This document shows, in pieces, positions 1 to 64,000 of a stretch of DNA of 64,000 nt. The DNA is from Candidatus Zipacnadia bacterium. Lineage in GTDB: Bacteria > Armatimonadota > Zipacnadia > Zipacnadales > UBA5352. Under the pieces are notes generated by a model. The model was given only the letters and a program-made list of their open reading frames with translations. It had not been told where the DNA came from and searched no databases. Made by a program: the position numbers and the translations under genes. The stretch's first letter is position 1. Every line of letters starts with the position of its first letter. The stretch lies in assembly GCA_029821735.1 (NCBI GenBank), contig JALGSU010000012.1:1-64000 (forward strand). The letters are read 5' to 3'.

Positions 1-586
1 TGACCACCGCATGCGCGGGGTGGCACATCCAGATGGCCAGCGGCGTACCATCGGGGCTCTCCACGCGGACCGCGTCGACGTGCTTGCCGCATACGCCGAG
101 GGGGTTCTCGCCGATCACGACGCCCTCACCACGGGCCTCGCGGCGATTGATGCCCACCTGCACCGGCGCTCTGCCCGCTGCCCAGCGCGCTGGTGCGCGT
201 CGGCGCCATGCCTCGATGGCAACCGCTGCCAGCTTCTGGCGGAGGCTCTCGATATACTGTGCGTCCGGGTCGCCGAGATGATAGATACAGGGCATCGCTG
301 GTCCCGCGTGGGTGTGCGAGCAGGTCAGCATGACGTTCGCGCCCGGCACGTCGGTTGCTTCGGCGATCCGGTCGCGTACCCAGTTCATGCTCTCGGGGTC
401 GATGCCAATCAGGTCGGCGGTCATCAGGATCGCGCGCTGCCCGGCTTCCACATACAACGCGGCCGCCTGCAGGTCATCATGAACTCCGTCCGACGGGCCC
501 GGGCGGTTACCGAACCCGCACAGGTCCACGCCCACCGGGGGCGTGATTACAGTGGTTGCAGCGCCGGCCATAAACTGCTCGGCCAT
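1..586 (-). CDS. Neutral/alkaline non-lysosomal ceramidase-like hydrolase, 5' part only (runs off left edge)
   Basis: The ORF track misses this gene because its stop lies outside the window. The reverse complement reads open from ATG at 586 to base 1, about 195 residues beginning MAEQFMAGAATTVITPPVGV. A conserved-looking TCSHTHAGP segment resembles the metal-binding His motif (THTHSGP type) of the neutral ceramidase family (PF04734). An ILMTADLIGID stretch precedes it, as in that family. An AAAGGTG Shine-Dalgarno-like sequence lies about 10 bases before the ATG. There is no obvious signal peptide, so a cytoplasmic enzyme of the broad family is more likely than a true secreted ceramidase; the substrate cannot be inferred. 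It is divergent from queA. The plus-strand ORF at 11-703 is its shadow. Confidence 0.8.
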   Translation of the reverse strand, partial: MAEQFMAGAATTVITPPVGVDLCGFGNRPGPSDGVHDDLQAAALYVEAGQRAILMTADLIGIDPESMNWVRDRIAEATDVPGANVMLTCSHTHAGPAMPCIYHLGDPDAQYIESLRQKLAAVAIEAWRRRAPARWAAGRAPVQVGINRREARGEGVVIGENPLGVCGKHVDAVRVESPDGTPLAIWMCHPAHAVV

Positions 587-718
587 GGTGGAAGCGCACC
601 TTTCATCATCGGTCTGGTTGCAGGGCTCGAACATTCCGCCGCTGCGGGCAGTCGACCTCCTCTGCACTCGCCGAAGGGCTCGGACCCGCGGACCGCGAAC
701 TGACCGGTGGTGAGTTCT

Positions 719-1738
719 GTGCGAGTTGACGACTTCGACTACGATCTGCCGCCCGAGAGTATCGCCCAGTACCCGGCCGACCGCCGCGAGCAGTCGCGTA
801 TGCTTGATCTCGGCCGGCAGGACGGGCGCGTGCGCCATCGCGTCTTCCCGGAACTGCTGGAGCTGCTCGAGCCGGGGGACGTGCTGGCGCTCAACGATAC
901 CAAGGTGATCCCCGCCCGTCTGATCGGGCGGCGCGCGGGCGGCGGCGAGGCCGAGGTGCTGCTCCTCGAACCCGCCGGCGACCACCGCTGGCACGCGCTC
1001 GTGCGCCCCGGACGCAAGCTGCGTGAGGGGCGCGTCGTGGAGTTCGGGGACGGTGAACTGCGCGCGACGGTGCTCGAAGCCGGTGAGATGGGCATGCGCC
1101 TGGTCGAGCTTGAGCATGACGGTGAGCTGCTACCCCTGCTCGATCGCCTGGGTCGCCCGCCGCTGCCGCCATACATTCGGCGCGCCACTGAGGCGCTTGA
1201 TCGGGAGCGCTACCAGACCGTATACGCGCGCGAGCCCGGCGCGGTGGCTGCTCCGACCGCAGGACTGCACTTCACCGACGAACTACTGGCGGCGATCGAG
1301 CGATCGGGCGTGAGCGTGTGTCGCGTCACTCTGCACGTGGGGCTGGGCACATTCCGCCCGGTGCAGGTCGAGCGCATCGAGGATCATGTGATGCACGCTG
1401 AGCAGTACGAGGTGAGCGGGGCCGCAGCTGACGCCATCAACTCCCGCGAGGGCCGTCTGGTCGCGGTGGGTACCACCGTCACACGCACGCTCGAGACCGT
1501 GGCCGACGCGGACGGGCTGGTGCATGCGGGTTCGGGGCGCTCTGAGATATTCATCTACCCCGGCTACGAGTTCCGCGCGGTGGAGGCGATGCTCACTAAT
1601 TTCCACCTGCCCCGGTCGACCCTGGTGATGATGGTGTCGGCCTTCGCCGGGCGTGATCACACGATGGCCGCGTATCACGAGGCGCTGGCAGAGGGCTACC
1701 GTTTCTACAGCTACGGGGATTGCATGTTCATACACTGA
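719..1738 (+). CDS. queA: S-adenosylmethionine:tRNA ribosyltransferase-isomerase (QueA)
   Basis: QueA transfers and rearranges the ribosyl moiety of SAM onto 7-aminomethyl-7-deazaguanine in tRNA to form epoxyqueuosine. The product is about 339 residues, normal for the family. It begins VRVDDFDYDLPPESIAQYP, matching the usual QueA N-terminus, and contains AAPTAGLHFT and TLHVGLGTFRPV, both hallmark QueA segments. The C-terminal MLTNFHLPRSTL is also typical. I prefer GTG at 719 because it aligns with known N-termini and follows GGTGGTGAG; the track start is GTG at 707. tgt follows 19 bases downstream, so the two queuosine genes form one operon. Confidence 0.95.
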   Translation: MRVDDFDYDLPPESIAQYPADRREQSRMLDLGRQDGRVRHRVFPELLELLEPGDVLALNDTKVIPARLIGRRAGGGEAEVLLLEPAGDHRWHALVRPGRKLREGRVVEFGDGELRATVLEAGEMGMRLVELEHDGELLPLLDRLGRPPLPPYIRRATEALDRERYQTVYAREPGAVAAPTAGLHFTDELLAAIERSGVSVCRVTLHVGLGTFRPVQVERIEDHVMHAEQYEVSGAAADAINSREGRLVAVGTTVTRTLETVADADGLVHAGSGRSEIFIYPGYEFRAVEAMLTNFHLPRSTLVMMVSAFAGRDHTMAAYHEALAEGYRFYSYGDCMFIH

Positions 1739-1757
1739 CGGTCGGGCACGGTGCACC

Positions 1758-2882
1758 ATGAACTTCGAGATCACGTCGCCAAACCAGACGGACCGGGTCA
1801 GGACTGCCAGAACCGGCACGCTGACGCTGGAGCATGGCGTGGTCCAGACGCCAGCCTTCATGCCCTGCGCCAGCCGCGCCACCGTGCGCGGCTGCTCGTC
1901 GAGGGACCTGGCCGAGACCGGCGTTCAGATAGCGGTGAGCAACGGCTACCATCTGCACCTGCTGCCGGGCAGCGACGCTATCGCGCGCTGCGGCGGGCTG
2001 CACGAGTTCATGCGCTGGGACCGCCCGATCCTCACCGACAGCGGCGGCTTCCAGGTCTTCTCGCTCGCCAAGCCCCGCGATATCACCGAGGAGGGTGTGC
2101 GCTTCCGCTCGCCGGTCGACGGCTCGGAGATGCTTTTCACGCCTGAACTGGCCGTGCAGGTGCAGCAGAACCTTGGCAGTGACATCGCCATGCCGCTGGA
2201 CGAGTGCTGCGCAGGCGGGGCGGAGCGCGAGTACGTCGAGCACTCTGTGCAGATGACCTTACGCTGGGCCGAGAGGTGCCGCGCTGCGCACGACCATCCC
2301 TACCAGCAGCTCTTCGGCATCGTGCAGGGCGGAACGTTCCCGGACCTGCGCGAGTTGAGCGCCCGCGAGACCGCAGCGATGGGCTTCCCCGGCTTTGGCA
2401 TAGGCGGGCTGAGCGTGGGGGAGGGGCGCGAGGACATGCTGGTCTCGCTGCAGGCGGCGATGAACGGCCTGCCCGAGGGCGCACCGGTGCACCTGATGGG
2501 CGTGGGCACGCCGCTCGATATCGTGGACTGCGCCGCCGAGGGCGTGGACCTCTTCGACTGCGTACTGCCCACTCGCAACGCCCGCCACGGGAGCGTCATG
2601 ACCTGGCAGGGAGTGGTGCGGATCTCGCGCGCGGAGCATGCCGAGGACACGCGGCCACTCGATGAGAATTGCGGCTGCCCGACGTGCAGCCAGGGCTTCT
2701 CGCGCGCCTACCTGCGACATCTGTTCAAGGCCAAGGAGACAACGGGCGCCCGGCTGCTCAGCCTGCACAACCTCTACTTCTACACCGAACTCATGGCCCG
2801 TGTTCGGGAAGCCATACCCACCGGATCGCTGGCCGAGCTGCGCGCCGAAATCAGCCCGTGGAGCGAGAGGGATCAAGAGTGA
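1758..2882 (+). CDS. tgt: Queuine/preQ1 tRNA-guanine transglycosylase (Tgt)
   Basis: Tgt exchanges guanine-34 for preQ1 in tRNAs with GUN anticodons, the step before QueA. The product is 374 residues from ATG 1758; the 35 residues upstream in the track ORF lie within queA and are not part of the protein. Visible motifs are LTDSGGFQVFSL at the active site, the nucleophile region DCVLPTRNARHG, and the zinc site CGCPTC followed by a downstream His in SLHNLYFY. The stop overlaps the next start codon (GTGA), indicating translational coupling with the THUMP methyltransferase. The plus-strand ORF at 2204-2665 and minus ORFs here are shadows. Confidence 0.96.
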   Translation: MNFEITSPNQTDRVRTARTGTLTLEHGVVQTPAFMPCASRATVRGCSSRDLAETGVQIAVSNGYHLHLLPGSDAIARCGGLHEFMRWDRPILTDSGGFQVFSLAKPRDITEEGVRFRSPVDGSEMLFTPELAVQVQQNLGSDIAMPLDECCAGGAEREYVEHSVQMTLRWAERCRAAHDHPYQQLFGIVQGGTFPDLRELSARETAAMGFPGFGIGGLSVGEGREDMLVSLQAAMNGLPEGAPVHLMGVGTPLDIVDCAAEGVDLFDCVLPTRNARHGSVMTWQGVVRISRAEHAEDTRPLDENCGCPTCSQGFSRAYLRHLFKAKETTGARLLSLHNLYFYTELMARVREAIPTGSLAELRAEISPWSERDQE

Positions 2883-3973
2883 TCGAGATCGGGGACCCTC
2901 CCATCCAGATACCGGCGGACGTGACCGAGCCGATCTACTTCGCCAGTCTGATCGCCGGTCTCGAACCGGTCGTTGCCGATGAGCTGGCCGAGAAGCTGCC
3001 TGAAGCGCGCCTGCTTGGGGTGTTGCGCGGCCGGCTGTTCTTTTCCTACGCGGGTCCGCCCGCAGATACGGTCGAACTGCTCACGGTCGAGAATGTTTTC
3101 GGTTACGCCGCTCAACTCACGGAGATTCCTGCTACCGAGGACGGTCTGGACTTCATCGAGCAGGCCCTGGTCGGCATCGATCTCAGCGGGGCGCTGGCGC
3201 TGCATGAGGAGCTGCACGGCGCGAAGACTGACCCGTGCTTCCGCATCACCGGGCAGCGCGCCGGTCGACATGCCTACAAGTCTCCGGCCATCGCCGCCGC
3301 TGCCGGCTCGGGTGTGGTGCACCGGTACGGCTGGCGCGTGGACCTGGAGAAGTATGACTATGACGTGCGCGTCTACGTCACTGACGACAGCGCGCTGGTG
3401 GGCGTCCGGCTCTCGCCCGAGGCGCTGCACAGGCGGGCGCGCGTGGTGCACGGCGCTGCCTCGCTCAACCCCACAGTCGCCCACGCCATGTGCAGGCTCT
3501 CGCGCCCTGCGCCCGGCCAGGTGTTCGTTGACCCGATGTGCGGCGCCGGGACGATTCTGGTGGAACGTGCGGGCTGGGGCGATGGCCCGCTGCTTATCGG
3601 CGGCGACGCCTATGTGGCGCCGCTTCATCTGGCCCAGCAGAACCTCACGGCGAGCGACGCGAGCGCGGGGCTCATCAACTGGGATGGCCGACGGCTTGCT
3701 CTGGCGACCGGATCGGTGGACGCGCTGGTATGCAACATGCCTTGGGGGCGGCGCATCGGCTCGCACGTGACCAACGTGCACCTGTATCCGGGCTTCATTC
3801 GCGAGGTCGTGCGGGTGGTGCGCCCGGGCGGGGTGGCGGTGTTGCTGACCCAGGAGAAGCGGCTGATCACGCGGCTCATCGACAAGCATCCGGCGCTGGC
3901 GCTGCAGGACACCTTGACCCTCAGCCTGTCGGGTCTGCACCCGTCGATCTATGTCATACAGCGGGTCGAGTGA
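2879..3973 (+). CDS. THUMP-domain RNA methyltransferase (Trm14/RlmL-like)
   Basis: This is a putative SAM-dependent RNA guanine-N2 methyltransferase of 364 residues. The N-terminal part (about residues 15-160) resembles a ferredoxin-like plus THUMP RNA-binding region, opening with PIYFASLIAGLEPVVADEL. The C-terminal Rossmann domain carries DPMCGAGTILVE (SAM motif I) and CNMPWGRRIG, a variant of the N-P-P-Y/F/W-G catalytic motif IV with Met in place of the first Pro. Start GTG 2879 overlaps the tgt stop by four bases; the track ORF extends 70 spurious residues upstream into tgt. Its place after queA and tgt suggests tRNA as substrate, though 23S rRNA cannot be excluded. Confidence 0.85.
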   Translation: MIEIGDPPIQIPADVTEPIYFASLIAGLEPVVADELAEKLPEARLLGVLRGRLFFSYAGPPADTVELLTVENVFGYAAQLTEIPATEDGLDFIEQALVGIDLSGALALHEELHGAKTDPCFRITGQRAGRHAYKSPAIAAAAGSGVVHRYGWRVDLEKYDYDVRVYVTDDSALVGVRLSPEALHRRARVVHGAASLNPTVAHAMCRLSRPAPGQVFVDPMCGAGTILVERAGWGDGPLLIGGDAYVAPLHLAQQNLTASDASAGLINWDGRRLALATGSVDALVCNMPWGRRIGSHVTNVHLYPGFIREVVRVVRPGGVAVLLTQEKRLITRLIDKHPALALQDTLTLSLSGLHPSIYVIQRVE

Positions 3974-3990
3974 CCACGGGTAGAACCGAA

Positions 3991-4022
3991 ATGGCCCCAC
4001 GGCTGCGAAGCCGCGGGGCCAT
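3991..4022. terminator. Bidirectional hairpin between convergent operons
   Basis: ATGGCCCC-A-CGGCT / AGCCG-C-GGGGCCAT forms a 14-bp stem with one internal mismatch around a GCGA loop. It sits between the end of the THUMP methyltransferase and the end of the convergent response regulator gene. Only a short T-rich stretch follows on the plus strand (ATTGTTCG). Confidence 0.75.
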
Positions 4023-4043
4023 TGTTCGCTTCTGTGTTTCGGC

Positions 4044-4742
4044 TTACTCGTTCGTCTGGAACTTGTAGCCAACGCCCCAGACCGTCGCGATACTCCACGG
4101 CACCGCACGGTTCTCCTCGATCTTGCGGCGCAGGCGCTTGACGTGGGTGTCGACCGTGCGCAGGTCGCCCCCGCCGGGCCGGCCCCAGATGTCGCGGATG
4201 ATGTCGTCGCGCTTGAAGACGACGTTCGGCTTCGCTGCCAGGTAGACCAGGAGGCCGAACTCCTTGGGCGTGAGGTGCACCTCTTCGCCCTGAACAGTGG
4301 CGCTCCGCCGCGGGATGTTGATCTCCAGTTCGGAGAAGCTCAGATGCTCGAGGGGTTCGGTGTGCTCGCGATTGATCTTGACTCGCCGCAACATCGACCG
4401 CACCCGCGCTATCAATTCGCGCATCCCGAAGGGTTTGGTGATGTAGTCGTCCGCGCCGACCTCGAGGCCGATAACGACGTCAATTTCGTCACTCTTGCCG
4501 GTCAGCATGATGATCGGCAGGTCGTACTTGCGCCTGATCGTCCTGCATACCTCAAGCCCATCCATGCCAGCGAGGATAAGGTCCAGAATCAGCAGGTCTG
4601 GCATGTCTTCTTCGACTATCTCCAGGGCGGCCTCGCCAGTCTCAGTGACGGTCACCTCGAAGCCTTCTGCTTCCAGCTTGGTTGCTACCAGTTTGCTGCA
4701 CTGAACGTCATCCTCTACGATGAGGACCTTGCGGTTCTCCAA
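4044..4742 (-). CDS. OmpR/PhoB-family response regulator
   Basis: A two-component transcription regulator of 232 residues. The receiver domain (about 4-118) has acidic residues in VLIVEDD, the phosphoacceptor D54 in LLILDLILAGMDG, and the conserved Thr/Lys in MLTGK and YITKPFG. A winged-helix DNA-binding domain (about 135-230) includes LTPKEFGLLVYLAAKPN and VDTHVKRLRRKIE. I place the start at TTG 4742, because GGAGGT lies 7 bases before it and the product then begins MENRKVLIVEDD; the track start GTG 4757 overlaps that Shine-Dalgarno. No histidine kinase gene adjoins it, so it is an orphan here. Confidence 0.93.
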   Translation of the reverse strand: MENRKVLIVEDDVQCSKLVATKLEAEGFEVTVTETGEAALEIVEEDMPDLLILDLILAGMDGLEVCRTIRRKYDLPIIMLTGKSDEIDVVIGLEVGADDYITKPFGMRELIARVRSMLRRVKINREHTEPLEHLSFSELEINIPRRSATVQGEEVHLTPKEFGLLVYLAAKPNVVFKRDDIIRDIWGRPGGGDLRTVDTHVKRLRRKIEENRAVPWSIATVWGVGYKFQTNE

Positions 4743-4826
4743 CGTGCGCACCTCCACGGGATCTGTGTAAGGTCTTTTGGCAACTCACGTGGGTCTCACT
4801 AAGTTGCGCGGTTTGTTATGTCCGTA

Positions 4827-4855
4827 ATGATACCAGAACGTGGCGCTGAACGCAA
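4827..4855 (-). promoter_or_regulatory. Sigma-70-like promoter for the response regulator
   Basis: On the minus strand TTGCGT, 17 bases, TATCAT. It would give a 5' UTR of roughly 80 bases before the regulator start. Confidence 0.55.
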
Positions 4856-5133
4856 CTGCATTTGATTGAATAGTGAACTGTACAAGATTTCCCGAACTTC
4901 CGGCGTGGCGATCCTTCGTGGTCCAGTGGCAAGAGCCCCACGTAGCGGTCACAAAGCGTCTTGTCAGGAGAGATCGGGGACTATGACAAAGCAAGTTTTG
5001 CTGTTAGGGCCAAAATCCATAACCGCCCCATTGAACGCCACCATTGGCGTTCCTGACCAGTGTTCTTAAGATTCAGACGCTTGAGCATATCATATGTTCC
5101 GCTTGCCGCCAGGGAGGTAGGCTGCCGGTTCGG
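4856..5133. other. Intergenic spacer with a short perfect hairpin
   Basis: No credible gene is seen; the short ORFs have no recognisable features. A perfect 8-bp palindrome, GAACGCCA-CCAT-TGGCGTTC at 5033-5052, lies about 80 bases past the sugar kinase stop. It lacks a T tract, so it may be a weak terminator or a protein-binding site. Confidence 0.4.
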
Positions 5134-6114
5134 CTAGGCGGGCGGGGGGTCATCCGTAAGAGCCAGGACTTCGTCGAAAGTCGGGTTGGGAGCCGATGCC
5201 TGACGGCTGATTCGCACGGCCGCAGCGTCTGATGCGAATCGGGCCGCCCGCGTCGGCGGCATTCCGCTCAAGTGACCGGCCAGCAGGCCGGCATGGAAGG
5301 TGTCGCCCGCCCCGATATCGTAGGCTACCTCGACGTGTCGGGGCGGCACCTCGCTCAGCTCCCCGTCGGCCAGCAGCAGAGCGCCATCCTCCCCGCTGGT
5401 CACCACTATGATGCGTGGCCCGAGCTGCGCGACAGCGTGGGCTGCAGTCGGGAGGTCTTCGCTGCCAGCGATCAGGTGCGCTTCGTCACAGTTCATCAGC
5501 ACAATGTCGGCGGCCGCGCACGCCTCCCGTTGCACCGCCACGACCTGCTCCTCGCTCTGGCCGCGCCACGAGGACGGTCGGTAGTTGACCGCGTAGCAGA
5601 CCTCGCGCCCGGCGGCACGGGCCAGTGCCGCCGCATGAAGCGCCGCCGAGCGCAGCGGCTCGTTGCGGACAGTCGCCTCGGTGAAGTCGAACAGCTTGCC
5701 TGCAGTGACCTGCGCGGGGTCAATGGTTGCGGCGGTGAGGGTGCCCATCGGGTCACAGTGGTCCTCGAAGCGGTAGAAGTAGAAGGTCTTCGCCCCGCCT
5801 TGGTCCATCCAGGCGAAGGAAACCGGCGTCATCTGCCCGGGGACCATCTCGGTGAAGCTCGTGTCGATGCCCCGCTCGGACAGCCGGTTGATCAGCCACT
5901 GGCCCAGTTCGTCGTCACCCACTCGCGAGATGAAGCCCACCGTGATGCCGAGCCCCGCCAGCACTCCGGCGAAATTCGCGGCTGCCCCCGAGGGCAGTGG
6001 CATCATCGTGTCAACTTCCGCGAGCGACTGGCCCATCTCGGTCGGCGTAATCTCGACCAGTGACGAGCCGATGACGACGAGATCGTGCGTTGGCGCATCG
6101 CTTGGCTGCGTCAC
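5134..6114 (-). CDS. PfkB-family carbohydrate kinase
   Basis: An ATP-dependent sugar kinase of the ribokinase/PfkB fold, 326 residues. The N-terminal motif PSGAAANFAGVLAGLG (compare GG-x-xN-xA) and the C-terminal signature AYDIGAGDTFHAGLLAG are clear. The Asp of GAGD is the expected catalytic base. Substrate cannot be read from sequence; 2-keto-3-deoxygluconate, fructose or another ketose are all possible. The upstream E2-like acyltransferase ends 3 bases before this start, so the two are almost certainly co-transcribed. They lie divergent from a xylose-isomerase-like gene, consistent with a role in sugar catabolism. Confidence 0.9.
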   Translation of the reverse strand: MTQPSDAPTHDLVVIGSSLVEITPTEMGQSLAEVDTMMPLPSGAAANFAGVLAGLGITVGFISRVGDDELGQWLINRLSERGIDTSFTEMVPGQMTPVSFAWMDQGGAKTFYFYRFEDHCDPMGTLTAATIDPAQVTAGKLFDFTEATVRNEPLRSAALHAAALARAAGREVCYAVNYRPSSWRGQSEEQVVAVQREACAAADIVLMNCDEAHLIAGSEDLPTAAHAVAQLGPRIIVVTSGEDGALLLADGELSEVPPRHVEVAYDIGAGDTFHAGLLAGHLSGMPPTRAARFASDAAAVRISRQASAPNPTFDEVLALTDDPPPA

Positions 6115-6117
6115 CGG

Positions 6118-6816
6118 TTATGCCCCCAACTGCTCTGGCTCGCCGAAGATATCCGAGAGGGTGACGAGGAATGCCGCCCCGTCTGCGCCATCGGAAGATC
6201 GGTGATCCATGACCAGCGTCATGTGTACTGACTGGCGGGCGACGACCTCGCCGTCCACCACCATGGCGTGGGGTATGATTGAGCCTACGCCGAGGATTCC
6301 CGCCTGCGGGGGGCTGACGATCGGCGCGAACGAGTCGATGCCCACGGGCCCGAGGTTGGAGATGGCGAAGCCCGCGCCCATCTGCAGCGAGGCCCGGAGC
6401 TTGCCCGTGCGGGCCAGCTCCACCAGTTCGGCGGTTTCAGTCGCCAGTTCGACGAGCGACTTGGTGTCGGCTTCCCGGACGCATGGCATGAGGACGCCTT
6501 GCTCGGAGCTCACCGCAAAGCTGATATTGATGGAGTCAAGGATCTTGACTTCCTCGTCCTCCACCCAGGCGCAGAAACGCCGATGCTCGCGCAGCGTGAG
6601 CGCGACGGCCTTGAGGATCATGTCGTTGTAAGACGGCACTCGCTCGAGGCCGGCGCCCTTGAGCTGCGTGCGCATCGCCATCAGGGGCTCCATGTCGACC
6701 AGTGTGCGCAGGTGGAACTGGGGCACCTCGTTGACGCTTCTGGCCACGTGCGCCGCGATGTTCTTGCGTGCGCGCGAATATTCTACGACTTCAAAGGTTT
6801 CCTCTTGTCGTGGCAC
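6118..6816 (-). CDS. 2-oxoacid dehydrogenase E2-type acyltransferase, catalytic domain only
   Basis: The product of about 232 residues is only the CoA-dependent acyltransferase core of 2-oxoacid dehydrogenase E2 enzymes. Motifs seen are FAISNLGPVGIDSFAPIVSPPQ, the trimer-core signature, and DHRSSDG carrying the expected catalytic His (usual form DHRxxDG). GTG 6816 is chosen because GGGAGGT lies six bases upstream; the longer track ORF adds about 145 residues that look unlike any E2 lipoyl or E1-binding domain and lie opposite other sequence. No E1 or E3 gene is nearby. It may therefore act as a free-standing acyltransferase rather than part of a dehydrogenase complex. Confidence 0.85.
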   Translation of the reverse strand: MPRQEETFEVVEYSRARKNIAAHVARSVNEVPQFHLRTLVDMEPLMAMRTQLKGAGLERVPSYNDMILKAVALTLREHRRFCAWVEDEEVKILDSINISFAVSSEQGVLMPCVREADTKSLVELATETAELVELARTGKLRASLQMGAGFAISNLGPVGIDSFAPIVSPPQAGILGVGSIIPHAMVVDGEVVARQSVHMTLVMDHRSSDGADGAAFLVTLSDIFGEPEQLGA

Positions 6817-7017
6817 AGCGATACCTCCCGGCACTCTCTGACGGACGCTCGTCTTCGTCCACCACACGAGAATGCCATTTCGCCGAGCGGGCCCACGCGC
6901 CCTGCAATGTCCCGGAGCCGAGGGAGGGTTCGTGCGCCTCGGTGGAGAATGAGAGACCCCGGCCGACCGGGCCGGGACGTGCGTGATGACGGAGGCCGTG
7001 CGCCTCTTGAATGGGTG
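6817..7017. promoter_or_regulatory. Divergent control region, E2/PfkB operon versus isomerase operon
   Basis: This 200-base spacer separates two oppositely oriented sugar-metabolism operons and must hold both promoters. I see no consensus hexamer pair that I would defend. Confidence 0.4.
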
Positions 7018-8160
7018 ATGAGCATGGGAATACAGGATCTGTCCGCTCAGAAAGTCCGACGCACCGGCGATGACTTGGTCAAGCACCTCGAGAGCTTTGA
7101 GCTGGATCTGAAGTTCACCGCCGGCGTATGGTTCTTCGCGCCCGGTGGCGGCCGCTTCCATGATCGCTATGTGCCTGACATGACCATGGAAGAAAAACTC
7201 GAAATTGCCGTCGGTCTGGAGAAGTACGGTCTGGTGGGGCTTGAGGCGCATTACCCCAGTGAGGTCAACGAGGACAATCTCGACCTCTTCAAGGACCTGG
7301 CCCGAGACACCAACCTGCGTCTGGTCGCGCTCGTTCCGGCACTGTTTTACGACGCCCAGTTCGAGTTCGGCTCACTGTCGTCACCGGTGGCCAGCGCTCG
7401 GAAGGCGGCCATTGAGCGCACCAAGCGGACGTTTGAGCTGAACCTCGAACTCGAGACGGACTTCTCGATCGTCTGGCCCGGCATCGATGGTTTCGACAAC
7501 ACTTTCGGCCAGAACCACATCGCTGCTCGCGATCGGTTCGCCGAAGGCTTGGCCGAGGCCATGGACGCGGTGCCCGGCGTGCGAGTATGCATCGAGCCCA
7601 AGCCCTACGAGCCACGTTGCAACATCATCTACGGGACCACCGCCGAGGCGCTGCTGCTGTGCGACAAGGTCGAGAGCCTGCTCGGCAACGCCGAGAACCG
7701 TGCGCGTATCGACGGTGGCACGCCGATGATGGGCCTTAACCCCGAGGTCGGTCACGTGCTGATGGCTTTCGAGGACCTGGCCTACGCCTTCAGCCTGATC
7801 TGTGAGTACGGCCGGCTGGGGCATACCCACTGGAACTCGCAGCCGCTGGGCAACTACGATCAGGACCTGAACACAGGCGTGGTCTATCCCGAGCAGACCG
7901 AGGCCGCGATGTACATGCTGAAGATGTGTGGCTATGATCAGCTCTTCGGCATCGACATCAACCCCGAGCGCATGCCGGTTGAGCGCGCGCTGATGAACAA
8001 CTTCGACATGCTCCGGGCGGTCAACGACCGTATCAATGGTATGGACCATGCGGCGGTCGTGGACTGCGTGGAGAACCCGCAGGACAACCGCGGCATCCTG
8101 GAAGCCATTCTCATCAGGACGCGCTACCCTGGCGCCACCGGCCTGTCGGAACTGAGTTAG
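7018..8160 (+). CDS. Xylose-isomerase-like TIM-barrel sugar isomerase
   Basis: A metal-dependent aldose-ketose isomerase-like protein of 380 residues. Family features are CIEPKPYEPRCN (compare EPKPNEP in xylose isomerase), GLNPEVGHVLM with metal-ligand Glu/His spacing, and a late GHTHWNSQPLGNYDQDLN segment that supplies metal-binding acidic residues. Start ATG 7018 (MSMGIQ) is chosen; ATG 7024 is an alternative with GGTGATGA just before it. The 173 upstream residues of the track ORF are antisense to the E2 gene and are not conserved-looking. It could act on xylose, rhamnose or a related sugar; it heads a plus-strand operon. Confidence 0.85.
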   Translation: MSMGIQDLSAQKVRRTGDDLVKHLESFELDLKFTAGVWFFAPGGGRFHDRYVPDMTMEEKLEIAVGLEKYGLVGLEAHYPSEVNEDNLDLFKDLARDTNLRLVALVPALFYDAQFEFGSLSSPVASARKAAIERTKRTFELNLELETDFSIVWPGIDGFDNTFGQNHIAARDRFAEGLAEAMDAVPGVRVCIEPKPYEPRCNIIYGTTAEALLLCDKVESLLGNAENRARIDGGTPMMGLNPEVGHVLMAFEDLAYAFSLICEYGRLGHTHWNSQPLGNYDQDLNTGVVYPEQTEAAMYMLKMCGYDQLFGIDINPERMPVERALMNNFDMLRAVNDRINGMDHAAVVDCVENPQDNRGILEAILIRTRYPGATGLSELS

Positions 8161-8175
8161 GGGCAGCGTCAGGTG

Positions 8176-9301
8176 ATGAGTGAATCGATAGAGAGCGACC
8201 TGAAGCTCTTCTGGGGCGACCTGCATTTCCACTCGTCGCTTTCGAGGTGTTTTCAGACGGGCTGTGGCCCCGAGGGCCACGACGGTTCGCAGCAGCAGTG
8301 CTACGACTATGCCCGGGACGTCGCAGGCATGGACTTCGCGGCCTGCACTGATCACGATTGCGCCAACGAAAAGCCGGTCCTCAGCGAAGAGGACTGGGCT
8401 GGCATCAGGCAGACAGCGGCCGAGGTCAATGACCCCGGCCGCTTCGTCGTTTTCAGCGCCTACGAGTGGACTAACGTGCGCCAGGGCCACTACGCGGTCT
8501 ACTACTTGCGTGACGATGGTCCGCTGATACCAGTGAACATCTACCCGTTGCCGGGCGATCTGTGGGCGGCGCTGCGTGCCGCCGGGCAGACCGGCGAGAG
8601 CGTCATGACCGTGCCCCATCACCTGGCGCGGTGGACGGTGGCCAACGACTGGGACTGGTTCGACGCTGAGTTCCAGCCGGTCGTGGAGATCACCTCAGCG
8701 TGGGGCAACTACGAGCACTGGGGCAACCCCTACGAGTGGCGGCTACCGCTTCGGCTTCCTCGGCGGCGGCGATATTCACGACGGCCGGGCGGGCGGCCAC
8801 GCACCATCTTGGCAGGAGATTCCGCTGCCGGAGTCAGCCCGGAACCTGCGCGCCCTCCGCCGCAATCCGCTGGGTGGTGGCATCACCGGCGTCTATGCTC
8901 GCGAACTCACTCGCGAGAGCATCTTCGAGGCCATTCGCGCGCGCCGGACTATCGCCGCCACGGGTGAAAAGACCGAGCTGCGCATGTGGGTTGACGGGAC
9001 CTTCGTCGGCGGCCGCGCGAAGGCCGAGGGCGAGCAGCACGAGCGTCGCCAGATCACCGTCAGCGCGCAGGCCGACGTCCCGCTACGCACCATCGAGATC
9101 GTCCGCAACGGGCTGACGCTCTTCCGCGAGCGCTGCTCTGGCACCAGCGAGTCAATGGAGTTCACGGATGAGTACGGGCTGGCGAAAGTACTGCCGCCGC
9201 TGCCCAGCACTGATGGCGCCGGCAGCGTGTACTACTACGCGCGCGTTACTCGTGAGGACGACCGCATGGCGTGGAGCAGCCCGATCTGGCTGGACTTTTG
9301 A
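8176..9301 (+). pseudogene. DUF3604-type metallohydrolase (PHP-like), frameshifted
   Basis: Two frames together give one protein of about 375 residues. The first frame (from ATG 8176, or GTG 8173) holds LFWGDLHFHSSLSRC and ACTDHDCAN, the metal-binding motifs of DUF3604/PHP-like enzymes. It continues to NPYEW near 8739. The second frame resumes at 8741 with GYRFGFLGGGDIHDGRAGG and runs to the TGA at 9299. One extra C at about 8740, or a loss of two bases, explains the break. Downstream of the shift the first frame becomes Arg/Pro-rich nonsense. It may be an assembly indel or a recent mutation. Neighbours overlap it closely on both sides. Confidence 0.8.
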
Positions 9302-9303
9302 CG

Positions 9304-10080
9304 ATGGGTGACTGGACGCCTGACGGCAAGACGAGAGTGACCGGCGAGGAGATTGTCGCCGGGCTGCGCGAGATCGGCCTGCAGGCGGGTGATCTCGTCC
9401 AGGTGCACAGCGCACTGTCTGCTTTCGGGTATGTGGAGGGCGGGCCCGACGCGGTTGTCGACGCCCTGCTGGAGGTCCTCGGTCCCGAGGGCACGCTCAT
9501 GGTGCCCACCTTTAACCACGGCTCGGTCGAGGTCTTCGACGTCGCCACCTCTCCCTCGGTCAGCGGCAAGATCACCGAGGCGGTGCGCGCCCGCCCCGGC
9601 GCCCATCGCTCCGTGCACCCGACCCATCCCTACGCGGCCATCGGTCCGCTCGCCGAGTGGCTCACCGATGGGCATCTCGAGACCGGCACCTTCGACTGGG
9701 AGTCGCCGCTCGGGAAGCTGACCCAGCGCGACGGCCTGATCCTGATGCTGGGGGCCGGATTCAACAGCAACACCATCGTGCACATCGCCGAGGTGAAGTT
9801 TGGTGTGCGCTGCATCGGTGTCCGCGAGCATCCGCGCCGGGTGCGCATGCCTGACGGCACGATCATTGAGGCCTGGGGCGCGCGCTGGCGAAATGGCAAG
9901 TGCCAGGTCGAGTGGGAGCCCATCGAGAGCGAGATGCGTGCGCGCGAGATGATCCGCGACGGGCGCATCGGCGACGCCCGGCCGATGCTCATGCGCGCGC
10001 GAGACGCATTCGACGTTACCTATGAACTGTGCCAGAAGATATGCCCGACGTGCGAGGTCAGGCCGATTGAGGTTGAGTAA
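9304..10080 (+). CDS. AAC(3)-family N-acetyltransferase-like protein
   Basis: The 258-residue product matches the aminoglycoside 3-N-acetyltransferase fold: VQVHSALSAFGYVEGGPDAVVDALL, GTLMVPTFNH, and HRSVHPTHPYAAIGP. This fold uses acetyl-CoA and includes many members unrelated to resistance. ATG 9304 lies two bases after the preceding stop; the track start at 9271 lies inside the DUF3604 gene. Its position in a catabolic operon makes amino-sugar or other metabolite acylation more likely than antibiotic resistance, but this is inference. A Cys-rich tail (ICPTCEV) is an unusual feature at the C-terminus. Confidence 0.85.
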   Translation: MGDWTPDGKTRVTGEEIVAGLREIGLQAGDLVQVHSALSAFGYVEGGPDAVVDALLEVLGPEGTLMVPTFNHGSVEVFDVATSPSVSGKITEAVRARPGAHRSVHPTHPYAAIGPLAEWLTDGHLETGTFDWESPLGKLTQRDGLILMLGAGFNSNTIVHIAEVKFGVRCIGVREHPRRVRMPDGTIIEAWGARWRNGKCQVEWEPIESEMRAREMIRDGRIGDARPMLMRARDAFDVTYELCQKICPTCEVRPIEVE

Positions 10081-10091
10081 GCTGGAGGGCC

Positions 10092-11327
10092 ATGCTCCAC
10101 GTTTGTGATCTGCATGTACATATAGGACGGTCGGGCAGCGGGCGGCCGGTGAAAATCACCGCGTCGCGCGACCTGACCTTTGAGAACATCGCCGCCGAGT
10201 GCGTTGCGCGCAAGGGCGTGGACGTCGTCGGCGTGGTGGACTGCGCGTCGCCGCCGGTGCTCGAGGACATTCACGCGCTGGTCGAGGCGGGGGAGATGGT
10301 GCCCCAGCCCGGAGGTGGTCTTCGTTACGGCGACCAGAGCGCGACCGGGTCGGCGGTGACCGTGATACCGGCCGCTGAGTTCGAGACCTACGAGACCGGC
10401 GGCGGCCAGTCGCACCACGTGAGCTACTTCCCGACGCTGGAGGCGCTCGCGGGGTTCTCCGCGGAGATGGGCCGGCATGTGACCAACCTGGAGCTGTCCT
10501 CGCAGGCCTGCCGTATGCCCGCCGCCGAGCTAATGACCATCGCTGAGGCGTTCGGCGCGCTCTTCGTACCCGCCCACTGCTTTACCCCGCACAAGAGTCC
10601 GTATGGCGCCTGCGTGCGGCGAATGACTGAGATGTTCGGCGACGCTTTCGAGCGGATACCGGCCATCGAGTTGGGGCTTTCGGCCGACAGCTTCCTGGCG
10701 GACCGCATTGGCGAGCTGGCCGACAAGACCTTCCTGTCGAATTCTGACGCACACTCGCTGCCGAAGATTGGCCGCGAGTACAACATTATTGAGATGCAGG
10801 AGCCGAGCTTCGAGGAGTTGCGCCTGGCTCTGCTGCGCGAGGCCGATCGCGGCGTGGCGGCCAACTTCGGCCTCGACCCGCGTCTGGGCAAGTACCATCG
10901 GACCTTCTGCGAGGAGTGCGAGCACATGGCGGCGGGCCAGCCGCCGGTGCTCGAGTGCGAGGCCTGTGGCTCGGCGAAGGTCACGCGTGGCGTGCTTGAC
11001 AGAATTGTCCAGATAGCGGACCATGGCGAACCGCATCAGCCGGAGCACCGGCCGCACTATCAGTATCAGGTGCCGCTGCAGTTCGTGCCTGGCATCGGCG
11101 CGGTGACGCTCGGTAAGCTCATCAACCGTTTCGGCTCGGAGATGGCGGTGCTGCACGAAGCGTCCGCCGAAGACCTGGGCCAGACGGTCGGCGCGAAGAC
11201 CGCTGATCTGATCATTCGTGCCCGCGAGGGCACACTTCCCATGCGCGCAGGTGGGGGCGGGCATTACGGGAAGGTTGCACCGAAAGATACCGGCCAACTC
11301 GGACTGCCAGGCGTACACCTGAGGTGA
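10092..11327 (+). CDS. Endonuclease Q family protein (PHP nuclease, zinc finger, HhH)
   Basis: EndoQ-type enzymes cut DNA 5' to deaminated bases such as uracil and hypoxanthine. The 411-residue protein opens with a PHP domain (CDLHVHIGRS), includes SDAHSLPKIGREYN, then a zinc-finger-like pair CEECEH ... CEACGS (about residues 275-300). A helix-hairpin-helix-like C-terminus follows (FVPGIGAVTLGKLINRFGSE). This domain order matches archaeal EndoQ and Bacillus YqxK-type proteins. ATG 10092 follows GGAGGGCC by few bases. It sits between an acyltransferase and an MttB-family gene in one operon, an unexpected setting for a repair nuclease. Confidence 0.88.
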   Translation: MLHVCDLHVHIGRSGSGRPVKITASRDLTFENIAAECVARKGVDVVGVVDCASPPVLEDIHALVEAGEMVPQPGGGLRYGDQSATGSAVTVIPAAEFETYETGGGQSHHVSYFPTLEALAGFSAEMGRHVTNLELSSQACRMPAAELMTIAEAFGALFVPAHCFTPHKSPYGACVRRMTEMFGDAFERIPAIELGLSADSFLADRIGELADKTFLSNSDAHSLPKIGREYNIIEMQEPSFEELRLALLREADRGVAANFGLDPRLGKYHRTFCEECEHMAAGQPPVLECEACGSAKVTRGVLDRIVQIADHGEPHQPEHRPHYQYQVPLQFVPGIGAVTLGKLINRFGSEMAVLHEASAEDLGQTVGAKTADLIIRAREGTLPMRAGGGGHYGKVAPKDTGQLGLPGVHLR

Positions 11328-11334
11328 CCGACCG

Positions 11335-12837
11335 ATGAAACTGCGCAGCTTGTGCCCCGAAGCCCTGAGCTATGAGGAACTCGACCAGATCGCCGAGGCG
11401 TCGGTGCGGGTGGCGAAGCGTGTTCCGCTGCGCGTGGGCGGCGCGTCCGAGGGCGGCCGCGAGGACAACTACACCGACCAGTTGCTCGCCGCTCTGCGCG
11501 ATTTCGGCTGCGAAATCCGCGACAACGAGTACGTGATCTTCACCGACGCAGTCATTGACCGTTTGATGGAAACCATCGCAACGCACAAGGCCGGGATGCC
11601 CCTCGAGTTCCCCGACTACCCGAGCAAGCTGAGCTACTCTGCATCGGGGCAGGGGCTGTGGTGCTGCGACATCGAGGACGACAGCACTCGCGCGGCGACG
11701 ACCCAGGACCTGGCGGACCTGTCGCGCGTGGTGGATGCTATCGACGGACTCGGGCGCTCACACCCGACATTCCTGCCACAGGATGTGCCGATCGGCATCG
11801 TGGACGTGCATGCCTTCGCCACCATCATCCTCAACTCCAGCGTGCCCTACCGGGTCTCGCTCTACAACGCGGACCTGCTGGAGCACTTCATTGAGCTCGA
11901 CACACTGGCCCGCGGTGGCGACCGGGACGCCGTAATGGCGAACCCGACCTTCGCGTCTAAGGCTTGGTTCAACACTCCCTTTATGCTCACCGGCGAGAAC
12001 ATCGCCATAGGCATGAAGACGCGCGAGATCATGGGCAGCCCGCTGACGGTCTCGACCATGCCGCTGGCCGGCGCTGCGACTCCGGTGACGCTCGCGGGTT
12101 GCCTCGCACATGCGACCGCCGAGGTGCTGCAGTCGAACGTCATCTCGATGGCCATCGACGACCGTCTGATGGGCTGGACGGCCGGGCCGCTGACGATCGA
12201 CCCCCGGACCGGGGCTCACACCCAGAGCGGGCCCGCGGTTCTGCTGCTATTGCTCGGCGCCAAGCAGGTTTGCTGCCATATCTTCGGCGGACAGGTCACC
12301 GCTGGCGGTGGCCCGACTACTGCGGCCAAAGTACCGGGTGCGCAGTCGATGATGGAGAAGAGTCTCGAAACCGCGTGGGCGGTCATGGGCGGGATGCGCT
12401 CGTTCGGGTCGCTTGGCACGCTGGCGGTCGCCGACACGGGCAGCATGGTTCAGCTCATGCTGGACCTGGAGATCATGTCGCACTTCCAGCGTCTGCTCGA
12501 TGGCATCGAGGTCAGCGCCGAGACCATCGCCGAGGAGGTCATCGCCGAAGTCGCCCCGCGCGGCGCATACTTCCTGGGTCATGACCACACCGCCGAGCAT
12601 TTCCGCACCGAGCTGTGGCTCCCCGAACTGGTGGACAGCCAGGTGCCGATGGCCTGGGTGCAGAATCCGGTGACGATGCTCGACAGCGCTCGTGACAAGG
12701 CCCGCCGGCTGGTCGCGACTGCCGAGAACAAGTGTCCTCTCTCGGACGAGCAGCGCCGTCAGGTGGCGGCGATCGTAGAGGACGCTCGTCTCGTGGTCGA
12801 GGCAAAGGCCAGCGGCGGCACGGCGCCGAGCGCGTGA
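11335..12837 (+). CDS. MttB-family (trimethylamine methyltransferase-like) protein, non-pyrrolysine
   Basis: The 500-residue protein belongs to the trimethylamine:corrinoid methyltransferase superfamily: MTGENIAIGMK-like central segment, PLTVSTMPLAGAATPVTLAGCLA, and GGQVTAGGGPTTAAKVPGAQS. The reading frame has no internal TAG, so it lacks pyrrolysine. It therefore belongs to the non-Pyl branch, which includes glycine betaine and other quaternary-amine methyltransferases. No corrinoid-binding protein gene adjoins it. It begins 8 bases after the EndoQ gene and ends the operon. Substrate and methyl acceptor are unknown. Confidence 0.85.
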   Translation: MKLRSLCPEALSYEELDQIAEASVRVAKRVPLRVGGASEGGREDNYTDQLLAALRDFGCEIRDNEYVIFTDAVIDRLMETIATHKAGMPLEFPDYPSKLSYSASGQGLWCCDIEDDSTRAATTQDLADLSRVVDAIDGLGRSHPTFLPQDVPIGIVDVHAFATIILNSSVPYRVSLYNADLLEHFIELDTLARGGDRDAVMANPTFASKAWFNTPFMLTGENIAIGMKTREIMGSPLTVSTMPLAGAATPVTLAGCLAHATAEVLQSNVISMAIDDRLMGWTAGPLTIDPRTGAHTQSGPAVLLLLLGAKQVCCHIFGGQVTAGGGPTTAAKVPGAQSMMEKSLETAWAVMGGMRSFGSLGTLAVADTGSMVQLMLDLEIMSHFQRLLDGIEVSAETIAEEVIAEVAPRGAYFLGHDHTAEHFRTELWLPELVDSQVPMAWVQNPVTMLDSARDKARRLVATAENKCPLSDEQRRQVAAIVEDARLVVEAKASGGTAPSA

Positions 12838-12884
12838 GTTGCTTGCCGCCACTGCGTCGTGGCGCACTTGCACCCGCGAATTGG

Positions 12885-12913
12885 TTGACACGCTTGGCGC
12901 ATAATGCTAAGCT
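12885..12913 (+). promoter_or_regulatory. Promoter for rpsE
   Basis: Perfect TTGACA at 12885-12890, 17-base spacer, weak -10 TAAGCT at 12908-12913. It lies in the spacer between the MttB-family gene and rpsE. Confidence 0.55.
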
Positions 12914-12925
12914 AAGCATCCGGCA

Positions 12926-12952
12926 GCCCCCGAGGTCGTCTGCTTCGGGGGC
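12926..12952 (+). promoter_or_regulatory. Leader hairpin ahead of rpsE
   Basis: GCCCCCGA and TCGGGGGC form an 8-bp stem with an 11-base loop, just after the inferred transcription start and 55 bases before the S5 start. It is followed by CCTGTTAA, a poor T tract. It could be an attenuator, an autoregulatory site, or simply the terminator of the preceding operon. Confidence 0.5.
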
Positions 12953-13006
12953 CCTGTTAACTATGTCAACTAAGGCTTGCTGACCAGGGGAAGGATACTG
13001 GAAAGA

Positions 13007-13723
13007 ATGCGCCGTCCCTTTCGTCGTGAAGAAGACGAGGAAATTCAGGAGCGAGTAGTTCGGGTCGACAGGACCCGCAAGACAGTGAAGGGTGGCAGGA
13101 TCTCGAGCGCCCGCGTGGTGTGTGCAGTGGGCGATGGCAAGGGTAACGTCGGCGTGGGCATCGGTAAGGCCCGCGACGTCCCCCAGGCGATCGAGAAGGG
13201 CATGAAGCGCGCCCGCAAGCAGATGATCCGCGTGCCGCTGGATGGCTACACCATCCCCCACGTGATCGAGGGCAAGAGCGGTGGCGCTGTCATCCTGCTC
13301 AAGCCTGCCTCGCGTGGCACCGGGATCGTCGCCGGTGGCGCCGTGCGCCAGATCGTTGAGGTCAGCGGCATTCGCGACATCCTCACCAAGTCGCTTGGTA
13401 GCGGCAATGTCTTCAACCGGGCCATGGCCTGCTTCGATGGCCTGCAGTCGCTGTACGATCCAGCCGTTGTGGCCGCCCGGCGCGAAAAGAGCGTCCGCGA
13501 ACTGCTCGGGCGCGACGTCGTCGATCCCTACAAGCAGGCCGCTGAGGACGCAGCCAAGGCCGCCGAGAAAGCAGCCGCAGAGGCTGAGGCCGCCGCCGAG
13601 CAGGCCAAGTTCGAGCAGGCTCTTGAGACTTCCGAGGAAGCCCCCGCCGCCGAGGGCGAGGCCGCTCCGGAGGCACCCGCTGAGGCCGCTCCCGCAGCAC
13701 CCGAGGCGCCGGCCGAGCAGTAG
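13007..13723 (+). CDS. rpsE: 30S ribosomal protein S5 with acidic C-terminal extension
   Basis: S5 is a small-subunit protein affecting decoding accuracy. The core (about residues 15-165) shows RVVRVDRTRKTVKGGR, VGDGKGNVGVGIGKARDVPQAIEKGMK, and GTGIVAGGAVRQIVEVSGIRDILTKSLGS. About 68 extra residues follow, an Ala/Glu/Pro-rich tail (for example AAEDAAKAAEKAAAEAEAAAEQ) likely helical then disordered. At 238 residues it is longer than the usual 160-170. Start ATG 13007 (MRRPFRREED) is preceded by GGAAAG; the track start 12977 is upstream. It stands alone, not in an spc ribosomal operon, with its own promoter and terminator. Confidence 0.92.
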   Translation: MRRPFRREEDEEIQERVVRVDRTRKTVKGGRISSARVVCAVGDGKGNVGVGIGKARDVPQAIEKGMKRARKQMIRVPLDGYTIPHVIEGKSGGAVILLKPASRGTGIVAGGAVRQIVEVSGIRDILTKSLGSGNVFNRAMACFDGLQSLYDPAVVAARREKSVRELLGRDVVDPYKQAAEDAAKAAEKAAAEAEAAAEQAKFEQALETSEEAPAAEGEAAPEAPAEAAPAAPEAPAEQ

Positions 13724-13750
13724 TCTTCGGCTTCGGCTATTCACAAACAC

Positions 13751-13779
13751 AGGCGGCGGACCCATTGGGTCCGCCGCCT
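13751..13779. terminator. Strong hairpin terminator after rpsE
   Basis: AGGCGGCGGACCC-ATT-GGGTCCGCCGCCT is a 13-bp perfect stem with a three-base loop, followed by TCG on the plus strand. It lies between rpsE and the convergent membrane-protein gene, and could serve both. Confidence 0.8.
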
Positions 13780-13807
13780 TCGCGTGTACATTGCCTCCCG
13801 CGCCTTG

Positions 13808-15760
13808 CTACCTCGCCGCCGGTGCCAACTCCATCAGCAGGTATCCGCGGTCTCTGCCTGGCGCCGCCCAGATGATGTCCAGGAACTCCTCGTCAATCGC
13901 GTCGCCGATGTTCTCTGCGAGCGGGTCGCCGCTCCTGAACAAGTCGGGGAAAGCGGGGTTGCGCACGAGTACGTGCGTGATGCCCAGCCTCCGCCACTCG
14001 GCCACGAGTGCCTCCGGCGTCTGCGCGCGCTCATAGTCGATCAGCGCGGCGTGCCCCGGCTCGGCCCAGATGTGCGTGCGCTCCAGGTAGTAACCTCGGG
14101 GCTCGCCATAGAGCGCCACGATGGCGTCGGGTGGTGTGTGCTCGGCCACATAGTGGCTGACCGGGTAGACGTCGAGCGACGCGGTGAGGTATTGCTCCTC
14201 GCTCTGCAGCCCCAGTGCGGGGGCGACCTGCGGGTAAACGTACACCGCCATGATGAGCAGCACCAGCGCCGGCCACAACCCCATCGCGAGTTTCGCCGCT
14301 GCTCGCAGCGCACCGCCCCGGCGCTCGGCTTCGGCGGCCGCCCAGCCCGCCGCAGGTGCGGTCAGCGCGAGCGACGGCAGCAGGTATCTCGCCAGTTGCA
14401 TACTCATCAGCCACCACACCCACAGCGCTGCAAAGACAAGCATGATCCAGCCAACCGCTCTCGGTCGCTTGAGGAGCAGCAGCAGGGGTATGAACGCAAG
14501 ATACAGCGGGCCCGGACTGGCGAAAGCGAATGCCCCGAGGCCGGTCGGCCCAACGGTGAACTGCTCGGGATCGGTGAGCAGGTTCAGTGGCGCCAGCAGC
14601 AGGTTGGCTGGTGCGCGCGGACCGCTGAAGGTTCGCCGCAGCGGAGACATCTCGGCGCGCTCCTGAGGGCCGGGCAGGTCGCCCTTGCCGAACTCAAGCT
14701 GCGAGATGTGATAGACTTCGGCCCGCTCGGCTGACCACATCTTCCCGCCGAAAACGCTGTGGGCGAACGGGTAGAACGGGTTGCCTGTCCACAGATAAGT
14801 CTTCGCGTACCAGGGCGCGCACACCGCGAGCGCGATGCCCACGTACGCCGCCGCGAGCTTCACGCGCCGCATGCGGCCACCCGCAGCGATCAGTACCGCC
14901 ACCGTGAGCATCCCGAGCAACGCCAACGCCTGCATCTTGGTGCCTGCGGCCGCTCCGACCATCAGCGCAGAGAGCCACAGATGCGTGTTGTCGCGATCTC
15001 GCAGCCACAGGCACAGCAGCGCAAGTGCCAGAATTGACCCGGCGATGGTAGCAAGATCCACGTAGGCCACGCCCATAAGCCACGCGAAGTTCGGGGTGGT
15101 CGCGAGAATCAGCGTCCCGTATGCGCCTGCGTCTGCGCCCAGCAGTCGCCGCCCTGCGACGAGTGTGGCGAGCAGCGCGAGCACGCCGAAGCCCCAGTGA
15201 AAGAGCTTCGCCGCCTGCGGCTGTCCGAAGGCCTGCATGGTCATGTAATACATCTGCACGGTCGCGGGGAAGTGGCTGTGGTGGTCGTGCCAGAGGGGCG
15301 TGATCTTCCCGGCCGCCAGGTACTGTTGCCCGTGCACGAGGTGCTGGGCGATACCGTCGTAGTCCGTCGGGCCGGGGGGGGCCAGGGCGGGGGGCAGTTG
15401 CAGGAGGACAATCACGGTGATGACCCAGTAGGCGGGCGCATGTGGCGAGGCGCGCAGCCCGCTCCACATGCGGCGGACCGCGGCGACGATCGCGCGGACA
15501 CTGTCGTCCACCCCATAGGTTGCGACCGCCGCGAAGAACAGCAGTAGCTGCGCCAGCGCCCACCATTGCACGTAGCCCATCAGGCCGAGCGCGAGGATCG
15601 CCAGCGCCACCATCGCGTATCCGAGCATCAGCGCGCACATTGCCGTCAACGCACGATCAGCCAGCCGCAGCTTCAGCGCCTTGAGAAGCTGCGTGCCCAG
15701 CATCAGTGCGACGAAGCCCGTCGCCAGGAAGATCAGTGCACCAGTCAAGCTCGCCCCCAC
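13808..15760 (-). CDS. Polytopic membrane protein, GT-C glycosyltransferase-like
   Basis: A 650-residue integral membrane protein with about 12 hydrophobic segments. After the N-terminal segments comes a loop with PTDYDGIAQHLVHGQQYLAAG, then PLWHDHHSHFPATVQMYYM. The acidic residues in the first long loop are typical of GT-C lipid-linked sugar transferases (ArnT/PMT-like). The C-terminal 150 residues are soluble-looking (SHYVAEHTPPDAIVALYGE ... WRRLGITHVLVRN), as in many GT-C proteins whose C-terminal domain ends in a periplasmic alpha/beta module. GTG 15760 is the start. It lies downstream of holA and a possible tiny membrane ORF. Exact donor and acceptor are unknown. Confidence 0.65.
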   Translation of the reverse strand: MGASLTGALIFLATGFVALMLGTQLLKALKLRLADRALTAMCALMLGYAMVALAILALGLMGYVQWWALAQLLLFFAAVATYGVDDSVRAIVAAVRRMWSGLRASPHAPAYWVITVIVLLQLPPALAPPGPTDYDGIAQHLVHGQQYLAAGKITPLWHDHHSHFPATVQMYYMTMQAFGQPQAAKLFHWGFGVLALLATLVAGRRLLGADAGAYGTLILATTPNFAWLMGVAYVDLATIAGSILALALLCLWLRDRDNTHLWLSALMVGAAAGTKMQALALLGMLTVAVLIAAGGRMRRVKLAAAYVGIALAVCAPWYAKTYLWTGNPFYPFAHSVFGGKMWSAERAEVYHISQLEFGKGDLPGPQERAEMSPLRRTFSGPRAPANLLLAPLNLLTDPEQFTVGPTGLGAFAFASPGPLYLAFIPLLLLLKRPRAVGWIMLVFAALWVWWLMSMQLARYLLPSLALTAPAAGWAAAEAERRGGALRAAAKLAMGLWPALVLLIMAVYVYPQVAPALGLQSEEQYLTASLDVYPVSHYVAEHTPPDAIVALYGEPRGYYLERTHIWAEPGHAALIDYERAQTPEALVAEWRRLGITHVLVRNPAFPDLFRSGDPLAENIGDAIDEEFLDIIWAAPGRDRGYLLMELAPAAR

Positions 15761-15775
15761 GACGCGTCCACGCTC

Positions 15776-15868
15776 TTACCCGACAGCGCCCGCAGCCAGC
15801 GCACGCAGAAACACCGCCAGGACAACCACGACCCAGACTGCTCCTGTTACTGAGCGCCAGTCCATCAT
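15776..15868 (-). CDS. Possible 30-residue single-span membrane peptide
   Basis: Too short for the ORF track. On the minus strand ATG 15868 to TAA 15776 encodes MMDWRSVTGAVWVVVVLAVF followed by LRALAAGAVG. A hydrophobic stretch of about 17 residues could span the membrane. A GAGAG element lies just before the start. It fills the gap between holA and the GT-C-like gene, both on the same strand, with its stop 15 bases before the next GTG. Coding is a guess from composition and position only. Confidence 0.35.
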   Translation of the reverse strand: MMDWRSVTGAVWVVVVLAVFLRALAAGAVG

Positions 15869-15895
15869 CAGCTCTCGTCCCTGTCGATCGTTACT

Positions 15896-16966
15896 TCAGC
15901 CCGTGCACAGGTCGGCCACCAGCATCTCCATTATGGTGCGGTGATCCTGACGACTGCCCTGGCCCTTCAACTCCAGATCAGCGGTGTACAGGCGCTCGAT
16001 CGCTCGGGCCAAATCGGCGTCGGAGAACTTGCGCGCCTGGCCGGAGTACTTGCGCAGCAGCCACTCGCGGCCCTTGACCGCATCGAGCACGTTCTGTTGC
16101 CCAGGGAGCTTGGCGATCACGTCTGGCGGAGCTGCGGACGGGTCGCCGGGGAGCACCTTGCTCATATGCAGCAAGCGGACCTGCCACAGAATCCGGAGCT
16201 GCCGGGCGATGCTGCCCAACAGGCCGATCGCGTCGCCGGACTTGGACGCTTCCGGCAGCATCCCGTCGAGGAGCTTGAGCGCGGTCTCCGCATCACGCCC
16301 GCCGATCGCGTCCAGGAAGTCCCATATCTTGCGCTCGGCAGTCGCGGACGTTACCTCGAGCACATCCATCTCGGTGATCTCGGGCTCGTCGCCGACGTAG
16401 GTCGCGAGTTTCTCGAGCTCGCGAAGCAGTCGGTCAACGTCCTCACCGGCGGTCTCCACCAGCGCGTGCGCCGCCTGCTGGCCCATGCGCTTGCCGAGCT
16501 TCTCCGCCTGCGCGGCGGCCCAACGGTCGAGGCCCTTCGCGCCGGGCCCGGAGATCTTGAGTGCCTGGCCGCTCTTCTTCGCGAGATTTCTCAGCGTCTG
16601 TGACAGCTTTGGGCCATCGCGGCGGCTGTCCTCAGGGGGCTTACGCGCGACGAGCGTCACTGCGACTTCCGCCGGCAGCTCCTTGAGCGTTGCCGCGAGC
16701 GACTTCTGATCGTTGGCGCTCATGGATGTCACGTCGCGCACGACCACCATGCGTCGCGTGGCCATCAGCGACCCCGACCCGAGTTCGGCGAGCACGCCCG
16801 CGAGCCCCACGTCGCGGGCATCCACCTGCACGAGCCCGTACTCGAGCTCTTCGCCGAGCCAGCCGGCCGCGACCTTCTGCGTGGCTTGCAGCTTGTAGCT
16901 GTCCGCATCGCCCTCGATGAGCGTTATCTGTACGTCGGTTCGTAGACTTCCGTCTTCCTGCCTCAC
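15896..16966 (-). CDS. holA: DNA polymerase III subunit delta (HolA)
   Basis: HolA is the clamp-loader subunit that opens the beta clamp. The 356-residue product shows the family order: N-terminal ITLIEGDADSYKLQ, MATRRMVVVRDVTSM, KLSQTLRNLAKKSG in the ATPase-like domain II, then the C-terminal helical collar (GLLGSIARQLRILWQVRLLHM and EWLLRKYSGQARKFSDADLARAIERLY). Start GTG 16966 overlaps the preceding stop by four bases (GTGA), so it is translationally coupled to the transglutaminase gene. This association with a DUF58/MoxR module is unusual but seems real here. Confidence 0.88.
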   Translation of the reverse strand: MRQEDGSLRTDVQITLIEGDADSYKLQATQKVAAGWLGEELEYGLVQVDARDVGLAGVLAELGSGSLMATRRMVVVRDVTSMSANDQKSLAATLKELPAEVAVTLVARKPPEDSRRDGPKLSQTLRNLAKKSGQALKISGPGAKGLDRWAAAQAEKLGKRMGQQAAHALVETAGEDVDRLLRELEKLATYVGDEPEITEMDVLEVTSATAERKIWDFLDAIGGRDAETALKLLDGMLPEASKSGDAIGLLGSIARQLRILWQVRLLHMSKVLPGDPSAAPPDVIAKLPGQQNVLDAVKGREWLLRKYSGQARKFSDADLARAIERLYTADLELKGQGSRQDHRTIMEMLVADLCTG

Positions 16967-19089
16967 CTGTGATCCCTTCGTGTTCTTGTTCTGTTGCTGC
17001 GCATGGCGGCCAGCAGTGCACGTGCCCGTTTCGCCACCAGACGCACCTGGCCCTCGGTGGGCTCAGTCGGGCCGTAACGTTGCGCGCAGAAGATTGCCGT
17101 GAATCGCTCGAGTCTCTCCCGGACAGGCCCGTCGGTTGCCATCCCTGCGGCGATCAGTGCCTCGCTCATTTCGCCGGGCGTGCGCCACTTCTCAGCCCTG
17201 ATCCCCGCCAGCCGGGACGCCCGCTTGCGGAACCCCTCGTAGGTCTTTCCGATACGGGCGCGCGCCGACTTGCGCGTTGCGCGGCCCTGCGCCCAGCGCA
17301 CCAGCACTCCCGGACCGAGCAGGGCGCTGACGATGGCCGCCAGTCCGCCCACTATTGCGAGTACACTCACCAGCTTCTCAGCCGCGTGGCCGAGGCGTCT
17401 GCGCAGTTCGGACATGCTCACTGGGAAGATGCTCGGTGACTGGCCGACCTGGCGCTCCGCAGCGGCGTCAAACGGCACCCAACCGATCCCGGGGAAGTAG
17501 ATTTCCGCCCACGCGTGCGCGTCCCTTTGCAGCGGCACGAAGGCCTGTTTCTCCTGATTCCACGCGCCAGACATGAAGCCGGTCGCGACGCGTGCGGGCA
17601 CTCCCGCGATCCGGCACATCACCGCCAGCGCGGTCGAGAACAGGTCGCAGGCGCCGGTTTTGGACGTGTTCACGAAGTAGCCCGCCGCGTCCTCGCTGGC
17701 AGGCACGGCCGGCGTCCGATCGCTGTAGGCGCACTCGTGTTCGATGAAGTCGCGCAATGCCACGACTTTGTCGTAGGGGGTCTGTGCCCCCGCCGTCAAC
17801 TCGCCGACCAGTTGCTCCAGCTCCGCCAGGGCAAGCGTTGGCACCTGCTCAATGTAATCCGCCCTCATCTGCGCGGTATATCTGGTCCCGCAGGCTCGCA
17901 ATGTCTCAGGGTCTCTGGGCGGCACAATGGATTCGACCTCGAACTCAATGCTTCGCGGCATCACGTAGGTGGTCATCAGGCATTCGTAGTTGTCGACCTC
18001 AGGATGGAAGCTCATCCTGCGGCCCTCGTACTCCTGGTTCGTCATACGCACTGCCACCGGTCGACCAGCGGCGAACATGGCCCGACTTGGCAACCCAAGC
18101 AGCTTCACACGCTGCACCAGCCGGTCACCCTTGAGATTGTCGGGGACAGGCAATTGGTACCATTCGTCCCCCTCCGGGAGGCGGGTGGTTTGCTGGACAC
18201 CCTTGCTCCAACTTCGGCCCGTGTAGAAATTGTATGCCTGGCCCCGCCAGAGCTCGGAGCGCTCCGCCTTGACCTCGATAGCCGGTGTGGCGGGCAGGTT
18301 GACAGGCCCGCGCCCGATATAGAAGCTGCTCAGTGATCCGCCATAGCTCAAGAGCGATACCTGAATCCAGCGTGCGTAGCGGCCCATTCCGCCGGGGTGG
18401 ATGTAGAGCCGCGGCCCTACCGTGTAAAGCAGCGTGCCGACGAGGATGCCCAGGACCATCAGCGGTGTGACCAACAGTGTCCCCGCCAGCGCCTGGGTTC
18501 GGGCCATCTTCGCCCAGTTGTGGGTGCGGCCGGTCACCCGCACCCGGCCCACGCCCTTCGCCGATCCCTCATCCAGGTTCAGCAGATGCTCGTAGCCCCA
18601 CACGAACACGGCCGCGAACATCATGATCGCGAAATACAGGACCATCACCGTGTTGAGGTTCACGGTGGCGGTGAGTCCGAACATCGCCAGGCCCGACACA
18701 ATGCAAAACAGCACGACGTGCCGCGAACTGAGCATGAAGCAGAAGCCGACCATCAACCAGCCGCAAAGTGTTGCGAGGGTCAGGTCATCGTCCGCAAGGG
18801 CCTCAACCGAGAACATCAGGCTGAGCCCGGGCACCGGCACCCCGCGCTGGGTCGCCGCCACCGCCGCGAGGCCAATGACCAGTATGCCCAGCCACGCCGC
18901 AGACCCGCCGACCATGGTTGCCAGCGCACTGGCACCGATCGCCACCACAATCATCGCGTGCAGAAGCAGTTCCCAGCCCGGGTCGCCGAGGGTGTTGGTC
19001 AGCCCGGCCGCCGCACAGGTGCACACCACAAGTGCGCCCAGGAGGAGGGGACCGGCCCGACTGATGCGCTCGCGCGCTTCTTCAGACAC
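16963..19089 (-). CDS. TgpA-like membrane transglutaminase
   Basis: A 708-residue membrane protein of the DUF3488/transglutaminase type. The N-terminal 250 residues contain about six hydrophobic segments. The central periplasmic domain carries the transglutaminase-like triad: Cys in KTGACDLFSTALAVMCR, His in DAHAWAEIYFPG, and Asp in WVPFDAA. A further membrane segment (LVSVLAIVGGLAAIVSALL) and a cytoplasmic helical tail complete it. GTG 19089 is the start; the upstream DUF58 gene overlaps it by 8 bases. Along with DUF58 and MoxR it forms a widespread module, possibly linked to envelope protein processing. The exact reaction is unknown. Confidence 0.88.
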   Translation of the reverse strand: MSEEARERISRAGPLLLGALVVCTCAAAGLTNTLGDPGWELLLHAMIVVAIGASALATMVGGSAAWLGILVIGLAAVAATQRGVPVPGLSLMFSVEALADDDLTLATLCGWLMVGFCFMLSSRHVVLFCIVSGLAMFGLTATVNLNTVMVLYFAIMMFAAVFVWGYEHLLNLDEGSAKGVGRVRVTGRTHNWAKMARTQALAGTLLVTPLMVLGILVGTLLYTVGPRLYIHPGGMGRYARWIQVSLLSYGGSLSSFYIGRGPVNLPATPAIEVKAERSELWRGQAYNFYTGRSWSKGVQQTTRLPEGDEWYQLPVPDNLKGDRLVQRVKLLGLPSRAMFAAGRPVAVRMTNQEYEGRRMSFHPEVDNYECLMTTYVMPRSIEFEVESIVPPRDPETLRACGTRYTAQMRADYIEQVPTLALAELEQLVGELTAGAQTPYDKVVALRDFIEHECAYSDRTPAVPASEDAAGYFVNTSKTGACDLFSTALAVMCRIAGVPARVATGFMSGAWNQEKQAFVPLQRDAHAWAEIYFPGIGWVPFDAAAERQVGQSPSIFPVSMSELRRRLGHAAEKLVSVLAIVGGLAAIVSALLGPGVLVRWAQGRATRKSARARIGKTYEGFRKRASRLAGIRAEKWRTPGEMSEALIAAGMATDGPVRERLERFTAIFCAQRYGPTEPTEGQVRLVAKRARALLAAMRSNRTRTRRDHR

Positions 19090-20302
19090 GGTAAGACCTC
19101 CTCATGCTGGTGGCCAGTTCGCGACCGGGGCCCACCACGTATGCGCGCACTCTGCGCGATGCCAGCCGGGCGGCGAGTTGATCCTCTTCCATCTCGCCGG
19201 GACCCAGATCCTGCCAAGGCGCTGCGAGGACCATCCACACTACGGCGTAACCCATCTGCTGGAGCAAGGTTGCCGTCTCCACGGCCTCCGTCGTGCGAAC
19301 CGGTGAGACGATGGCCATCAGCCCGCCGTCGGGCAGCGCTCCGCCGCGTGCCGTAATCTGCCCGGTCAGACTCTGGGCCGAGTCTGCCTGCACGCGCGCC
19401 AGCGCGTCCATGATGCGCGCCTTCTGGCGCGGATCGGATGAGGAGATCAGTGTGCGCTCCTCCGCTCCCGACGCGATCAGGCCGACGCGGCTGCCCCGTT
19501 CGATCATCTGCACCGCCATGGAGGCCGCCAGTTTCACGCCACGCTCCAGCGTGCTGTGGTCGCTCTCACCCGAATGTGTTGCGTTCGAGAGGTCGAGCAC
19601 GATGGTGCAGTCCTGCGCTTCGGCCCGCTCATACTCGCGCACGATCAGGTGTCCGCGACGCGCGGTCGATTTCCAGTCGACGCGGCGGAGATCGTCGCCC
19701 GGCACGAAGGTCCGCGTCCCGTAGAACTCAGTACCTTCGCCACGGAAGCGCCGGCGGGGTTGCTGCATAGCCCGGATCGAGCTTGCTCGCATCCACGTCT
19801 CGGGCAGGCGTTCAGGCGTGGGATGCACGACCAACTCGCTGGCCTCGCCAATTTGCCGGGAGAAGTTGAACAGGCCGATCAGGTCCGAGTGGCCGAGCAG
19901 CGCCGGGCCGACGTTGTAGACACCCCGGCGCCTGGCCTCCAGCACGTACTGCACCTGCACCTCTTCCTCGGACGCGAGGCTGGGCACCAGCACCGCCTCG
20001 TCACCCACCACCGCCAGTCCGTCGGGCAGACGGTCTCTAACGGTGAAGAAGTAGCGGCGCCGGAGGGCATCGTTGGTGATCGTCAGCCGGACTGGGAGGT
20101 GCTGGCCCTCCTTCATGACGCCAGTCACTTCGCGACGGGCGGAGAGCGTCCTGAGCGTGCCTCGGGACATGAAGTAGGAGGCCGGAGCCATCAGCGCGAG
20201 GACCGAGAACATGATGTAGAGTTGGTGGATGGACAGAACCATGCCCACCAGAAGCAGGATCACTGAGCCCCAGATCAGGACTTGTCTCTTCCCGAATTCC
20301 AT
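19082..20302 (-). CDS. DUF58 domain protein (MoxR-associated, vWA-like)
   Basis: The 406-residue product has two N-terminal membrane segments (VLIWGSVILLLVGMVLSIHQL and following) and a DUF58 core: GEGTEFYGTRTFVPGDDLRRVDWKSTARRGHLIVREYE, the family signature. The C-terminal part is von Willebrand A-like (CTIVLDLSNATHSG). Such proteins are encoded next to MoxR AAA+ ATPases and are thought to be their clients or partners. It follows the MoxR gene by 38 bases and overlaps the transglutaminase gene. Confidence 0.9.
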   Translation of the reverse strand: MEFGKRQVLIWGSVILLLVGMVLSIHQLYIMFSVLALMAPASYFMSRGTLRTLSARREVTGVMKEGQHLPVRLTITNDALRRRYFFTVRDRLPDGLAVVGDEAVLVPSLASEEEVQVQYVLEARRRGVYNVGPALLGHSDLIGLFNFSRQIGEASELVVHPTPERLPETWMRASSIRAMQQPRRRFRGEGTEFYGTRTFVPGDDLRRVDWKSTARRGHLIVREYERAEAQDCTIVLDLSNATHSGESDHSTLERGVKLAASMAVQMIERGSRVGLIASGAEERTLISSSDPRQKARIMDALARVQADSAQSLTGQITARGGALPDGGLMAIVSPVRTTEAVETATLLQQMGYAVVWMVLAAPWQDLGPGEMEEDQLAARLASRRVRAYVVGPGRELATSMRRSYRV

Positions 20303-20340
20303 ACCATGCCCCCGTCCCTGTGCATCGTGCTGTGCGCTGT

Positions 20341-21300
20341 TCAGCTTCCGGCGAGCGGCACCGGCACGAGTTGGAGCACTTCTTCCACGATGCGGCTTGC
20401 GGGCAGGCCCTGGGCGCGCTGCTCGCTCTTCATGATCAGCCGGTGGGCGAGTGCGGGGACGGCCACGCGCTTGATGTCGTCGGGGGTCACGTACTCGCGG
20501 CCGGCGATGGCCGCCACGGCCTGTGCGCCTCGCATCAGCGCCAGCGATCCGCGCGGGCTGGCGCCGAGCTCCAGGTCCGGGTGCTCGCGCGTCTTGCCCA
20601 CCACGGCGACGATGTAGTCCTTCAGGCTCTCCTCGAGGAAGACGTCGCGCACGGCCAACTGAAGCTGTGCCGCCTCGTCAGCCGGGAGTACCGGCACGAC
20701 TTCGTCGATCGGGTGGGTCTTGATCTGCTGGGTGAGGATCTCGACCTCGTCGTCCGGAGCCGGATAGCCGATGTTCACGCGCATGATGAACCGGTCGAGC
20801 TGCGCTTCGGGCAACGAGTAGGTGCCCTCGTATTCGATGGGGTTCTCGGTCGCCAATACGAAGAACGGTCGGGGCAGGTCATGGGTGGTGCCGTCGACGG
20901 TGACGGTGAATTCTTCCATGCACTCGAGCAGCGCCGCCTGCGACTTCGGCGTGGCCCGATTGATCTCGTCGGCCACCACCACGTTCGCGAAGACGGGCCC
21001 GGGGCGGAACTCGAATTTCCCTTCGGCCTGGTTGAAGATCGAGCTGCCCGTCACATCCGCAGGCAGCAGGTCTGGGGTGAACTGAACGCGCTTGAAGGTG
21101 CCGCCGACCGATTTCGCGAGCGTCCGCGCGAGCATGGTCTTGCCCACGCCGGGGATGTCCTCGATGAGTATGTGTCCGCCACTGAGGAAGCCGGCGACCG
21201 TCAATTCGACAACGCTGCGCTTCCCGACAATGACGGTCTCGATGGCGTCAATGAGTCGCTGCGCAGCCTCGGTTACGTTGTGTATCTGCATTGGGGCCAT
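20341..21300 (-). CDS. MoxR-family AAA+ ATPase
   Basis: A 319-residue AAA+ chaperone-like ATPase. Walker A-like motif appears as IEDIPGVGKTMLARTLAKS, Walker B as VVADEINRATPKSQAALLECM, sensor 1 region as FVLATENPIEYEGTYSLPEAQLDRF, and the lid includes GASPRGSLALMRGAQAVAA. ATG 21300 has GGGAG seven bases upstream. It is the first gene of the MoxR-DUF58-TgpA-holA operon on the minus strand, and likely acts on the neighbouring DUF58 protein or its targets. Confidence 0.95.
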   Translation of the reverse strand: MAPMQIHNVTEAAQRLIDAIETVIVGKRSVVELTVAGFLSGGHILIEDIPGVGKTMLARTLAKSVGGTFKRVQFTPDLLPADVTGSSIFNQAEGKFEFRPGPVFANVVVADEINRATPKSQAALLECMEEFTVTVDGTTHDLPRPFFVLATENPIEYEGTYSLPEAQLDRFIMRVNIGYPAPDDEVEILTQQIKTHPIDEVVPVLPADEAAQLQLAVRDVFLEESLKDYIVAVVGKTREHPDLELGASPRGSLALMRGAQAVAAIAGREYVTPDDIKRVAVPALAHRLIMKSEQRAQGLPASRIVEEVLQLVPVPLAGS

Positions 21301-21405
21301 CAGCTCCCTGCGTTCGGGTGTGCGAACCGTACCCGCGTGTGCTCGCTACCTCATACAGTGCAACGCCATCTGGCCCCTGTAGAATTCCCGGACAGGTCGG
21401 GAGGA

Positions 21406-22581
21406 CTATCCCATCGCCTGCCCATACACTGCCATCACGTCCTCGATAGTGATCACGCGTGGGTTGACTTTGATATGTGCGCTGGGCATGGCGTCCTCGG
21501 CCATGCGCTCGATCGCGTCGGCCGTCACGCCCACCTCGGCCATCGTTCCCGGCGCGCCGACATCTGCTGCCAGGCGCTCCACCCCTTCGACGGCTCGACC
21601 GGCCGCCGCCTCTTCGCTCAGGCCCTCGGTGTCCTCGCCCATGAGCGCGGCCACTTCGGCAAGCGCCGCCCCGGCCGCCGGAATGTTGAAGCGCATGCCG
21701 TGGGGGAGCAGGATGGTGTTGGCCACCCCGTGTGGCACACCAAAGAGGGCCGACAGCGGCAGCGCCATGGCGTGCACGATGCCCAGCCGCGTCTTCGCGA
21801 AGGACAGGCTCGCGATCATCGCCGCCCGTTGCATGGCCTCCTGGGCGGGCAGATCATCGGCGCTCGCGGCCGCCGCGCGCAGGTTGCCGGCAATGCCGCG
21901 GATGGCCTCCGCAGCTCGGCGGCGAGTGTCGTCGGTGGCGTTCAGGTTGATGTATGACTCAACCGCGTGCGTCAGCGCGTCCATACCCGCCGCCACGCGG
22001 ACGCTGTCGGGAGCGCTCGTTAGCAGCGTCGGGTCCAGCACCGCGCAGCGGGGGAAGAGCGCCTCATGGTTGAGCACGAGCTTGCGCTCCGTCTGTGTGT
22101 AGGTGATGACCGCAAAGGGGTTGACCTCGGAACCGGTGCCCGCCGTCGTGGGCACGCACACGATCGGCAGCGCCCCGTGATCGATGACCGTGGGCTCGCC
22201 GGGGCGGTCCTGCTCGCGCACCCAGCCCTCGTGGCCGATCTCAGCCGCGATGGCCTTGGCGGCATCCATGCTCGATCCACCGCCGATGCCTATCACTGCT
22301 TCGGCGTTGGCTTCCCGTCCGGCCGCTCCGCCCGCCATGACCTCCTCATCGGTGGGGTCAGGTGACATACCGCTGAAGACGGTCACATCGGTGCAGCCTT
22401 CGCAGCCGCATGCGAACATGCCGACCTGGGGCAGTTTGGCCACGTTCTGACCGCACACCACCAGTGCCCGCGATATGCCCATCCCGGCCAGGCACGCCCG
22501 GCTGCTGTCCAGTGCGCCGGGGCCTGAGACCACTCGCGTCGGCGTCTCGTCGAAGCACTCGATCCTGACTGTGTCGCTCAC
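21406..22581 (-). CDS. Iron-containing alcohol dehydrogenase
   Basis: A group III alcohol dehydrogenase-like protein of 391 residues. The NAD(P)-binding portion has IGIGGGSSMDAAKAIAAE. The metal-binding histidines lie in HAMALPLSALFGVPHGVANTILLPHGMRFN, matching the family signature. ATG/GTG 22581 begins MSDTVRIECFDETP. It oxidises or reduces a small alcohol or aldehyde; the substrate cannot be assigned. It has its own promoter and appears monocistronic. Confidence 0.92.
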   Translation of the reverse strand: MSDTVRIECFDETPTRVVSGPGALDSSRACLAGMGISRALVVCGQNVAKLPQVGMFACGCEGCTDVTVFSGMSPDPTDEEVMAGGAAGREANAEAVIGIGGGSSMDAAKAIAAEIGHEGWVREQDRPGEPTVIDHGALPIVCVPTTAGTGSEVNPFAVITYTQTERKLVLNHEALFPRCAVLDPTLLTSAPDSVRVAAGMDALTHAVESYINLNATDDTRRRAAEAIRGIAGNLRAAAASADDLPAQEAMQRAAMIASLSFAKTRLGIVHAMALPLSALFGVPHGVANTILLPHGMRFNIPAAGAALAEVAALMGEDTEGLSEEAAAGRAVEGVERLAADVGAPGTMAEVGVTADAIERMAEDAMPSAHIKVNPRVITIEDVMAVYGQAMG

Positions 22582-22631
22582 TGTTGACCCTCCCGGGCGC
22601 CGCTCCCGTCTGCTCCCGCACCAATGGGGCG

Positions 22632-22660
22632 ATTATACCCCGCAGCACCGGGCAGGGCAA
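22632..22660 (-). promoter_or_regulatory. Promoter for the iron-containing alcohol dehydrogenase
   Basis: On the minus strand TTGCCC, 17 bases, perfect TATAAT (complement of ATTATA at 22632-22637). The start codon lies about 50 bases downstream. Confidence 0.65.
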
Positions 22661-22747
22661 ACACTGGCCTGATTGTACCCGGCGGCGAGGAGCCGCAGGC
22701 ATTCGCGCCGAACCTGTCGGAACACTGCACCAGATGGGGCCTGAGGC

Positions 22748-23977
22748 ATGAGCGAACGCCCGGCGAGCCAATCCGCAGCTCCCACGCAGCGCACCGTCAG
22801 CCTGAGGCGTGCTGCCCTGGCCTTCGTGTTGCTGTTGGCCCTCGGCACGCGCCAGTACGTGCTGCTCGACTTCGCCACGCCACTTAGTGAGAAGATCGAT
22901 CGCGACGGCTACCACAAGTTGCTTGGCGTGGCGGCGGACTCGAGCCCGCGCGCCGTGCTTGGATGGTTCATCGGCGACGATCCCCAGCGCGTACACGCTT
23001 TCAGGCCGCTACCCGCTGTGGCGCTGGCGGCGCAGTACCGTCTCTGGGGATGGCTCCGCTGGCCGTACCTCGCCGCGAACATCCTCCTCTTCACCGCAAC
23101 CGCGCTGGCGCTCGTGTGGCTGGGGCTGCTGCTGGGCATGCAGCCGCGCGTGGCGTTCATGGCCGGTGCGCTGCTGATGATCGTGCCCTCTCGGAGCTCG
23201 CTGAACGTCCTGCAACTGATAGCGACCCAGCCGGACGTGTTCTGCACGCTCTTCGGGATACTGGCGGTCGGCTGCCTGATCCGCTGGCTCGATGCGGGGC
23301 GCCGCCGGTCACTGGCGGCGATGTGCGGCTTCGCACTGCTGGCCTGCCTGTCTAAGGAGATGGGCATCGCCCTGACGCCGGTCATCGTGGTATTCGCACT
23401 CGCCCATCTGCGCCGGCGGCCGCCGCGCCGGATCGTGATGGCGTGCGTTGGGGTGTTGCTGATGGGGGCCATCTGGATCGTGTGGTACCAGTTGGCGCGG
23501 GGGAACATGCCGACCGAGGCGCACCCCAGTCACACCTTCGCGGGTATGTGGCTGCTGCTGACCGAGCGCTGGGCGAACTGCCTGATGCTCTACCTGCAGT
23601 CGCTGTGCCGCCCGCTGGTACAGGTGTTCCGCTGCCTCTACCACGCCGACTGGTGGATACTCCTCTTCCATGGACTGTGGCTGGGCGTGGCTAAGCTGGC
23701 CCTGTGGCTGTGGGCGGTGTGGCTCTTGTGGTGCTATCGTCCACGCTGGCTGGTTGTGCTCGTCTTGTGGAAGGTCTTCACCTACCTGCCTGTTCTCCCC
23801 CTCTGCGGCGCCTGGGGCTGGTACTACCATATGCCACATATTCTCGATCACATCTTCCCGGTGGCTGTGGTGTGGGTGTTCGTGGTGCCTTTCGGCGGAC
23901 CGAGGCGGATGGTAGGCTGGTGGCATGCGCACAGCCCCTTCGGGGACGGAGGGAACACCCGCACAGAGGCGAACTGA
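22748..23977 (+). CDS. Polytopic membrane protein, possibly GT-C-related
   Basis: A 409-residue hydrophobic protein with about 9-10 membrane segments, no clear family match by eye. Segment AFRPLPAVALAAQYRLWGW follows a first loop containing an acidic GDDPQRVH region, and ACLSKEMGIALTPVIVVFA has the 'KE-G' signature seen in some GT-C/TMTC-type mannosyltransferases. The C-terminus is basic. ATG 22748 has a TGAGG element just upstream. A 36-base gap leads to the giant beta-propeller gene, so they may be co-transcribed. A role in protein or lipid glycosylation is only a possibility. Confidence 0.6.
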   Translation: MSERPASQSAAPTQRTVSLRRAALAFVLLLALGTRQYVLLDFATPLSEKIDRDGYHKLLGVAADSSPRAVLGWFIGDDPQRVHAFRPLPAVALAAQYRLWGWLRWPYLAANILLFTATALALVWLGLLLGMQPRVAFMAGALLMIVPSRSSLNVLQLIATQPDVFCTLFGILAVGCLIRWLDAGRRRSLAAMCGFALLACLSKEMGIALTPVIVVFALAHLRRRPPRRIVMACVGVLLMGAIWIVWYQLARGNMPTEAHPSHTFAGMWLLLTERWANCLMLYLQSLCRPLVQVFRCLYHADWWILLFHGLWLGVAKLALWLWAVWLLWCYRPRWLVVLVLWKVFTYLPVLPLCGAWGWYYHMPHILDHIFPVAVVWVFVVPFGGPRRMVGWWHAHSPFGDGGNTRTEAN

Positions 23978-24013
23978 ATCCTCAGAAGACAGGACAACAG
24001 GACTGGGAGTTGA

Positions 24014-27000
24014 ATGGTCATGACCGCGTCAACAGGTGTCCGTCCCATTGCGACGATGCTCACGGTGTTTGTGCTGGGAGCGCTCCTGCTGTCAGCCCTC
24101 GCCGCCGGAGCCGATGACTGGCCGGCCTTCCGCCACGACCGCGAGCGTAGCGGCCTGACAACTGAGGGCCCCGAGGCGCCCCTGCCCCAGCGCTGGACCT
24201 TCGCGCCGCAGGCTCCGCCTCAGCAGGCTTGGTCCGGTCCTCGCGACGAGCCAGTTGAGGGCAATTGGGAGATACACCGCGTCGACTACGACGCCGCCAA
24301 CCACATCGTCGCGGTCGGCGATCGCGTCTACTTCGCCTCTTCGGGCGACAGCCGCGTATACTGCCTCGACGCCGCCACCGGCCAGCAGGTCTGGACTTAC
24401 CTGTGCGGCGCGCCCGTGCGCCTCGCGCCGACGGTGGCCGAGGGGCGGATCTACTTCGGCTCCGATGATGGCTATGCGTACTGCCTGTCCGCCGCCGATG
24501 GCTCTACTGTGTGGAAGCTCGCCGCCGGCCCCGATGATGGTATGTGCATCGGCAACGGCCGGATGATCTCCCGTTGGCCGATCCGCACTGACGTCCTCGT
24601 GGACGGCGGGATTGCGTATTTCGGCGCGGGCGTCTTCCCGCATGAGAAGGTCTACATCTACGCTGTCGACGCCGCGACAGGCGAGCTGGTCTGGCGCAAT
24701 GATACGATTGGCCAGCAGAATGCCGGTCGCAACGGCTTCTCGCCCCAGGGCTACATCCTCGCCTCCGATACCCGCATCTTCGTCCCTTCCGGGCGCGACC
24801 TGCCCGCGGCCTTCGACCGCGAGACCGGTCGCCAGATATTCCAGTCGCGCGACTCCTGGCGCTCGAGTAATATCGTCGGTGGCACCTACGCACTGCTGCA
24901 CGGCGAGCATCTGCTGGTCGGCGCCAACCAGGCTGTCGCATACTCACAGGAGACCGGGCGAGGCGGCTTCGCCTGGTTCCCTGCCCGCCGCCTGGTCGTG
25001 GGTGAGGACAAGGCGTGGATGTCCACGCACACGCAGGTGAGTTCGGTGACCTTCGAGTCCTACGCTGAGGCCACGCGCCTGCTCAAGGCTCAGCAGCGCA
25101 AGCGCACCGCTGCCAGCAGCAAGCTCTCCGTCGTGAAGCGCACGCTCGCGGCCGAGAAGCGCAAGCCCGAGGATCAGCAGGACGCAGATCGCATCGCTGA
25201 AGTCGAGACGCAGGTCGCCGAGGCTCAGACTGCGGTCGACGAGATCAAGGCTGAGATTGAGCGTTTGCAGGGCGACAACGTCGAGCCCAGCACCAGTTGG
25301 GCCGTCGATCGCGTCTGCGTGGAGGCACTCATCGTTGCCGGTGGCCTGGTCTTCGGCGGTGGCGACGGTGTGGTCTACGCCTTCAACCGTGACACCGGCG
25401 AGGAAGTCTGGAGCGCTGAGGTCGCCGGTCGCGCCAGATCACTGGCTGTCGCTGGCGATGCGCTCTACGTGGGCACCACTGAAGGCTTGGTCTACGCCTT
25501 CGGTCAACCGCTGGACGGCATGGCGACCGCTGTGCCCGCTGCGCCCGCTGCGCTGGAGCCCTTCCCCGACGATGCTCTCACCGCTGCCTGCTCCGCCGCC
25601 GCGGATGCGATCGTGGCGCAGAGCAGCGTGACCCGTGGCTACGCGCTGGTGCTTGGCGCGGTTGACGGCCGCCTCGCCTGCGAGTTGGCGAAGCGCACCG
25701 AGCTGAAGATCTACTGCATGGCGCCCGATGACGCCTCCGTCCAGCGGGTGCGCGCGACCGCCGACGCCGCTGGCCTGTATGGTTCGCGCATCTGGGTTGA
25801 GCAGGGCGAGCCGTCCCACATGCGCTTCAGCAGCTACTTCGCCAACCTGACCGTCTGTGAGAGTCTGATCACTGACGGGACACTGCCCGACGCGACACCT
25901 GAGCTGGTCAAGCGCATCAAGCCCTGCGGTGGCGTGGTCTGCATCGGCCGCCCGGTCAATGCACCGGCCGCCGCCGCTGGCCGTGCGGCCGACCCCGGCC
26001 CGTGGGTGAAGTCGCTTGGCCTGGGTGATCCTGAGACATCCACTGAGCAGGGCAATTGGGCGCTGCTCACACGACCGGGCCTGTCCGGCGCCGGCGACTG
26101 GACCCATCAATATGGCGACGCAGCCAACACCACCTGCGGGACAGACACCATCGTCAAGGCCCCCTTCCGGATGCTCTGGTACGGTGATCCCGGGCCTGAC
26201 AAGATGATCTCACGGCATGCCCGCTCGACTGCCCCTCTGGTAGTCAACGGCCGCTTCTTCGCTCAGGGCTTCGACCTGCTCATGTGCTATGACGCCTACA
26301 ACGGCATGCAGTACTGGGAGCGCGAGATGCCGGGCGCCATGCGCGGTTCGGTCAGCCATATCGCCTCGAACTTGTGTGCCAACGAGGAGGCGTTCTTCGC
26401 GGCGATCGGTGGCCGCTGCCTGCGGCTGGATCCCGACACTGGCGAGACCGTCCGCACGTATGACCAACCCGGGGCCGATGACCCGGTGAAGTTCTGGGGC
26501 TACGCTGCCACCGCCGGTAACGTGCTCTTTGGCACCACCGGTATGGCCGATGCGCTCGACGCGAATGGCGTGCCGCAACGCTACAACCGTGACAACGGTC
26601 GCAGCACGCGGATATTCGGGCTGGACATTGAGACTGGTGAGACGCGCTGGTCGCACGACGCCACGGGCGAGATTCGCAACATCACAATCTCGATCGGTGA
26701 CGGCAAAGTCATGTTCGCTGAAAGCGGCGTGTCGGACGCTGAGCGGGCCGAGGCGCTCGCGCCGCGCGTTGCAGCTGCGGAGGAACTGACTGGTGCGGAC
26801 CGCAGCATCGCCGACGAGCGCATCGCGCGCGCCGAGGTCGTGAAGGCGTGGTGCCTGAACGCGGAGACCGGTGAGACGATCTGGTCCCGACCAGTTGACG
26901 TCACTGACTGCGGTGGCATGTCGAGCCTGCTAATCACCATGTATAAGGACGACGTGCTGGTCTTCTGTGGTGCGCACGGCAACGGCCACTTCTGGCACCA

Positions 27001-29191
27001 ATTCCTCGGTGGCGAGTTCGGTGACCGGCGGGTCGTGGCGATCGACACCAACGATGGGCACACGCTCTGGAAGCAGGCAATCGGCTACCGCATCCGCCCG
27101 CTCATCGTCGGCGACAAGCTGGTCGCGGAGCCGTGGGCCTTTGATCTGAAGACCGGCGAGCAGAAGATGCGAAAGCACCCGCTCACCGGTGAGGAGAGCG
27201 CCTGGCAGTTCGAGCGCCCCGGCCATCACTGCGGCTCGGTCGCGGCGAACACGAATACCCTCTTCTTCCGCTCCTACAGCTTCGCGTACTATGACCTGAT
27301 CAACGATTACGGCACCAGCCACTCCGCCGGCCAGCGCGCTGGCTGCTGGATCAATTTCCTGCCGGCCAGCGGCCTGCTGGTCATGCCTGAGGCGAGCTCG
27401 GGCTGCCAGTGCTTGTTCTCGATACAGAGCACGGTGGTTCTCGAGCCATGGGAGGACGGCCGCGAGTGGGGCATCTTCAGTTCGCCCGGTCCGCACAAGC
27501 CCGTGCGCGAGGCCCACATCGATATCGGTGGTCCCGGCGACCGGCGTGATGACGCGGGCAATCTGTGGCTTTCGTATCCGCGGCCGAGCTCGCGGATGCA
27601 GGTGGAGGTGGATATGCGACTGGCAATGGCCGAAGGTGGCGGGTACTTCCGCAACGATGCCGACGCAGTGCGCCTCAAGGGCACCGAGACCCCGTGGGTG
27701 CATGGCACCGGGGCGGCGGGCCTGCAGCGGATCGTCATGCCGCTGCTCGAGCCGGGGAATGAGCCCATGGGGTACAGTGTCGCGCTGCACTTCGCCGACT
27801 CGGCCAACACTGAACTGGGGGCGCGCGTGTTCGATGTGAAGCTGCAGGGCGAGACCGTCCTGGCCGATTTCGACATCGCCGGCGAGGCGGGCGGACCCGA
27901 CGGCGCCGTGATCAAGCGCTTCGAGAACGTCCAGGTGCGCCGCGCGCTGGAGATCGAGTTCGTGCCCAAGACCGACATCGCTGACCCGGTCTCATCACCG
28001 CTGCTCAACGCCATCGAACTGAAGGGCGCCCCCCTGCCGGAGATGCAGGTGCAGGTGGGTAACTTCGCCCAGCCCATGGAGGTCTACAACGTGGGCTACT
28101 GGTTCGCAGACCTCATCCGCGAGCGCACCGGGGCGGATATCGCGATGGTGCCCGGCGCTGCTCTGTGGTCGGACGGCGACACGTACCCCGAGGGCGCGAT
28201 GACGCTCGGGCAGCTCTTCGCCCGCCTCGGCGACGTGCGACTTGTGCGCCACACGATCGTCGGTGCTGACCTGCTGGCGTATCTCGACAAGCCGTGGGTT
28301 AGGGACCGCTTCAACCCGTATCATCACCCGAAGACGTCGCTGGAGGGTAACCCGATCTATTCGTCGGGGATCGATCTCGTCTACAACGCCGAGGCGCGCC
28401 GACCGTTCTTTGGCATCAAACCCCAGCGCACCTACACGGTGATCACGACCTCGCCCTTCGCGGGCGGTCTGCCCGACATGCCACCTGCTGTGGCCGACAC
28501 GCTGACGGCCATCGCCGGCCTGCAGACTCAGCAGAGCGAGTGCCTCGAGCAGACCACGTGGGACCTGCTGGGGGACGCCTCCAAAGCGGGCCGGATGGAC
28601 TTCGCTCGGCGCTACTCCGAACCGAGTGAGGACTGGACCGTGTGGCGCGAGCACTCCGAGGAGGACATGGGCTTTGGCGTCACCGAGTGGCCCGCCGACA
28701 AGCCCACAGAGACCTTCGAGTGCATCGCAGACGCCTCGGTTGGCCTTGGCGCTCCGGACACCAACAACGGCGCGGCGACTGTCCTCTCCCATGACGGCGG
28801 CAGCGGGGCCATGTATGACAGCAGCTTCAAGATGGTCTACCTGCAATTCCCGGTGACGGTGCCTGGCAAGCCGATCGCCGCGAAGCTGGTGATGCGGATG
28901 CACACCGGCGGCAACTCGCAGAGCACGGACGCGGGGGACGTGTACCTTGCCGAAGACGCGTGGGATGAGATGGGCATCACGTACAGCAATCGGCCTCTGC
29001 CGACTGAACGCGTGGGCAGGCTTGGCGAGGTAGGGAACGGCACTGTGGAGGAGCGTCTGCTGCAGATCGACTTGCGAGGGCGCGAGGAGATCACACTCGT
29101 GCTCGACCCGACCAGCGTCGATGGCGCAAACTTCCTTGCGCGCGAGAGTGAAGGGGTGCCCACGCTCATCATCGCGTACGAACCGGAGTGA
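24014..29191 (+). CDS. Giant secreted PQQ-type beta-propeller multidomain protein
   Basis: The 1725-residue product begins with a signal peptide (MLTVFVLGALLLSALAAGA). Domains by eye: PQQ/quinoprotein propeller blades (about 35-345; VYCLDAATGQQVWTYL); a charged coiled coil (about 350-420; KLSVVKRTLAAEKRKPEDQQ); more blades; a methyltransferase-like Rossmann segment (about 515-650; GYALVLGAVDGRLACELAKR); a second propeller (about 695-1155); a malectin-like domain (about 1160-1340; VFDVKLQGETVLADFDIAGE); a 5'-nucleotidase C-terminal-like domain (about 1342-1535; DLIRERTGADIAMVPGAALW); and a DNRLRE-like C-terminus (about 1562-1725). ATG 24014 has GGGAG upstream. Function unknown, perhaps extracellular binding or redox. 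The next gene starts 9 bases downstream. Confidence 0.85.
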   Translation: MVMTASTGVRPIATMLTVFVLGALLLSALAAGADDWPAFRHDRERSGLTTEGPEAPLPQRWTFAPQAPPQQAWSGPRDEPVEGNWEIHRVDYDAANHIVAVGDRVYFASSGDSRVYCLDAATGQQVWTYLCGAPVRLAPTVAEGRIYFGSDDGYAYCLSAADGSTVWKLAAGPDDGMCIGNGRMISRWPIRTDVLVDGGIAYFGAGVFPHEKVYIYAVDAATGELVWRNDTIGQQNAGRNGFSPQGYILASDTRIFVPSGRDLPAAFDRETGRQIFQSRDSWRSSNIVGGTYALLHGEHLLVGANQAVAYSQETGRGGFAWFPARRLVVGEDKAWMSTHTQVSSVTFESYAEATRLLKAQQRKRTAASSKLSVVKRTLAAEKRKPEDQQDADRIAEVETQVAEAQTAVDEIKAEIERLQGDNVEPSTSWAVDRVCVEALIVAGGLVFGGGDGVVYAFNRDTGEEVWSAEVAGRARSLAVAGDALYVGTTEGLVYAFGQPLDGMATAVPAAPAALEPFPDDALTAACSAAADAIVAQSSVTRGYALVLGAVDGRLACELAKRTELKIYCMAPDDASVQRVRATADAAGLYGSRIWVEQGEPSHMRFSSYFANLTVCESLITDGTLPDATPELVKRIKPCGGVVCIGRPVNAPAAAAGRAADPGPWVKSLGLGDPETSTEQGNWALLTRPGLSGAGDWTHQYGDAANTTCGTDTIVKAPFRMLWYGDPGPDKMISRHARSTAPLVVNGRFFAQGFDLLMCYDAYNGMQYWEREMPGAMRGSVSHIASNLCANEEAFFAAIGGRCLRLDPDTGETVRTYDQPGADDPVKFWGYAATAGNVLFGTTGMADALDANGVPQRYNRDNGRSTRIFGLDIETGETRWSHDATGEIRNITISIGDGKVMFAESGVSDAERAEALAPRVAAAEELTGADRSIADERIARAEVVKAWCLNAETGETIWSRPVDVTDCGGMSSLLITMYKDDVLVFCGAHGNGHFWHQFLGGEFGDRRVVAIDTNDGHTLWKQAIGYRIRPLIVGDKLVAEPWAFDLKTGEQKMRKHPLTGEESAWQFERPGHHCGSVAANTNTLFFRSYSFAYYDLINDYGTSHSAGQRAGCWINFLPASGLLVMPEASSGCQCLFSIQSTVVLEPWEDGREWGIFSSPGPHKPVREAHIDIGGPGDRRDDAGNLWLSYPRPSSRMQVEVDMRLAMAEGGGYFRNDADAVRLKGTETPWVHGTGAAGLQRIVMPLLEPGNEPMGYSVALHFADSANTELGARVFDVKLQGETVLADFDIAGEAGGPDGAVIKRFENVQVRRALEIEFVPKTDIADPVSSPLLNAIELKGAPLPEMQVQVGNFAQPMEVYNVGYWFADLIRERTGADIAMVPGAALWSDGDTYPEGAMTLGQLFARLGDVRLVRHTIVGADLLAYLDKPWVRDRFNPYHHPKTSLEGNPIYSSGIDLVYNAEARRPFFGIKPQRTYTVITTSPFAGGLPDMPPAVADTLTAIAGLQTQQSECLEQTTWDLLGDASKAGRMDFARRYSEPSEDWTVWREHSEEDMGFGVTEWPADKPTETFECIADASVGLGAPDTNNGAATVLSHDGGSGAMYDSSFKMVYLQFPVTVPGKPIAAKLVMRMHTGGNSQSTDAGDVYLAEDAWDEMGITYSNRPLPTERVGRLGEVGNGTVEERLLQIDLRGREEITLVLDPTSVDGANFLARESEGVPTLIIAYEPE

Positions 29192-29200
29192 GGCGCTGCA

Positions 29201-31537
29201 ATGAGACTGACCATTGGTTCCAGCGTCATCGCTGCGATCGCCATCCTTTCGGTGCTGAGCGCCCACGCCGACGAGGTGGTATACGCGGGCACGGTTGTCA
29301 GCGCCTCTGATGGCCAGCCGATATCCGGGTCTGGGGTCGCCGCGCGGCTGTACGGTGAGGGCGGAAGCACCTGGGTGTCAGTCGAGACCGATGCCGAGGG
29401 CCGCTTCGAGTTGCGGCATGAGGGGTCCGGCAATGCGGCTCAGATAGTGGCGGCCGCGGTGGGCTACGCCGTGGGCCACGCGGTGACTGTCCCCGGACGT
29501 CCTGCAACCATAGAACTGTCGGCTGACCTCGGCTCGGTCACGGGAATTGTGCTGGGCGATGGCGATCCGATCGAGGGCGCAGAAGTGTTCGTGACCCACT
29601 TCCGCGTGGACGGTCGTCGCTACGATGAAATGGTGTCGACATGGGGCTGGGAGAGCACTCCGCACGCGATCACAGGAGCAGATGGACGCTTCGAGGTGAC
29701 GGGTCTGCCGCAGGGGTCACACGTGATGTTGCGGGTCTCTGCGCCGGGATGGGTGACGTGGTACTGGCCGAGCCTGTCGGGGCGGGTGCCGGTCGGCGAT
29801 AGTGTGACTATCAGGCTCGAGGTCGAGGCGGCGATTGAGGGTCGCGTGGTCATGGCAGGCGAGCCTGTCGCGGGCGTAGAAGTCTGTGCTACGCCGTGGC
29901 CCTACGCTTCAGTTTCTGACGACGCGGTCAGCGATGAGGAGGGCCGCTACCGCATCGGCAGTCTGAGGGCAGGCACGTGGCGCGTCCAGGCGACGGACAT
30001 GGGGGATCTCTACGCGCGAGACGAGCAGACCGTGAGTTTGACGGCGAGCGAGACGGCGACCGTGGACATTGAGCTGGCGGATCGTACCGCCGGGCCGGTG
30101 GTGTCCGGCACAGTCACGTTCGTGGACACCGCAATGCCCGCCGTCGGCGCCGAAATCGGCGGAGCATCCATCAACCACTACTCAGCCGGTGGTCCGCACT
30201 GGGCGGCGACATGTGACGAGCAGGGACGCTATCAGTTGCGCCTGCCGCCGGGGCCCGTCGTAGTCGGCTACACGGCGAACTTGGATGGCTATGACGGGCA
30301 GGGCGCTGAGCCACAAGGGCGAGAGATGCGTCTCACGGCGGACGGCGCCACGGTTGACTTCGTGCTCCACCGCACCGGCGAAGCAGTAGCGCCGGTCCCC
30401 TGCTTCGTCTTTGGCCCGGATCGAGAGCCGGTCGCGGGCGCGCTGGTCTTCGACGGTCGCGAGCCATACTACGGCCCCCCGGCGCGCAAGCCCATTGTTG
30501 CCGATGAGCAGGGCAGGTTCACGATGTCCCCGCCAGTCGAAGACGACCGAATCCTGCTGGTGACTGACCCAGAGCGGCGGTGCTGCGCGCTGGCGACGGT
30601 GTCGCGTGACACGCTCCGCCTGGAGGTCAATCTGGAGCCCGCTGCGTGGGCGGTGGCGAAGATTGTCGATATGGACGGGCAGCCAGTGCCGGGGATCGCC
30701 GCCACCGCGGCTCTCCCCACCGAGCGCGCCGGGATGCCCGGTGAGCGTGACCTGCCCGTCACCGGTGTGAGCGACGAGCAGGGCGAGATCCGCATCGGGC
30801 CGCTACCGCCGGGGCAATCCGTGGTGTTCGCGCTGCCCTGGGTCTGCAAGGCGATGGCGGTGGAGGACGCCTGGGAGGGGTTGGGGGAGATCGCCCTGGA
30901 TCCGGGCGAGACGTGGGAGTTGGCGGACCTGGTTCTCAATCCTGCAGGGCGCGTGCTGGAGGGGCGAGTGCTTGATCTGGCTGGTGAGCCGGTGTCCGGC
31001 GCCACGGTGCTCTCGACCTCGGGCATCTTCACGAAGGCGTTGACGACCAGCGGCGAGGACGGGCGGTTCCGACTTGAAGGGCTCCGCACTCTCGGCGAAG
31101 TGCAGGTGGTAGCCTTTTCCGATGACGGCATGAGGGCCATTGCGGTGAAGTGCGACCCCGACGACTGGCCGCGTCTGCGTCGCACGCTTCCGGCACGAGG
31201 CGAGCCCCACGAGTTGGGTATGGTGATGACGCTGGAGCCGCTCGCAGCCGTGACCGGTGACGTGGTTGACCTGGAGGATGAACCAGTGGCAGGCGCGGAA
31301 GTCGAGGTGACGACGTTTCGCGCCCGATACGGCCCAGCCTTCTCCCGGCAGGTGAGACTCCGCGTGACGACGCTGACCACGCAGGAGGGCACCTGGCGCG
31401 TTGAGGGCCTCATGGCCGGGCTCGAGTACAGAGCGTACGCAACCGACGCCAGGAGCCCTGACGCCGGCATGGCGGAGCTGGTAGTGCCCTCCAGCATCGA
31501 GACACAGTCGCTGCGACTGCGGCTGCAGCGGCGCTGA
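29201..31537 (+). CDS. Secreted carboxypeptidase-regulatory-like repeat protein
   Basis: A 778-residue exported protein with an N-terminal signal peptide (LTIGSSVIAAIAILSVLSAHA). It is almost entirely built of Ig-like carboxypeptidase-regulatory/CNA-B-type repeats. The repeated pattern is G-x-V-x-D-x-x-G-x-P-x-x-GA-x-V followed by D-x-x-G-R-F-x-x-x-G-L. Examples are GRVLDLAGEPVSGATVLSTS and EDGRFRLEGLRTLGEVQV. No catalytic domain is visible. It starts 9 bases after the giant propeller gene and probably works with it at the cell surface as a structural or adhesive protein. Confidence 0.8.
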   Translation: MRLTIGSSVIAAIAILSVLSAHADEVVYAGTVVSASDGQPISGSGVAARLYGEGGSTWVSVETDAEGRFELRHEGSGNAAQIVAAAVGYAVGHAVTVPGRPATIELSADLGSVTGIVLGDGDPIEGAEVFVTHFRVDGRRYDEMVSTWGWESTPHAITGADGRFEVTGLPQGSHVMLRVSAPGWVTWYWPSLSGRVPVGDSVTIRLEVEAAIEGRVVMAGEPVAGVEVCATPWPYASVSDDAVSDEEGRYRIGSLRAGTWRVQATDMGDLYARDEQTVSLTASETATVDIELADRTAGPVVSGTVTFVDTAMPAVGAEIGGASINHYSAGGPHWAATCDEQGRYQLRLPPGPVVVGYTANLDGYDGQGAEPQGREMRLTADGATVDFVLHRTGEAVAPVPCFVFGPDREPVAGALVFDGREPYYGPPARKPIVADEQGRFTMSPPVEDDRILLVTDPERRCCALATVSRDTLRLEVNLEPAAWAVAKIVDMDGQPVPGIAATAALPTERAGMPGERDLPVTGVSDEQGEIRIGPLPPGQSVVFALPWVCKAMAVEDAWEGLGEIALDPGETWELADLVLNPAGRVLEGRVLDLAGEPVSGATVLSTSGIFTKALTTSGEDGRFRLEGLRTLGEVQVVAFSDDGMRAIAVKCDPDDWPRLRRTLPARGEPHELGMVMTLEPLAAVTGDVVDLEDEPVAGAEVEVTTFRARYGPAFSRQVRLRVTTLTTQEGTWRVEGLMAGLEYRAYATDARSPDAGMAELVVPSSIETQSLRLRLQRR

Positions 31538-31614
31538 CGGGGCACGGATGGTTGTGCGCAGGCGATTGCGTGGCCCTTGGCGAACGTTCCCCAACACCGA
31601 AAGGGGAGTTCGCC

Positions 31615-32619
31615 ATGTCCAGCGAGATTCGCGCCCTGAAACCATCCGAGTTCGATGAGCACGCCGACCTGGTCTATCAATCCTACTTCTACGACCGCGA
31701 GCTGGCACCCGGCTCGATGCTCACCCGCCGGGACTGGTGGTTGCGAGGGATGGAGCGCGAGCCATACTATGAGCCCGCCCAGACGCGCGTCATGGTCATG
31801 GACGGGCGGCTGGTATCCTCCGTCGGGTGCTACCTGCGCCCGAGCTACATCGCCGGCAGAGAGGCGAAAGCGGCCTGCATCGGGAGCGTCTGCACCCACC
31901 CGGAGTATCGCAAGCGCGGGCTGGTGAAGCAGGTGCTCGCCGAGGCCTCCGACTGGATGGTCGCCGAGGGCTTCCTCTGGTCATTCCTCTTCGGCCTCGA
32001 AGCGGTTTACGGGGGCAGCGGCTGGCGCATGCTGGCGTCGCCCACGGTTGCAGCCGACGTGTGCGTGCGCGACGAGTTCGGTGGCGATATAACCGCTCGC
32101 CCCGCTGACCCGGCGACCGACGCCCCGCTTCTCACCAGCATCTACGAGCAGTTCAACGCCTCGCTCACCGGCCCGACGATCCGGACTGAGGAGTACTGGC
32201 GGCAGCGCACGCTCTCGACCAAGCCGGGCTTTGACTCTCCGGCCATCGAGGTGCTGGAACGCGCGGGCGAACCGATCGGTTACTGGCAGCGCGGCGATGC
32301 CGCGGCGGTTGAGCTGGGCTGGATCGACGCGCCCCGCGACGTGCTCGCGTACATCCTGCGCCAGTTTCCGGGCAAGCCGGTGGGCTTCGGCCTGGGCACT
32401 GACGAGGTGGTCGAGCATCTGCGCGCGATCTCGTACGTGCCAGGCTATGACGCCTGGCGGGAGCATCGCGGTAGCATCACGATTGCCGAGACCTACCACG
32501 GACTGTGGCGCTTCCATCAGGACCCGGACGGCCTGTTCCCGCAGGTGACCGACACCGCGAGCCTGCTAGGCTTCCTGCGCGATAAGCAGTACGTCATGTG
32601 GCCCACCGACAGGTCCTGA
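31615..32619 (+). CDS. GNAT-family N-acetyltransferase (Eis-like)
   Basis: An acetyl-CoA-dependent acetyltransferase of 334 residues. The GNAT core is N-terminal: MVMDGRLVSSVGCYLRPSYI and ACIGSVCTHPEYRKRGLVKQVLAEA, where the R-x-x-G-x-x/V segment is the pantetheine-binding motif A. The second half (LTGPTIRTEEYWRQRTLSTK onward) resembles the tandem-GNAT layout of Eis-like enzymes, without the third SCP-like domain. ATG 31615 is chosen since AGGGGAG precedes it; the track start is 21 codons upstream. Substrate unknown. Confidence 0.82.
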   Translation: MSSEIRALKPSEFDEHADLVYQSYFYDRELAPGSMLTRRDWWLRGMEREPYYEPAQTRVMVMDGRLVSSVGCYLRPSYIAGREAKAACIGSVCTHPEYRKRGLVKQVLAEASDWMVAEGFLWSFLFGLEAVYGGSGWRMLASPTVAADVCVRDEFGGDITARPADPATDAPLLTSIYEQFNASLTGPTIRTEEYWRQRTLSTKPGFDSPAIEVLERAGEPIGYWQRGDAAAVELGWIDAPRDVLAYILRQFPGKPVGFGLGTDEVVEHLRAISYVPGYDAWREHRGSITIAETYHGLWRFHQDPDGLFPQVTDTASLLGFLRDKQYVMWPTDRS

Positions 32620-32631
32620 CCGGGCCGGCCG

Positions 32632-32640
32632 TGGTATAAT
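32632..32640 (+). promoter_or_regulatory. Extended -10 promoter for the deaminase gene
   Basis: TGGTATAAT is a consensus extended -10 (TGn-TATAAT) 53 bases before the start of the mtaD-like gene; no -35 box at proper spacing. Confidence 0.6.
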
Positions 32641-32692
32641 GCGCCGACGCCGCTTCTCCACTGTCGCCAATCCGCCAGGAGGCCATCCGCCC

Positions 32693-33988
32693 ATGCCGAC
32701 TCTGCGCATCGACAATGCTGAGATCATCACCATGAACGGCGAGATGGGCGTCGAGTCGGGCTGGACGCTGCTGGCCGTCGACGGCGAGATCACCTACGTC
32801 GGGCCTGTCGGGGACGCACCGGCTCTTGAGGTTGACGAGTTGGTGGATGGCTCCGACTGCCTGCTGCTGCCAGGCTTTGTGAATGCGCATACTCACGCGG
32901 CGATGACGCTCTTCCGCGGGAACGCCGATGACATGGAGCTGCAGCCCTGGCTGGAGGAGAAGATATGGCCCGTTGAGGCCACGCTCACCGAGGACGATGT
33001 CTACTGGGGCGCGATGCTCGGCTGCGTCGAGATGCTGCGGGCGGGCGTTACCTGCTTTGCGGACATGTACCACATGCCCGAGGTCGGCACACGCGCGTCG
33101 ATCGACGCCGGAATTCGCGCGCGGCCCTCGGGCGTGCTGCTCGGGCTGCTGCCGAACGCCGGCGATATGCTCGCGAAGGCGGAGGTCTTCTGCCGCGACC
33201 ATGACGAGGCGGGCGACGGGCTGATCAAGCCGATGCTGGCCCCGCACGCGCCCTACACCTGCCCCGAGGAGATGCTGCGGCAGGTCATTGGCGTGGCCGG
33301 TGACCTCGGCGTTCCCATCCATATCCACATGGCCGAGACTGATGACAATGTGCAGTGGTCGCTGGAAAACTACGGCGCGCGCCCGGCCGAGGCAATGAAG
33401 CAAGTGGGCCTCTTCGACGTCCCGGTACTGGCGGCTCACTGTGTGCATCTGGACGAGGCCGACATCGCGATCATGGCTGACGAGGCGATCGGAGTGGCGC
33501 ACTGCCCGGGTAGCAATCTGAAGCTGGCGAGCGGCATCGCGCCGGTGGCGGCCATGCTGGCGGCGGGCGTGCAGGTGGGGCTGGGCACTGACGGTTGTGG
33601 CTCGAACAACAATCTCGATCTGCTGCAGGAGGCCCTGCTCGCGGCGCTTGTAGCCAAAGTGCAGACTGGCGACCCGACGGCCGTGCCCGCGGCGGCGGCT
33701 TTGCGCATGGCGACGCTGGGTGGGGCCGAGGCCGTGTTCCTGGCCGACCGGATCGGGTCGCTGGAAGTGGGCAAACGCGCCGACTGCATTCTGGTGGACC
33801 TGACCGCTCCGCATATGTACCCGCGCCACAACCTGGTTTCTGACGTCGTCTACTCCGCCCAGAGCGCGGACGTCCGCGCTACCATCGTGGACGGGTGCGT
33901 TCTCGTCCGTGACGGTGAGTTCACGCAACTCGACGAGGCCGAAGTCATGGAGAAGGCCTGCGAGAGTGCGGCGCGGCTGTTCGGCTGA
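32693..33988 (+). CDS. mtaD: 5-methylthioadenosine/S-adenosylhomocysteine deaminase-like amidohydrolase
   Basis: A metal-dependent amidohydrolase of 431 residues. The zinc ligands are visible: HTH in FVNAHTHAAMTLFRG, His in PIHIHMAETDDN, His in LAAHCVHLDEADI, and Asp in GLGTDGCGSNNNLDLL. The overall layout fits the MtaD/TrzN/ATZ group, with MTA/SAH deaminase most likely; guanine deaminase or another aminohydrolase is possible. ATG 32693 is the start, with AGGAGG 12 bases upstream; the track start is 18 codons earlier and lies over the promoter. It likely recycles by-products of SAM metabolism. Confidence 0.88.
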   Translation: MPTLRIDNAEIITMNGEMGVESGWTLLAVDGEITYVGPVGDAPALEVDELVDGSDCLLLPGFVNAHTHAAMTLFRGNADDMELQPWLEEKIWPVEATLTEDDVYWGAMLGCVEMLRAGVTCFADMYHMPEVGTRASIDAGIRARPSGVLLGLLPNAGDMLAKAEVFCRDHDEAGDGLIKPMLAPHAPYTCPEEMLRQVIGVAGDLGVPIHIHMAETDDNVQWSLENYGARPAEAMKQVGLFDVPVLAAHCVHLDEADIAIMADEAIGVAHCPGSNLKLASGIAPVAAMLAAGVQVGLGTDGCGSNNNLDLLQEALLAALVAKVQTGDPTAVPAAAALRMATLGGAEAVFLADRIGSLEVGKRADCILVDLTAPHMYPRHNLVSDVVYSAQSADVRATIVDGCVLVRDGEFTQLDEAEVMEKACESAARLFG

Positions 33989-34002
33989 GCAACCGTCTAC
34001 TC

Positions 34003-34032
34003 TTGCGTTCAGTGCTCCCCAACGGCTATAAT
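34003..34032 (+). promoter_or_regulatory. Promoter for the cell-wall amidase gene
   Basis: TTGCGT at 34003-34008, 18 bases, perfect TATAAT at 34027-34032. The start codon lies 42 bases downstream. Confidence 0.7.
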
Positions 34033-34073
34033 CTCCTCAACCGCCGGAAACGCAGCTATCGGAGCAGCATACG

Positions 34074-35732
34074 ATGCAGCAACACCTACGCTACAACCGG
34101 CTGGCGGCCGGTGTGCTGACGCTTGCCCTGTGCGCATGCGCGGTCGCCGAAGTCCAGGTGCGCGTGCTCGGGGAGGCCATTGAGGCCGACCCCGCTCCGA
34201 TCGTGCGCGATGGCCGCCTCGAGGGCTCCCCGCTTCCCATTGTCGGTAGACTCGGCTGCCGATTCATCACGGGCGTGAAACATCGCCTCACCATCATCGC
34301 CCCTGACTCCACCCGTGTCGAACTGGTGCCTGAATCAGGCCGTCTGCTGATCAACGACGAACCCGTGGACGTGCCCGGCGGCGTGCGCGTGCAGGACGGC
34401 CGGGCCTGGTGCACACTGCGCCCGGTGCTCGAAGCGGTCGGCTGCGAAATGCGCTGGGACGGCGCTGCGCAAGAGCTCGACCTGTGGGCGCGAGTGACCG
34501 AGATCACCGTCCGTGGCGACCGGCGCGGTTGCGAAGTGAGCGTTCGCACCACACTCCCCGTTACCGGCACACTGGCAAGCATCCCCGATCCGGAGCGCTG
34601 GTACGTCGATCTGGCGGGCGCGTTCGTCAATCTGGAGCGCGAGAACACCTGGGTGAGCACCGGGCGAGTGCGGCGGGCGCGCTGGGGTCAGTTCGACGAC
34701 GATCCACCGGTGGCGCGGATTGTGGCGGACCTGTCGCAGGAGGCCGAGGTGAAGTGGCGGCCCCGGGAGGATCGGCGCGGCGGAAGCATAATCATCGGTC
34801 GAGTTGACGGTGACGAACCCATCATTGACCGCCCGCTCCCGAGCATCACCGGGCTGACGGCGGTCGTGCCCAACGAGCGAGTCACGCGCCTGCGTGTGTC
34901 CATGACCGACCCGGTCGACATCGACTACGAAGTTCTGCGGCAACCCCCGCGTGTGGTCCTGCATTTCCCCGACGCCAAGCTCGATGCCGAGCCCGGCTGT
35001 ATTCCGGTGGCTGGACCGTTCGTGCAGGAGGCCGAGTTCACGTGCGGCTCCGGCGGCGCGGGCGTGAGTCTGACGCTGGCGATGCGCCAGCTCATTCAGT
35101 TTGAGGTGCACCAGTACGACGATCCGGCGGCGCTGGAGGTCATCTTCAAGCGCGAGCGGCTGCGGGACAAGCGCGTGGTTATAGATCCGGGCCACGGCGA
35201 TCACGATCCCGGTGCGGTGGGTGAGCGGCTGCGGGAGAAGGACGTCAACCTGGATGTGGGCCTGCGCACTGCCGCGCGCCTGGTGGATATCGGCGCGCAG
35301 GTGCGCATGACCCGTGAGGGAGACCAGTTCGTGGACCTGTACGAGCGCCCACGTATTGCCGAGCAGATCGGCGCGGATCTGTTCGTGTCGATCCACTGCA
35401 ACGCGATGCCCAAGCCGAACCAGGGATGGGGCACCGAGACCTACTACTACACGCCGCAGAGCATGTGCTTGGGACAGATCATGCAGGCTTCGCTGGTGGA
35501 TGCGCTGGGCAGGCGCGATCGCGGTCTGCACCGCGCGCGATTCGTTGTGGTGCGCGAGGCATCGATGCCCGCGGTTCTGGTCGAGTTGATGTTCCTCAAT
35601 CACGATGAAGAGCACGCGCTGCTCGAGCGCCCCGAGATCCGGCAGAGCGCCGCCGAGGCGATCTTCGAGGGCTTGCGTCAGTACGTCGAGGGCACCGGAC
35701 CGGGCGAGGACAGGCAACTGCTTGGGTACTGA
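34074..35732 (+). CDS. N-acetylmuramoyl-L-alanine amidase with copper-amine-oxidase-N and AMIN-like domains
   Basis: A cell-wall hydrolase of 552 residues that cleaves the amide bond between muramic acid and the peptide stem. It has a signal peptide (RLAAGVLTLALCACAVAEV). A copper-amine-oxidase-N-like stalk comes first (INDEPVDVPGGVRVQDGRAW ... LRPVLEAVGCEMRWDG). Two AMIN-like regions follow (about 140-230 and 260-360). The Amidase_3 catalytic domain is C-terminal: VVIDPGHGDHDPGA, LREKDVNLDV, FVSIHCNAMPKP and the late Glu in VLVELMFLNH. All zinc ligands and the catalytic Glu seem present. It probably helps daughter-cell separation or wall turnover. Confidence 0.93.
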   Translation: MQQHLRYNRLAAGVLTLALCACAVAEVQVRVLGEAIEADPAPIVRDGRLEGSPLPIVGRLGCRFITGVKHRLTIIAPDSTRVELVPESGRLLINDEPVDVPGGVRVQDGRAWCTLRPVLEAVGCEMRWDGAAQELDLWARVTEITVRGDRRGCEVSVRTTLPVTGTLASIPDPERWYVDLAGAFVNLERENTWVSTGRVRRARWGQFDDDPPVARIVADLSQEAEVKWRPREDRRGGSIIIGRVDGDEPIIDRPLPSITGLTAVVPNERVTRLRVSMTDPVDIDYEVLRQPPRVVLHFPDAKLDAEPGCIPVAGPFVQEAEFTCGSGGAGVSLTLAMRQLIQFEVHQYDDPAALEVIFKRERLRDKRVVIDPGHGDHDPGAVGERLREKDVNLDVGLRTAARLVDIGAQVRMTREGDQFVDLYERPRIAEQIGADLFVSIHCNAMPKPNQGWGTETYYYTPQSMCLGQIMQASLVDALGRRDRGLHRARFVVVREASMPAVLVELMFLNHDEEHALLERPEIRQSAAEAIFEGLRQYVEGTGPGEDRQLLGY

Positions 35733-35754
35733 CGGCGGGCGGCAGTATTCTATC

Positions 35755-35786
35755 CCGTGCAGCGGGCGGGGGCGCCCGCTGCACGG
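35755..35786. terminator. GC-rich hairpin between convergent genes
   Basis: CCGTGCAGCGGGCG-GGGG-CGCCCGCTGCACGG is a 14-bp perfect stem with a GGGG loop, between the ends of the amidase and NHL genes. No T tract follows on either strand, so termination is likely but not proven. Confidence 0.65.
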
Positions 35787-35817
35787 AAGGGAAACAGCTA
35801 CGACTACGGCACCGGCG

Positions 35818-38001
35818 TCACCGTGTCAAGCTCAGCGTTCGCATCGAGGTCCAGCGTGCGCCGCTTGACGCGGTTGCCGTCATCCGCACCAGGTACACTC
35901 CCGACGGTGCGCGCAACCCCGCCGCATTCCGTCCGTCCCATGCCAGCGAGTTGATGCCCTCCGCCATCGGTCGGTCCACCACGATAGTCTTCACCGCACG
36001 GCCCGCGATGTTGAGCACCTCGCAGGTGATCGACGCATCAGCCGATAGGGTGAAGGTCATCTGTGCCCCGACCGCCGTCGGGCAACATGCCAGCGAAGCC
36101 ACTGTCATCACGACGCTCTTCGAGCTTACCGTCGGACCGGTGGCAATGGCAGCTGGCGGCCCCGTAGCCAAGATCCCTTCGGCACGAGCTTTGAACCGGT
36201 AGCTCCACACGCAGTCCCGGTTCAGTGTCTTGCGCAGGTAGAAGACCTGGCCCGTAGTGGGCGACCCCTTACCCGCGGTCATGAGGAACGGGTTGCTCGG
36301 GTGTGCCATGCCGTCGCGGTAAAGAAACAGACGCACATACTCCGGCGACGACCCGGTGTACTTCACTCGGAAGCGGAACTCGGCGCCGATATCGCCGCTA
36401 TTGGGATCCACCCCATCGCCCACGAAGCCCGTGTCACCAACCCACGCGAGTCGGGGACTGCCCACGAACGGCCCGGCGGTGACTGCGGTCGGTGGCCCTG
36501 CTGCCAATGCCCCAACTGCACGAGCTTTGAACTGATAGCTCCATGCACAGTCCTGGTTCAGCGTCTTGCGCAGGTAGAAGACCTGGCCGGTGGCAGGGGA
36601 GCCCTTACCTGCAGTCAGGGCGAACGGGTTGAGCGGGTGCGGCACACCGTCGCGATACAGGAGCAGGCGCACATACTCCGGTGACGGGCCGGTGAATTTC
36701 ACTCGGAAGCGGAACTCGGCGCCGACGGCGCCGCTATTGGGATCCACCCCGTCGCTCATGAAGCCCGTGTCGCCCACCCACGCGAGGCTGGAACTGTCCC
36801 CGATCGTCACTGACGCTTCGCCGGTGGCGCCGTCGTCGATGCCATCGTTGGGTGTCACCACACAGCGCCAAGTCTGACCGGGACTCGTTCTCCACGAGCC
36901 AAGCCCCGGCCAGACGCAATCCGTCTGCAGCACACCGTTCTTGTACCACTGGTACTTGTAGGTAACTGGATCGCCGTCGGGGTCAGTGCTACCCGAGGCG
37001 TTGGCCCGCAGCGAGTCGGCGGTGTTCGGACTCGCGGGGGAGATCACCACCGTCGGCTGCGTCGGGGGCGTGTTGCTGCGCGCGAACTTCTGGATGCGGC
37101 TGTTGTTACTGTCGGCCACGTACACGTTGCCGGAGGCACTAACCCCGATGCCGTCGGGGTGGTCGAACTGCCCATTGCCGGTGCCCTCCGAGCCCCACTT
37201 GGTGATAAACTCGCCGCTTGAGGTGAATTTCGCGATCTTGTTGTCGTAGTCGGATACGTATACGTTATCAGCGCCGTCAACCGCCACCCGCATCGGGCTG
37301 TGTAGCATCTGGTCGTAGGGGCCCGTGGTGCCCCACTGGGCAATGTATGCGCCGCTTGAGGTGAACTTCTGAACGCGTTGGTTGCCCCTGTCTACGACAT
37401 ACACTTTGCCGGAGACATCAACGGCAATGCCGGAGGGGTACTGGAACTGCCCATTGCCGATGCCCCAAGATCCCCATTTGGTAATGAACGCACCGTTTGC
37501 GGTGAACTTCTGAACGCGGTGGTTCTGTTCCTCAACTACATAGACGTGGCCGGAAGTACCTACAGCCACGCCGTAGGGCCAATTGAACTGCCCATTGCCG
37601 GTGCCCTCGGTACCCCACTTGGTGATAAACTCGCCGCTTGAGGTGAACTTCTGGATACGGTGGTTCTGGGTGTCGGCCACATATACATTGCCGGAGCCAT
37701 CTATAGCCACACCCCGGGCGACGCAGAACTGCCCATTGCCGGTGCCGCCAGAGCCCCATTTAGTGATGAGCGAACCGTCAGAGGTGAACTTCTGGATGTT
37801 GCTGTTGCTGCAGGCTGCTACGTACACGTGACCGGAGGCATCGAGCGCCACGCCTGCCGGGTAACTCTCCTCTTCCAAACCGGTGGCAGGGATGCCCCAC
37901 TTGGTGACGAAGGTATAGATCTGCGCCTGGGCAGCCGTAGCCGCCAGCATCAACACGACACACATGCAGACTGCGCTCTTTAGAACATCTCGCCGCATCA
38001 T
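35818..38001 (-). CDS. Secreted NHL-repeat beta-propeller protein with duplicated module and FlgD-like C-terminus
   Basis: The 727-residue product from ATG 38001 (GGGGAG upstream) has a signal peptide (VCMCVVLMLAATAAQA). Six NHL blades follow (about 25-310), each like GVAIDGSGNVYVADTQNHRI followed by QKFTSSGEFITKWG. After an Ig-like segment (NTPPTQPTVVISPASP) come two near-identical 106-residue modules (LAWVGDTGF ... GP). The last 80 residues resemble the FlgD Ig-like fold used in T9SS/FlgD-type sorting (VLNIAGRAVKTIVVDRPMAE). The track start adds 43 upstream residues without features. No catalytic domain; likely a surface sensor or adhesin. Confidence 0.85.
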   Translation of the reverse strand: MMRRDVLKSAVCMCVVLMLAATAAQAQIYTFVTKWGIPATGLEEESYPAGVALDASGHVYVAACSNSNIQKFTSDGSLITKWGSGGTGNGQFCVARGVAIDGSGNVYVADTQNHRIQKFTSSGEFITKWGTEGTGNGQFNWPYGVAVGTSGHVYVVEEQNHRVQKFTANGAFITKWGSWGIGNGQFQYPSGIAVDVSGKVYVVDRGNQRVQKFTSSGAYIAQWGTTGPYDQMLHSPMRVAVDGADNVYVSDYDNKIAKFTSSGEFITKWGSEGTGNGQFDHPDGIGVSASGNVYVADSNNSRIQKFARSNTPPTQPTVVISPASPNTADSLRANASGSTDPDGDPVTYKYQWYKNGVLQTDCVWPGLGSWRTSPGQTWRCVVTPNDGIDDGATGEASVTIGDSSSLAWVGDTGFMSDGVDPNSGAVGAEFRFRVKFTGPSPEYVRLLLYRDGVPHPLNPFALTAGKGSPATGQVFYLRKTLNQDCAWSYQFKARAVGALAAGPPTAVTAGPFVGSPRLAWVGDTGFVGDGVDPNSGDIGAEFRFRVKYTGSSPEYVRLFLYRDGMAHPSNPFLMTAGKGSPTTGQVFYLRKTLNRDCVWSYRFKARAEGILATGPPAAIATGPTVSSKSVVMTVASLACCPTAVGAQMTFTLSADASITCEVLNIAGRAVKTIVVDRPMAEGINSLAWDGRNAAGLRAPSGVYLVRMTATASSGARWTSMRTLSLTR
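36133..36786 (-). repeat. Intragenic tandem duplication, two 318-nt units
   Basis: Units at 36469-36786 and 36133-36450 encode 106 residues each, starting LAWVGDTGF and ending AGP or TGP, separated by a 6-codon linker. The two translations agree at about 78% of positions by eye, with no gaps. Confidence 0.9.
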
Positions 38002-38040
38002 ACCCAACTCCCCGCTCGCGTAGCATTGTGAGACCAAGTC

Positions 38041-38068
38041 ATTATACAGCGGTGCCAGAATATTGCAA
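38041..38068 (-). promoter_or_regulatory. Promoter for the NHL-repeat gene
   Basis: On the minus strand TTGCAA (38068-38063), 16 bases, perfect TATAAT (38046-38041). The gene start is 39 bases downstream. Confidence 0.65.
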
Positions 38069-38341
38069 TGATGACAAGCAGATACCTCTGGTGAACATAT
38101 CAACGCATGAGCTGCCATAAGCTTGAGCACATATTGGCCTCGCCAGGAACAAGGACGGCAGCGGCAACGAGCACAGCAACAATGACGACGCGGAATCTCC
38201 GCTACCCGTCTTCGCTGAAGCTTGGGCCTTCGCTAAAGCTATGGCCCACAAGCCGGTGGGAAGGCAAGGTCCGGGCACCACAAATGGCGAATGACTCATC
38301 GCAAGTCGTACTAGCCACACACACCGACGGGAGCGAGCGAC
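38069..38341. other. Spacer upstream of rph with an 18-bp imperfect direct repeat
   Basis: No gene is evident in these 273 bases. TTCGCTGAAGCTTGGGCC (38211-38228) is followed at once by TTCGCTAAAGCTATGGCC (38229-38246), two tandem copies with 3 mismatches. The spacer must hold the rph promoter, but I see no clear consensus. Confidence 0.5.
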
Positions 38342-39070
38342 GTGCTACGTGAAGACGGACGTGACAACAAGGACCTGCGCAAGTGCAAGATCACCCGCAA
38401 CATAAACAAGTATGCGGAGGGATCCTGCCTGATAACCATGGGCGATACACGCGTCCACTGCACCGCGTCGGTGGACGACTGGCAGCCGAACTTCCTGCGC
38501 AACACCGAGGCGGGCTGGGTCACCGCCGACTATTCGATGCTGCCCCGCGCGACCAACACGCGCAACCGTCGCGAGCGCGACACCAGCGTTTCGGGTCGCA
38601 CGCAGGAGATTCAGCGGCTGATCGGGCGATCGCTGCGAGCGGTGTGCGACACCAAGCTGCTCGGGCCACTGACCATCCAGATCGACTGCGATGTGTTGCA
38701 GGCGGATGGTGGCACCCGGACCGCGTCGATCACCGGCGCGTATGTGGCGCTGGCCGATGCCTGCGCGTGGCTGCAGGAGAACCGCGGCATGAAGCGCTGG
38801 CCGCTCAACGACCAGGTGGCCGCAATATCGCTCGGGGTGGTGTCCGGCGAAGTGATGCTGGACCTGGCCTACAGCGAGGACTCGCGCGCGGGGGTGGACC
38901 TGAATCTGGTCATGACCGGGCGCGGGCAGATGGTGGAGGTGCAGGGGACGGCCGAAGGGGCGCCCTTCACTCGCCAGGAACTCGACGCGATGGTGGGGCT
39001 CGGCGCCGAGGGATGCGAGAAACTGTTCGCACTGCAGCGCGAGGTGCTCGGGGACGTGTTGCCCAAGTGA
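38342..39070 (+). CDS. rph: Ribonuclease PH
   Basis: RNase PH is a phosphorolytic 3'-5' exoribonuclease that trims tRNA 3' ends. The 242-residue product is full length, with family segments GDTRVHCTASVDDWQPNFL, GWVTADYSMLPRATNTR, RTQEIQRLIGRSLRAVCD and DCDVLQADGGTRTASITGA. Start GTG 38342 has GGGAG nine bases upstream. Its stop overlaps the GTG start of rdgB by four bases. The rph-rdgB pairing is common in bacteria. Confidence 0.96.
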   Translation: MLREDGRDNKDLRKCKITRNINKYAEGSCLITMGDTRVHCTASVDDWQPNFLRNTEAGWVTADYSMLPRATNTRNRRERDTSVSGRTQEIQRLIGRSLRAVCDTKLLGPLTIQIDCDVLQADGGTRTASITGAYVALADACAWLQENRGMKRWPLNDQVAAISLGVVSGEVMLDLAYSEDSRAGVDLNLVMTGRGQMVEVQGTAEGAPFTRQELDAMVGLGAEGCEKLFALQREVLGDVLPK

Positions 39071-39684
39071 GCGCCGAGCAGATCAGACTGACACTGGCCA
39101 CAGGCAATGCGCACAAGGTCGACGAGATCCGGGCGCTGCTGGCAGGCTGCGACGTGCTCCTCGATCACCTGGGCGAACTGACCGACCCGCCTGAACTCGT
39201 GGAGCCGCACGAGACGTTCGCCGAGAACGCGCTGGCGAAAGCGTTGACCGTGGCGCGTCACACCGGCGGGTTGGCGCTGGCGGATGACTCGGGGCTGATG
39301 GTCGACGCGCTGGACGGGGCGCCGGGCGTGATGAGCGCGCGTTACGCGGGCGAAGGCGCTACCGGCGAGCAACTCATAGCCAAGCTTCTGGACGAGCTGG
39401 CGGGTGTCCCAGCGGAGGAGCGAACCGCGCGCTTTGCGTGTGTGCTGTCACTCGCGGATCCCGAGGGCGAAGTGGGCCAGTGGGAGGGCGTTGTGGAGGG
39501 GCTGATAGCCCTTGAGCCGGCAGGCGATGGCGGCTTCGGCTATGATCCGGTCTTCTACTACCCGCCGGCGCGCATCACCTTCGCCCAGATGACGCCAACC
39601 AACAAGAATGCGGTGAGCCACCGAGGCCGGGCGCTACGGGCATTCGCCGCCGACCTGCCGGCAATCGTGAACCCGACTTCATGA
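39067..39684 (+). CDS. rdgB: XTP/dITP diphosphatase (RdgB/HAM1 family)
   Basis: This enzyme removes non-canonical purine triphosphates such as XTP and dITP from the nucleotide pool. The 205-residue product shows LTLATGNAHKVDEIRALL (substrate loop), ETFAENALAKALTVARHTG, ALADDSGLMVDALDGAPGV (the catalytic Asp pair) and SHRGRALRAF at the C-terminus. GTG 39067 overlaps rph by four bases; the longer track ORF starting at 38383 lies in another frame of rph. Confidence 0.95.
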   Translation: MSAEQIRLTLATGNAHKVDEIRALLAGCDVLLDHLGELTDPPELVEPHETFAENALAKALTVARHTGGLALADDSGLMVDALDGAPGVMSARYAGEGATGEQLIAKLLDELAGVPAEERTARFACVLSLADPEGEVGQWEGVVEGLIALEPAGDGGFGYDPVFYYPPARITFAQMTPTNKNAVSHRGRALRAFAADLPAIVNPTS

Positions 39685-39711
39685 CCCGAACGCACTGAGA
39701 GGAAGAGTGCA

Positions 39712-40530
39712 GTGGAACTGAAGCTGTCAGCGCGAGAGTATGCGGCCATTGGCCAGACGTACGAGCAGAAGATGCAGTCCATGGTGGATATGGGCTACGA
39801 CGCCATCGAGTTGACCGGACGACCGGACCTGCTTGAGGTGGTCGGTGAGATCGCGGACGCGAGCCGCAACACCGGTTGCGCGGTCAGCACCATCTGCAGC
39901 GGCGGGCGCGGTGCGCTGATGGCCGCCGAACGCGATGCGCGCGACCTCGCGGTGGCGGACCTGAAGATGTTCCTGACCGCCGCCGCCGAGCTTGGGGCCA
40001 ATGGGGTCATCTACGCGCCGCTGATCGCGGTGAAGATGAACCCGGACCAGTACACGCGTCTGCCGGACATGAGTCCGTGGAAGTCCGTCGAGCAGGCCGA
40101 GATGGAGCTTCTGGCCGAGCTGGGCCGGGACATCGCCGAGCATGCGGCGGGCCTAGGCGTGTGTGTGCTGTGGGAGCCGCTGAACCGCTATGAGCAGTGG
40201 TGGTTCAACCGGCTGGAGAATGGCGCAGCGCTGTGCGATCTGGTGGATAGCGACGGCTGCAAGATCATGGCCGACCTCTTCCACATGAGCATCGAAGAGG
40301 ACAACATCGCCGCCGCACTGCGGCAGTGGGGCCCGCAGTATGTGCGCCACGTCCACCTCGCGGACAGCAACCGCGCCACGCCCGGCCACGGAAGCACCGA
40401 CTTCGCGGCAGCTTTCGCGGCACTTGAGGAGATCGGCTTCGACGGCTACATGGCGATGGAATGTTCGACTCGCGGCGACAAAGCTGAGGACCTGACGCGC
40501 GCCGCGCAGTTGCTGCGTTCGCTTGCCTGA
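39712..40530 (+). CDS. Sugar phosphate isomerase/epimerase-family TIM barrel
   Basis: A 272-residue AP-endonuclease-2-type TIM barrel. Metal-binding residues can be followed: Glu in VCVLWEPLNRYEQ, Asp/His in IMADLFHMSIEE, His in VRHVHLADSNRATPGHG, and the final Glu in YMAMECSTRG. This set matches hydroxypyruvate isomerase and ketose 3-epimerase-like enzymes. GTG 39712 follows GAGAGGAAGAG. It begins 27 bases after rdgB and is followed 8 bases on by a glycosyltransferase gene. Substrate unknown. Confidence 0.87.
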   Translation: MELKLSAREYAAIGQTYEQKMQSMVDMGYDAIELTGRPDLLEVVGEIADASRNTGCAVSTICSGGRGALMAAERDARDLAVADLKMFLTAAAELGANGVIYAPLIAVKMNPDQYTRLPDMSPWKSVEQAEMELLAELGRDIAEHAAGLGVCVLWEPLNRYEQWWFNRLENGAALCDLVDSDGCKIMADLFHMSIEEDNIAAALRQWGPQYVRHVHLADSNRATPGHGSTDFAAAFAALEEIGFDGYMAMECSTRGDKAEDLTRAAQLLRSLA

Positions 40531-40538
40531 GGAGACCG

Positions 40539-41489
40539 ATGGGTGCATCGAGCAGCGATCAGGAGGCGCGAGTGGACGCACTCACCGTGCTTACAGTCAT
40601 CACCCCAGCGAGGTATTCTGGCGCTGAACGCATGGCTGTGTACCTTGCAGACGGGCTTCAGGAGCGCGGCCATCGCGTCGTGTTCGCCTGCAAGCACAAC
40701 GAGCTGATGCTCGCGGAGCTTGCCGCGCGCGATATCGAAGCCTATCCGCTGCCCATCGCCGGGAAACTCAACGTCATGAGCCCGTTTCTGCTCGCATGGC
40801 TGGCCGAGCGCGTCGGCGCACAGGTCATCCACACCCATCTATCGACCGCCGCTTTGTGGGGAAGTGTTGCGGGGCGGCTGGCAGGCATCCCGACCGTGGC
40901 ATCGGTGCATGCTCTCAACCGCAAGGACTGTTACCTGTATGCTGATGTGATCGCCACGTGTTCTGAGGGGGTCCGCGACCACCTGGTGGGGCAGTCAGTG
41001 GAGCCCGGACGCCTGCGGGTGCTGCGCAATGGCGTCGACCCCGGGCAGTTCGAGGGCCTGACCCCGGCCGACGAGATGCGTGCGGCCGAGCGCTGGCCCG
41101 ACATTGTGTGCCTGCTGGTGGGCGAGGGGGATGACCGCGCCAAGCTTCAGGAGCAGGCGGCAGCGCTTGGCGTGGCCGAGAACGTGCGCTTGCTGGGCTA
41201 CCGGCACGACGCGCCGCGGGTGATGCAGGTGATGGACGCGGTGGTGCTGGCGTCTGTGGCGATGGAGGGGTTTGGCGTGTGCCTGGTGGAGGCGGGGCTG
41301 CTGCGCAAGCCGGTGGTGGGCAGTGACGCTCCGGGGATCCGCGAGGTGATTGCGGACGGGGAGACGGGCTTCCTGGCAGCGGTGGGGGATCTCTCGCCAC
41401 GATGGCGGCAACAGCCGAGGCGATCTACCGCGAGGCGATTTCGAGAACTGACACGGAGCGCTTGGTCTGACCGTCAAAGCGAGTCTTGA
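40539..41489 (+). CDS. GT4-family glycosyltransferase, internally shortened and with a shifted C-terminus
   Basis: The N-terminal half fits a GT4/GT-B enzyme (PARYSGAERMAVYLADGLQERGH, VIHTHLSTAALWGS, VLRNGVDPGQFE). The C-terminal half retains CLLVGEGDDRAKLQEQA and MEGFGVCLVEAGLLRKPVVGSDAPG with the EGFG...E motif. Between NGVD and LLVGEG only about 20 residues remain where roughly 60-70, including the usual KG segment, are expected. Near 41395 the frame appears shifted: another frame reads MAATAEAIYREAISRTDTER to a TGA at 41468. ATG 40539 and GTG 40572 (AGGAGG 5 bases upstream) are both credible starts. It may be non-functional. Confidence 0.7.
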   Translation: MGASSSDQEARVDALTVLTVITPARYSGAERMAVYLADGLQERGHRVVFACKHNELMLAELAARDIEAYPLPIAGKLNVMSPFLLAWLAERVGAQVIHTHLSTAALWGSVAGRLAGIPTVASVHALNRKDCYLYADVIATCSEGVRDHLVGQSVEPGRLRVLRNGVDPGQFEGLTPADEMRAAERWPDIVCLLVGEGDDRAKLQEQAAALGVAENVRLLGYRHDAPRVMQVMDAVVLASVAMEGFGVCLVEAGLLRKPVVGSDAPGIREVIADGETGFLAAVGDLSPRWRQQPRRSTARRFRELTRSAWSDRQSES

Positions 41490-41514
41490 CTCAGTTGGGG
41501 TGTATGCATATAAT
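41486..41514 (+). promoter_or_regulatory. Near-consensus promoter for the tRNA cluster
   Basis: TTGACT at 41486-41491, 17 bases, perfect TATAAT at 41509-41514, 19 bases before tRNA-Leu(GAG). Confidence 0.85.
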
Positions 41515-41532
41515 ACCCCTTGCCTGTTCGGG

Positions 41533-41621
41533 GCCGAGGTGGTGGAATTGGTAGACACGCTAGCTTGAGGGGCTAGTGACCTTCATTGGTTGTGCGGGTT
41601 CGAGTCCCGCCCTCGGCACCA
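41533..41621 (+). tRNA. tRNA-Leu (GAG)
   Basis: Acceptor stem GCCGAGG/CCTCGGC, class II variable arm, anticodon loop TTGAGGG giving GAG, T-arm GGTTCGAGTCC, and encoded 3' CCA. Confidence 0.95.
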
Positions 41622-41639
41622 GGCTAAATGAGCAGCCCG

Positions 41640-41715
41640 GGGCGGTTAGCTCAGCCGGAAGAGCGCTTGCTTCACACGCAAGAGGTCGCAGGTTCAAGTC
41701 CTGCACCGCCCACCA
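41640..41715 (+). tRNA. tRNA-Val (CAC)
   Basis: Acceptor stem GGGCGGT/ACCGCCC, anticodon loop TTCACAC (CAC) in stem CTTGC/GCAAG, T-loop GGTTCAAGTCC, encoded CCA. Confidence 0.95.
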
Positions 41716-41775
41716 TCAGCAGTGGAAAAAAAGTGAAGTCGCGCTCTCGCCAGAAGCAGGATTCAGTCGCGACGA

Positions 41776-41851
41776 GCGGGAATAGCTCAGTTGGTAGAGC
41801 ATCAGCTTCCCAAGCTGAGGGTCGAGGGTTCGAGTCCCTTTTCCCGCTCCA
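41776..41851 (+). tRNA. tRNA-Gly (CCC)
   Basis: Acceptor stem GCGGGAA/TTCCCGC, anticodon stem TCAGC/GCTGA with loop TTCCCAA (CCC), encoded CCA. Confidence 0.95.
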
Positions 41852-41875
41852 CCAGATCAATCGGTTCAACCAGAC

Positions 41876-41950
41876 GCGGGAGTAGCTCAGCGGTAGAGCA
41901 TCTGCTTGCCAAGCAGAAGGCCGAGGGTTCAAATCCCTTCTCCCGCTCCA
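41876..41950 (+). tRNA. tRNA-Gly (GCC)
   Basis: Acceptor stem GCGGGAG/CTCCCGC, anticodon stem TCTGC/GCAGA with loop TTGCCAA (GCC), encoded CCA. Confidence 0.95.
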
Positions 41951-41960
41951 GATAACCTCG

Positions 41961-41988
41961 GGCGAGCCGGCCACTAGCCCGGCTCGCC
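41961..41988 (+). terminator. Hairpin after tRNA-Gly(GCC)
   Basis: GGCGAGCCGG and CCGGCTCGCC form a 10-bp perfect stem with an 8-base loop, followed by TGTTCATT. It probably ends the first part of the tRNA cluster. Confidence 0.7.
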
Positions 41989-42020
41989 TGTTCATTACGG
42001 GCATACAGTTGTGTATGCGA

Positions 42021-42096
42021 GGCGGCATGGCCAAGTGGCTAAGGCGGCGGTCTGCAAAACCGCTATTCACCGGTTCGAGTCCGGTTGCCGCCTCCA
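42021..42096 (+). tRNA. tRNA-Cys (GCA)
   Basis: Acceptor stem GGCGGCA/TGCCGCC, anticodon stem GCGGT/ACCGC with loop CTGCAAA (GCA), encoded CCA; TTTTCTG follows as a possible T tract. Confidence 0.94.
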
Positions 42097-42172
42097 TTTT
42101 CTGTTCTGAGCGAGTATTCACAACCCCCACGTGCTCTGAGCTGTTGCTGGCGCTTCTTCCTTTACTTCGTAA

Positions 42173-42263
42173 GCCGGAGTGGCGGAACTGGCAGACGCCC
42201 GGGACTTAAAATCCTGTGAGGGTTACCACCCTCGTGCGGGTTCGAATCCCGCCTCCGGCACCA
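42173..42263 (+). tRNA. tRNA-Leu (UAA)
   Basis: Acceptor stem GCCGGAG/CTCCGGC, anticodon loop CTTAAAA (TAA) in stem CGGGA/TCCTG, long variable arm, encoded CCA. Its 3' end and following bases are duplicated about 980 bases downstream. Confidence 0.95.
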
Positions 42264-42288
42264 TACAGCAGAAACGACAGAGACGGCA
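42252..42288 (+). repeat. Candidate att-like direct repeat, tRNA-proximal copy
   Basis: CCTCCGGCACCATA-CAG-CAGAAACGACAGAGACGGCA (37 bases) starts inside the 3' acceptor strand of tRNA-Leu(UAA). It recurs at 43233-43269 with two mismatches, in the same orientation. Confidence 0.8.
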
Positions 42289-42346
42289 GAAAAGAAAGAA
42301 ACGACAGCAACGGCACTGGATGAACGGTGGCATGCGGTGAGAAGCC

Positions 42347-43150
42347 CTATTCGTCGATCTCGGTCTGGGCTTCGCCATCACTCCCCTGGTCCTCAGTAGT
42401 AAGGTCGTCCCCCTGGCGCGAAAGGCGCTCAGATATCGTCGTCTGCACGTATCCGGCGATTGACCACCAGAGCGACGCCGCAAAGGCCAACCCCAGGAGG
42501 AACACCCCCCAAGGGAAGTGGAACCCCTTAGGTGCGTTCAGGTCCCGACCTGCTCCCTGCGAGTGCTGCACCGATATGGTCGGTTCGTATGCCACGCCCG
42601 CGATCCTGGTGGCGTAGTACCATACCTTGATGGTCACGCTCTCTTGCGGTACCAGCCGTGGCAGGTCATTCTCGGTCAGCTCCAGGCCAGTGGGGGCAGC
42701 GCCGTCACCGTCATGGAACAGCTTGGCTTTGAGGCCAGGCCTTGCTGAGCACTCAGCCGTCTGGTGCACCACAACTCCCGGCAACTGAACAGCGATCCTG
42801 ACCGCCTCGGCTGAACCGCGCCCACGATTGCTAACCTGGAGTCGCAGATACTGGTCCTCGAAGAGGTTCTCTGGGAGCAATGCACGGCGGGTCCCCTCGT
42901 CCCAGCGTTTATCGTGGTCCCACTCAGGATGCTCAGCTTCTACTTCAGCACGGATCTGTTCTCGCCGCCGTTTCTCCAATTCACCGATGGCCTTGCTCAG
43001 GTTGGGCCCCACGATTGTCTCGGCTTCATCGAACTCGTACACCACATCTGGGCGGAACAACAGCCTCTGACCCACGTCTCCGAACAGCCCAAGCAGTATC
43101 GCGGCAACGGCAACCACTATCCCGATTGACACGGCATGTTTCGCCAACAT
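42347..43150 (-). CDS. Unrecognised two-membrane-segment protein inside the tRNA-Leu islet
   Basis: I do not recognise this 267-residue protein. It has an N-terminal hydrophobic segment (VSIGIVVAVAAILLGLF) and a C-terminal one (WGVFLLGLAFAASLWWSIAG). The middle is soluble and probably extracytoplasmic: a charged helix (LEKRRREQIRAEVEAEH) and a beta-rich portion (LRLQVSNRGRGSAEAVRIAVQ). The tail is acidic (DQGSDGEAQTEIDE). GGAGG precedes ATG 43150 by 7 bases, supporting expression. It is the only gene between the two copies of the tRNA-derived repeat. No integrase, relaxase or toxin motif is visible. Confidence 0.7.
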   Translation of the reverse strand: MLAKHAVSIGIVVAVAAILLGLFGDVGQRLLFRPDVVYEFDEAETIVGPNLSKAIGELEKRRREQIRAEVEAEHPEWDHDKRWDEGTRRALLPENLFEDQYLRLQVSNRGRGSAEAVRIAVQLPGVVVHQTAECSARPGLKAKLFHDGDGAAPTGLELTENDLPRLVPQESVTIKVWYYATRIAGVAYEPTISVQHSQGAGRDLNAPKGFHFPWGVFLLGLAFAASLWWSIAGYVQTTISERLSRQGDDLTTEDQGSDGEAQTEIDE

Positions 43151-43214
43151 TGTCCCGCCTCCCGCTTCTAGTCCCCGGCCCGACCGAGGCCCCTATCCAC
43201 CGTACACGCATTTC

Positions 43215-43240
43215 GCCGGAGGTGGATGTGCACCTCCGGC
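43215..43240. repeat. Inverted repeat resembling a collapsed tRNA-Leu acceptor stem
   Basis: GCCGGAGGTG-GATGTG-CACCTCCGGC is a 10-bp perfect stem directly followed by ACCATA. GCCGGAG and CTCCGGC-ACCA equal both strands of the tRNA-Leu(UAA) acceptor stem plus CCA. No T tract is present. Confidence 0.7.
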
Positions 43241-43269
43241 ACCATAGGGCAGAAACGACAGAGACGGCA
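43233..43269 (+). repeat. Candidate att-like direct repeat, distal copy
   Basis: CCTCCGGCACCATA-GGG-CAGAAACGACAGAGACGGCA repeats the 3' end of tRNA-Leu(UAA) and its downstream flank with two mismatches to 42252-42288. Confidence 0.8.
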
Positions 43270-43298
43270 CTGGCCTCAGAGCCGTCGCTCACCTCGCT

Positions 43299-44261
43299 CT
43301 AGTTCTCCGGAATGTAGATCCTCACAATGTCATTGCCGTAGTCACAGACGTAGGTGTTGCCGGATTCAGCGACGGCGATGCCGTGGGGCTCGTTGAGCCC
43401 CCATGGATCCTCCGCGTCGCCGAAGTGCCCGAACTGCTTGATGAAGACCCCCTTGGACGTGAACTTCTGTACGCGGTGGTTCTGGGTGTCGGCGACCAGC
43501 ACTTGCCCCTTCTGGTTCACCGCGATGCCCTCCGGGAACTCGAACTGCCCCGGCCCATCACCGCGCCCGCCCCACTGTCTGATGAAGTTCCCGGTGTCAG
43601 AGAACTGCTGAATGCGGTGATTGCCGCGATCCACGACGTAGACGGTGATCCCGTCGCGCGCGCACGCGATGCCGCAGGGATTGCGGAACTGGCCGTTGCC
43701 CCCTCCGAAGCCGCCCCACATTGACCACCCTTGAGTGGGAGTGTTCATGTGCACGCGGTGGCCGGTGAAGTCGGTGATCCACAGGCGTGAGGTCTCGAAG
43801 AATCCCCGCGTGTATGCGATGCCGTAGGGGTTGGCGATGTTTCCCGGGCCTCCGGTCGAGCCCGCGAGAGTGATGCGGTAACTGCCGTCAGTCCGGTCGA
43901 AGACCTGGGTGCGCCCGCTGAAGTAATCCGCCACGTAGATGTTGCCAGAGGAGCCTGTAGCTATGCCGGTGGGCATGAGGAATTCGCCGTTGCCGTTGCC
44001 CTGCGACCCCCACTCCAGCGTGGGAATGCCCAGGGAAGTGAACTTGACCACGCGCTGATTTCCGGCGTCAGTCACGTATACAGCGCCGCCGCCATCCACC
44101 GCGACCCCGAAGGGTAGCTGGAATGGGGCCAGGAGTCTGCCCGCGAACTCGTATCCGCCCTGCGGCGGGGCGTCTACGCTGCCGCCCCCCGCGCAACCCA
44201 CAAGGGCACAGCTCACGGTGACCATCGCGATCAGCGAAACGACATACTTTGACCCGTCCAC
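43299..44261 (-). CDS. NHL-repeat lipoprotein
   Basis: A 320-residue lipoprotein with a lipobox-type N-terminus (VTVSCALVGCAGGG). About six NHL blades follow, such as PFGVAVDGGGAVYVTDAGNQ, PTGIATGSSGNIYVADYF and PEGIAVNQKGQVLVADTQNH. The blades resemble those of the 727-residue NHL protein (NHRVQKFTSKGVFIKQFG here versus NHRVQKFTANGAFITKWG there). It has no catalytic or C-terminal sorting domain. GTG 44261 has GGAGGAGGAG upstream. Likely anchored at the outer or inner membrane and involved in binding. Confidence 0.85.
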   Translation of the reverse strand: MDGSKYVVSLIAMVTVSCALVGCAGGGSVDAPPQGGYEFAGRLLAPFQLPFGVAVDGGGAVYVTDAGNQRVVKFTSLGIPTLEWGSQGNGNGEFLMPTGIATGSSGNIYVADYFSGRTQVFDRTDGSYRITLAGSTGGPGNIANPYGIAYTRGFFETSRLWITDFTGHRVHMNTPTQGWSMWGGFGGGNGQFRNPCGIACARDGITVYVVDRGNHRIQQFSDTGNFIRQWGGRGDGPGQFEFPEGIAVNQKGQVLVADTQNHRVQKFTSKGVFIKQFGHFGDAEDPWGLNEPHGIAVAESGNTYVCDYGNDIVRIYIPEN

Positions 44262-44345
44262 TGTCTCTCCTCCTCCATACGCTCAACTCAGGCAGCAGTA
44301 GGGCATCGTACTAAGTTTTCACCGTGGCTCGAGTTGCTCCTGCCA

Positions 44346-46565
44346 TTAAGGCTCGGGCACGATGAGCTGCACACGCACCCGCGGGCGGACGGTCGGGACC
44401 TCGTCATCCTCGTAGCTGAACATCTGGATCGAGTTTCTGCGCAGGATCGGGAACGCGCCGCGCACCATCTCCGAGACGTTCAGGCCGTCCGTGGGCACAT
44501 CCGTGCGCTCGAGCTTCACCGGTCCGTACCAGACGGTTCCCTGTTTCTTGAGGCGGTAGAGATAGATCCACTCCAGTGAGGTCGCGCCGTCGGGCGGCGT
44601 CACTTCGCCCGCTACCTCGGTCCAGGTTTCGCGCAGACGGTTGGTCAGGGCGCCCACGTCCTTGTCTCCGTCTGGCGTCTTGAAGCGAAGGATGATGTGG
44701 CTCTGGTCGCCGTCGGCCACCTTGCCGGTGATGGTCAGCAGCAGGGGCATCCCCGCCTGCACCGTGCGCCCCACCCGGATGCGGTGGATCAGATAGCCGT
44801 CGTTCACGCCTGTGAAACCGGACGGGTCGTCGGCATTCGCGCGAGCCGAACCATCGTCGTCGACCATCGGCAGCACATACACGCGCGAGTCCCCCGCCGG
44901 GTCTATCACGAGGCGCGCGCCATCCTCCAGCACGCCCTCGAATCTCACCCGCGCGTAGGCATCGCCCACCGACGGATTGCGCACCGATCCGCGCAGAGAC
45001 TCGATCTCGATCACCGGGCGGAGTTCGCCCTGCGGCAGGCGGAAGGGCGCCTCCATCCAAGTTGTTCCGGAGACGCCGATCTCGTGTGGCTGAGCATATG
45101 CGACCGCGGTGTCGGCGCTCAGTTGCAGCCTCGCGGGCGAACTGCCGTCGGCCTTCGCGTTGAAGGTGAAGGCCCCGGCAGGTGCGCCAGCGTAGTCATC
45201 GGCGACTTTGATCCACCAGTCAGCGATGCGTCGCTCGCCTGGCTGCAGATCGCCGAGCTTCAGCGTCGCGGGCGGTGATGCGTCGGGGTCAACAGCAAAG
45301 CCCGCCGGTGGCTGAATGGTGATGGTCGCGTCCTTGGCGACGGCTTCCGTGGAGTCGAGGTAGAAGCTCTCCTCGCGAGCGTTCTCGACCACTACCATCG
45401 GATGCAGGTAGCCGCCGGGCTTCGCGGCATCGAGCGGGAGTTCAGCGTGCAGGCGCAGAGCGGGCTGAGCGCGGACGATATCCATGCCCACATCTTCGAG
45501 GGCAAGGTGTCGGCGCATATGCAGCTTGATCGACACGCTGCGGGTGTTCCACGCTGAGCCCTCGGGAATGCCATGATCGTCATTCCACACACCTCGGGCG
45601 GCGCAATCGCCCTGGCAGTAGAAGAAGTAGCCCATGTTGTGCGGGTCGCGGGTCTTGGCCATCGCCACGTTCTCGTCCCAACTGCAGAGTCTCATGAACG
45701 ATGGGTGGGAGATCTGGGAGAAGAAGAGCCAGTCGTTTTCGCGGGCGAGCTTGAGGTAGCGGTCCCAGACTTGCTGGCTGTTGGGGTAGGCGAAGAAGCC
45801 GTCGCAGAAGCCCGGCTTGATGATCTCGCCCCAGCGGATGGGCATGAGCATGCGCTTGTCCAGCGGCGTGCCGTCGGGCACCATGTCCAGAGACGCGTGG
45901 TTGGTCTGCTGGTAGTACCATATCAGCCGGCCCTCGGACGCTTCCTTCATGGCCGCGTGGACCTCGCCGATGGCCTGCACCCACTTCTCGCCCCACCAGA
46001 TCCGGGTCTCATCGTCCCACACCAGTGGCTTGCCACGCTCGGCTTCGATCTCGGTCTGGAAGCGCTTCAGGTCCCAGGAGAGTTCGCCGCCGGTCTCGTT
46101 CTTGCCGAAGGGCCCGGCGGAGAAGTGTCCGGGAAGCTCCTCGAGGAAGGTCAAGCCGACCACGTTCTCGGGCTTGCTGATGTTGTCGAGCACGACCCGG
46201 ATCTGGTCATGGATGGCCTGATTGACCTTGTCCTTGACCCCGTCCTTGTAGAGGTAGTGCAGGAAGGTTGCCTGGTAGCGATTCTCGGGGCAGTCGCCCG
46301 CGCTCATGATGGGCCACACGCGGATGACGATTTTCAGCTCGGGATTGATTTCCAGCAGGCGGTTGAGACCGGCGACGGTCTCCTCGGTGGCGCCGATGTT
46401 GCCAAAGCACAGGTAGAGCCAATCATAGCGCGCCACGTCGAGCGCCGAACTTGCCTGCATGCCGCCGTAGTAGCAGCCAGCGCCGAGTTCCCAATAGTGG
46501 TCCTCTGCGGCGAAGCAGGGGACGAGAACGATTGCGGCGAGACCCACGGCCAGAAGCGTGCGCAT
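44346..46565 (-). CDS. Secreted protein of unknown function, possible glycoside-hydrolase-like barrel
   Basis: A 739-residue exported protein (signal LLAVGLAAIVLVPCFAAE). The N-terminal 350 residues look like a TIM-barrel: RYDWLYLCFGNIGATEETVAG, ENVVGLTFLEELPGHFSAG, KPLVWDDETRIWWGEKWVQ and WLFFSQISHPSFMRLCSW. Acidic residues in TFLEELP and VWDDETR are possible catalytic groups, but no GH family is recognised. Ig-like and jelly-roll-like regions follow (about 385-740; PVIEIESLRGSVRNPSVGDA). It starts soon after the preceding secreted propeller gene on the same strand. Confidence 0.65.
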   Translation of the reverse strand: MRTLLAVGLAAIVLVPCFAAEDHYWELGAGCYYGGMQASSALDVARYDWLYLCFGNIGATEETVAGLNRLLEINPELKIVIRVWPIMSAGDCPENRYQATFLHYLYKDGVKDKVNQAIHDQIRVVLDNISKPENVVGLTFLEELPGHFSAGPFGKNETGGELSWDLKRFQTEIEAERGKPLVWDDETRIWWGEKWVQAIGEVHAAMKEASEGRLIWYYQQTNHASLDMVPDGTPLDKRMLMPIRWGEIIKPGFCDGFFAYPNSQQVWDRYLKLARENDWLFFSQISHPSFMRLCSWDENVAMAKTRDPHNMGYFFYCQGDCAARGVWNDDHGIPEGSAWNTRSVSIKLHMRRHLALEDVGMDIVRAQPALRLHAELPLDAAKPGGYLHPMVVVENAREESFYLDSTEAVAKDATITIQPPAGFAVDPDASPPATLKLGDLQPGERRIADWWIKVADDYAGAPAGAFTFNAKADGSSPARLQLSADTAVAYAQPHEIGVSGTTWMEAPFRLPQGELRPVIEIESLRGSVRNPSVGDAYARVRFEGVLEDGARLVIDPAGDSRVYVLPMVDDDGSARANADDPSGFTGVNDGYLIHRIRVGRTVQAGMPLLLTITGKVADGDQSHIILRFKTPDGDKDVGALTNRLRETWTEVAGEVTPPDGATSLEWIYLYRLKKQGTVWYGPVKLERTDVPTDGLNVSEMVRGAFPILRRNSIQMFSYEDDEVPTVRPRVRVQLIVPEP

Positions 46566-46586
46566 ACTCTGTGCCTCCTGTGTGCG

Positions 46587-48425
46587 TCAGTAGATCTTCA
46601 GGCGCAGCAGGTCCATGGCGGTGAAAGCGTAGAGCCACTCGCCGGTCAGGGCGATCTGGCGATGCAGGCCTGGGTAAGTGGCGATGATCTCGCGTTCGCG
46701 GGTCTCCGGGTCAATGCGGAGGATCGTGCCAGCCATGGCAACGTAGATCATCCCGTCCTCTTCGCGAAGTTGCAGGTGGCCGGCACCGAAGCCCCAGTCA
46801 TCAAGGTAGACGATTTCCTCCGTTGTGAAGTCGAAGACGCCGATCTTGCCGTTGGGCGCGCCTACGAACCACAACTGGTCCCCGATGCGCAGGAAGCTGT
46901 CGATGACGTATTCGTCCTCCCACGGCGTGAACTCCTTGATGGTCTCGCGCGTGCGCAAGTCCCATAGGATGAGGCGGCCGGGGGTGACGACCTTCGGCGC
47001 GCCGGTGCCAGCGTAGAGGCTGGTCCCTACCATGATGACATCATCATCTGGCGTGGTGGAAAGGCGCCAGGCGCTCTGGGGCAGGAAGGGCTGTTTGACG
47101 ACATCGAACTCGGCGGCGGCGGAATCGACGATCACGATGGCGCCACCGGACTTCCCGTAGCCCGGCTGGCCGGCGACGATGGTGTGCGTGCCGTCGGGTG
47201 CGAGGATGAGATCGCCGGCGCGCTGCAACTCGCGGGAGGTCTTGCCGATGTGGCGCGGGTTGCTGCCCTCCTCTTTGCCGAAGTTCCACTCTAGGGCCGG
47301 GTCCCAGATGGTGTAGCTGCAATCGGAGTATGCCGCCATGTGCAGCTTACCGTCAATCCAGGTGGATGCGTAGACCTGCCCGGCGTGGCCGACGGGGTTG
47401 CCGAATATCTCCACCTCACCGCTGCCCGGGTCATGGGCGAAGAGCGTGATAGGCGTGTGGGTGTTGCCGTAGACGCGGCCGTCCGATCCGGTGAAGATGT
47501 CCCACAACCGGGTCCCGCTGCAGTCGTACTCGAAGTCCACCATGAACTTCTCGCCGTCGGGCCTCGAGACCATGTATTGGTTCTGCTCGATGAACTCGGT
47601 GTATGCGAACAGCATGGTGCCGTCCTCGAGTTCGTAGTAGGAGGTGTGGGGCAGCTTCTCAACGGGCTCCATTTCCAGCCCGCTCATGCGCCAGTACTTG
47701 CCACCGTTCCCGTAGACGTAGACGCGCCCGTCCTCGAAGGTCATGGCCCGGCCCCAGCCAGCGCCCTCACGGGATTCATCGGGCAGGAGCTGGGTCTTTT
47801 CGCCGCTGTGAATGTTGTATGCCCAGACCGCCGGCCCGGTCACGCCGCAGCCGCAGTAGACGTAGTCACCCTCGACGGCGATGGTGCGCACATACATCTG
47901 GTCGGGGTCCATGCGGCCGAGGTCCTCGATCTCGTAGGTCTCCAGGTTCACGCGCACGAGCTTGCAGCTTGGGTATGTGCCGCCGTAGAGGTGGCCGTCG
48001 GACGCTTCGTACAGCTCCCAGACCACGGCCTCGCCCTCGGGGGGATTGCCGATGAAGCGCTGCTCGCCGGTGGCCGGGTCCATCTCGAAGATGCCGCCCG
48101 ATCCGGTAGTAGCGTAGCCCTTGCCATTTGAGTGCGCGCATATGCTCCAGACCTGGCCGGTGTAGCCATCGAAGCTGAACTGCTGGCCCTCGCCGGTGAG
48201 GGGATCGAGAGCCACGACGAACGCGCGCACCGCATCGGTCATGCCCAGGTAGTAGACTTCATCGCCGGCGGTGTCCTTGCCGACCGCCTGCGAGTAGACC
48301 CGCGAGAGCTTGACCGGAGTGCCGAGGTCCTCCCAGGCATTGGCCGGGGTGATCTCGGTGGCGGCTTCCCACGCATGAGAGATCAGTGGCAGGAGCACAG
48401 CGGCGACGAGCAGCAGGCAGCGCAT
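46587..48425 (-). CDS. Secreted beta-propeller protein
   Basis: A 612-residue exported protein from ATG 48425, with GGAGGT seven bases upstream and signal MRCLLLVAAVLLPLISHAW. The track start extends 93 residues through the divergent control region. It consists of repeated propeller-like blades: WSICAHSNGKGYATTGSGGI, WELYEASDGHLYGGTYPSC, WDIFTGSDGRVYGNTHTPIT and ASTWIDGKLHMAAYSDC. The fold resembles Vgb/SMP-30-like propellers. No catalytic residues assigned. It is divergent from the heparinase-like gene and upstream of the 739-residue protein gene. Confidence 0.75.
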   Translation of the reverse strand: MRCLLLVAAVLLPLISHAWEAATEITPANAWEDLGTPVKLSRVYSQAVGKDTAGDEVYYLGMTDAVRAFVVALDPLTGEGQQFSFDGYTGQVWSICAHSNGKGYATTGSGGIFEMDPATGEQRFIGNPPEGEAVVWELYEASDGHLYGGTYPSCKLVRVNLETYEIEDLGRMDPDQMYVRTIAVEGDYVYCGCGVTGPAVWAYNIHSGEKTQLLPDESREGAGWGRAMTFEDGRVYVYGNGGKYWRMSGLEMEPVEKLPHTSYYELEDGTMLFAYTEFIEQNQYMVSRPDGEKFMVDFEYDCSGTRLWDIFTGSDGRVYGNTHTPITLFAHDPGSGEVEIFGNPVGHAGQVYASTWIDGKLHMAAYSDCSYTIWDPALEWNFGKEEGSNPRHIGKTSRELQRAGDLILAPDGTHTIVAGQPGYGKSGGAIVIVDSAAAEFDVVKQPFLPQSAWRLSTTPDDDVIMVGTSLYAGTGAPKVVTPGRLILWDLRTRETIKEFTPWEDEYVIDSFLRIGDQLWFVGAPNGKIGVFDFTTEEIVYLDDWGFGAGHLQLREEDGMIYVAMAGTILRIDPETREREIIATYPGLHRQIALTGEWLYAFTAMDLLRLKIY

Positions 48426-48564
48426 GACGGACCTCCGGTGCGGCAGACTGCATACAGTGAGCATTTCGCGTCCGCCGGGCGCAGTCCTGCCCGGCAAGGT
48501 CCGCGGGGCGTTTGCGGCGAAGGCCCGATGGCCAGTTCGCACAGGCGTCACGGGAGTTGATGAC
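48426..48564. promoter_or_regulatory. Divergent control region, propeller versus heparinase-like genes
   Basis: A 139-base spacer between two oppositely oriented secreted-protein genes, expected to hold both promoters. No clear hexamers seen. Confidence 0.4.
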
Positions 48565-51153
48565 ATGCACGGAGCGAAGTTGTCTGCGGGTCTGATCGCA
48601 TTGTTCGGCATGGCGACATCGGTCGCTCTGGCCGCCCCGGCGCATCCGCGCATATGGATCACCGCCGATGACTTGCCCCGACTGCAGGCGATCGCGGACG
48701 ACACTACCGAGAACGCCCTGGGGTGTGTGCCTGCGGAGGCATGGGCGAAGATCCTCGCACGTGCCGATCAACTCGTAGCCGCGCCGGCCTATCACTACAA
48801 GGTGAACATGCCTGGGCGCGAGGGCGCGCCGCCGCAGATGTGGGAGTACACGCTCTCTGACGAGCGGCCACCACGGCACGACGACTACTCGCACTACCCG
48901 CCATGGACCGCGATGTTCCAGGAGCGCTCGGACTCTATCTCCACGCGCCTGAAGTATTTCCTGCTCGCCTGGGTCATCACGGGCGATGATGTCTACTATG
49001 AGAAGGCGCGCGAGATCGTCATGCACCTGTGCGCGTGGGACGACATGTGGCATGACCTGAGCACCTCAGGCGGGCAGCGCAGCAGTCTCGACACCAGCCA
49101 CGGGACCATCTGGGTCAGCATGTTCTATGACTGGTGCTACGATGAGCTGAGTGAGGCCGACCGGACCGTTGTCCGCCAGGCGCTGCTGGAGAAGGGGCTC
49201 GAGTGGCTGGCCATCGGCGCTGCGAAGGGCACGGTCTACCACAACATCACCGTCCTGCAGGTGTGCGCGCTGGGCATCGGCAGTATCGCGATTATGGACG
49301 AGGAAGAGCGGGCCGGCGAATGGATAGACCTGGCCCTCAGTCGCATCGCGGAGAATTTCGCCGAACAGGGCGCTGATGGTGGTGCGATGGAAGGGCCGAT
49401 GTATGGCAACTACGCCGCCTCGGCGATAGCCGATCTGCTATGGGCGACGCAGACCGCTGAGATTGAGCACAACCTGTTGGAGCACAACTACCTGCGGACG
49501 CTGCCGCGCTACTGCGTGAGTCTGCTGGACCCGGGGACCAACATGCAGCCGTGCTTCGGCGACGGTGGTCCGGGGCAGGCCTTCGGGCATACGAACCTGA
49601 CGCTGGCACTGGGCGGCGACCCGGATGCGGCCTGGTACTGCCAGCGCATAGGCATGTTCGACGAGCCCACGCCGCGCACGCTCATCGCGATGGATCCTGA
49701 ACGTATCCAGCCGGTCGATCCGGACTACAACCCGTCGCAGGCGTTCGTGGACGTGGGTTACGGGATTCTGCGCGATGGCTTTGATCCGACCTCGGCGTTC
49801 ATGGCTTTCAAGGCTGGGCCGCCCGCGAAGGGCATCGGCCACAATCACTACGACCACAACAGCTTCGTGATCAGCTATGCAGGCGCGTGGATCGCGTCGG
49901 ACCCCGGGTACCGCGATTACTTCCATCCGGCGCGGCGCAAGTACACCGTCAGCAGCCTCGGGCACAGCACCGTGGTTCTGGACATGGACGAGGAGTATCT
50001 GGCCAGTCACAACTATCGCAGCGCCGGCCATGAACAGGTGAAGCTCACCGACAGCCGGATCGCCGAGTTCTTCGCGGGTGAGAGCTATGACTACCTGCTG
50101 GGCGACGGGGCTGGCAGCTACAATACAGATGAACTGACTGTGCTGGATCGCTTTGATAGACAGGTAATCTTCGCCAAGCCGAACGTCTTCTTTGTGCGCG
50201 ACACGCTGGCCGCGCCCGAGCCGCATCGCTTCACAGCGCTGACGCACACCGGCGGGCACAACGCTTTCCAGATCGACGGCCAGCAGGCGCAGGCCATCGC
50301 CTCGACCTGTCTGTTGCAGGTACACCCGTTCTCGCCGGACGGGATCACACTCACGACCGCCCGCTACCTCGAGGCCGAGAGCCGCGGGCCGTATTTGGCG
50401 GCGACGACTGAGCCCGTGAAGCAGACGACGATCGTGACCGCGCTGATCCCGCGCCATCACATGGAGCCGATCACCAACGGGGGCTTCGAGAACGGGATGG
50501 TGGGATGGACGCCGCGGAGCGCGCAGAACCAAATGCCCAACCACGTGGTGGACACTGAGGTGGCACACTCGGGAGCGGCGTCGGGGCGTATCGACAACAA
50601 TGGCTACTACTATACGCGGCCATTCCACCTCGCGCCTGGCACTGAGTTCACTGCCCGCTGGTGGGGTAAGTGCACCGGCGAGGGCGCGCATGGCTACGTC
50701 TACCACTCCGCCGGTGGCAAGAGCGTGAAGCGCGTGGAGCTGGCCGGACCGACCACTGACGAGTGGACGCAGTTCGAGTATACGGGGATCATCCCCGAGG
50801 GCACTGAGCAGACGCGGCTGGCGCTGCAGATGTTCGGGGAGGGCCAGTGCTGGTACGACGACGTGGAGGTCATTGCGGCGGTGGATCAGGATGCGGCCGA
50901 GCCGGCGACGGTGACGGCGCTGGATGAGGGCGCATCAGGCGCGGTGGTCGAGGTGGACGGAATCACACACGTTTTGCTCTGCGGCGAGGCCGGACAGGCG
51001 CGGACCATCGAGGCCGCCGGGCACACGTTTGTGACTGACGCGGAGATTGCGGTGGTGACGGTGGGTGACGGCGCAGCGCGCGCGTTCATGCTGCGAGGCG
51101 AGACGATCACCGTGGACGGTCAGGCGCGAGGGCACGTGGCAGGTAACGCGTGA
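48565..51153 (+). CDS. Heparinase II/III-like secreted polysaccharide lyase
   Basis: An 862-residue exported protein from ATG 48565 (GGGAG upstream; signal LSAGLIALFGMATSVALA). The helical N-terminal toroid contains YYEKAREIVMHLCAWDDMWH and GTVYHNITVLQVCALGIGS. The heparinase II/III-like beta domain follows, with FMAFKAGPPAKGIGHNHYDHNSFVISYAGAWIASDPGY, including the conserved His/Asn/Asp of the family. A carbohydrate-binding-like module (GGFENGMVGWTPRSAQNQMP) is near residue 680. The substrate may be a uronic-acid-containing polysaccharide such as alginate or heparan; not resolved. The track ORF adds 47 spurious residues. Confidence 0.85.
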   Translation: MHGAKLSAGLIALFGMATSVALAAPAHPRIWITADDLPRLQAIADDTTENALGCVPAEAWAKILARADQLVAAPAYHYKVNMPGREGAPPQMWEYTLSDERPPRHDDYSHYPPWTAMFQERSDSISTRLKYFLLAWVITGDDVYYEKAREIVMHLCAWDDMWHDLSTSGGQRSSLDTSHGTIWVSMFYDWCYDELSEADRTVVRQALLEKGLEWLAIGAAKGTVYHNITVLQVCALGIGSIAIMDEEERAGEWIDLALSRIAENFAEQGADGGAMEGPMYGNYAASAIADLLWATQTAEIEHNLLEHNYLRTLPRYCVSLLDPGTNMQPCFGDGGPGQAFGHTNLTLALGGDPDAAWYCQRIGMFDEPTPRTLIAMDPERIQPVDPDYNPSQAFVDVGYGILRDGFDPTSAFMAFKAGPPAKGIGHNHYDHNSFVISYAGAWIASDPGYRDYFHPARRKYTVSSLGHSTVVLDMDEEYLASHNYRSAGHEQVKLTDSRIAEFFAGESYDYLLGDGAGSYNTDELTVLDRFDRQVIFAKPNVFFVRDTLAAPEPHRFTALTHTGGHNAFQIDGQQAQAIASTCLLQVHPFSPDGITLTTARYLEAESRGPYLAATTEPVKQTTIVTALIPRHHMEPITNGGFENGMVGWTPRSAQNQMPNHVVDTEVAHSGAASGRIDNNGYYYTRPFHLAPGTEFTARWWGKCTGEGAHGYVYHSAGGKSVKRVELAGPTTDEWTQFEYTGIIPEGTEQTRLALQMFGEGQCWYDDVEVIAAVDQDAAEPATVTALDEGASGAVVEVDGITHVLLCGEAGQARTIEAAGHTFVTDAEIAVVTVGDGAARAFMLRGETITVDGQARGHVAGNA

Positions 51154-51156
51154 CGG

Positions 51157-51906
51157 TTAGCTGAGATCTGCCAGGAAGCGCTTGACCTCTGCGCGGAAGA
51201 GCCTCGGGCGGCTCCACGCCAGCGGATGGGCGCCGGTGGGCACGAAGACGACCTTCGCGGTCGGGATCTGCCGCGCGACCGCGCACATGCCCCGCTCGAT
51301 ATCCGGCAGCACCTCGTCGGACAGACTCCCGGTCATCAGCACCGGGCAGCGCACCTCGTTCAGGCGACCGTGGAAGACGCTGCCGCCTGCCTCGACCGCC
51401 GCCAGCATCATGGCGCTGTCGGCGGCCACCACGCGCCCGAAATCGTCGCCATGCGCGTGGCGCCAGAAGGCGAGTGCTCGCTCATCGCGGCGGTCCCTCT
51501 CAGCGATCCAAGCGTGCACGCGGGCCTCATCGAGGAACTCCCCGAACCAGCTGTCGGCGACCACCGCGCGCACTCTGCCCGGCGCCATGATGGTCGCGCT
51601 CAATGCCACTACCGCACCGCCGCTGACGCCGACGAGCACCGCGTCGCTCAGGTCGAGGTCGGCCATGAGCGCCACCACGGCCTCGGCACTGGACCACCAG
51701 AAGTTCGTGGGCAATTCCGTCAGCCGATCCGAGCGCCCGTAGCCGGGGTAGTCTGGGCAAATGACCTCGAACTCGCGTGCGAAGCGCTCGATGGTCGGGC
51801 CATGCACTGCCGATGACTCCGTGTTGCCGGGCAGCAACACGAGCGGCGGACCCTCGCCGGTTCGCTCGTAGTGCACGCGCGTCCCGTTGTGGTCGTAGGT
51901 TGGCAT
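51157..51906 (-). CDS. Alpha/beta-fold hydrolase
   Basis: A 249-residue serine hydrolase. The nucleophile elbow is VGVSGGAVVALSA (G-x-S-x-G), the oxyanion region is LVLLPGNTESS, and likely catalytic Asp and His lie in TGSLSDEVLP and VPTGAHPLAWSRP. The ICPDYPGYGRSDRL strand is typical. No signal peptide. It ends only 3 bases from the convergent heparinase gene. The substrate, perhaps an ester or lactone, is unknown. Confidence 0.9.
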   Translation of the reverse strand: MPTYDHNGTRVHYERTGEGPPLVLLPGNTESSAVHGPTIERFAREFEVICPDYPGYGRSDRLTELPTNFWWSSAEAVVALMADLDLSDAVLVGVSGGAVVALSATIMAPGRVRAVVADSWFGEFLDEARVHAWIAERDRRDERALAFWRHAHGDDFGRVVAADSAMMLAAVEAGGSVFHGRLNEVRCPVLMTGSLSDEVLPDIERGMCAVARQIPTAKVVFVPTGAHPLAWSRPRLFRAEVKRFLADLS

Positions 51907-52074
51907 GGGGCCGAGAGTTCGACGCGGGCGTGGCGAGGGCCTTCCACCTCGAAAGCGGCCGTTTGTCAGGGCTTAGCGGGCAAACCAATCTGTTTCACCC
52001 ACGACACGAGATCGCGGGGTCCGGCTCGGAAGGCTAACTGCAGAGGTCGTTTCAATACGCTGCAGGCACACGTC

Positions 52075-53502
52075 CTACGGCGCAATCAGTCTGATATGGA
52101 GAACACTGTCCCCACTGAACGGTGCGCGGAAGGTGCTGTTGTCACCACCGTTTACGGAACCGCCAGTCACCGTCTCCCCTGTTTGCGGATTGAACCAGTT
52201 ATATGAAGCCGTGCCTTGCAGAGCAGCCAAGTTGACGATGACGGTGCCACCTGAAGGGTCATAGACGAGATATTCCCGCCCCGCGTCCGCGAGGCAGTAA
52301 CCGGAGTCCGCGATGGATTCATCGGGCAGCATCTCAGCGAGGTCTGCGAATCCTGCCGCAAATCCTCGGGTATGCCCCATGGCGGCCCGGATGGGATCCC
52401 ATTTGGAGTCGATTTCTCCGTAGGCCCCCCATTTCGGTGCATATGAATTGTACTGATCCATGAGAATGGGGTGGTTTCCCCTCGTGAATGTCTGCCAGAC
52501 CCACTTTCGTATGGCGAGCGAGGTGTCGTCCGTAGCGACTGCCCAGAGGTGATCCACGTCGTTGATGACGATCTTATCGCTGTAGGCGGCCGGCCCGCCC
52601 TGACGATAGTCGTAGGAGCCGTCCGCCGCACTTGGCGAAATCCAGTCGGCCGGTCCGGCTCTCAACAGTCCGTTCGTCTCTGCCTTTCTATGGCCTGCGG
52701 TGATGCCGACGAGATGCTGTTTCGGCTTCTCTGCCTCATAACTCTTCGCGTAGTTGACCATCTCATTCTGCCAGTTCGCAGAATCCGGGAAACTGGCTTC
52801 GTTCATGATCTCCCAGACCAGGTTATCCAAGTCATTGAGGGTATCAATCATCCTCCTCACGAGCAGTCGCTGAATCTCGAGCGCCGCGGGGTCTGTCGTG
52901 AAGAACGAGTTGCCATCTTCCCTGTCAAAGGCAGCCGCGAGCTCTGGATTGGTGTTGTTAGAGGGGTGCCATGCCACCGTCTGCCACTTGTCCGAGGTCC
53001 TGAAACCGTTGAACGAACCGAAGAACATGACGGAGAAGTAGATGCCTCGATCCTGAAGTCGAATGAGCCGGTCCCGCACATGATCGAAGTAGGCCTGGTC
53101 CAGTTCTGTCATATCGAATTTCGGTTTGCCGTCCGCTGCGTTGCCCGGCCCGGTGCGTTTCCAGGGATAGGCGCTGTATGTGGGGTAGGCAGAGCCGATC
53201 CAGATCCTGGTGAAATTGTGACCAAAGGACTCGAGGTAATCGAGAAACACCTCGAAATCGGCGTCGCTGAACGGGGAGTTCCGGTCGCCACTGCTCACGA
53301 CGTTCCACCAGACATGCGATCCGGTCATGTAGATAGCTTCCCCCGAGTCATCCGTGAAGTACCGCGAATTGCCTGGGTGCACGCGGAGTACGCCGCCGGT
53401 GGGTTCCGATGGAATCGAGGCCACGTCCGCGCCAGGCACACTTACTGCTCCTGCAAAGAAGAGAGCGAGAACGGAGTGGGAGAGGAATCGGCAAGTCTTC
53501 AT
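52075..53502 (-). CDS. DUF4038-type secreted glycoside hydrolase (apiosidase-like)
   Basis: A 475-residue exported protein from ATG 53502 (AAGGGGA upstream; signal FLSHSVLALFFAGAVSVPGA). The N-terminal part fits a DUF4038/GH140-type barrel: YFTDDSGEAIYMTGSHVWWN, DYLESFGHNFTRIWIGSAYP, and DNLVWEIMNEASFPD with a probable acid/base Glu after Asn. ILMDQYNSYAPKWG supplies a possible second acidic residue. The C-terminal domain is a small beta sandwich (EYLVYDPSGGTVIVNLAAL). Sampled lines look somewhat less GC-rich than the surroundings. An IS1380 remnant lies directly upstream, so acquisition by transfer is possible. Confidence 0.85.
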   Translation of the reverse strand: MKTCRFLSHSVLALFFAGAVSVPGADVASIPSEPTGGVLRVHPGNSRYFTDDSGEAIYMTGSHVWWNVVSSGDRNSPFSDADFEVFLDYLESFGHNFTRIWIGSAYPTYSAYPWKRTGPGNAADGKPKFDMTELDQAYFDHVRDRLIRLQDRGIYFSVMFFGSFNGFRTSDKWQTVAWHPSNNTNPELAAAFDREDGNSFFTTDPAALEIQRLLVRRMIDTLNDLDNLVWEIMNEASFPDSANWQNEMVNYAKSYEAEKPKQHLVGITAGHRKAETNGLLRAGPADWISPSAADGSYDYRQGGPAAYSDKIVINDVDHLWAVATDDTSLAIRKWVWQTFTRGNHPILMDQYNSYAPKWGAYGEIDSKWDPIRAAMGHTRGFAAGFADLAEMLPDESIADSGYCLADAGREYLVYDPSGGTVIVNLAALQGTASYNWFNPQTGETVTGGSVNGGDNSTFRAPFSGDSVLHIRLIAP

Positions 53503-53574
53503 TGGGTTCCCCTTCTTAGCCGGGATTGCCCATATGGAACTGGGCGCCCCGGCGTTGGCTGAACGGTCAGCCAT

Positions 53575-54171
53575 TCACTGTGACGCTTCGGCAACTAGAC
53601 TCCGGAAACCTGCACATGCGGCTGTGGGACCCGAGATCGTCGGGGTCTGCCGCACATCTTGACGGTTTGTGGACTTCGTATTCGCCGAAAGGCTCTCCCA
53701 ACTGCCCAGGTCCAGGATGAGACGTTGGGTCTTCGTATGGGCCATTGCCGACGAGACCCACCGGGCATTCAGTGACGCCAACCCTTCCCGATTGCCCTTG
53801 GCGGAGAGTATCTCGGTCTCGAAACGTCCCACCGTATTTCGCGCTGCTGCCTTTCGATCGACCGGCCGTCTGCTCACCACCAATCGCATCGTCGGGTCCC
53901 GCGCAAGACGGTCCGCATCATTGGTGTCTGGGCATCCCGCCCGGCGACTATAGACCGACTGTCGAACCAACGGCACCAGGTGATGCTGGACGTTGCGCCC
54001 CGGCCGCTGCTCCGTCAGATACTGATCGGCCATATCCGTCAGTCCGAGCTTCTCACCCAACTCGCGATACGCCAGCAAGCCGGCGTCAGAGGTCATCTTG
54101 CTGCCCACAAACTCCAGCCGCACCCGAGCGTCGAATTCCAGGCTCAACGCCTCCTGTTGGCTTTGACTCAT
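53575..54171 (-). pseudogene. IS1380-family transposase remnant
   Basis: About 199 codons from ATG 54171 (MSQSQQEALSLEFDARVRLE). The N-terminal SDAGLLAYRELGEKLGLTD and CPDTNDADRLARDPTMRLVV match the start of IS1380-type transposases. After LILDLGS the frame breaks; another frame continues briefly with LGEPFGEYEV. The C-terminal two thirds, including most of the catalytic region, is absent. I could not identify terminal inverted repeats. It is a decayed insertion sequence. Confidence 0.8.
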
Positions 54172-54357
54172 TGGGTGCCTCCCGCGATCATTGCTGCCAT
54201 GCCCGCTACGGCGTGTCTGCAGCCAGTTTCTTGGCACCCCTACCGAGAGCCTTCCTGCTCATATGGGCAATGCGGGTCCACAGACCACAGAGGAGGGCCG
54301 GTGTACTGCGGCGAAGACGCTTGCGCCGTAGACCCTGCAGAGAACGGGTGATCAGCC
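54172..54357. other. Spacer between IS1380 remnant and GHL6-type gene
   Basis: No gene seen in 186 bases. It may hold one former end of the insertion sequence and the promoter of the downstream hydrolase gene. Confidence 0.4.
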
Positions 54358-56433
54358 ATGACCGGCGAGCAATTCGCGAACTACCAGCGCAAAGTCCATC
54401 TGGATATGCACCTGCCCGAGGACGCGCCGGGCATGTTCACGAACTTCGACCCCGTCGCGTATGTGAAGACACTGCGCGATGCGGACGTGAACTCCGTTGC
54501 GCTGTTCGCGCACTGCCACCACGGCAACTGCTACTTCGACACGAAAGTCGGCCACAAGCACGTGCACCTGCAGGCCGACTACCTGCGCGAACTGGCCGAG
54601 GAGTGCCGGCGCCACGACATTGCGACCACCGCCTACGTGAGCTGCAACTGGAACGCGCGCGGGCAGGAGCACCCCGACTGGATCCAGCGCGACAGCAGCC
54701 GCGAGCCGCGCTTCCACCAGGGCTACTGGTGGTGGATGTGCATGAACACAGGGTACGGCGATTTCCTCGCTGGGCTGGTGCGCGAAATCACCGAGGGCTA
54801 CCCCGTGGACGGCCTGTGGTTCGACATCACCTACGTAGCTGCTCCGGGGTGTTACTGCGAAGTGTGTCGGAGGCTGTTCCGTGAGCGATACGGGCGGGAG
54901 ATGCCGGTGGATCCGGAGCCGGCGACCGAGGACGCACGCGAGATGGAAGAGTTCCGCATGTGGACGGAGACCAACTTCCGGGCACGCATGTGCGAGCTGA
55001 TCCGCTCCATCGACCCGACCAAGGCAGTGAGCTGGAACCACGCGTCCGACATCACGCAGATGTACCTGGACAATGATCTGCTCGCCGACGTGCTCTTCCG
55101 CGAGACCCACACGCCGGAGGACTGGCTCCCCAGCTTCCAGGCGCGCTGGTTCCAGCAGTTTGGCATCCCGCATGAGGGTTGCACCTCGCGCTTCCACTAC
55201 GGTGGCTGGTCGAGCTTCTCATACAAGTCGGCGAACAAGCTGCATGTGGAGGCGGCCGGGGCGCTGGCGCATGGCGGGATCATCGACATCGGCGACCAGG
55301 CGCTGCACGACGGGACGCTCGACCGGGGCGCGTACGAGATCATCGGCGAGGTGTATGGGCGGGCGAAAGTGGTGGAGGAGCACTGCCGGGAGACGAAGAG
55401 CGTGCCGAACATCGCGGTGCTGCACTCTTCGCGCTCGCACCATCTGGCGAAGTGGGCCGAGCCAGTAAATCTGCGCCAGCCGATCAACAGCGTGTTCGGG
55501 GCAGGCCGGGCGTTGAACGAGACGCATCGGCATTACGACATATTGTGCGAGCGCTTCCTCGATCGGCTGGGCGAGTATCACGCGCTGATCGTGCCGGACC
55601 AGATTGTGCTCACCGACGACGAGACCGCAGCCATCCGCGACTACGTGCAGGCCGGCGGCGCGGTCATGGCCGCGTATCGTTGCGGCATGTTCGATGAGCG
55701 TAATGGCACGGTCGAACCGAACTTCCTGCGCGAGGTATGCGGCGTGAACCCGCTGGGCTTCGCGCCCTACTCGGTCGGGTATGTCACGGGCATCGGCTTC
55801 GATGTGGACGTGCCGAACGGTCCGGTGGTCTTCCGGAGTCCCGAGCATGGTGACTCGCCGAACGTCATCCCGGCGATGGAGTGCGAGGCCATCGACGCCG
55901 AGCCGCTGGCGGAGCTGACCCACCCGATCTACGAGCGCACGCCCGAGCACTTCTACTCCCACACTAACGCGGCTCCGGCGGAGCCCTCCGGGTTCGGCTC
56001 GATCTTCCGGCGCACGCTGGGGGATGGGCAGGTCATCTACTTCCCGTTCGACATCTTCAAGTTCTACCGGCTGGACAGCTACATCCCCATGCGCAATATC
56101 GTGGAGGCGCTGCTCGACCAGATCGCGCCGGTGCAGGAGGCGTACGTGGACGCGCCCAGCCAGGTCGAGGCGGTTCTGAGAGAGCGAGACGGGCGCCGAT
56201 ATCTGCACTTGGTGAACTACGCAAACATGAGATTTGGCGGGGGTTTCATGCCGATCGTGGTGGACGATGTGCCACCGATCTTCGAGATCAAGGTGCGGGT
56301 GCGCGGGCAGGCGGCGGCGGTGACTGAGATCCCGTCAGGGCATGCGCTGGAGTTCGAACAGGATGGCGAGTATACGGTCTTCACCATCCCGCGCCTGGAC
56401 ATTCACTCAATCATCGCGGTGGACATGGGGTAG
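54358..56433 (+). CDS. Hypothetical glycoside hydrolase (GHL6-like) with beta-galactosidase-trimerisation-like domain
   Basis: A 691-residue protein with no clear signal peptide. The N-terminal barrel (about 1-370) contains MHLPEDAPGMFTNFDPVAYV, CYFDTKVGHKHVHLQADYL, the possible catalytic YPVDGLWFDITYV and AVSWNHASDI, and a Cys pair CYCEVCRRLF. The central part (about 370-520) resembles the beta-galactosidase trimerisation/GATase-like fold (YHALIVPDQIVLTDDETAAI followed by RDYVQAGGAVMA). A small beta domain ends it. ATG 54358 is used. It fits the GHL6 group of putative alpha-L-fucosidase-related hydrolases and is probably cytoplasmic. Confidence 0.8.
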   Translation: MTGEQFANYQRKVHLDMHLPEDAPGMFTNFDPVAYVKTLRDADVNSVALFAHCHHGNCYFDTKVGHKHVHLQADYLRELAEECRRHDIATTAYVSCNWNARGQEHPDWIQRDSSREPRFHQGYWWWMCMNTGYGDFLAGLVREITEGYPVDGLWFDITYVAAPGCYCEVCRRLFRERYGREMPVDPEPATEDAREMEEFRMWTETNFRARMCELIRSIDPTKAVSWNHASDITQMYLDNDLLADVLFRETHTPEDWLPSFQARWFQQFGIPHEGCTSRFHYGGWSSFSYKSANKLHVEAAGALAHGGIIDIGDQALHDGTLDRGAYEIIGEVYGRAKVVEEHCRETKSVPNIAVLHSSRSHHLAKWAEPVNLRQPINSVFGAGRALNETHRHYDILCERFLDRLGEYHALIVPDQIVLTDDETAAIRDYVQAGGAVMAAYRCGMFDERNGTVEPNFLREVCGVNPLGFAPYSVGYVTGIGFDVDVPNGPVVFRSPEHGDSPNVIPAMECEAIDAEPLAELTHPIYERTPEHFYSHTNAAPAEPSGFGSIFRRTLGDGQVIYFPFDIFKFYRLDSYIPMRNIVEALLDQIAPVQEAYVDAPSQVEAVLRERDGRRYLHLVNYANMRFGGGFMPIVVDDVPPIFEIKVRVRGQAAAVTEIPSGHALEFEQDGEYTVFTIPRLDIHSIIAVDMG

Positions 56434-56453
56434 GCGGACCCGCAGGAATCCAC

Positions 56454-56484
56454 GAGGCCGGGGCGCGCATCATGCCCCGGCCTC
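56454..56484. terminator. Hairpin after the GHL6-type gene
   Basis: GAGGCCGGGGC-GCGCATCAT-GCCCCGGCCTC, an 11-bp perfect stem, followed by TTCACTTG on the plus strand. It separates the gene from the convergent metallophosphoesterase. Confidence 0.75.
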
Positions 56485-56504
56485 TTCACTTGTACGAGGG
56501 AGCG

Positions 56505-57315
56505 TCAGGCCGGTGGGGTGGTGTCGAAGAACTCGACCTCGTGGCGGTTGGCGAAGACCTTCACCTGCAGGAAGCCCACAGGTTCGCTCCTCGAGTTCCA
56601 GTTGGTCGACCGGCAGCCATAGACCGGCACGCCGTCGATGTCGAACCAGACGCGGTAGTGTCGGTGGCCGAAGAAGAGCGCCTCCGGCCGACTCTCGCGC
56701 ACGCGGCCGTGCAGCCACGCCGAGTCGTTCTGCCCCAGGCACATACCGTTGGGCCGGTTCTCCACCTCGGGCGGGATGTGGCCGTACATGAACACCCGTC
56801 CGAACTCCTCATCCACGTGCACTGTTTCACTCCGCCGGCAATGAACTGCGACTGGAAATGGCCGATGTGATCGCTGGGGGTGGCGGTGCACATGCCCATG
56901 AACAGGTCGCCCTTGTGCTCAAACGAGTAGTAGTCGCGCTCGCCGAAAACGTCGGGGAACATCGCGCGCAGATGCGCTCGGTGCTTGGTGCTTTCGTGGT
57001 TGCCGTGCACCGGGTAGATTGGCAGCGACACCTCTGGCAGCAGCGGCTCAAGCTGATCGGGGTGGATGTCCCCGAGCATCAGCATCATGTCGGCTCGAGC
57101 GCGGCGATCGCGTCCAGCGCGCGGCGGAACTTGTCCACGCCCGTGAGCTGGCCTTCGCGGTTCTCTCTAAGATGTGGATCCGCCAGCGCGATGAAGCTGT
57201 AGAGCGGCTGTTCAGCCGCTTGTGCGAATACCGGCAGGCCGGAGAGCGCGAGACCTGCGGCGGCCGCGCCTGCGCCTGCGATGAACTGCCTGCGGGACAA
57301 GCCTTCATGGGCCAT
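56505..57315 (-). pseudogene. Tat-exported metallophosphoesterase, frameshifted twice
   Basis: Three frames join into one protein. The first (57085-57315) has a Tat-type signal (LSRRQFIAGAGAAAAGLALS) and the metal motif ALADPHLREN, ending at a TGA after ALEPT. The second (from about 57088) continues MMLMLGDIHPDQLEPLLPEV, then PIYPVHGNHESTKHRAHLRA. The third (to 56505) holds VFMYGHIPPEVENRP and ALFFGHRHYRVWFD. The GDIH, GNHE and GHRH metal motifs of calcineurin-like phosphoesterases are all there. A one-base loss near 57088 and another shift near 56822 break the frame. Confidence 0.8.
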
Positions 57316-57447
57316 TGACCATCACCTCGCCGCGCAGGTTCGCCGGCGGACCCGGTACGGCCTGCACGCGTGGCGCAAGGACATTGGCCGTCGCTGGAGA
57401 AGGTGCTGTTATGTGACGCGCGTCAGTGTTTGAGGGGAGAGCTACAG

Positions 57448-58434
57448 ATGAGCGATACCGTTGGCTTTGGAGTTGTCGGGCTGGGAGTGGGGAAGAGCCG
57501 CGCGAAGATGGCGGCTGAATGTCCGGACGCGACGCTGGTGGCCGTGTGCGATCTCGACGAGGAACGGCTGGATCCGTTCGCCGAGCAAATGGGATGCGAC
57601 AAGCACACGGACTACCTGGAGATGGCCGAGCGCGATGACATTGACTGCGTCCTGGTCATGACCCCCTCGGGGCTGCATGCGCCGATGGCTATCGAGTGTA
57701 TGAAGCGGGGCAAGCACGTCGCCACCACCAAGCCGATGGATGTGCGGCTCGACATCATCGACGACGCGATTGCCGCCGCTGAGGAGAGTGGGCTGACCTA
57801 CGCGGTGGACTTTGGTCGCCGGTATGAGGATGAGCCTCGGCGGATCAAGCGCGCAATGGATGCGGGCTGGTTCGGTACGCCGATTCTGGCGACTCTGGAG
57901 ATGAAATGGTTCCGCAATGAGGAGTATTACGCGGGCTGGCGCGGGACGTGGGAGCTGGACGGCGGCGGGTCGTTGGCCAATCAGGGGATCCACCAGATCG
58001 ATCTGGTGCAATGGGTCATGGGGCCAGTCAGCCGTGTGTGCGGGCACTACGCGGTGATGGGGCATGAGAACTGCGCGACCGAAGATCTGGGCATGGCCAT
58101 GCTGGAGTTCGAGAGCGGCGCGCGCGGCAGCTTCGTGACCACAACGACTTTCCCGCCCAAGCAGGTCACACGCGTCGGCTTTCATGGCACCGCCGGCGGC
58201 GTGCAGCTTGAGAACGAGGAACTGACGACATTTGAGTTCGAGGGTGAGCCGGCTGAGGAGTCGCTGGCCGATCACCCGAGCGATATTGTCGAGGACATGG
58301 TCGGGTGCATCCGGGGTGAGCGCGAGCCGGCCTGCCCGCCCTGTGAAGGGCGCAAGTCGGTTGAGATTCTGCGTGCCATCCTGCGCTCGGCGGACACGCA
58401 GCAGTGGGTTGACCTACCCATCGAGGGCGCGTGA
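57448..58434 (+). CDS. Gfo/Idh/MocA-family oxidoreductase
   Basis: An NAD(P)-dependent sugar or inositol dehydrogenase-like protein of 328 residues. The Rossmann motif is GFGVVGLGVGKSRAKMA. The usual EKP active-site motif reads TKP (HVATTKPMDVRLDI). The C-terminal domain has GGGSLANQGIHQIDLVQWVMG with the conserved His/Asp-like catalytic pair. ATG 57448 has GGGGAGAG upstream; the track ORF adds 26 residues. It may oxidise a sugar released by the neighbouring hydrolases. Confidence 0.92.
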   Translation: MSDTVGFGVVGLGVGKSRAKMAAECPDATLVAVCDLDEERLDPFAEQMGCDKHTDYLEMAERDDIDCVLVMTPSGLHAPMAIECMKRGKHVATTKPMDVRLDIIDDAIAAAEESGLTYAVDFGRRYEDEPRRIKRAMDAGWFGTPILATLEMKWFRNEEYYAGWRGTWELDGGGSLANQGIHQIDLVQWVMGPVSRVCGHYAVMGHENCATEDLGMAMLEFESGARGSFVTTTTFPPKQVTRVGFHGTAGGVQLENEELTTFEFEGEPAEESLADHPSDIVEDMVGCIRGEREPACPPCEGRKSVEILRAILRSADTQQWVDLPIEGA

Positions 58435-58496
58435 GAGGTCCCGTTCGATTCTGGCGTGAGTTGACAAGCGCAGCAAGTCCTCAGGAGGCGAGTTGG

Positions 58497-59933
58497 ATGG
58501 AAAGAATGGGAACGGTTGTGTTTGTGGCACTGCTGGTCGCGGTTGGGATAGCGGGTGCGCAGGTTGGCGATGCGCCGACGCTGCTTCACTCGACGGTGCT
58601 CAACGGCGTGAAGATAGAGCAGGCTACCGGCGAGCTGTATCTGTATCAGATACAGGTGGCCAATCTGCCGCCGCCAGCCGGCGCGGGGTACTACCCCTAC
58701 AACCCCGACACTGGCGGGAAACTGTGGGCGACATTGTCGTCGGTTGCCGGAGCGCAACTTGCGCGCTTCGACTTCTCAGCTCAGCGGCTGGATGACCCTT
58801 ACTGGCTGATGAAAGAGTACAGGCTCACGGACGTGCGTAGCGGCCAGCAGTCGGGCACCGGACGATTCCCGCTGGACCCCGGTATCTACACGCTGGACTT
58901 CTACGTGGAGGGTGCCCAGTTCAGCACTTTCACCTTTGGGGTCAGTTCGCTGACGGACAATGCCGGGCACACGGGCTGGTTCCTTGACGGTCCGTGGGAG
59001 GACTGGGCGTATCTGTACTACGCGGACGCCAACGTGCAGAGCAGTCTGACGTGGAAGATGTGGCTGCGTAACAAGATGGTGAACGTTCCCCGCAACGCGC
59101 GCATGTCCGTGGAAATCATCCGAGACAGTGACGGGCAAGCGGTGTGTGAGTCCCGCCTGCAGGGCGAGCGCCTGTTGCCGAACTACTGGGTGCGCCAGGA
59201 GTTCCCGCTGGGAGGGCCCGCGGACAGCGCACACCCCGGGCTGACGATGGTGGCCACGAACCTGCTGGAGAACAACGGGGCGTACACCGTGCGAGTCGCG
59301 ATCGAGGGGCAGGAGTATGCCACCTGGAAGTTCTCGGTGGTCGACGGCCAGCTCTCGTGGGTGCCGCGCACCGACCGAGCGACCGCCGATCCGCTGACGT
59401 TCATTGAGGGGGGCGGAGACGCGTGGTGGTATGAGCGGGAGGGCGCGCCGAGCCTGGTCATCCCGACCGCTGGCGCCACGACCGGCGGCGAGCCGGCGAC
59501 AGGTGGTGAGCCGGCAACCGGGGGCACGCAAACCGGTGGCACCCAGACCGGCGGGCAGACGACCATCACTGCAGACGTGATCGAGGTCATCGTGGGTGCG
59601 ACGCCGATCGAGGTGAACGGTACCACGCTGGTGCCCATGCGCGCGATCTTCGAGTGGCTTGGCGCGGAAGTGAAGTATATCCCGCAGGCGCTGAGCATCT
59701 ACGCGAGCAAGGGCGACGACATCATCGTACTGATGCGCCTGGACGAGACCGATGCAACCGTGAACGCCAAGAAGGTCCCCATGGGGATCACACCTCAACA
59801 GCGTGATGGCGTCACTTACGTGCCGCTGCGCTTCGTGGCCGAGACTTTCGGGGCGACGGTTGGCTACGACGCGGGCACTGGCACAATCACGATCACTGAC
59901 GGAAACCGTGTGGGGCTGATCCTGAACGGATAG
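58497..59933 (+). CDS. Secreted protein with C-terminal copper-amine-oxidase-N (stalk) domain
   Basis: A 478-residue exported protein from ATG 58497 (AGGAGG 8 bases upstream; signal MGTVVFVALLVAVGIAGAQ). The first 300 residues are unrecognised beta-rich sequence with many aromatic residues (WFLDGPWEDWAYLYYADANV). A low-complexity Gly/Thr linker follows (TGGEPATGGEPATGGTQTGG). The last 110 residues are two copper-amine-oxidase-N-like units (VNGTTLVPMRAIFEWLGAEV; RDGVTYVPLRFVAETFGATV). The same stalk domain type occurs in the amidase at 34074. It could bind peptidoglycan or the cell surface. Confidence 0.82.
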   Translation: MERMGTVVFVALLVAVGIAGAQVGDAPTLLHSTVLNGVKIEQATGELYLYQIQVANLPPPAGAGYYPYNPDTGGKLWATLSSVAGAQLARFDFSAQRLDDPYWLMKEYRLTDVRSGQQSGTGRFPLDPGIYTLDFYVEGAQFSTFTFGVSSLTDNAGHTGWFLDGPWEDWAYLYYADANVQSSLTWKMWLRNKMVNVPRNARMSVEIIRDSDGQAVCESRLQGERLLPNYWVRQEFPLGGPADSAHPGLTMVATNLLENNGAYTVRVAIEGQEYATWKFSVVDGQLSWVPRTDRATADPLTFIEGGGDAWWYEREGAPSLVIPTAGATTGGEPATGGEPATGGTQTGGTQTGGQTTITADVIEVIVGATPIEVNGTTLVPMRAIFEWLGAEVKYIPQALSIYASKGDDIIVLMRLDETDATVNAKKVPMGITPQQRDGVTYVPLRFVAETFGATVGYDAGTGTITITDGNRVGLILNG

Positions 59934-59965
59934 GCGCCACAGAGAGCACGAGAGGAAGCGGGCCG

Positions 59966-61654
59966 ATGCAGGTACGGACACTGATAGCAGCAGTGATCAT
60001 GGCGGCGACGCTCGGGGCGGGCTGGTGCCAGGAGTTCCCCGACATGCGTATGCAGAAGAAGCTGATCGAGTGTGGCTGGGACACGCCGACCACCGACAAG
60101 CTGGGCGAGTATCTGGAGCAGATCGAGCAGGCGCCCTATGACGGCATCCGGATCAAAGCGGTTGCCACCGACGTTGAGGGTAAGCCGGCCTCACTCTCAT
60201 ACGCTTTCTACGCTGCCAAGTGGGAGCGCGAGGCGTTCGGGCAGGTCATTGAGGACCTCAAGGCCTGTGACTGGCAGCGGATGACGGACAACTTCCTGGC
60301 CACGGGCGCCAATCCCGGCGGCGTGGACTGGTTCGATGACGAGGGCTGGGGCGAGATCGCCAGCCACATGGGGATAGCGGCCTGGATCGCGAAGGAGGGT
60401 GGCCTCAAGGGCATCGTCTTCGACGCCGAGAGCTACTCTGAGTATCACCAGTGGATGTACAACGAGCAGCCCATGCGTGCCGAACACAGCTTCAATGAGT
60501 ACTACGCGAAGGCCCGCGAACGGGGCCGGCAGGTGATGGAAGCCATCGTGGCTGAGTACCCCGATATCACGGTGTTCATGTTCTTCGGCAACGTGGTCAA
60601 CTCGCCCTCGGCTGGGGGGGCTGACCCGCGGCCCGCCCTCGCCGGGGCGCAGTACGGTCTCTACCCGGCATTCATCGACGGTTGGCTGGACGCAGTGCCG
60701 CCGACTGTGAAGCTGGTTGATGCGTGTGAGAGCGCCTATCGCTTCACTACCATGACCGACTTCCTCACGGCGGCCCAGTTCATCCGGGGGGAGGCGCAGT
60801 CACTGGTTTCGCCAGAGAATCGGGCCAAGTACCGCGCTCAGGTGCAGGTGGGTTTCGGCATCTATCTGGACGCTCACGCCAATGAGCCCGACGCTGCGTG
60901 GTATCTCGATCCGGGCGATGGCACACCCACGGAACTTCTGGGGCGCAACATCACCAACGCTCTGCGAGTGAGCGACGAGTATGTGTGGACGTGGGGCGAG
61001 AAGTGGCGCTGGTGGCCGGGAACTGAGAAGTCTTGGGAGGAGGCCCTGCCCGGGATCACGGAGACGCTGAACTGGGCGCGTGACCCGATGGGCTCGGCAG
61101 TGGAGCGGCTTGCGGCGATGGAGCAGGAGGGCACGGCGGTGAGCTCGGCCCGGAACGGTGATTTCGGATCGGAGACTTCCGAGGAGGCTGATGGGAGAGA
61201 GGTGCAGTGGCAGGAGGGTGGCGTTCCGGCAGGTTGGCACTCCTGGCAGGGCGGCGACAAGGAGGGCGTCTTCACATGGGATCGTGAGGTGGGTGCCACG
61301 GCACCGGGCTCGGCGCGGGCTGCGGGAGTGGGGACAGGCTGCTTCCTCCAGGGGGGACCGGCGCAACCGGGCGAGAGCTACTTCGTGCGTGCGAAGGTGA
61401 AGCTGCAGGGCACGGGGACAGCGAGCATCCGCGTGCGCTGGCAGTCGGCGGAGGACAAGTGGACGCTGGAGAGGCTCGATCGCGTCATGATGCCGGCGGC
61501 GACCCCGGGCGACGATGGGTGGCAGCTGATCGAGGGCGTGGCGACGGTGCCCGATGGTGCGGCCAACCTGTTCCTGCTGCTTGGGATGGGCGGTCAGCCG
61601 TCCGCGGAGAGCGTGGTCTGGTTCGACGACGTGAGCCTTGTCCGCGTGCGGTAA
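59966..61654 (+). CDS. Secreted protein of unknown function with C-terminal binding-like module
   Basis: A 562-residue exported protein (signal LIAAVIMAATLGAGWC). The first 370 residues look like a TIM barrel: KKLIECGWDTPTTDKLGEYL, GLKGIVFDAESYSEYHQWMY, YPDITVFMFFGNVVNSP and SDEYVWTWGEKWRWWPG, the last similar to a putative GH acidic region. A carbohydrate-binding-like jelly roll follows (about 390-560; NGDFGSETSEEADGREVQWQ and ESYFVRAKVKLQGTG). No GH family is recognised by eye. It starts 32 bases after the stalk protein gene. Confidence 0.7.
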   Translation: MQVRTLIAAVIMAATLGAGWCQEFPDMRMQKKLIECGWDTPTTDKLGEYLEQIEQAPYDGIRIKAVATDVEGKPASLSYAFYAAKWEREAFGQVIEDLKACDWQRMTDNFLATGANPGGVDWFDDEGWGEIASHMGIAAWIAKEGGLKGIVFDAESYSEYHQWMYNEQPMRAEHSFNEYYAKARERGRQVMEAIVAEYPDITVFMFFGNVVNSPSAGGADPRPALAGAQYGLYPAFIDGWLDAVPPTVKLVDACESAYRFTTMTDFLTAAQFIRGEAQSLVSPENRAKYRAQVQVGFGIYLDAHANEPDAAWYLDPGDGTPTELLGRNITNALRVSDEYVWTWGEKWRWWPGTEKSWEEALPGITETLNWARDPMGSAVERLAAMEQEGTAVSSARNGDFGSETSEEADGREVQWQEGGVPAGWHSWQGGDKEGVFTWDREVGATAPGSARAAGVGTGCFLQGGPAQPGESYFVRAKVKLQGTGTASIRVRWQSAEDKWTLERLDRVMMPAATPGDDGWQLIEGVATVPDGAANLFLLLGMGGQPSAESVVWFDDVSLVRVR

Positions 61655-61666
61655 GTCCGTGCGGCA

Positions 61667-61711
61667 GCCTGCAGATGCCATCGACATGACGAGGGGCGTG
61701 CATCTGCAGGC
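61667..61711 (+). terminator. Possible terminator hairpin after the GH-like gene
   Basis: GCCTGCAGATGC and GCATCTGCAGGC form a 12-bp perfect stem around a 21-base loop, 13 bases after the stop. No strong T tract follows at once, though TTTTTCG comes about 20 bases on. Confidence 0.5.
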
Positions 61712-61774
61712 ATGATTCCTGGATGCAACATTTTTCGCTTAGATGGACCACACACGTTAGTTTCCGGCCAGAGG

Positions 61775-61783
61775 TGGTATACT
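61775..61783 (+). promoter_or_regulatory. Extended -10 promoter for the TadE gene
   Basis: TGGTATACT is an extended -10 (TGn-TATACT) about 100 bases upstream of the TadE start; the -35 region is weak. Confidence 0.5.
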
Positions 61784-61821
61784 CCCACTATGGCCGGCTG
61801 GTATGGTTGAACTCCTGGGCG

Positions 61822-61852
61822 GCGTGGCTTGGGGCGTGGGACCAAGCTACGC
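61822..61852 (+). promoter_or_regulatory. Structured leader hairpin upstream of TadE
   Basis: GCGTGGCTTGG-GGCGTGGGA-CCAAGCTACGC forms an 11-bp stem with one G-T wobble and a 9-base loop in the expected 5' UTR. A shorter CTGTC-CGG-GACAG stem follows before the GGGGG ribosome-binding region. Confidence 0.5.
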
Positions 61853-61883
61853 GTGACTGTCCGGGACAGGGGGCTTTTTACTG

Positions 61884-62357
61884 ATGTTCTCAGGGGTAAC
61901 TGTGGGGCGCAGAGCGGGGGCCACCTCGATCGAGGTAGCGCTAGTGGCGCCCGTGGTCATAGTCTTGTTCCTTGGCCTCATTGAGATCGTCTCCCTGATC
62001 AAATGTACGAAGTCGCTTGAGGGAGCCACCTCCGAGGCTATTCAGTGCGCCTATCTCGGCGGCTCGCCGCTGGCGATCGACCAACGTGTTGACAAGTCAG
62101 CCAGCGACCTGCCGGCTGACTCGATCATACGGCTCTATCAGTACAGGAACTACGACGCGTCATCGCAAGTCTGGGACGCCTGGCAGACGCTGGACCCCGA
62201 CGGCGTCATCAACCCCGCAAAGCCAGGAGGCGAATTGCGTGTTCGCCTCAGCTACGAGTACTCGATGATCTCCGGTCGTCTGTTCTCCGTGGTGACCGGC
62301 GCGCCGGGCACCGATTCGGTCATGCTCATCGCGGAGAGAACCGAGGAGCGACAGTAG
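61884..62357 (+). CDS. TadE-like pilus assembly protein
   Basis: A 157-residue TadE/TadG-type pseudopilin-like protein with the hallmark N-terminus: RRAGATSIEVALVAPVVIVLFLGLIEIV, a hydrophobic helix with the conserved Glu of TadE signal region. The rest is a small extracytoplasmic domain with no second membrane segment. No other tad genes (cpaF, tadB/C, rcpA) are near, so it is an isolated member. ATG 61884 follows GGGGGC by about 11 bases. It ends 4 bases from the convergent GH127-like gene. Confidence 0.85.
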   Translation: MFSGVTVGRRAGATSIEVALVAPVVIVLFLGLIEIVSLIKCTKSLEGATSEAIQCAYLGGSPLAIDQRVDKSASDLPADSIIRLYQYRNYDASSQVWDAWQTLDPDGVINPAKPGGELRVRLSYEYSMISGRLFSVVTGAPGTDSVMLIAERTEERQ

Positions 62358-62361
62358 GGCC

Positions 62362-64000
62362 TCAGCCATTCCCCCCGAATCCGTTGACCGGCAGCCAGAC
62401 CCGCATGCTGGCAGGACCGCGATTCGCCCATGCATAGTATGGGATAGCGGTGGCAGTGATTTCGTGCGTGGCAGGAACGGTGGCAGTGTCCGCAGACTGA
62501 TATAGAGGCATCGAGGTCGCCGATGCGTCTGGTGCCAGCGCGGGGCCGCGCAGGACCGTAACGCCCCCGAGCAACTGCGCAGACCACTCGGCCTCGAACG
62601 CCGCCGGCGCGCTCAGGGACAGGTCGGCGACTTCTGCCTGAGGGTTGTCGACGCTTTCGAAGCAGTAGACGAGTGGACCGCGTTGCAGGGCGACGCAGCC
62701 CCGAGCGTCGGACACGCGTGGGTGACTGTGCAGGGCACGCGGCAGCATTGCGAACTGCAAGCAGACGACATCGCCAGGCTCCCAGCGTCGCTTCAGCCTA
62801 TGGTAGCTGCCCGGCTGCGGCGCCTCCGCCACGGGCTCCCCGTTCACGGACAACTGGGCCTCGGCTGCCCACGAGGGAATGCGCAGGAAGAGGCCGAACT
62901 CGGCGGCATCGTCGGGGCTGACGGTGATCTCGACCCGACCGTCCCAGGGGTAACGTGTGTCCACGGTCAGGTCCACAGGCGAGCCATCGGGGGCGGCCAG
63001 CGACGCGTGGCATGCATCATAGAGATGCACCCACAGGCCCTCGTCACTGGCGCTGAAGATCAGCCCGGGCACTGAAGCAAGTGTGCGGTGGACATTGGGC
63101 GGGCAACAGTTGGTGCGGAACCAGCTCTGCCGCTGGTAATCGGCGTCTGCTGCCAGCGGGTTGCGGTAGAAGTACTCGGTGCCGTCCAGCGAGACGCCCG
63201 ACAGGAAACCGTTGTAGAGAATGCGCTCCATGGTGTCCGCGAACCGAGCTTCGCCGGTGACCAGCAGCATCCGCCATGCCCACATGATGTGCGATATCTG
63301 GGCACAGGTCTCCGCGTAGGCTCGCAGACTGGGCAACTCGTAGGGCTCACCGAACGATTCAGCAAGGTGATGAGCACCCACCCCGCCGGTCACGTACATC
63401 TTCCTGCCCGTCAGGTCATCCCAGAGCCGCAGCAGGTTGCCCCACATCTCCTGGTCGCCGGTCTCGGCGTACCAGTCAGTGCCTCCGGAGCAGATGTATC
63501 CAGAGCGGACACAGTGACCGACGAGTTCGGGGCGGTTGGCGATGGGCGGGTGTCCGCCAGATGATTGCGGCTGTGCGAGGAAGAAGCCCGCCAGGTCCAG
63601 GTAGCGCTGTTGCCCGGTCTCGCGGTAGAGCTCAATGAGCGCCATCTCGATCTCAGGGTGACCGTCAGCTTCCTCGCGCTTCCCCGGGCCGAACTCGTCG
63701 ACGAGGTAGTCGGCGAAACGGGTGGCCACCGTCAGGAGCGTGTCGTCGCCAGTGGCGCGGCGCCAGGCGACGGCGGCCTGCATCAGGTGACCGGCGCAGT
63801 AAAGCTCGTGTGAGCCGATCAGACTCGTGAAACGTGCCGGGCGGGTCTCGCTGCTTTGCTGCGTTCCGAGCGAGAGGTAGCCATCGTCCTCCTGGTTAGC
63901 GGCGATGGCGTCGATGATTTCATCGACGGTCTCGCGCAACGCAGGCAGGTCCTCGGATTGCAGTGCGAAGGCTGCGCCCTCGACCCACTTGTAGAGATCC
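62362..64000 (-). CDS. GH127 beta-L-arabinofuranosidase-like protein, 5' end beyond window
   Basis: The track ORF starts at 63939, but the frame continues open upstream as DLYKWVEGAAFALQSEDLPA to the right edge, so the true start is outside. GH127 features are NQEDDGYLSLG, AYAETCAQISHIMWAWRMLL (the Glu and first Cys of the zinc site as E-x-C), and WFRTNCCPPNVHRTLASVPG with the Cys-Cys pair including the nucleophile Cys. The barrel-like (alpha/alpha)6 body is followed by C-terminal beta sandwiches. It releases arabinofuranose from arabinan or glycoprotein chains. Confidence 0.92.
   Translation of the reverse strand, partial: DLYKWVEGAAFALQSEDLPALRETVDEIIDAIAANQEDDGYLSLGTQQSSETRPARFTSLIGSHELYCAGHLMQAAVAWRRATGDDTLLTVATRFADYLVDEFGPGKREEADGHPEIEMALIELYRETGQQRYLDLAGFFLAQPQSSGGHPPIANRPELVGHCVRSGYICSGGTDWYAETGDQEMWGNLLRLWDDLTGRKMYVTGGVGAHHLAESFGEPYELPSLRAYAETCAQISHIMWAWRMLLVTGEARFADTMERILYNGFLSGVSLDGTEYFYRNPLAADADYQRQSWFRTNCCPPNVHRTLASVPGLIFSASDEGLWVHLYDACHASLAAPDGSPVDLTVDTRYPWDGRVEITVSPDDAAEFGLFLRIPSWAAEAQLSVNGEPVAEAPQPGSYHRLKRRWEPGDVVCLQFAMLPRALHSHPRVSDARGCVALQRGPLVYCFESVDNPQAEVADLSLSAPAAFEAEWSAQLLGGVTVLRGPALAPDASATSMPLYQSADTATVPATHEITATAIPYYAWANRGPASMRVWLPVNGFGGNG

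Follow-up and report, generated by a model that had tools for sequence, protein, structure and literature searches.

On balance, we read the 1725-residue protein encoded in the window (the whole stretch of 64,000 nucleotides that was analyzed) as a secreted scaffold that is probably non-catalytic and would bind glycans, and not as an enzyme. In its body, a degenerate methyltransferase-fold domain would link two rigid propellers. The propellers and a helical hairpin would present surfaces to which other proteins bind, much as in BamB, and the C-terminal array of malectin-like, 5'-nucleotidase C-terminal-domain-like (5NT_C), and CBM96 domains would bind an envelope or matrix polysaccharide, the 5'-nucleotidase C-domain having been reused for binding or spacing. 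In relatives, the protein would tie a LolC/FtsX-like ABC machine to a glycan or envelope layer outside the cell. The reading draws on the signal peptide, the secretory domain types, and the folds; on eroded enzyme motifs (motif I and NGGGIR) and the absence of a metallophosphatase half; on the exchange of tail modules around a constant core, a pattern typical of binding modules; and on the linkage of relatives to a partner protein, a permease, and an ATPase.

The preliminary description had proposed a single uninterrupted frame with a signal peptide, in which two propellers, a coiled coil, a Rossmann domain, and malectin, 5'-nucleotidase-C, and DNRLRE parts follow one another. The frame is as described, with an N-terminal leader that reads as Sec-type, and all of the parts are present in the order claimed (Table 1). 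HMM domain searches and structure prediction, which that description had named as the check, find far more than propeller repeats and support nearly all of the parts. Pfam PQQ_2 matches the protein in six stretches (e-value 1.4e-45), and NCBIfam returns BamB-like and DNRLRE matches that are both below cut-off. The coiled coil and Rossmann parts have no HMM match in the 1725-residue protein alone and are present in the AlphaFold2 model. The PQQ-like blades were also said to be interrupted by the coiled coil and by a methyltransferase-like region; the former does lie inside propeller 1, but the latter instead sits between the propellers. Among 41 genomes of the same order that were searched, five others from the window's family encode orthologues, with 50–56% identity. 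These keep the domain order, which rules out chance or an assembly artefact.

Table 1. Features of the 1725-residue protein gene and its immediate neighbours (positions in the window).
Feature	Position	Strand	Basis
Polytopic membrane protein, weak PMT_2 glycosyltransferase similarity	22748..23977	+	Pfam 3e-4, below cut-off; 36 bp upstream
Whole gene, 1725 aa	24014..29191	+	ATG start; stop codon 29189-29191; open frame and orthologues
Signal peptide, residues about 1-33 (LLLSALAAGA|DDWP)	24014..24112	+	Sequence itself; comparable hydrophobic leaders in orthologues
Propeller 1, residues 34-500, 8-bladed	24113..25513	+	PQQ_2, AlphaFold2, Foldseek, VIA
Helical hairpin (coiled coil), residues 347-426, inside propeller 1	25052..25291	+	AlphaFold2 helices
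Class I methyltransferase-like Rossmann domain, residues 521-690	25574..26083	+	AlphaFold2; profile and Pfam matches of relatives
Propeller 2, residues 691-1145	26084..27448	+	PQQ_2/PQQ, AlphaFold2, cysteine columns
Malectin-like domain, residues 1162-1342	27497..28039	+	Pfam, VIA
5'-nucleotidase C-terminal-domain-like (5NT_C), residues 1351-1554	28064..28675	+	Pfam (weak), VIA
CBM96/DNRLRE domain, residues 1562-1725	28697..29188	+	Pfam, VIA
Secreted 778-aa protein, carboxypeptidase-regulatory-like domains	29201..31537	+	Pfam PF13620, five stretches; 9 bp downstream

The AlphaFold2 model of residues 31–1195 (29 sequences) has a pLDDT of 82 and a pTM of 0.85. Propeller 1 aligns over its full length to BamB, YxaL, and tetrathionate hydrolase (VIA Z about 28–32, model 1–470), and Foldseek matches it to 3q7m (e-value 2e-18). 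The 8-bladed fold is shared with BamB, the outer membrane protein assembly factor (Z about 28–31), but an orthologue of BamB is ruled out because the NCBIfam equivalog TIGR03300 scores 86 bits, far below its cut-off of 285.2. The protein differs from BamB, YxaL, and tetrathionate hydrolase in its hairpin insertion and far larger size. The hairpin is formed by helices 347–383 and 391–426 (pLDDT about 90), and its length among relatives ranges from absent to more than 100 residues. A second, small helical hairpin is found in propeller 2 at about residues 908–938. Propeller 1 filled the list of fold matches to the N-terminal model, leaving out the Rossmann domain and propeller 2; the second propeller is thus assigned from its Pfam repeats and the model.

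Cysteines are the strongest reason to keep an enzyme in mind. In propeller 2, C1073, C1111, C1131, and C1133 are invariant wherever a member's sequence spans them; C157 and C802 are present in 29/29 members. These near-universal cysteines could coordinate a metal that has a chemical role, and they weigh against the scaffold reading. The protein would then be an extracytoplasmic enzyme with a metal or cofactor site in propeller 2, and its C-terminal modules would merely deliver it to glycans. Such an enzyme would fit the polar motifs found alongside the cysteines (RPGHHCG, GCWIN, and SSGCxC), the weak matches to quinoprotein families, and the presence of tetrathionate hydrolase and quinoprotein dehydrogenases among propellers of the same fold. 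However, the scores against PQQ-dependent alcohol/glucose dehydrogenases are far below the curated cut-offs (57.9 vs. 480 bits for TIGR03075 and 31.1 vs. 833 for TIGR03074), which rules out a quinoprotein enzyme; the adjacent Cys-Cys pair of the PQQ alcohol dehydrogenase type is absent from the 1725-residue protein; and the cysteines of propeller 2 may simply form disulfides. We consider an enzyme of this kind unlikely, and it is mainly the conservation of the propeller 2 cysteines that keeps it in play.

The domain between the propellers has Rossmann strands and helices along its whole length in the AlphaFold2 model. A profile of this domain from relatives matches PDB 3dlc (e-value 1.8e-15), and Methyltransf_25 is matched in 24/29 members (best e-value 1.9e-12), whereas the window copy by itself matches no family. 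Taken as a set, the domains unmistakably share the fold and ancestry of class I SAM methyltransferases (3dlc, Methyltransf_25/11). They differ from those enzymes in being parts of secreted proteins and in lacking the motif I acid throughout: the acidic position of SAM motif I is V, L, I, M, or C, and never D or E, in 29/29 members. The middle glycine of motif I is present in 14 of the 29, and the acid after strand 2 is D or E in 24. The SAM motif of the window copy is degenerate (V546 and GAVDG at motif I; also MAPD), and A570 takes the place of the acid after strand 2, so that neither (D/E)xGxGxG nor this acid is found. SAM is a cytoplasmic cofactor, not known to be available outside the cytoplasm, and a secreted methyltransferase-fold domain is therefore unexpected. 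Because motif I is eroded and the protein is secreted, the fold appears to be retained without methyl transfer, and the activity is probably lost. In several relatives, GxGxG is complete and strand 2 is still followed by an acidic residue, which argues against the scaffold reading, and these relatives may bind SAM or a nucleotide. Found outside the cell across several phyla, with an active-site motif that decays separately in different branches, the domain is a clear example of an enzyme fold put to a different use.

The three C-terminal domains match separately in fold searches (VIA and Foldseek). Their AlphaFold2 model (residues 1140–1725, 23 sequences) has a pLDDT of 77 and a pTM of 0.48, and this pTM leaves their mutual placing undefined. 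The malectin-like domain exceeds the Pfam cut-off (PF11721; e-value 1e-11, 45.5 vs. 23 bits), with VIA Z of 15–19 to malectin and malectin-like domains (15.1 to human malectin). The last domain likewise exceeds the cut-off of CBM96 (PF24517; e-value 8e-9, 35.9 vs. 26 bits). It shares its fold and sequence family with the chondroitin-sulfate-binding DNRLRE module 8wab (VIA Z 19.9) and the alginate-binding CBM96 module 7vbo (17.3). An arginine is central for alginate binding in CBM96 (PMC9971899). The central Arg36 of 7vbo is Lys in the window copy and Arg in just 1/11 family members, which also counts against the scaffold reading.

For the 5NT_C domain, Pfam 5_nucleotid_C scores 20.1 bits in the single-protein scan (e-value 7e-4), below the cut-off of 23.6, and 24.1 bits, just above it, in a six-frame scan of the genome; the best e-value among members of the same family is 1e-6. 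Residues 1351–1529 superimpose on 2z1a (VIA Z 11.6, 148 residues, rmsd 3.4). A PDB profile search with the segment gave a single poor match (e-value 0.66), so its identity is taken from Pfam and the fold. The 5'-nucleotidases (UshA, CD73, and 2z1a from T. thermophilus) have this C-domain fold and the weak sequence family match in common with it, but the protein in the window lacks their metallophosphatase domain, for which the Pfam scan of the 1725 residues gave no match, as well as NGGGIR and PFGN. At the substrate site, VPGAALW stands where the genome's own true 5'-nucleotidase, which also has PFGN, reads QNGGGIR. The string DRxNPxxHxxxS, followed by N and YxSG, is conserved in 6/6 family members, and this suggests that 5NT_C gained a new conserved site. 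The same genome encodes a stand-alone secreted 5NT_C protein of 217 residues without the catalytic half (C27:196854–197297, locus L091), a possible source of the module.

The conservation of domain order, proposed earlier as a further check, holds within the family, and outside it the core order is kept and the tail alone differs. Four of the five orthologues (in G001, G004, G005, and G007) cover residues 15–1725, and the fifth (G009) ends at a contig edge inside CBM96. Matches in the order's other families either span residues 1–1340 and then 1541–1725 or stop at 1336. Between malectin and CBM96, the window's family has a 222-residue segment with 5NT_C, whereas the other families have a 108-residue segment that looks Ig-like from its sequence; by alignment, CBM96 is orthologous on both sides of this difference. 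When the 5NT_C segment was searched against 291 genomes of the phylum, only the six same-family genomes and one ordinary 5'-nucleotidase were recovered.

A scan of 84,980 species (one genome each) found 28 loci, from organisms named Candidatus Zipacnadia, Armatimonadota, Planctomycetota, Kiritimatiellae, Lentisphaerae, and Phycisphaerae; a contig scan with a single sequence as the query gave no match. The named relatives that match best suggest a place for the window near the class Zipacnadia, in Armatimonadota. The proteins fall into length classes of about 1065, 1310, 1575, and 1715 residues, and we therefore describe the family as a fixed core with variable tails. The core is stable across Armatimonadota, Planctomycetota, and Kiritimatiellae/Lentisphaerae. 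The tails are none, malectin, malectin with Ig-like and CBM96, or, in the window's family only, malectin with 5NT_C and CBM96. In Planctomycetota, Kiritimatiellae, and Lentisphaerae, PQQ-type beta-propeller repeat proteins (for example, L047, L052, L053, and L059) have the same core of propeller, methyltransferase-like Rossmann domain, and propeller, many of them with malectin as well. One from Kiritimatiellae (L052) shares the tail with the 108-residue Ig-like segment and CBM96, but none has 5NT_C. A tree built from the core groups the 5NT_C proteins in a single clade with support 1.0; the sister relation of this clade has a support of only 0.36. As deeper relations are poorly supported, we can only infer that the Ig-like segment was replaced by 5NT_C, and not the reverse. 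The tail records domain exchange within one gene, in recognizable steps. Tandem pairs of family members with unlike tail lengths occur in Kiritimatiellae (L052:5093–13400) and at L049:5899–14665. A paralogue of about 1658 residues in the window's own genome, on contig C27, shows domain-in-domain insertion: a CBM9-like domain lies inside its malectin domain, and its propeller 2 carries another insert (L066, C27:384000–400000, 3530–8503 on the minus strand).

Members of the family in Armatimonadota adjoin genes for a secreted Cys-rich protein, an FtsX/LolC-like permease, and an ABC ATPase. In 41 genomes of relatives, the Cys-rich partner lies within about 2.5 kb of a family match on the same contig at 13/19 partner loci (our own count), and the partner, permease, and/or ATPase adjoin a family member in most Armatimonadota loci with enough flanking sequence. 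The module was not found beside relatives from Planctomycetota, Kiritimatiellae, or Lentisphaerae where the flank was sufficient; L056 has a weak FtsX-type match about 8 kb away and nothing more. The partner has CPY or CDTPVY after its signal peptide, an internal CxC, and a C-terminal hydrophobic anchor, and has no match in Pfam, NCBIfam, or the PDB. Its family occurs at L069, L070, L071, and L072 (G012, G007, G019, and G022) and at L066, mostly near an FtsX/LolC-like permease. The linked permease has an FtsX domain and a LolCE-like score, and the ATPase a LolD/FtsE-like score, as in LolCDE, FtsEX, and MacB, but both are below all equivalog cut-offs and their partners are unusual.

EnvC works with FtsX, a precedent for a link between a hairpin and a permease. 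Such a link is not supported here, because there are module-linked members without the hairpin (the second copy at L043 and the paralogue at L066) and hairpin-bearing planctomycetal members without the module. The window copy has no adjoining module, and that of its own genome lies on C27, beside the CBM9-bearing paralogue. The ABC ATPase of this module is split over two overlapping frames (L093, C27:380500–386500, 3655–4619 on the minus strand), which appears to be a frameshift or assembly error.

The domains, their order and conservation, and the gene linkage in relatives are direct observations, and coupling of the protein to the ABC module in those relatives is likely; for the window copy, which is no longer beside the module, coupling would be a further step. 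More tentatively, the double-propeller protein, the anchored Cys-rich protein, and the LolC/FtsX-like ABC machine may form an undescribed envelope system, whose glycan-binding tail would have been rewired in the window's family from Ig-like to 5NT_C with its new site (DRxNPxxHxxxS, N). Literature searches found no description of the architecture with 5NT_C or of the linked module, and the paper describing the class Zipacnadia (PMC10290634) does not mention PQQ proteins in its text. Each part has a known fold, and the core represents a widespread unnamed family; the 5NT_C string and the linked module appear to be new. The linkage of relatives to the ABC module is the first testable handle on an uncharacterized envelope system of sediment bacteria.

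A quite unlikely alternative is an adhesin or matrix protein whose tails are neutral, lineage-specific additions and which is functionally independent of the ABC module. The tails do vary among families, CBM9 sits inside the malectin domain of the paralogue, and the window copy is away from the module, but the core is highly conserved and relatives are recurrently linked to the partner genes. Slightly less probable again are extracellular ligand sensors in which the Rossmann and 5NT_C domains detect nucleosides, SAM/SAH, or nucleotides and signal to the FtsX/LolC-like ABC machine: the co-occurrence of two domains descended from nucleotide-handling folds in a single secreted protein, the GxGxG and the E/D after strand 2 retained by many relatives, the 5NT_C domain's own motif in all six members, and the ABC module linked to relatives would suit them, but the ancestral binding residues of both folds are gone in the window copy and most relatives with the module have no 5NT_C.

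The neighborhood of the gene in the window differs from that of its relatives, a last point against the scaffold reading, and its flanking genes are not conserved at the orthologue loci. The membrane protein gene, the 1725-residue protein gene, the gene for the 778-residue protein, and a GNAT protein gene follow one another with gaps of 36, 9, and 14 bp and probably form an operon. Further along the window, on the minus strand (35818–38130), is a gene for a large NHL-repeat propeller protein with an FlgD Ig-like domain at its end.
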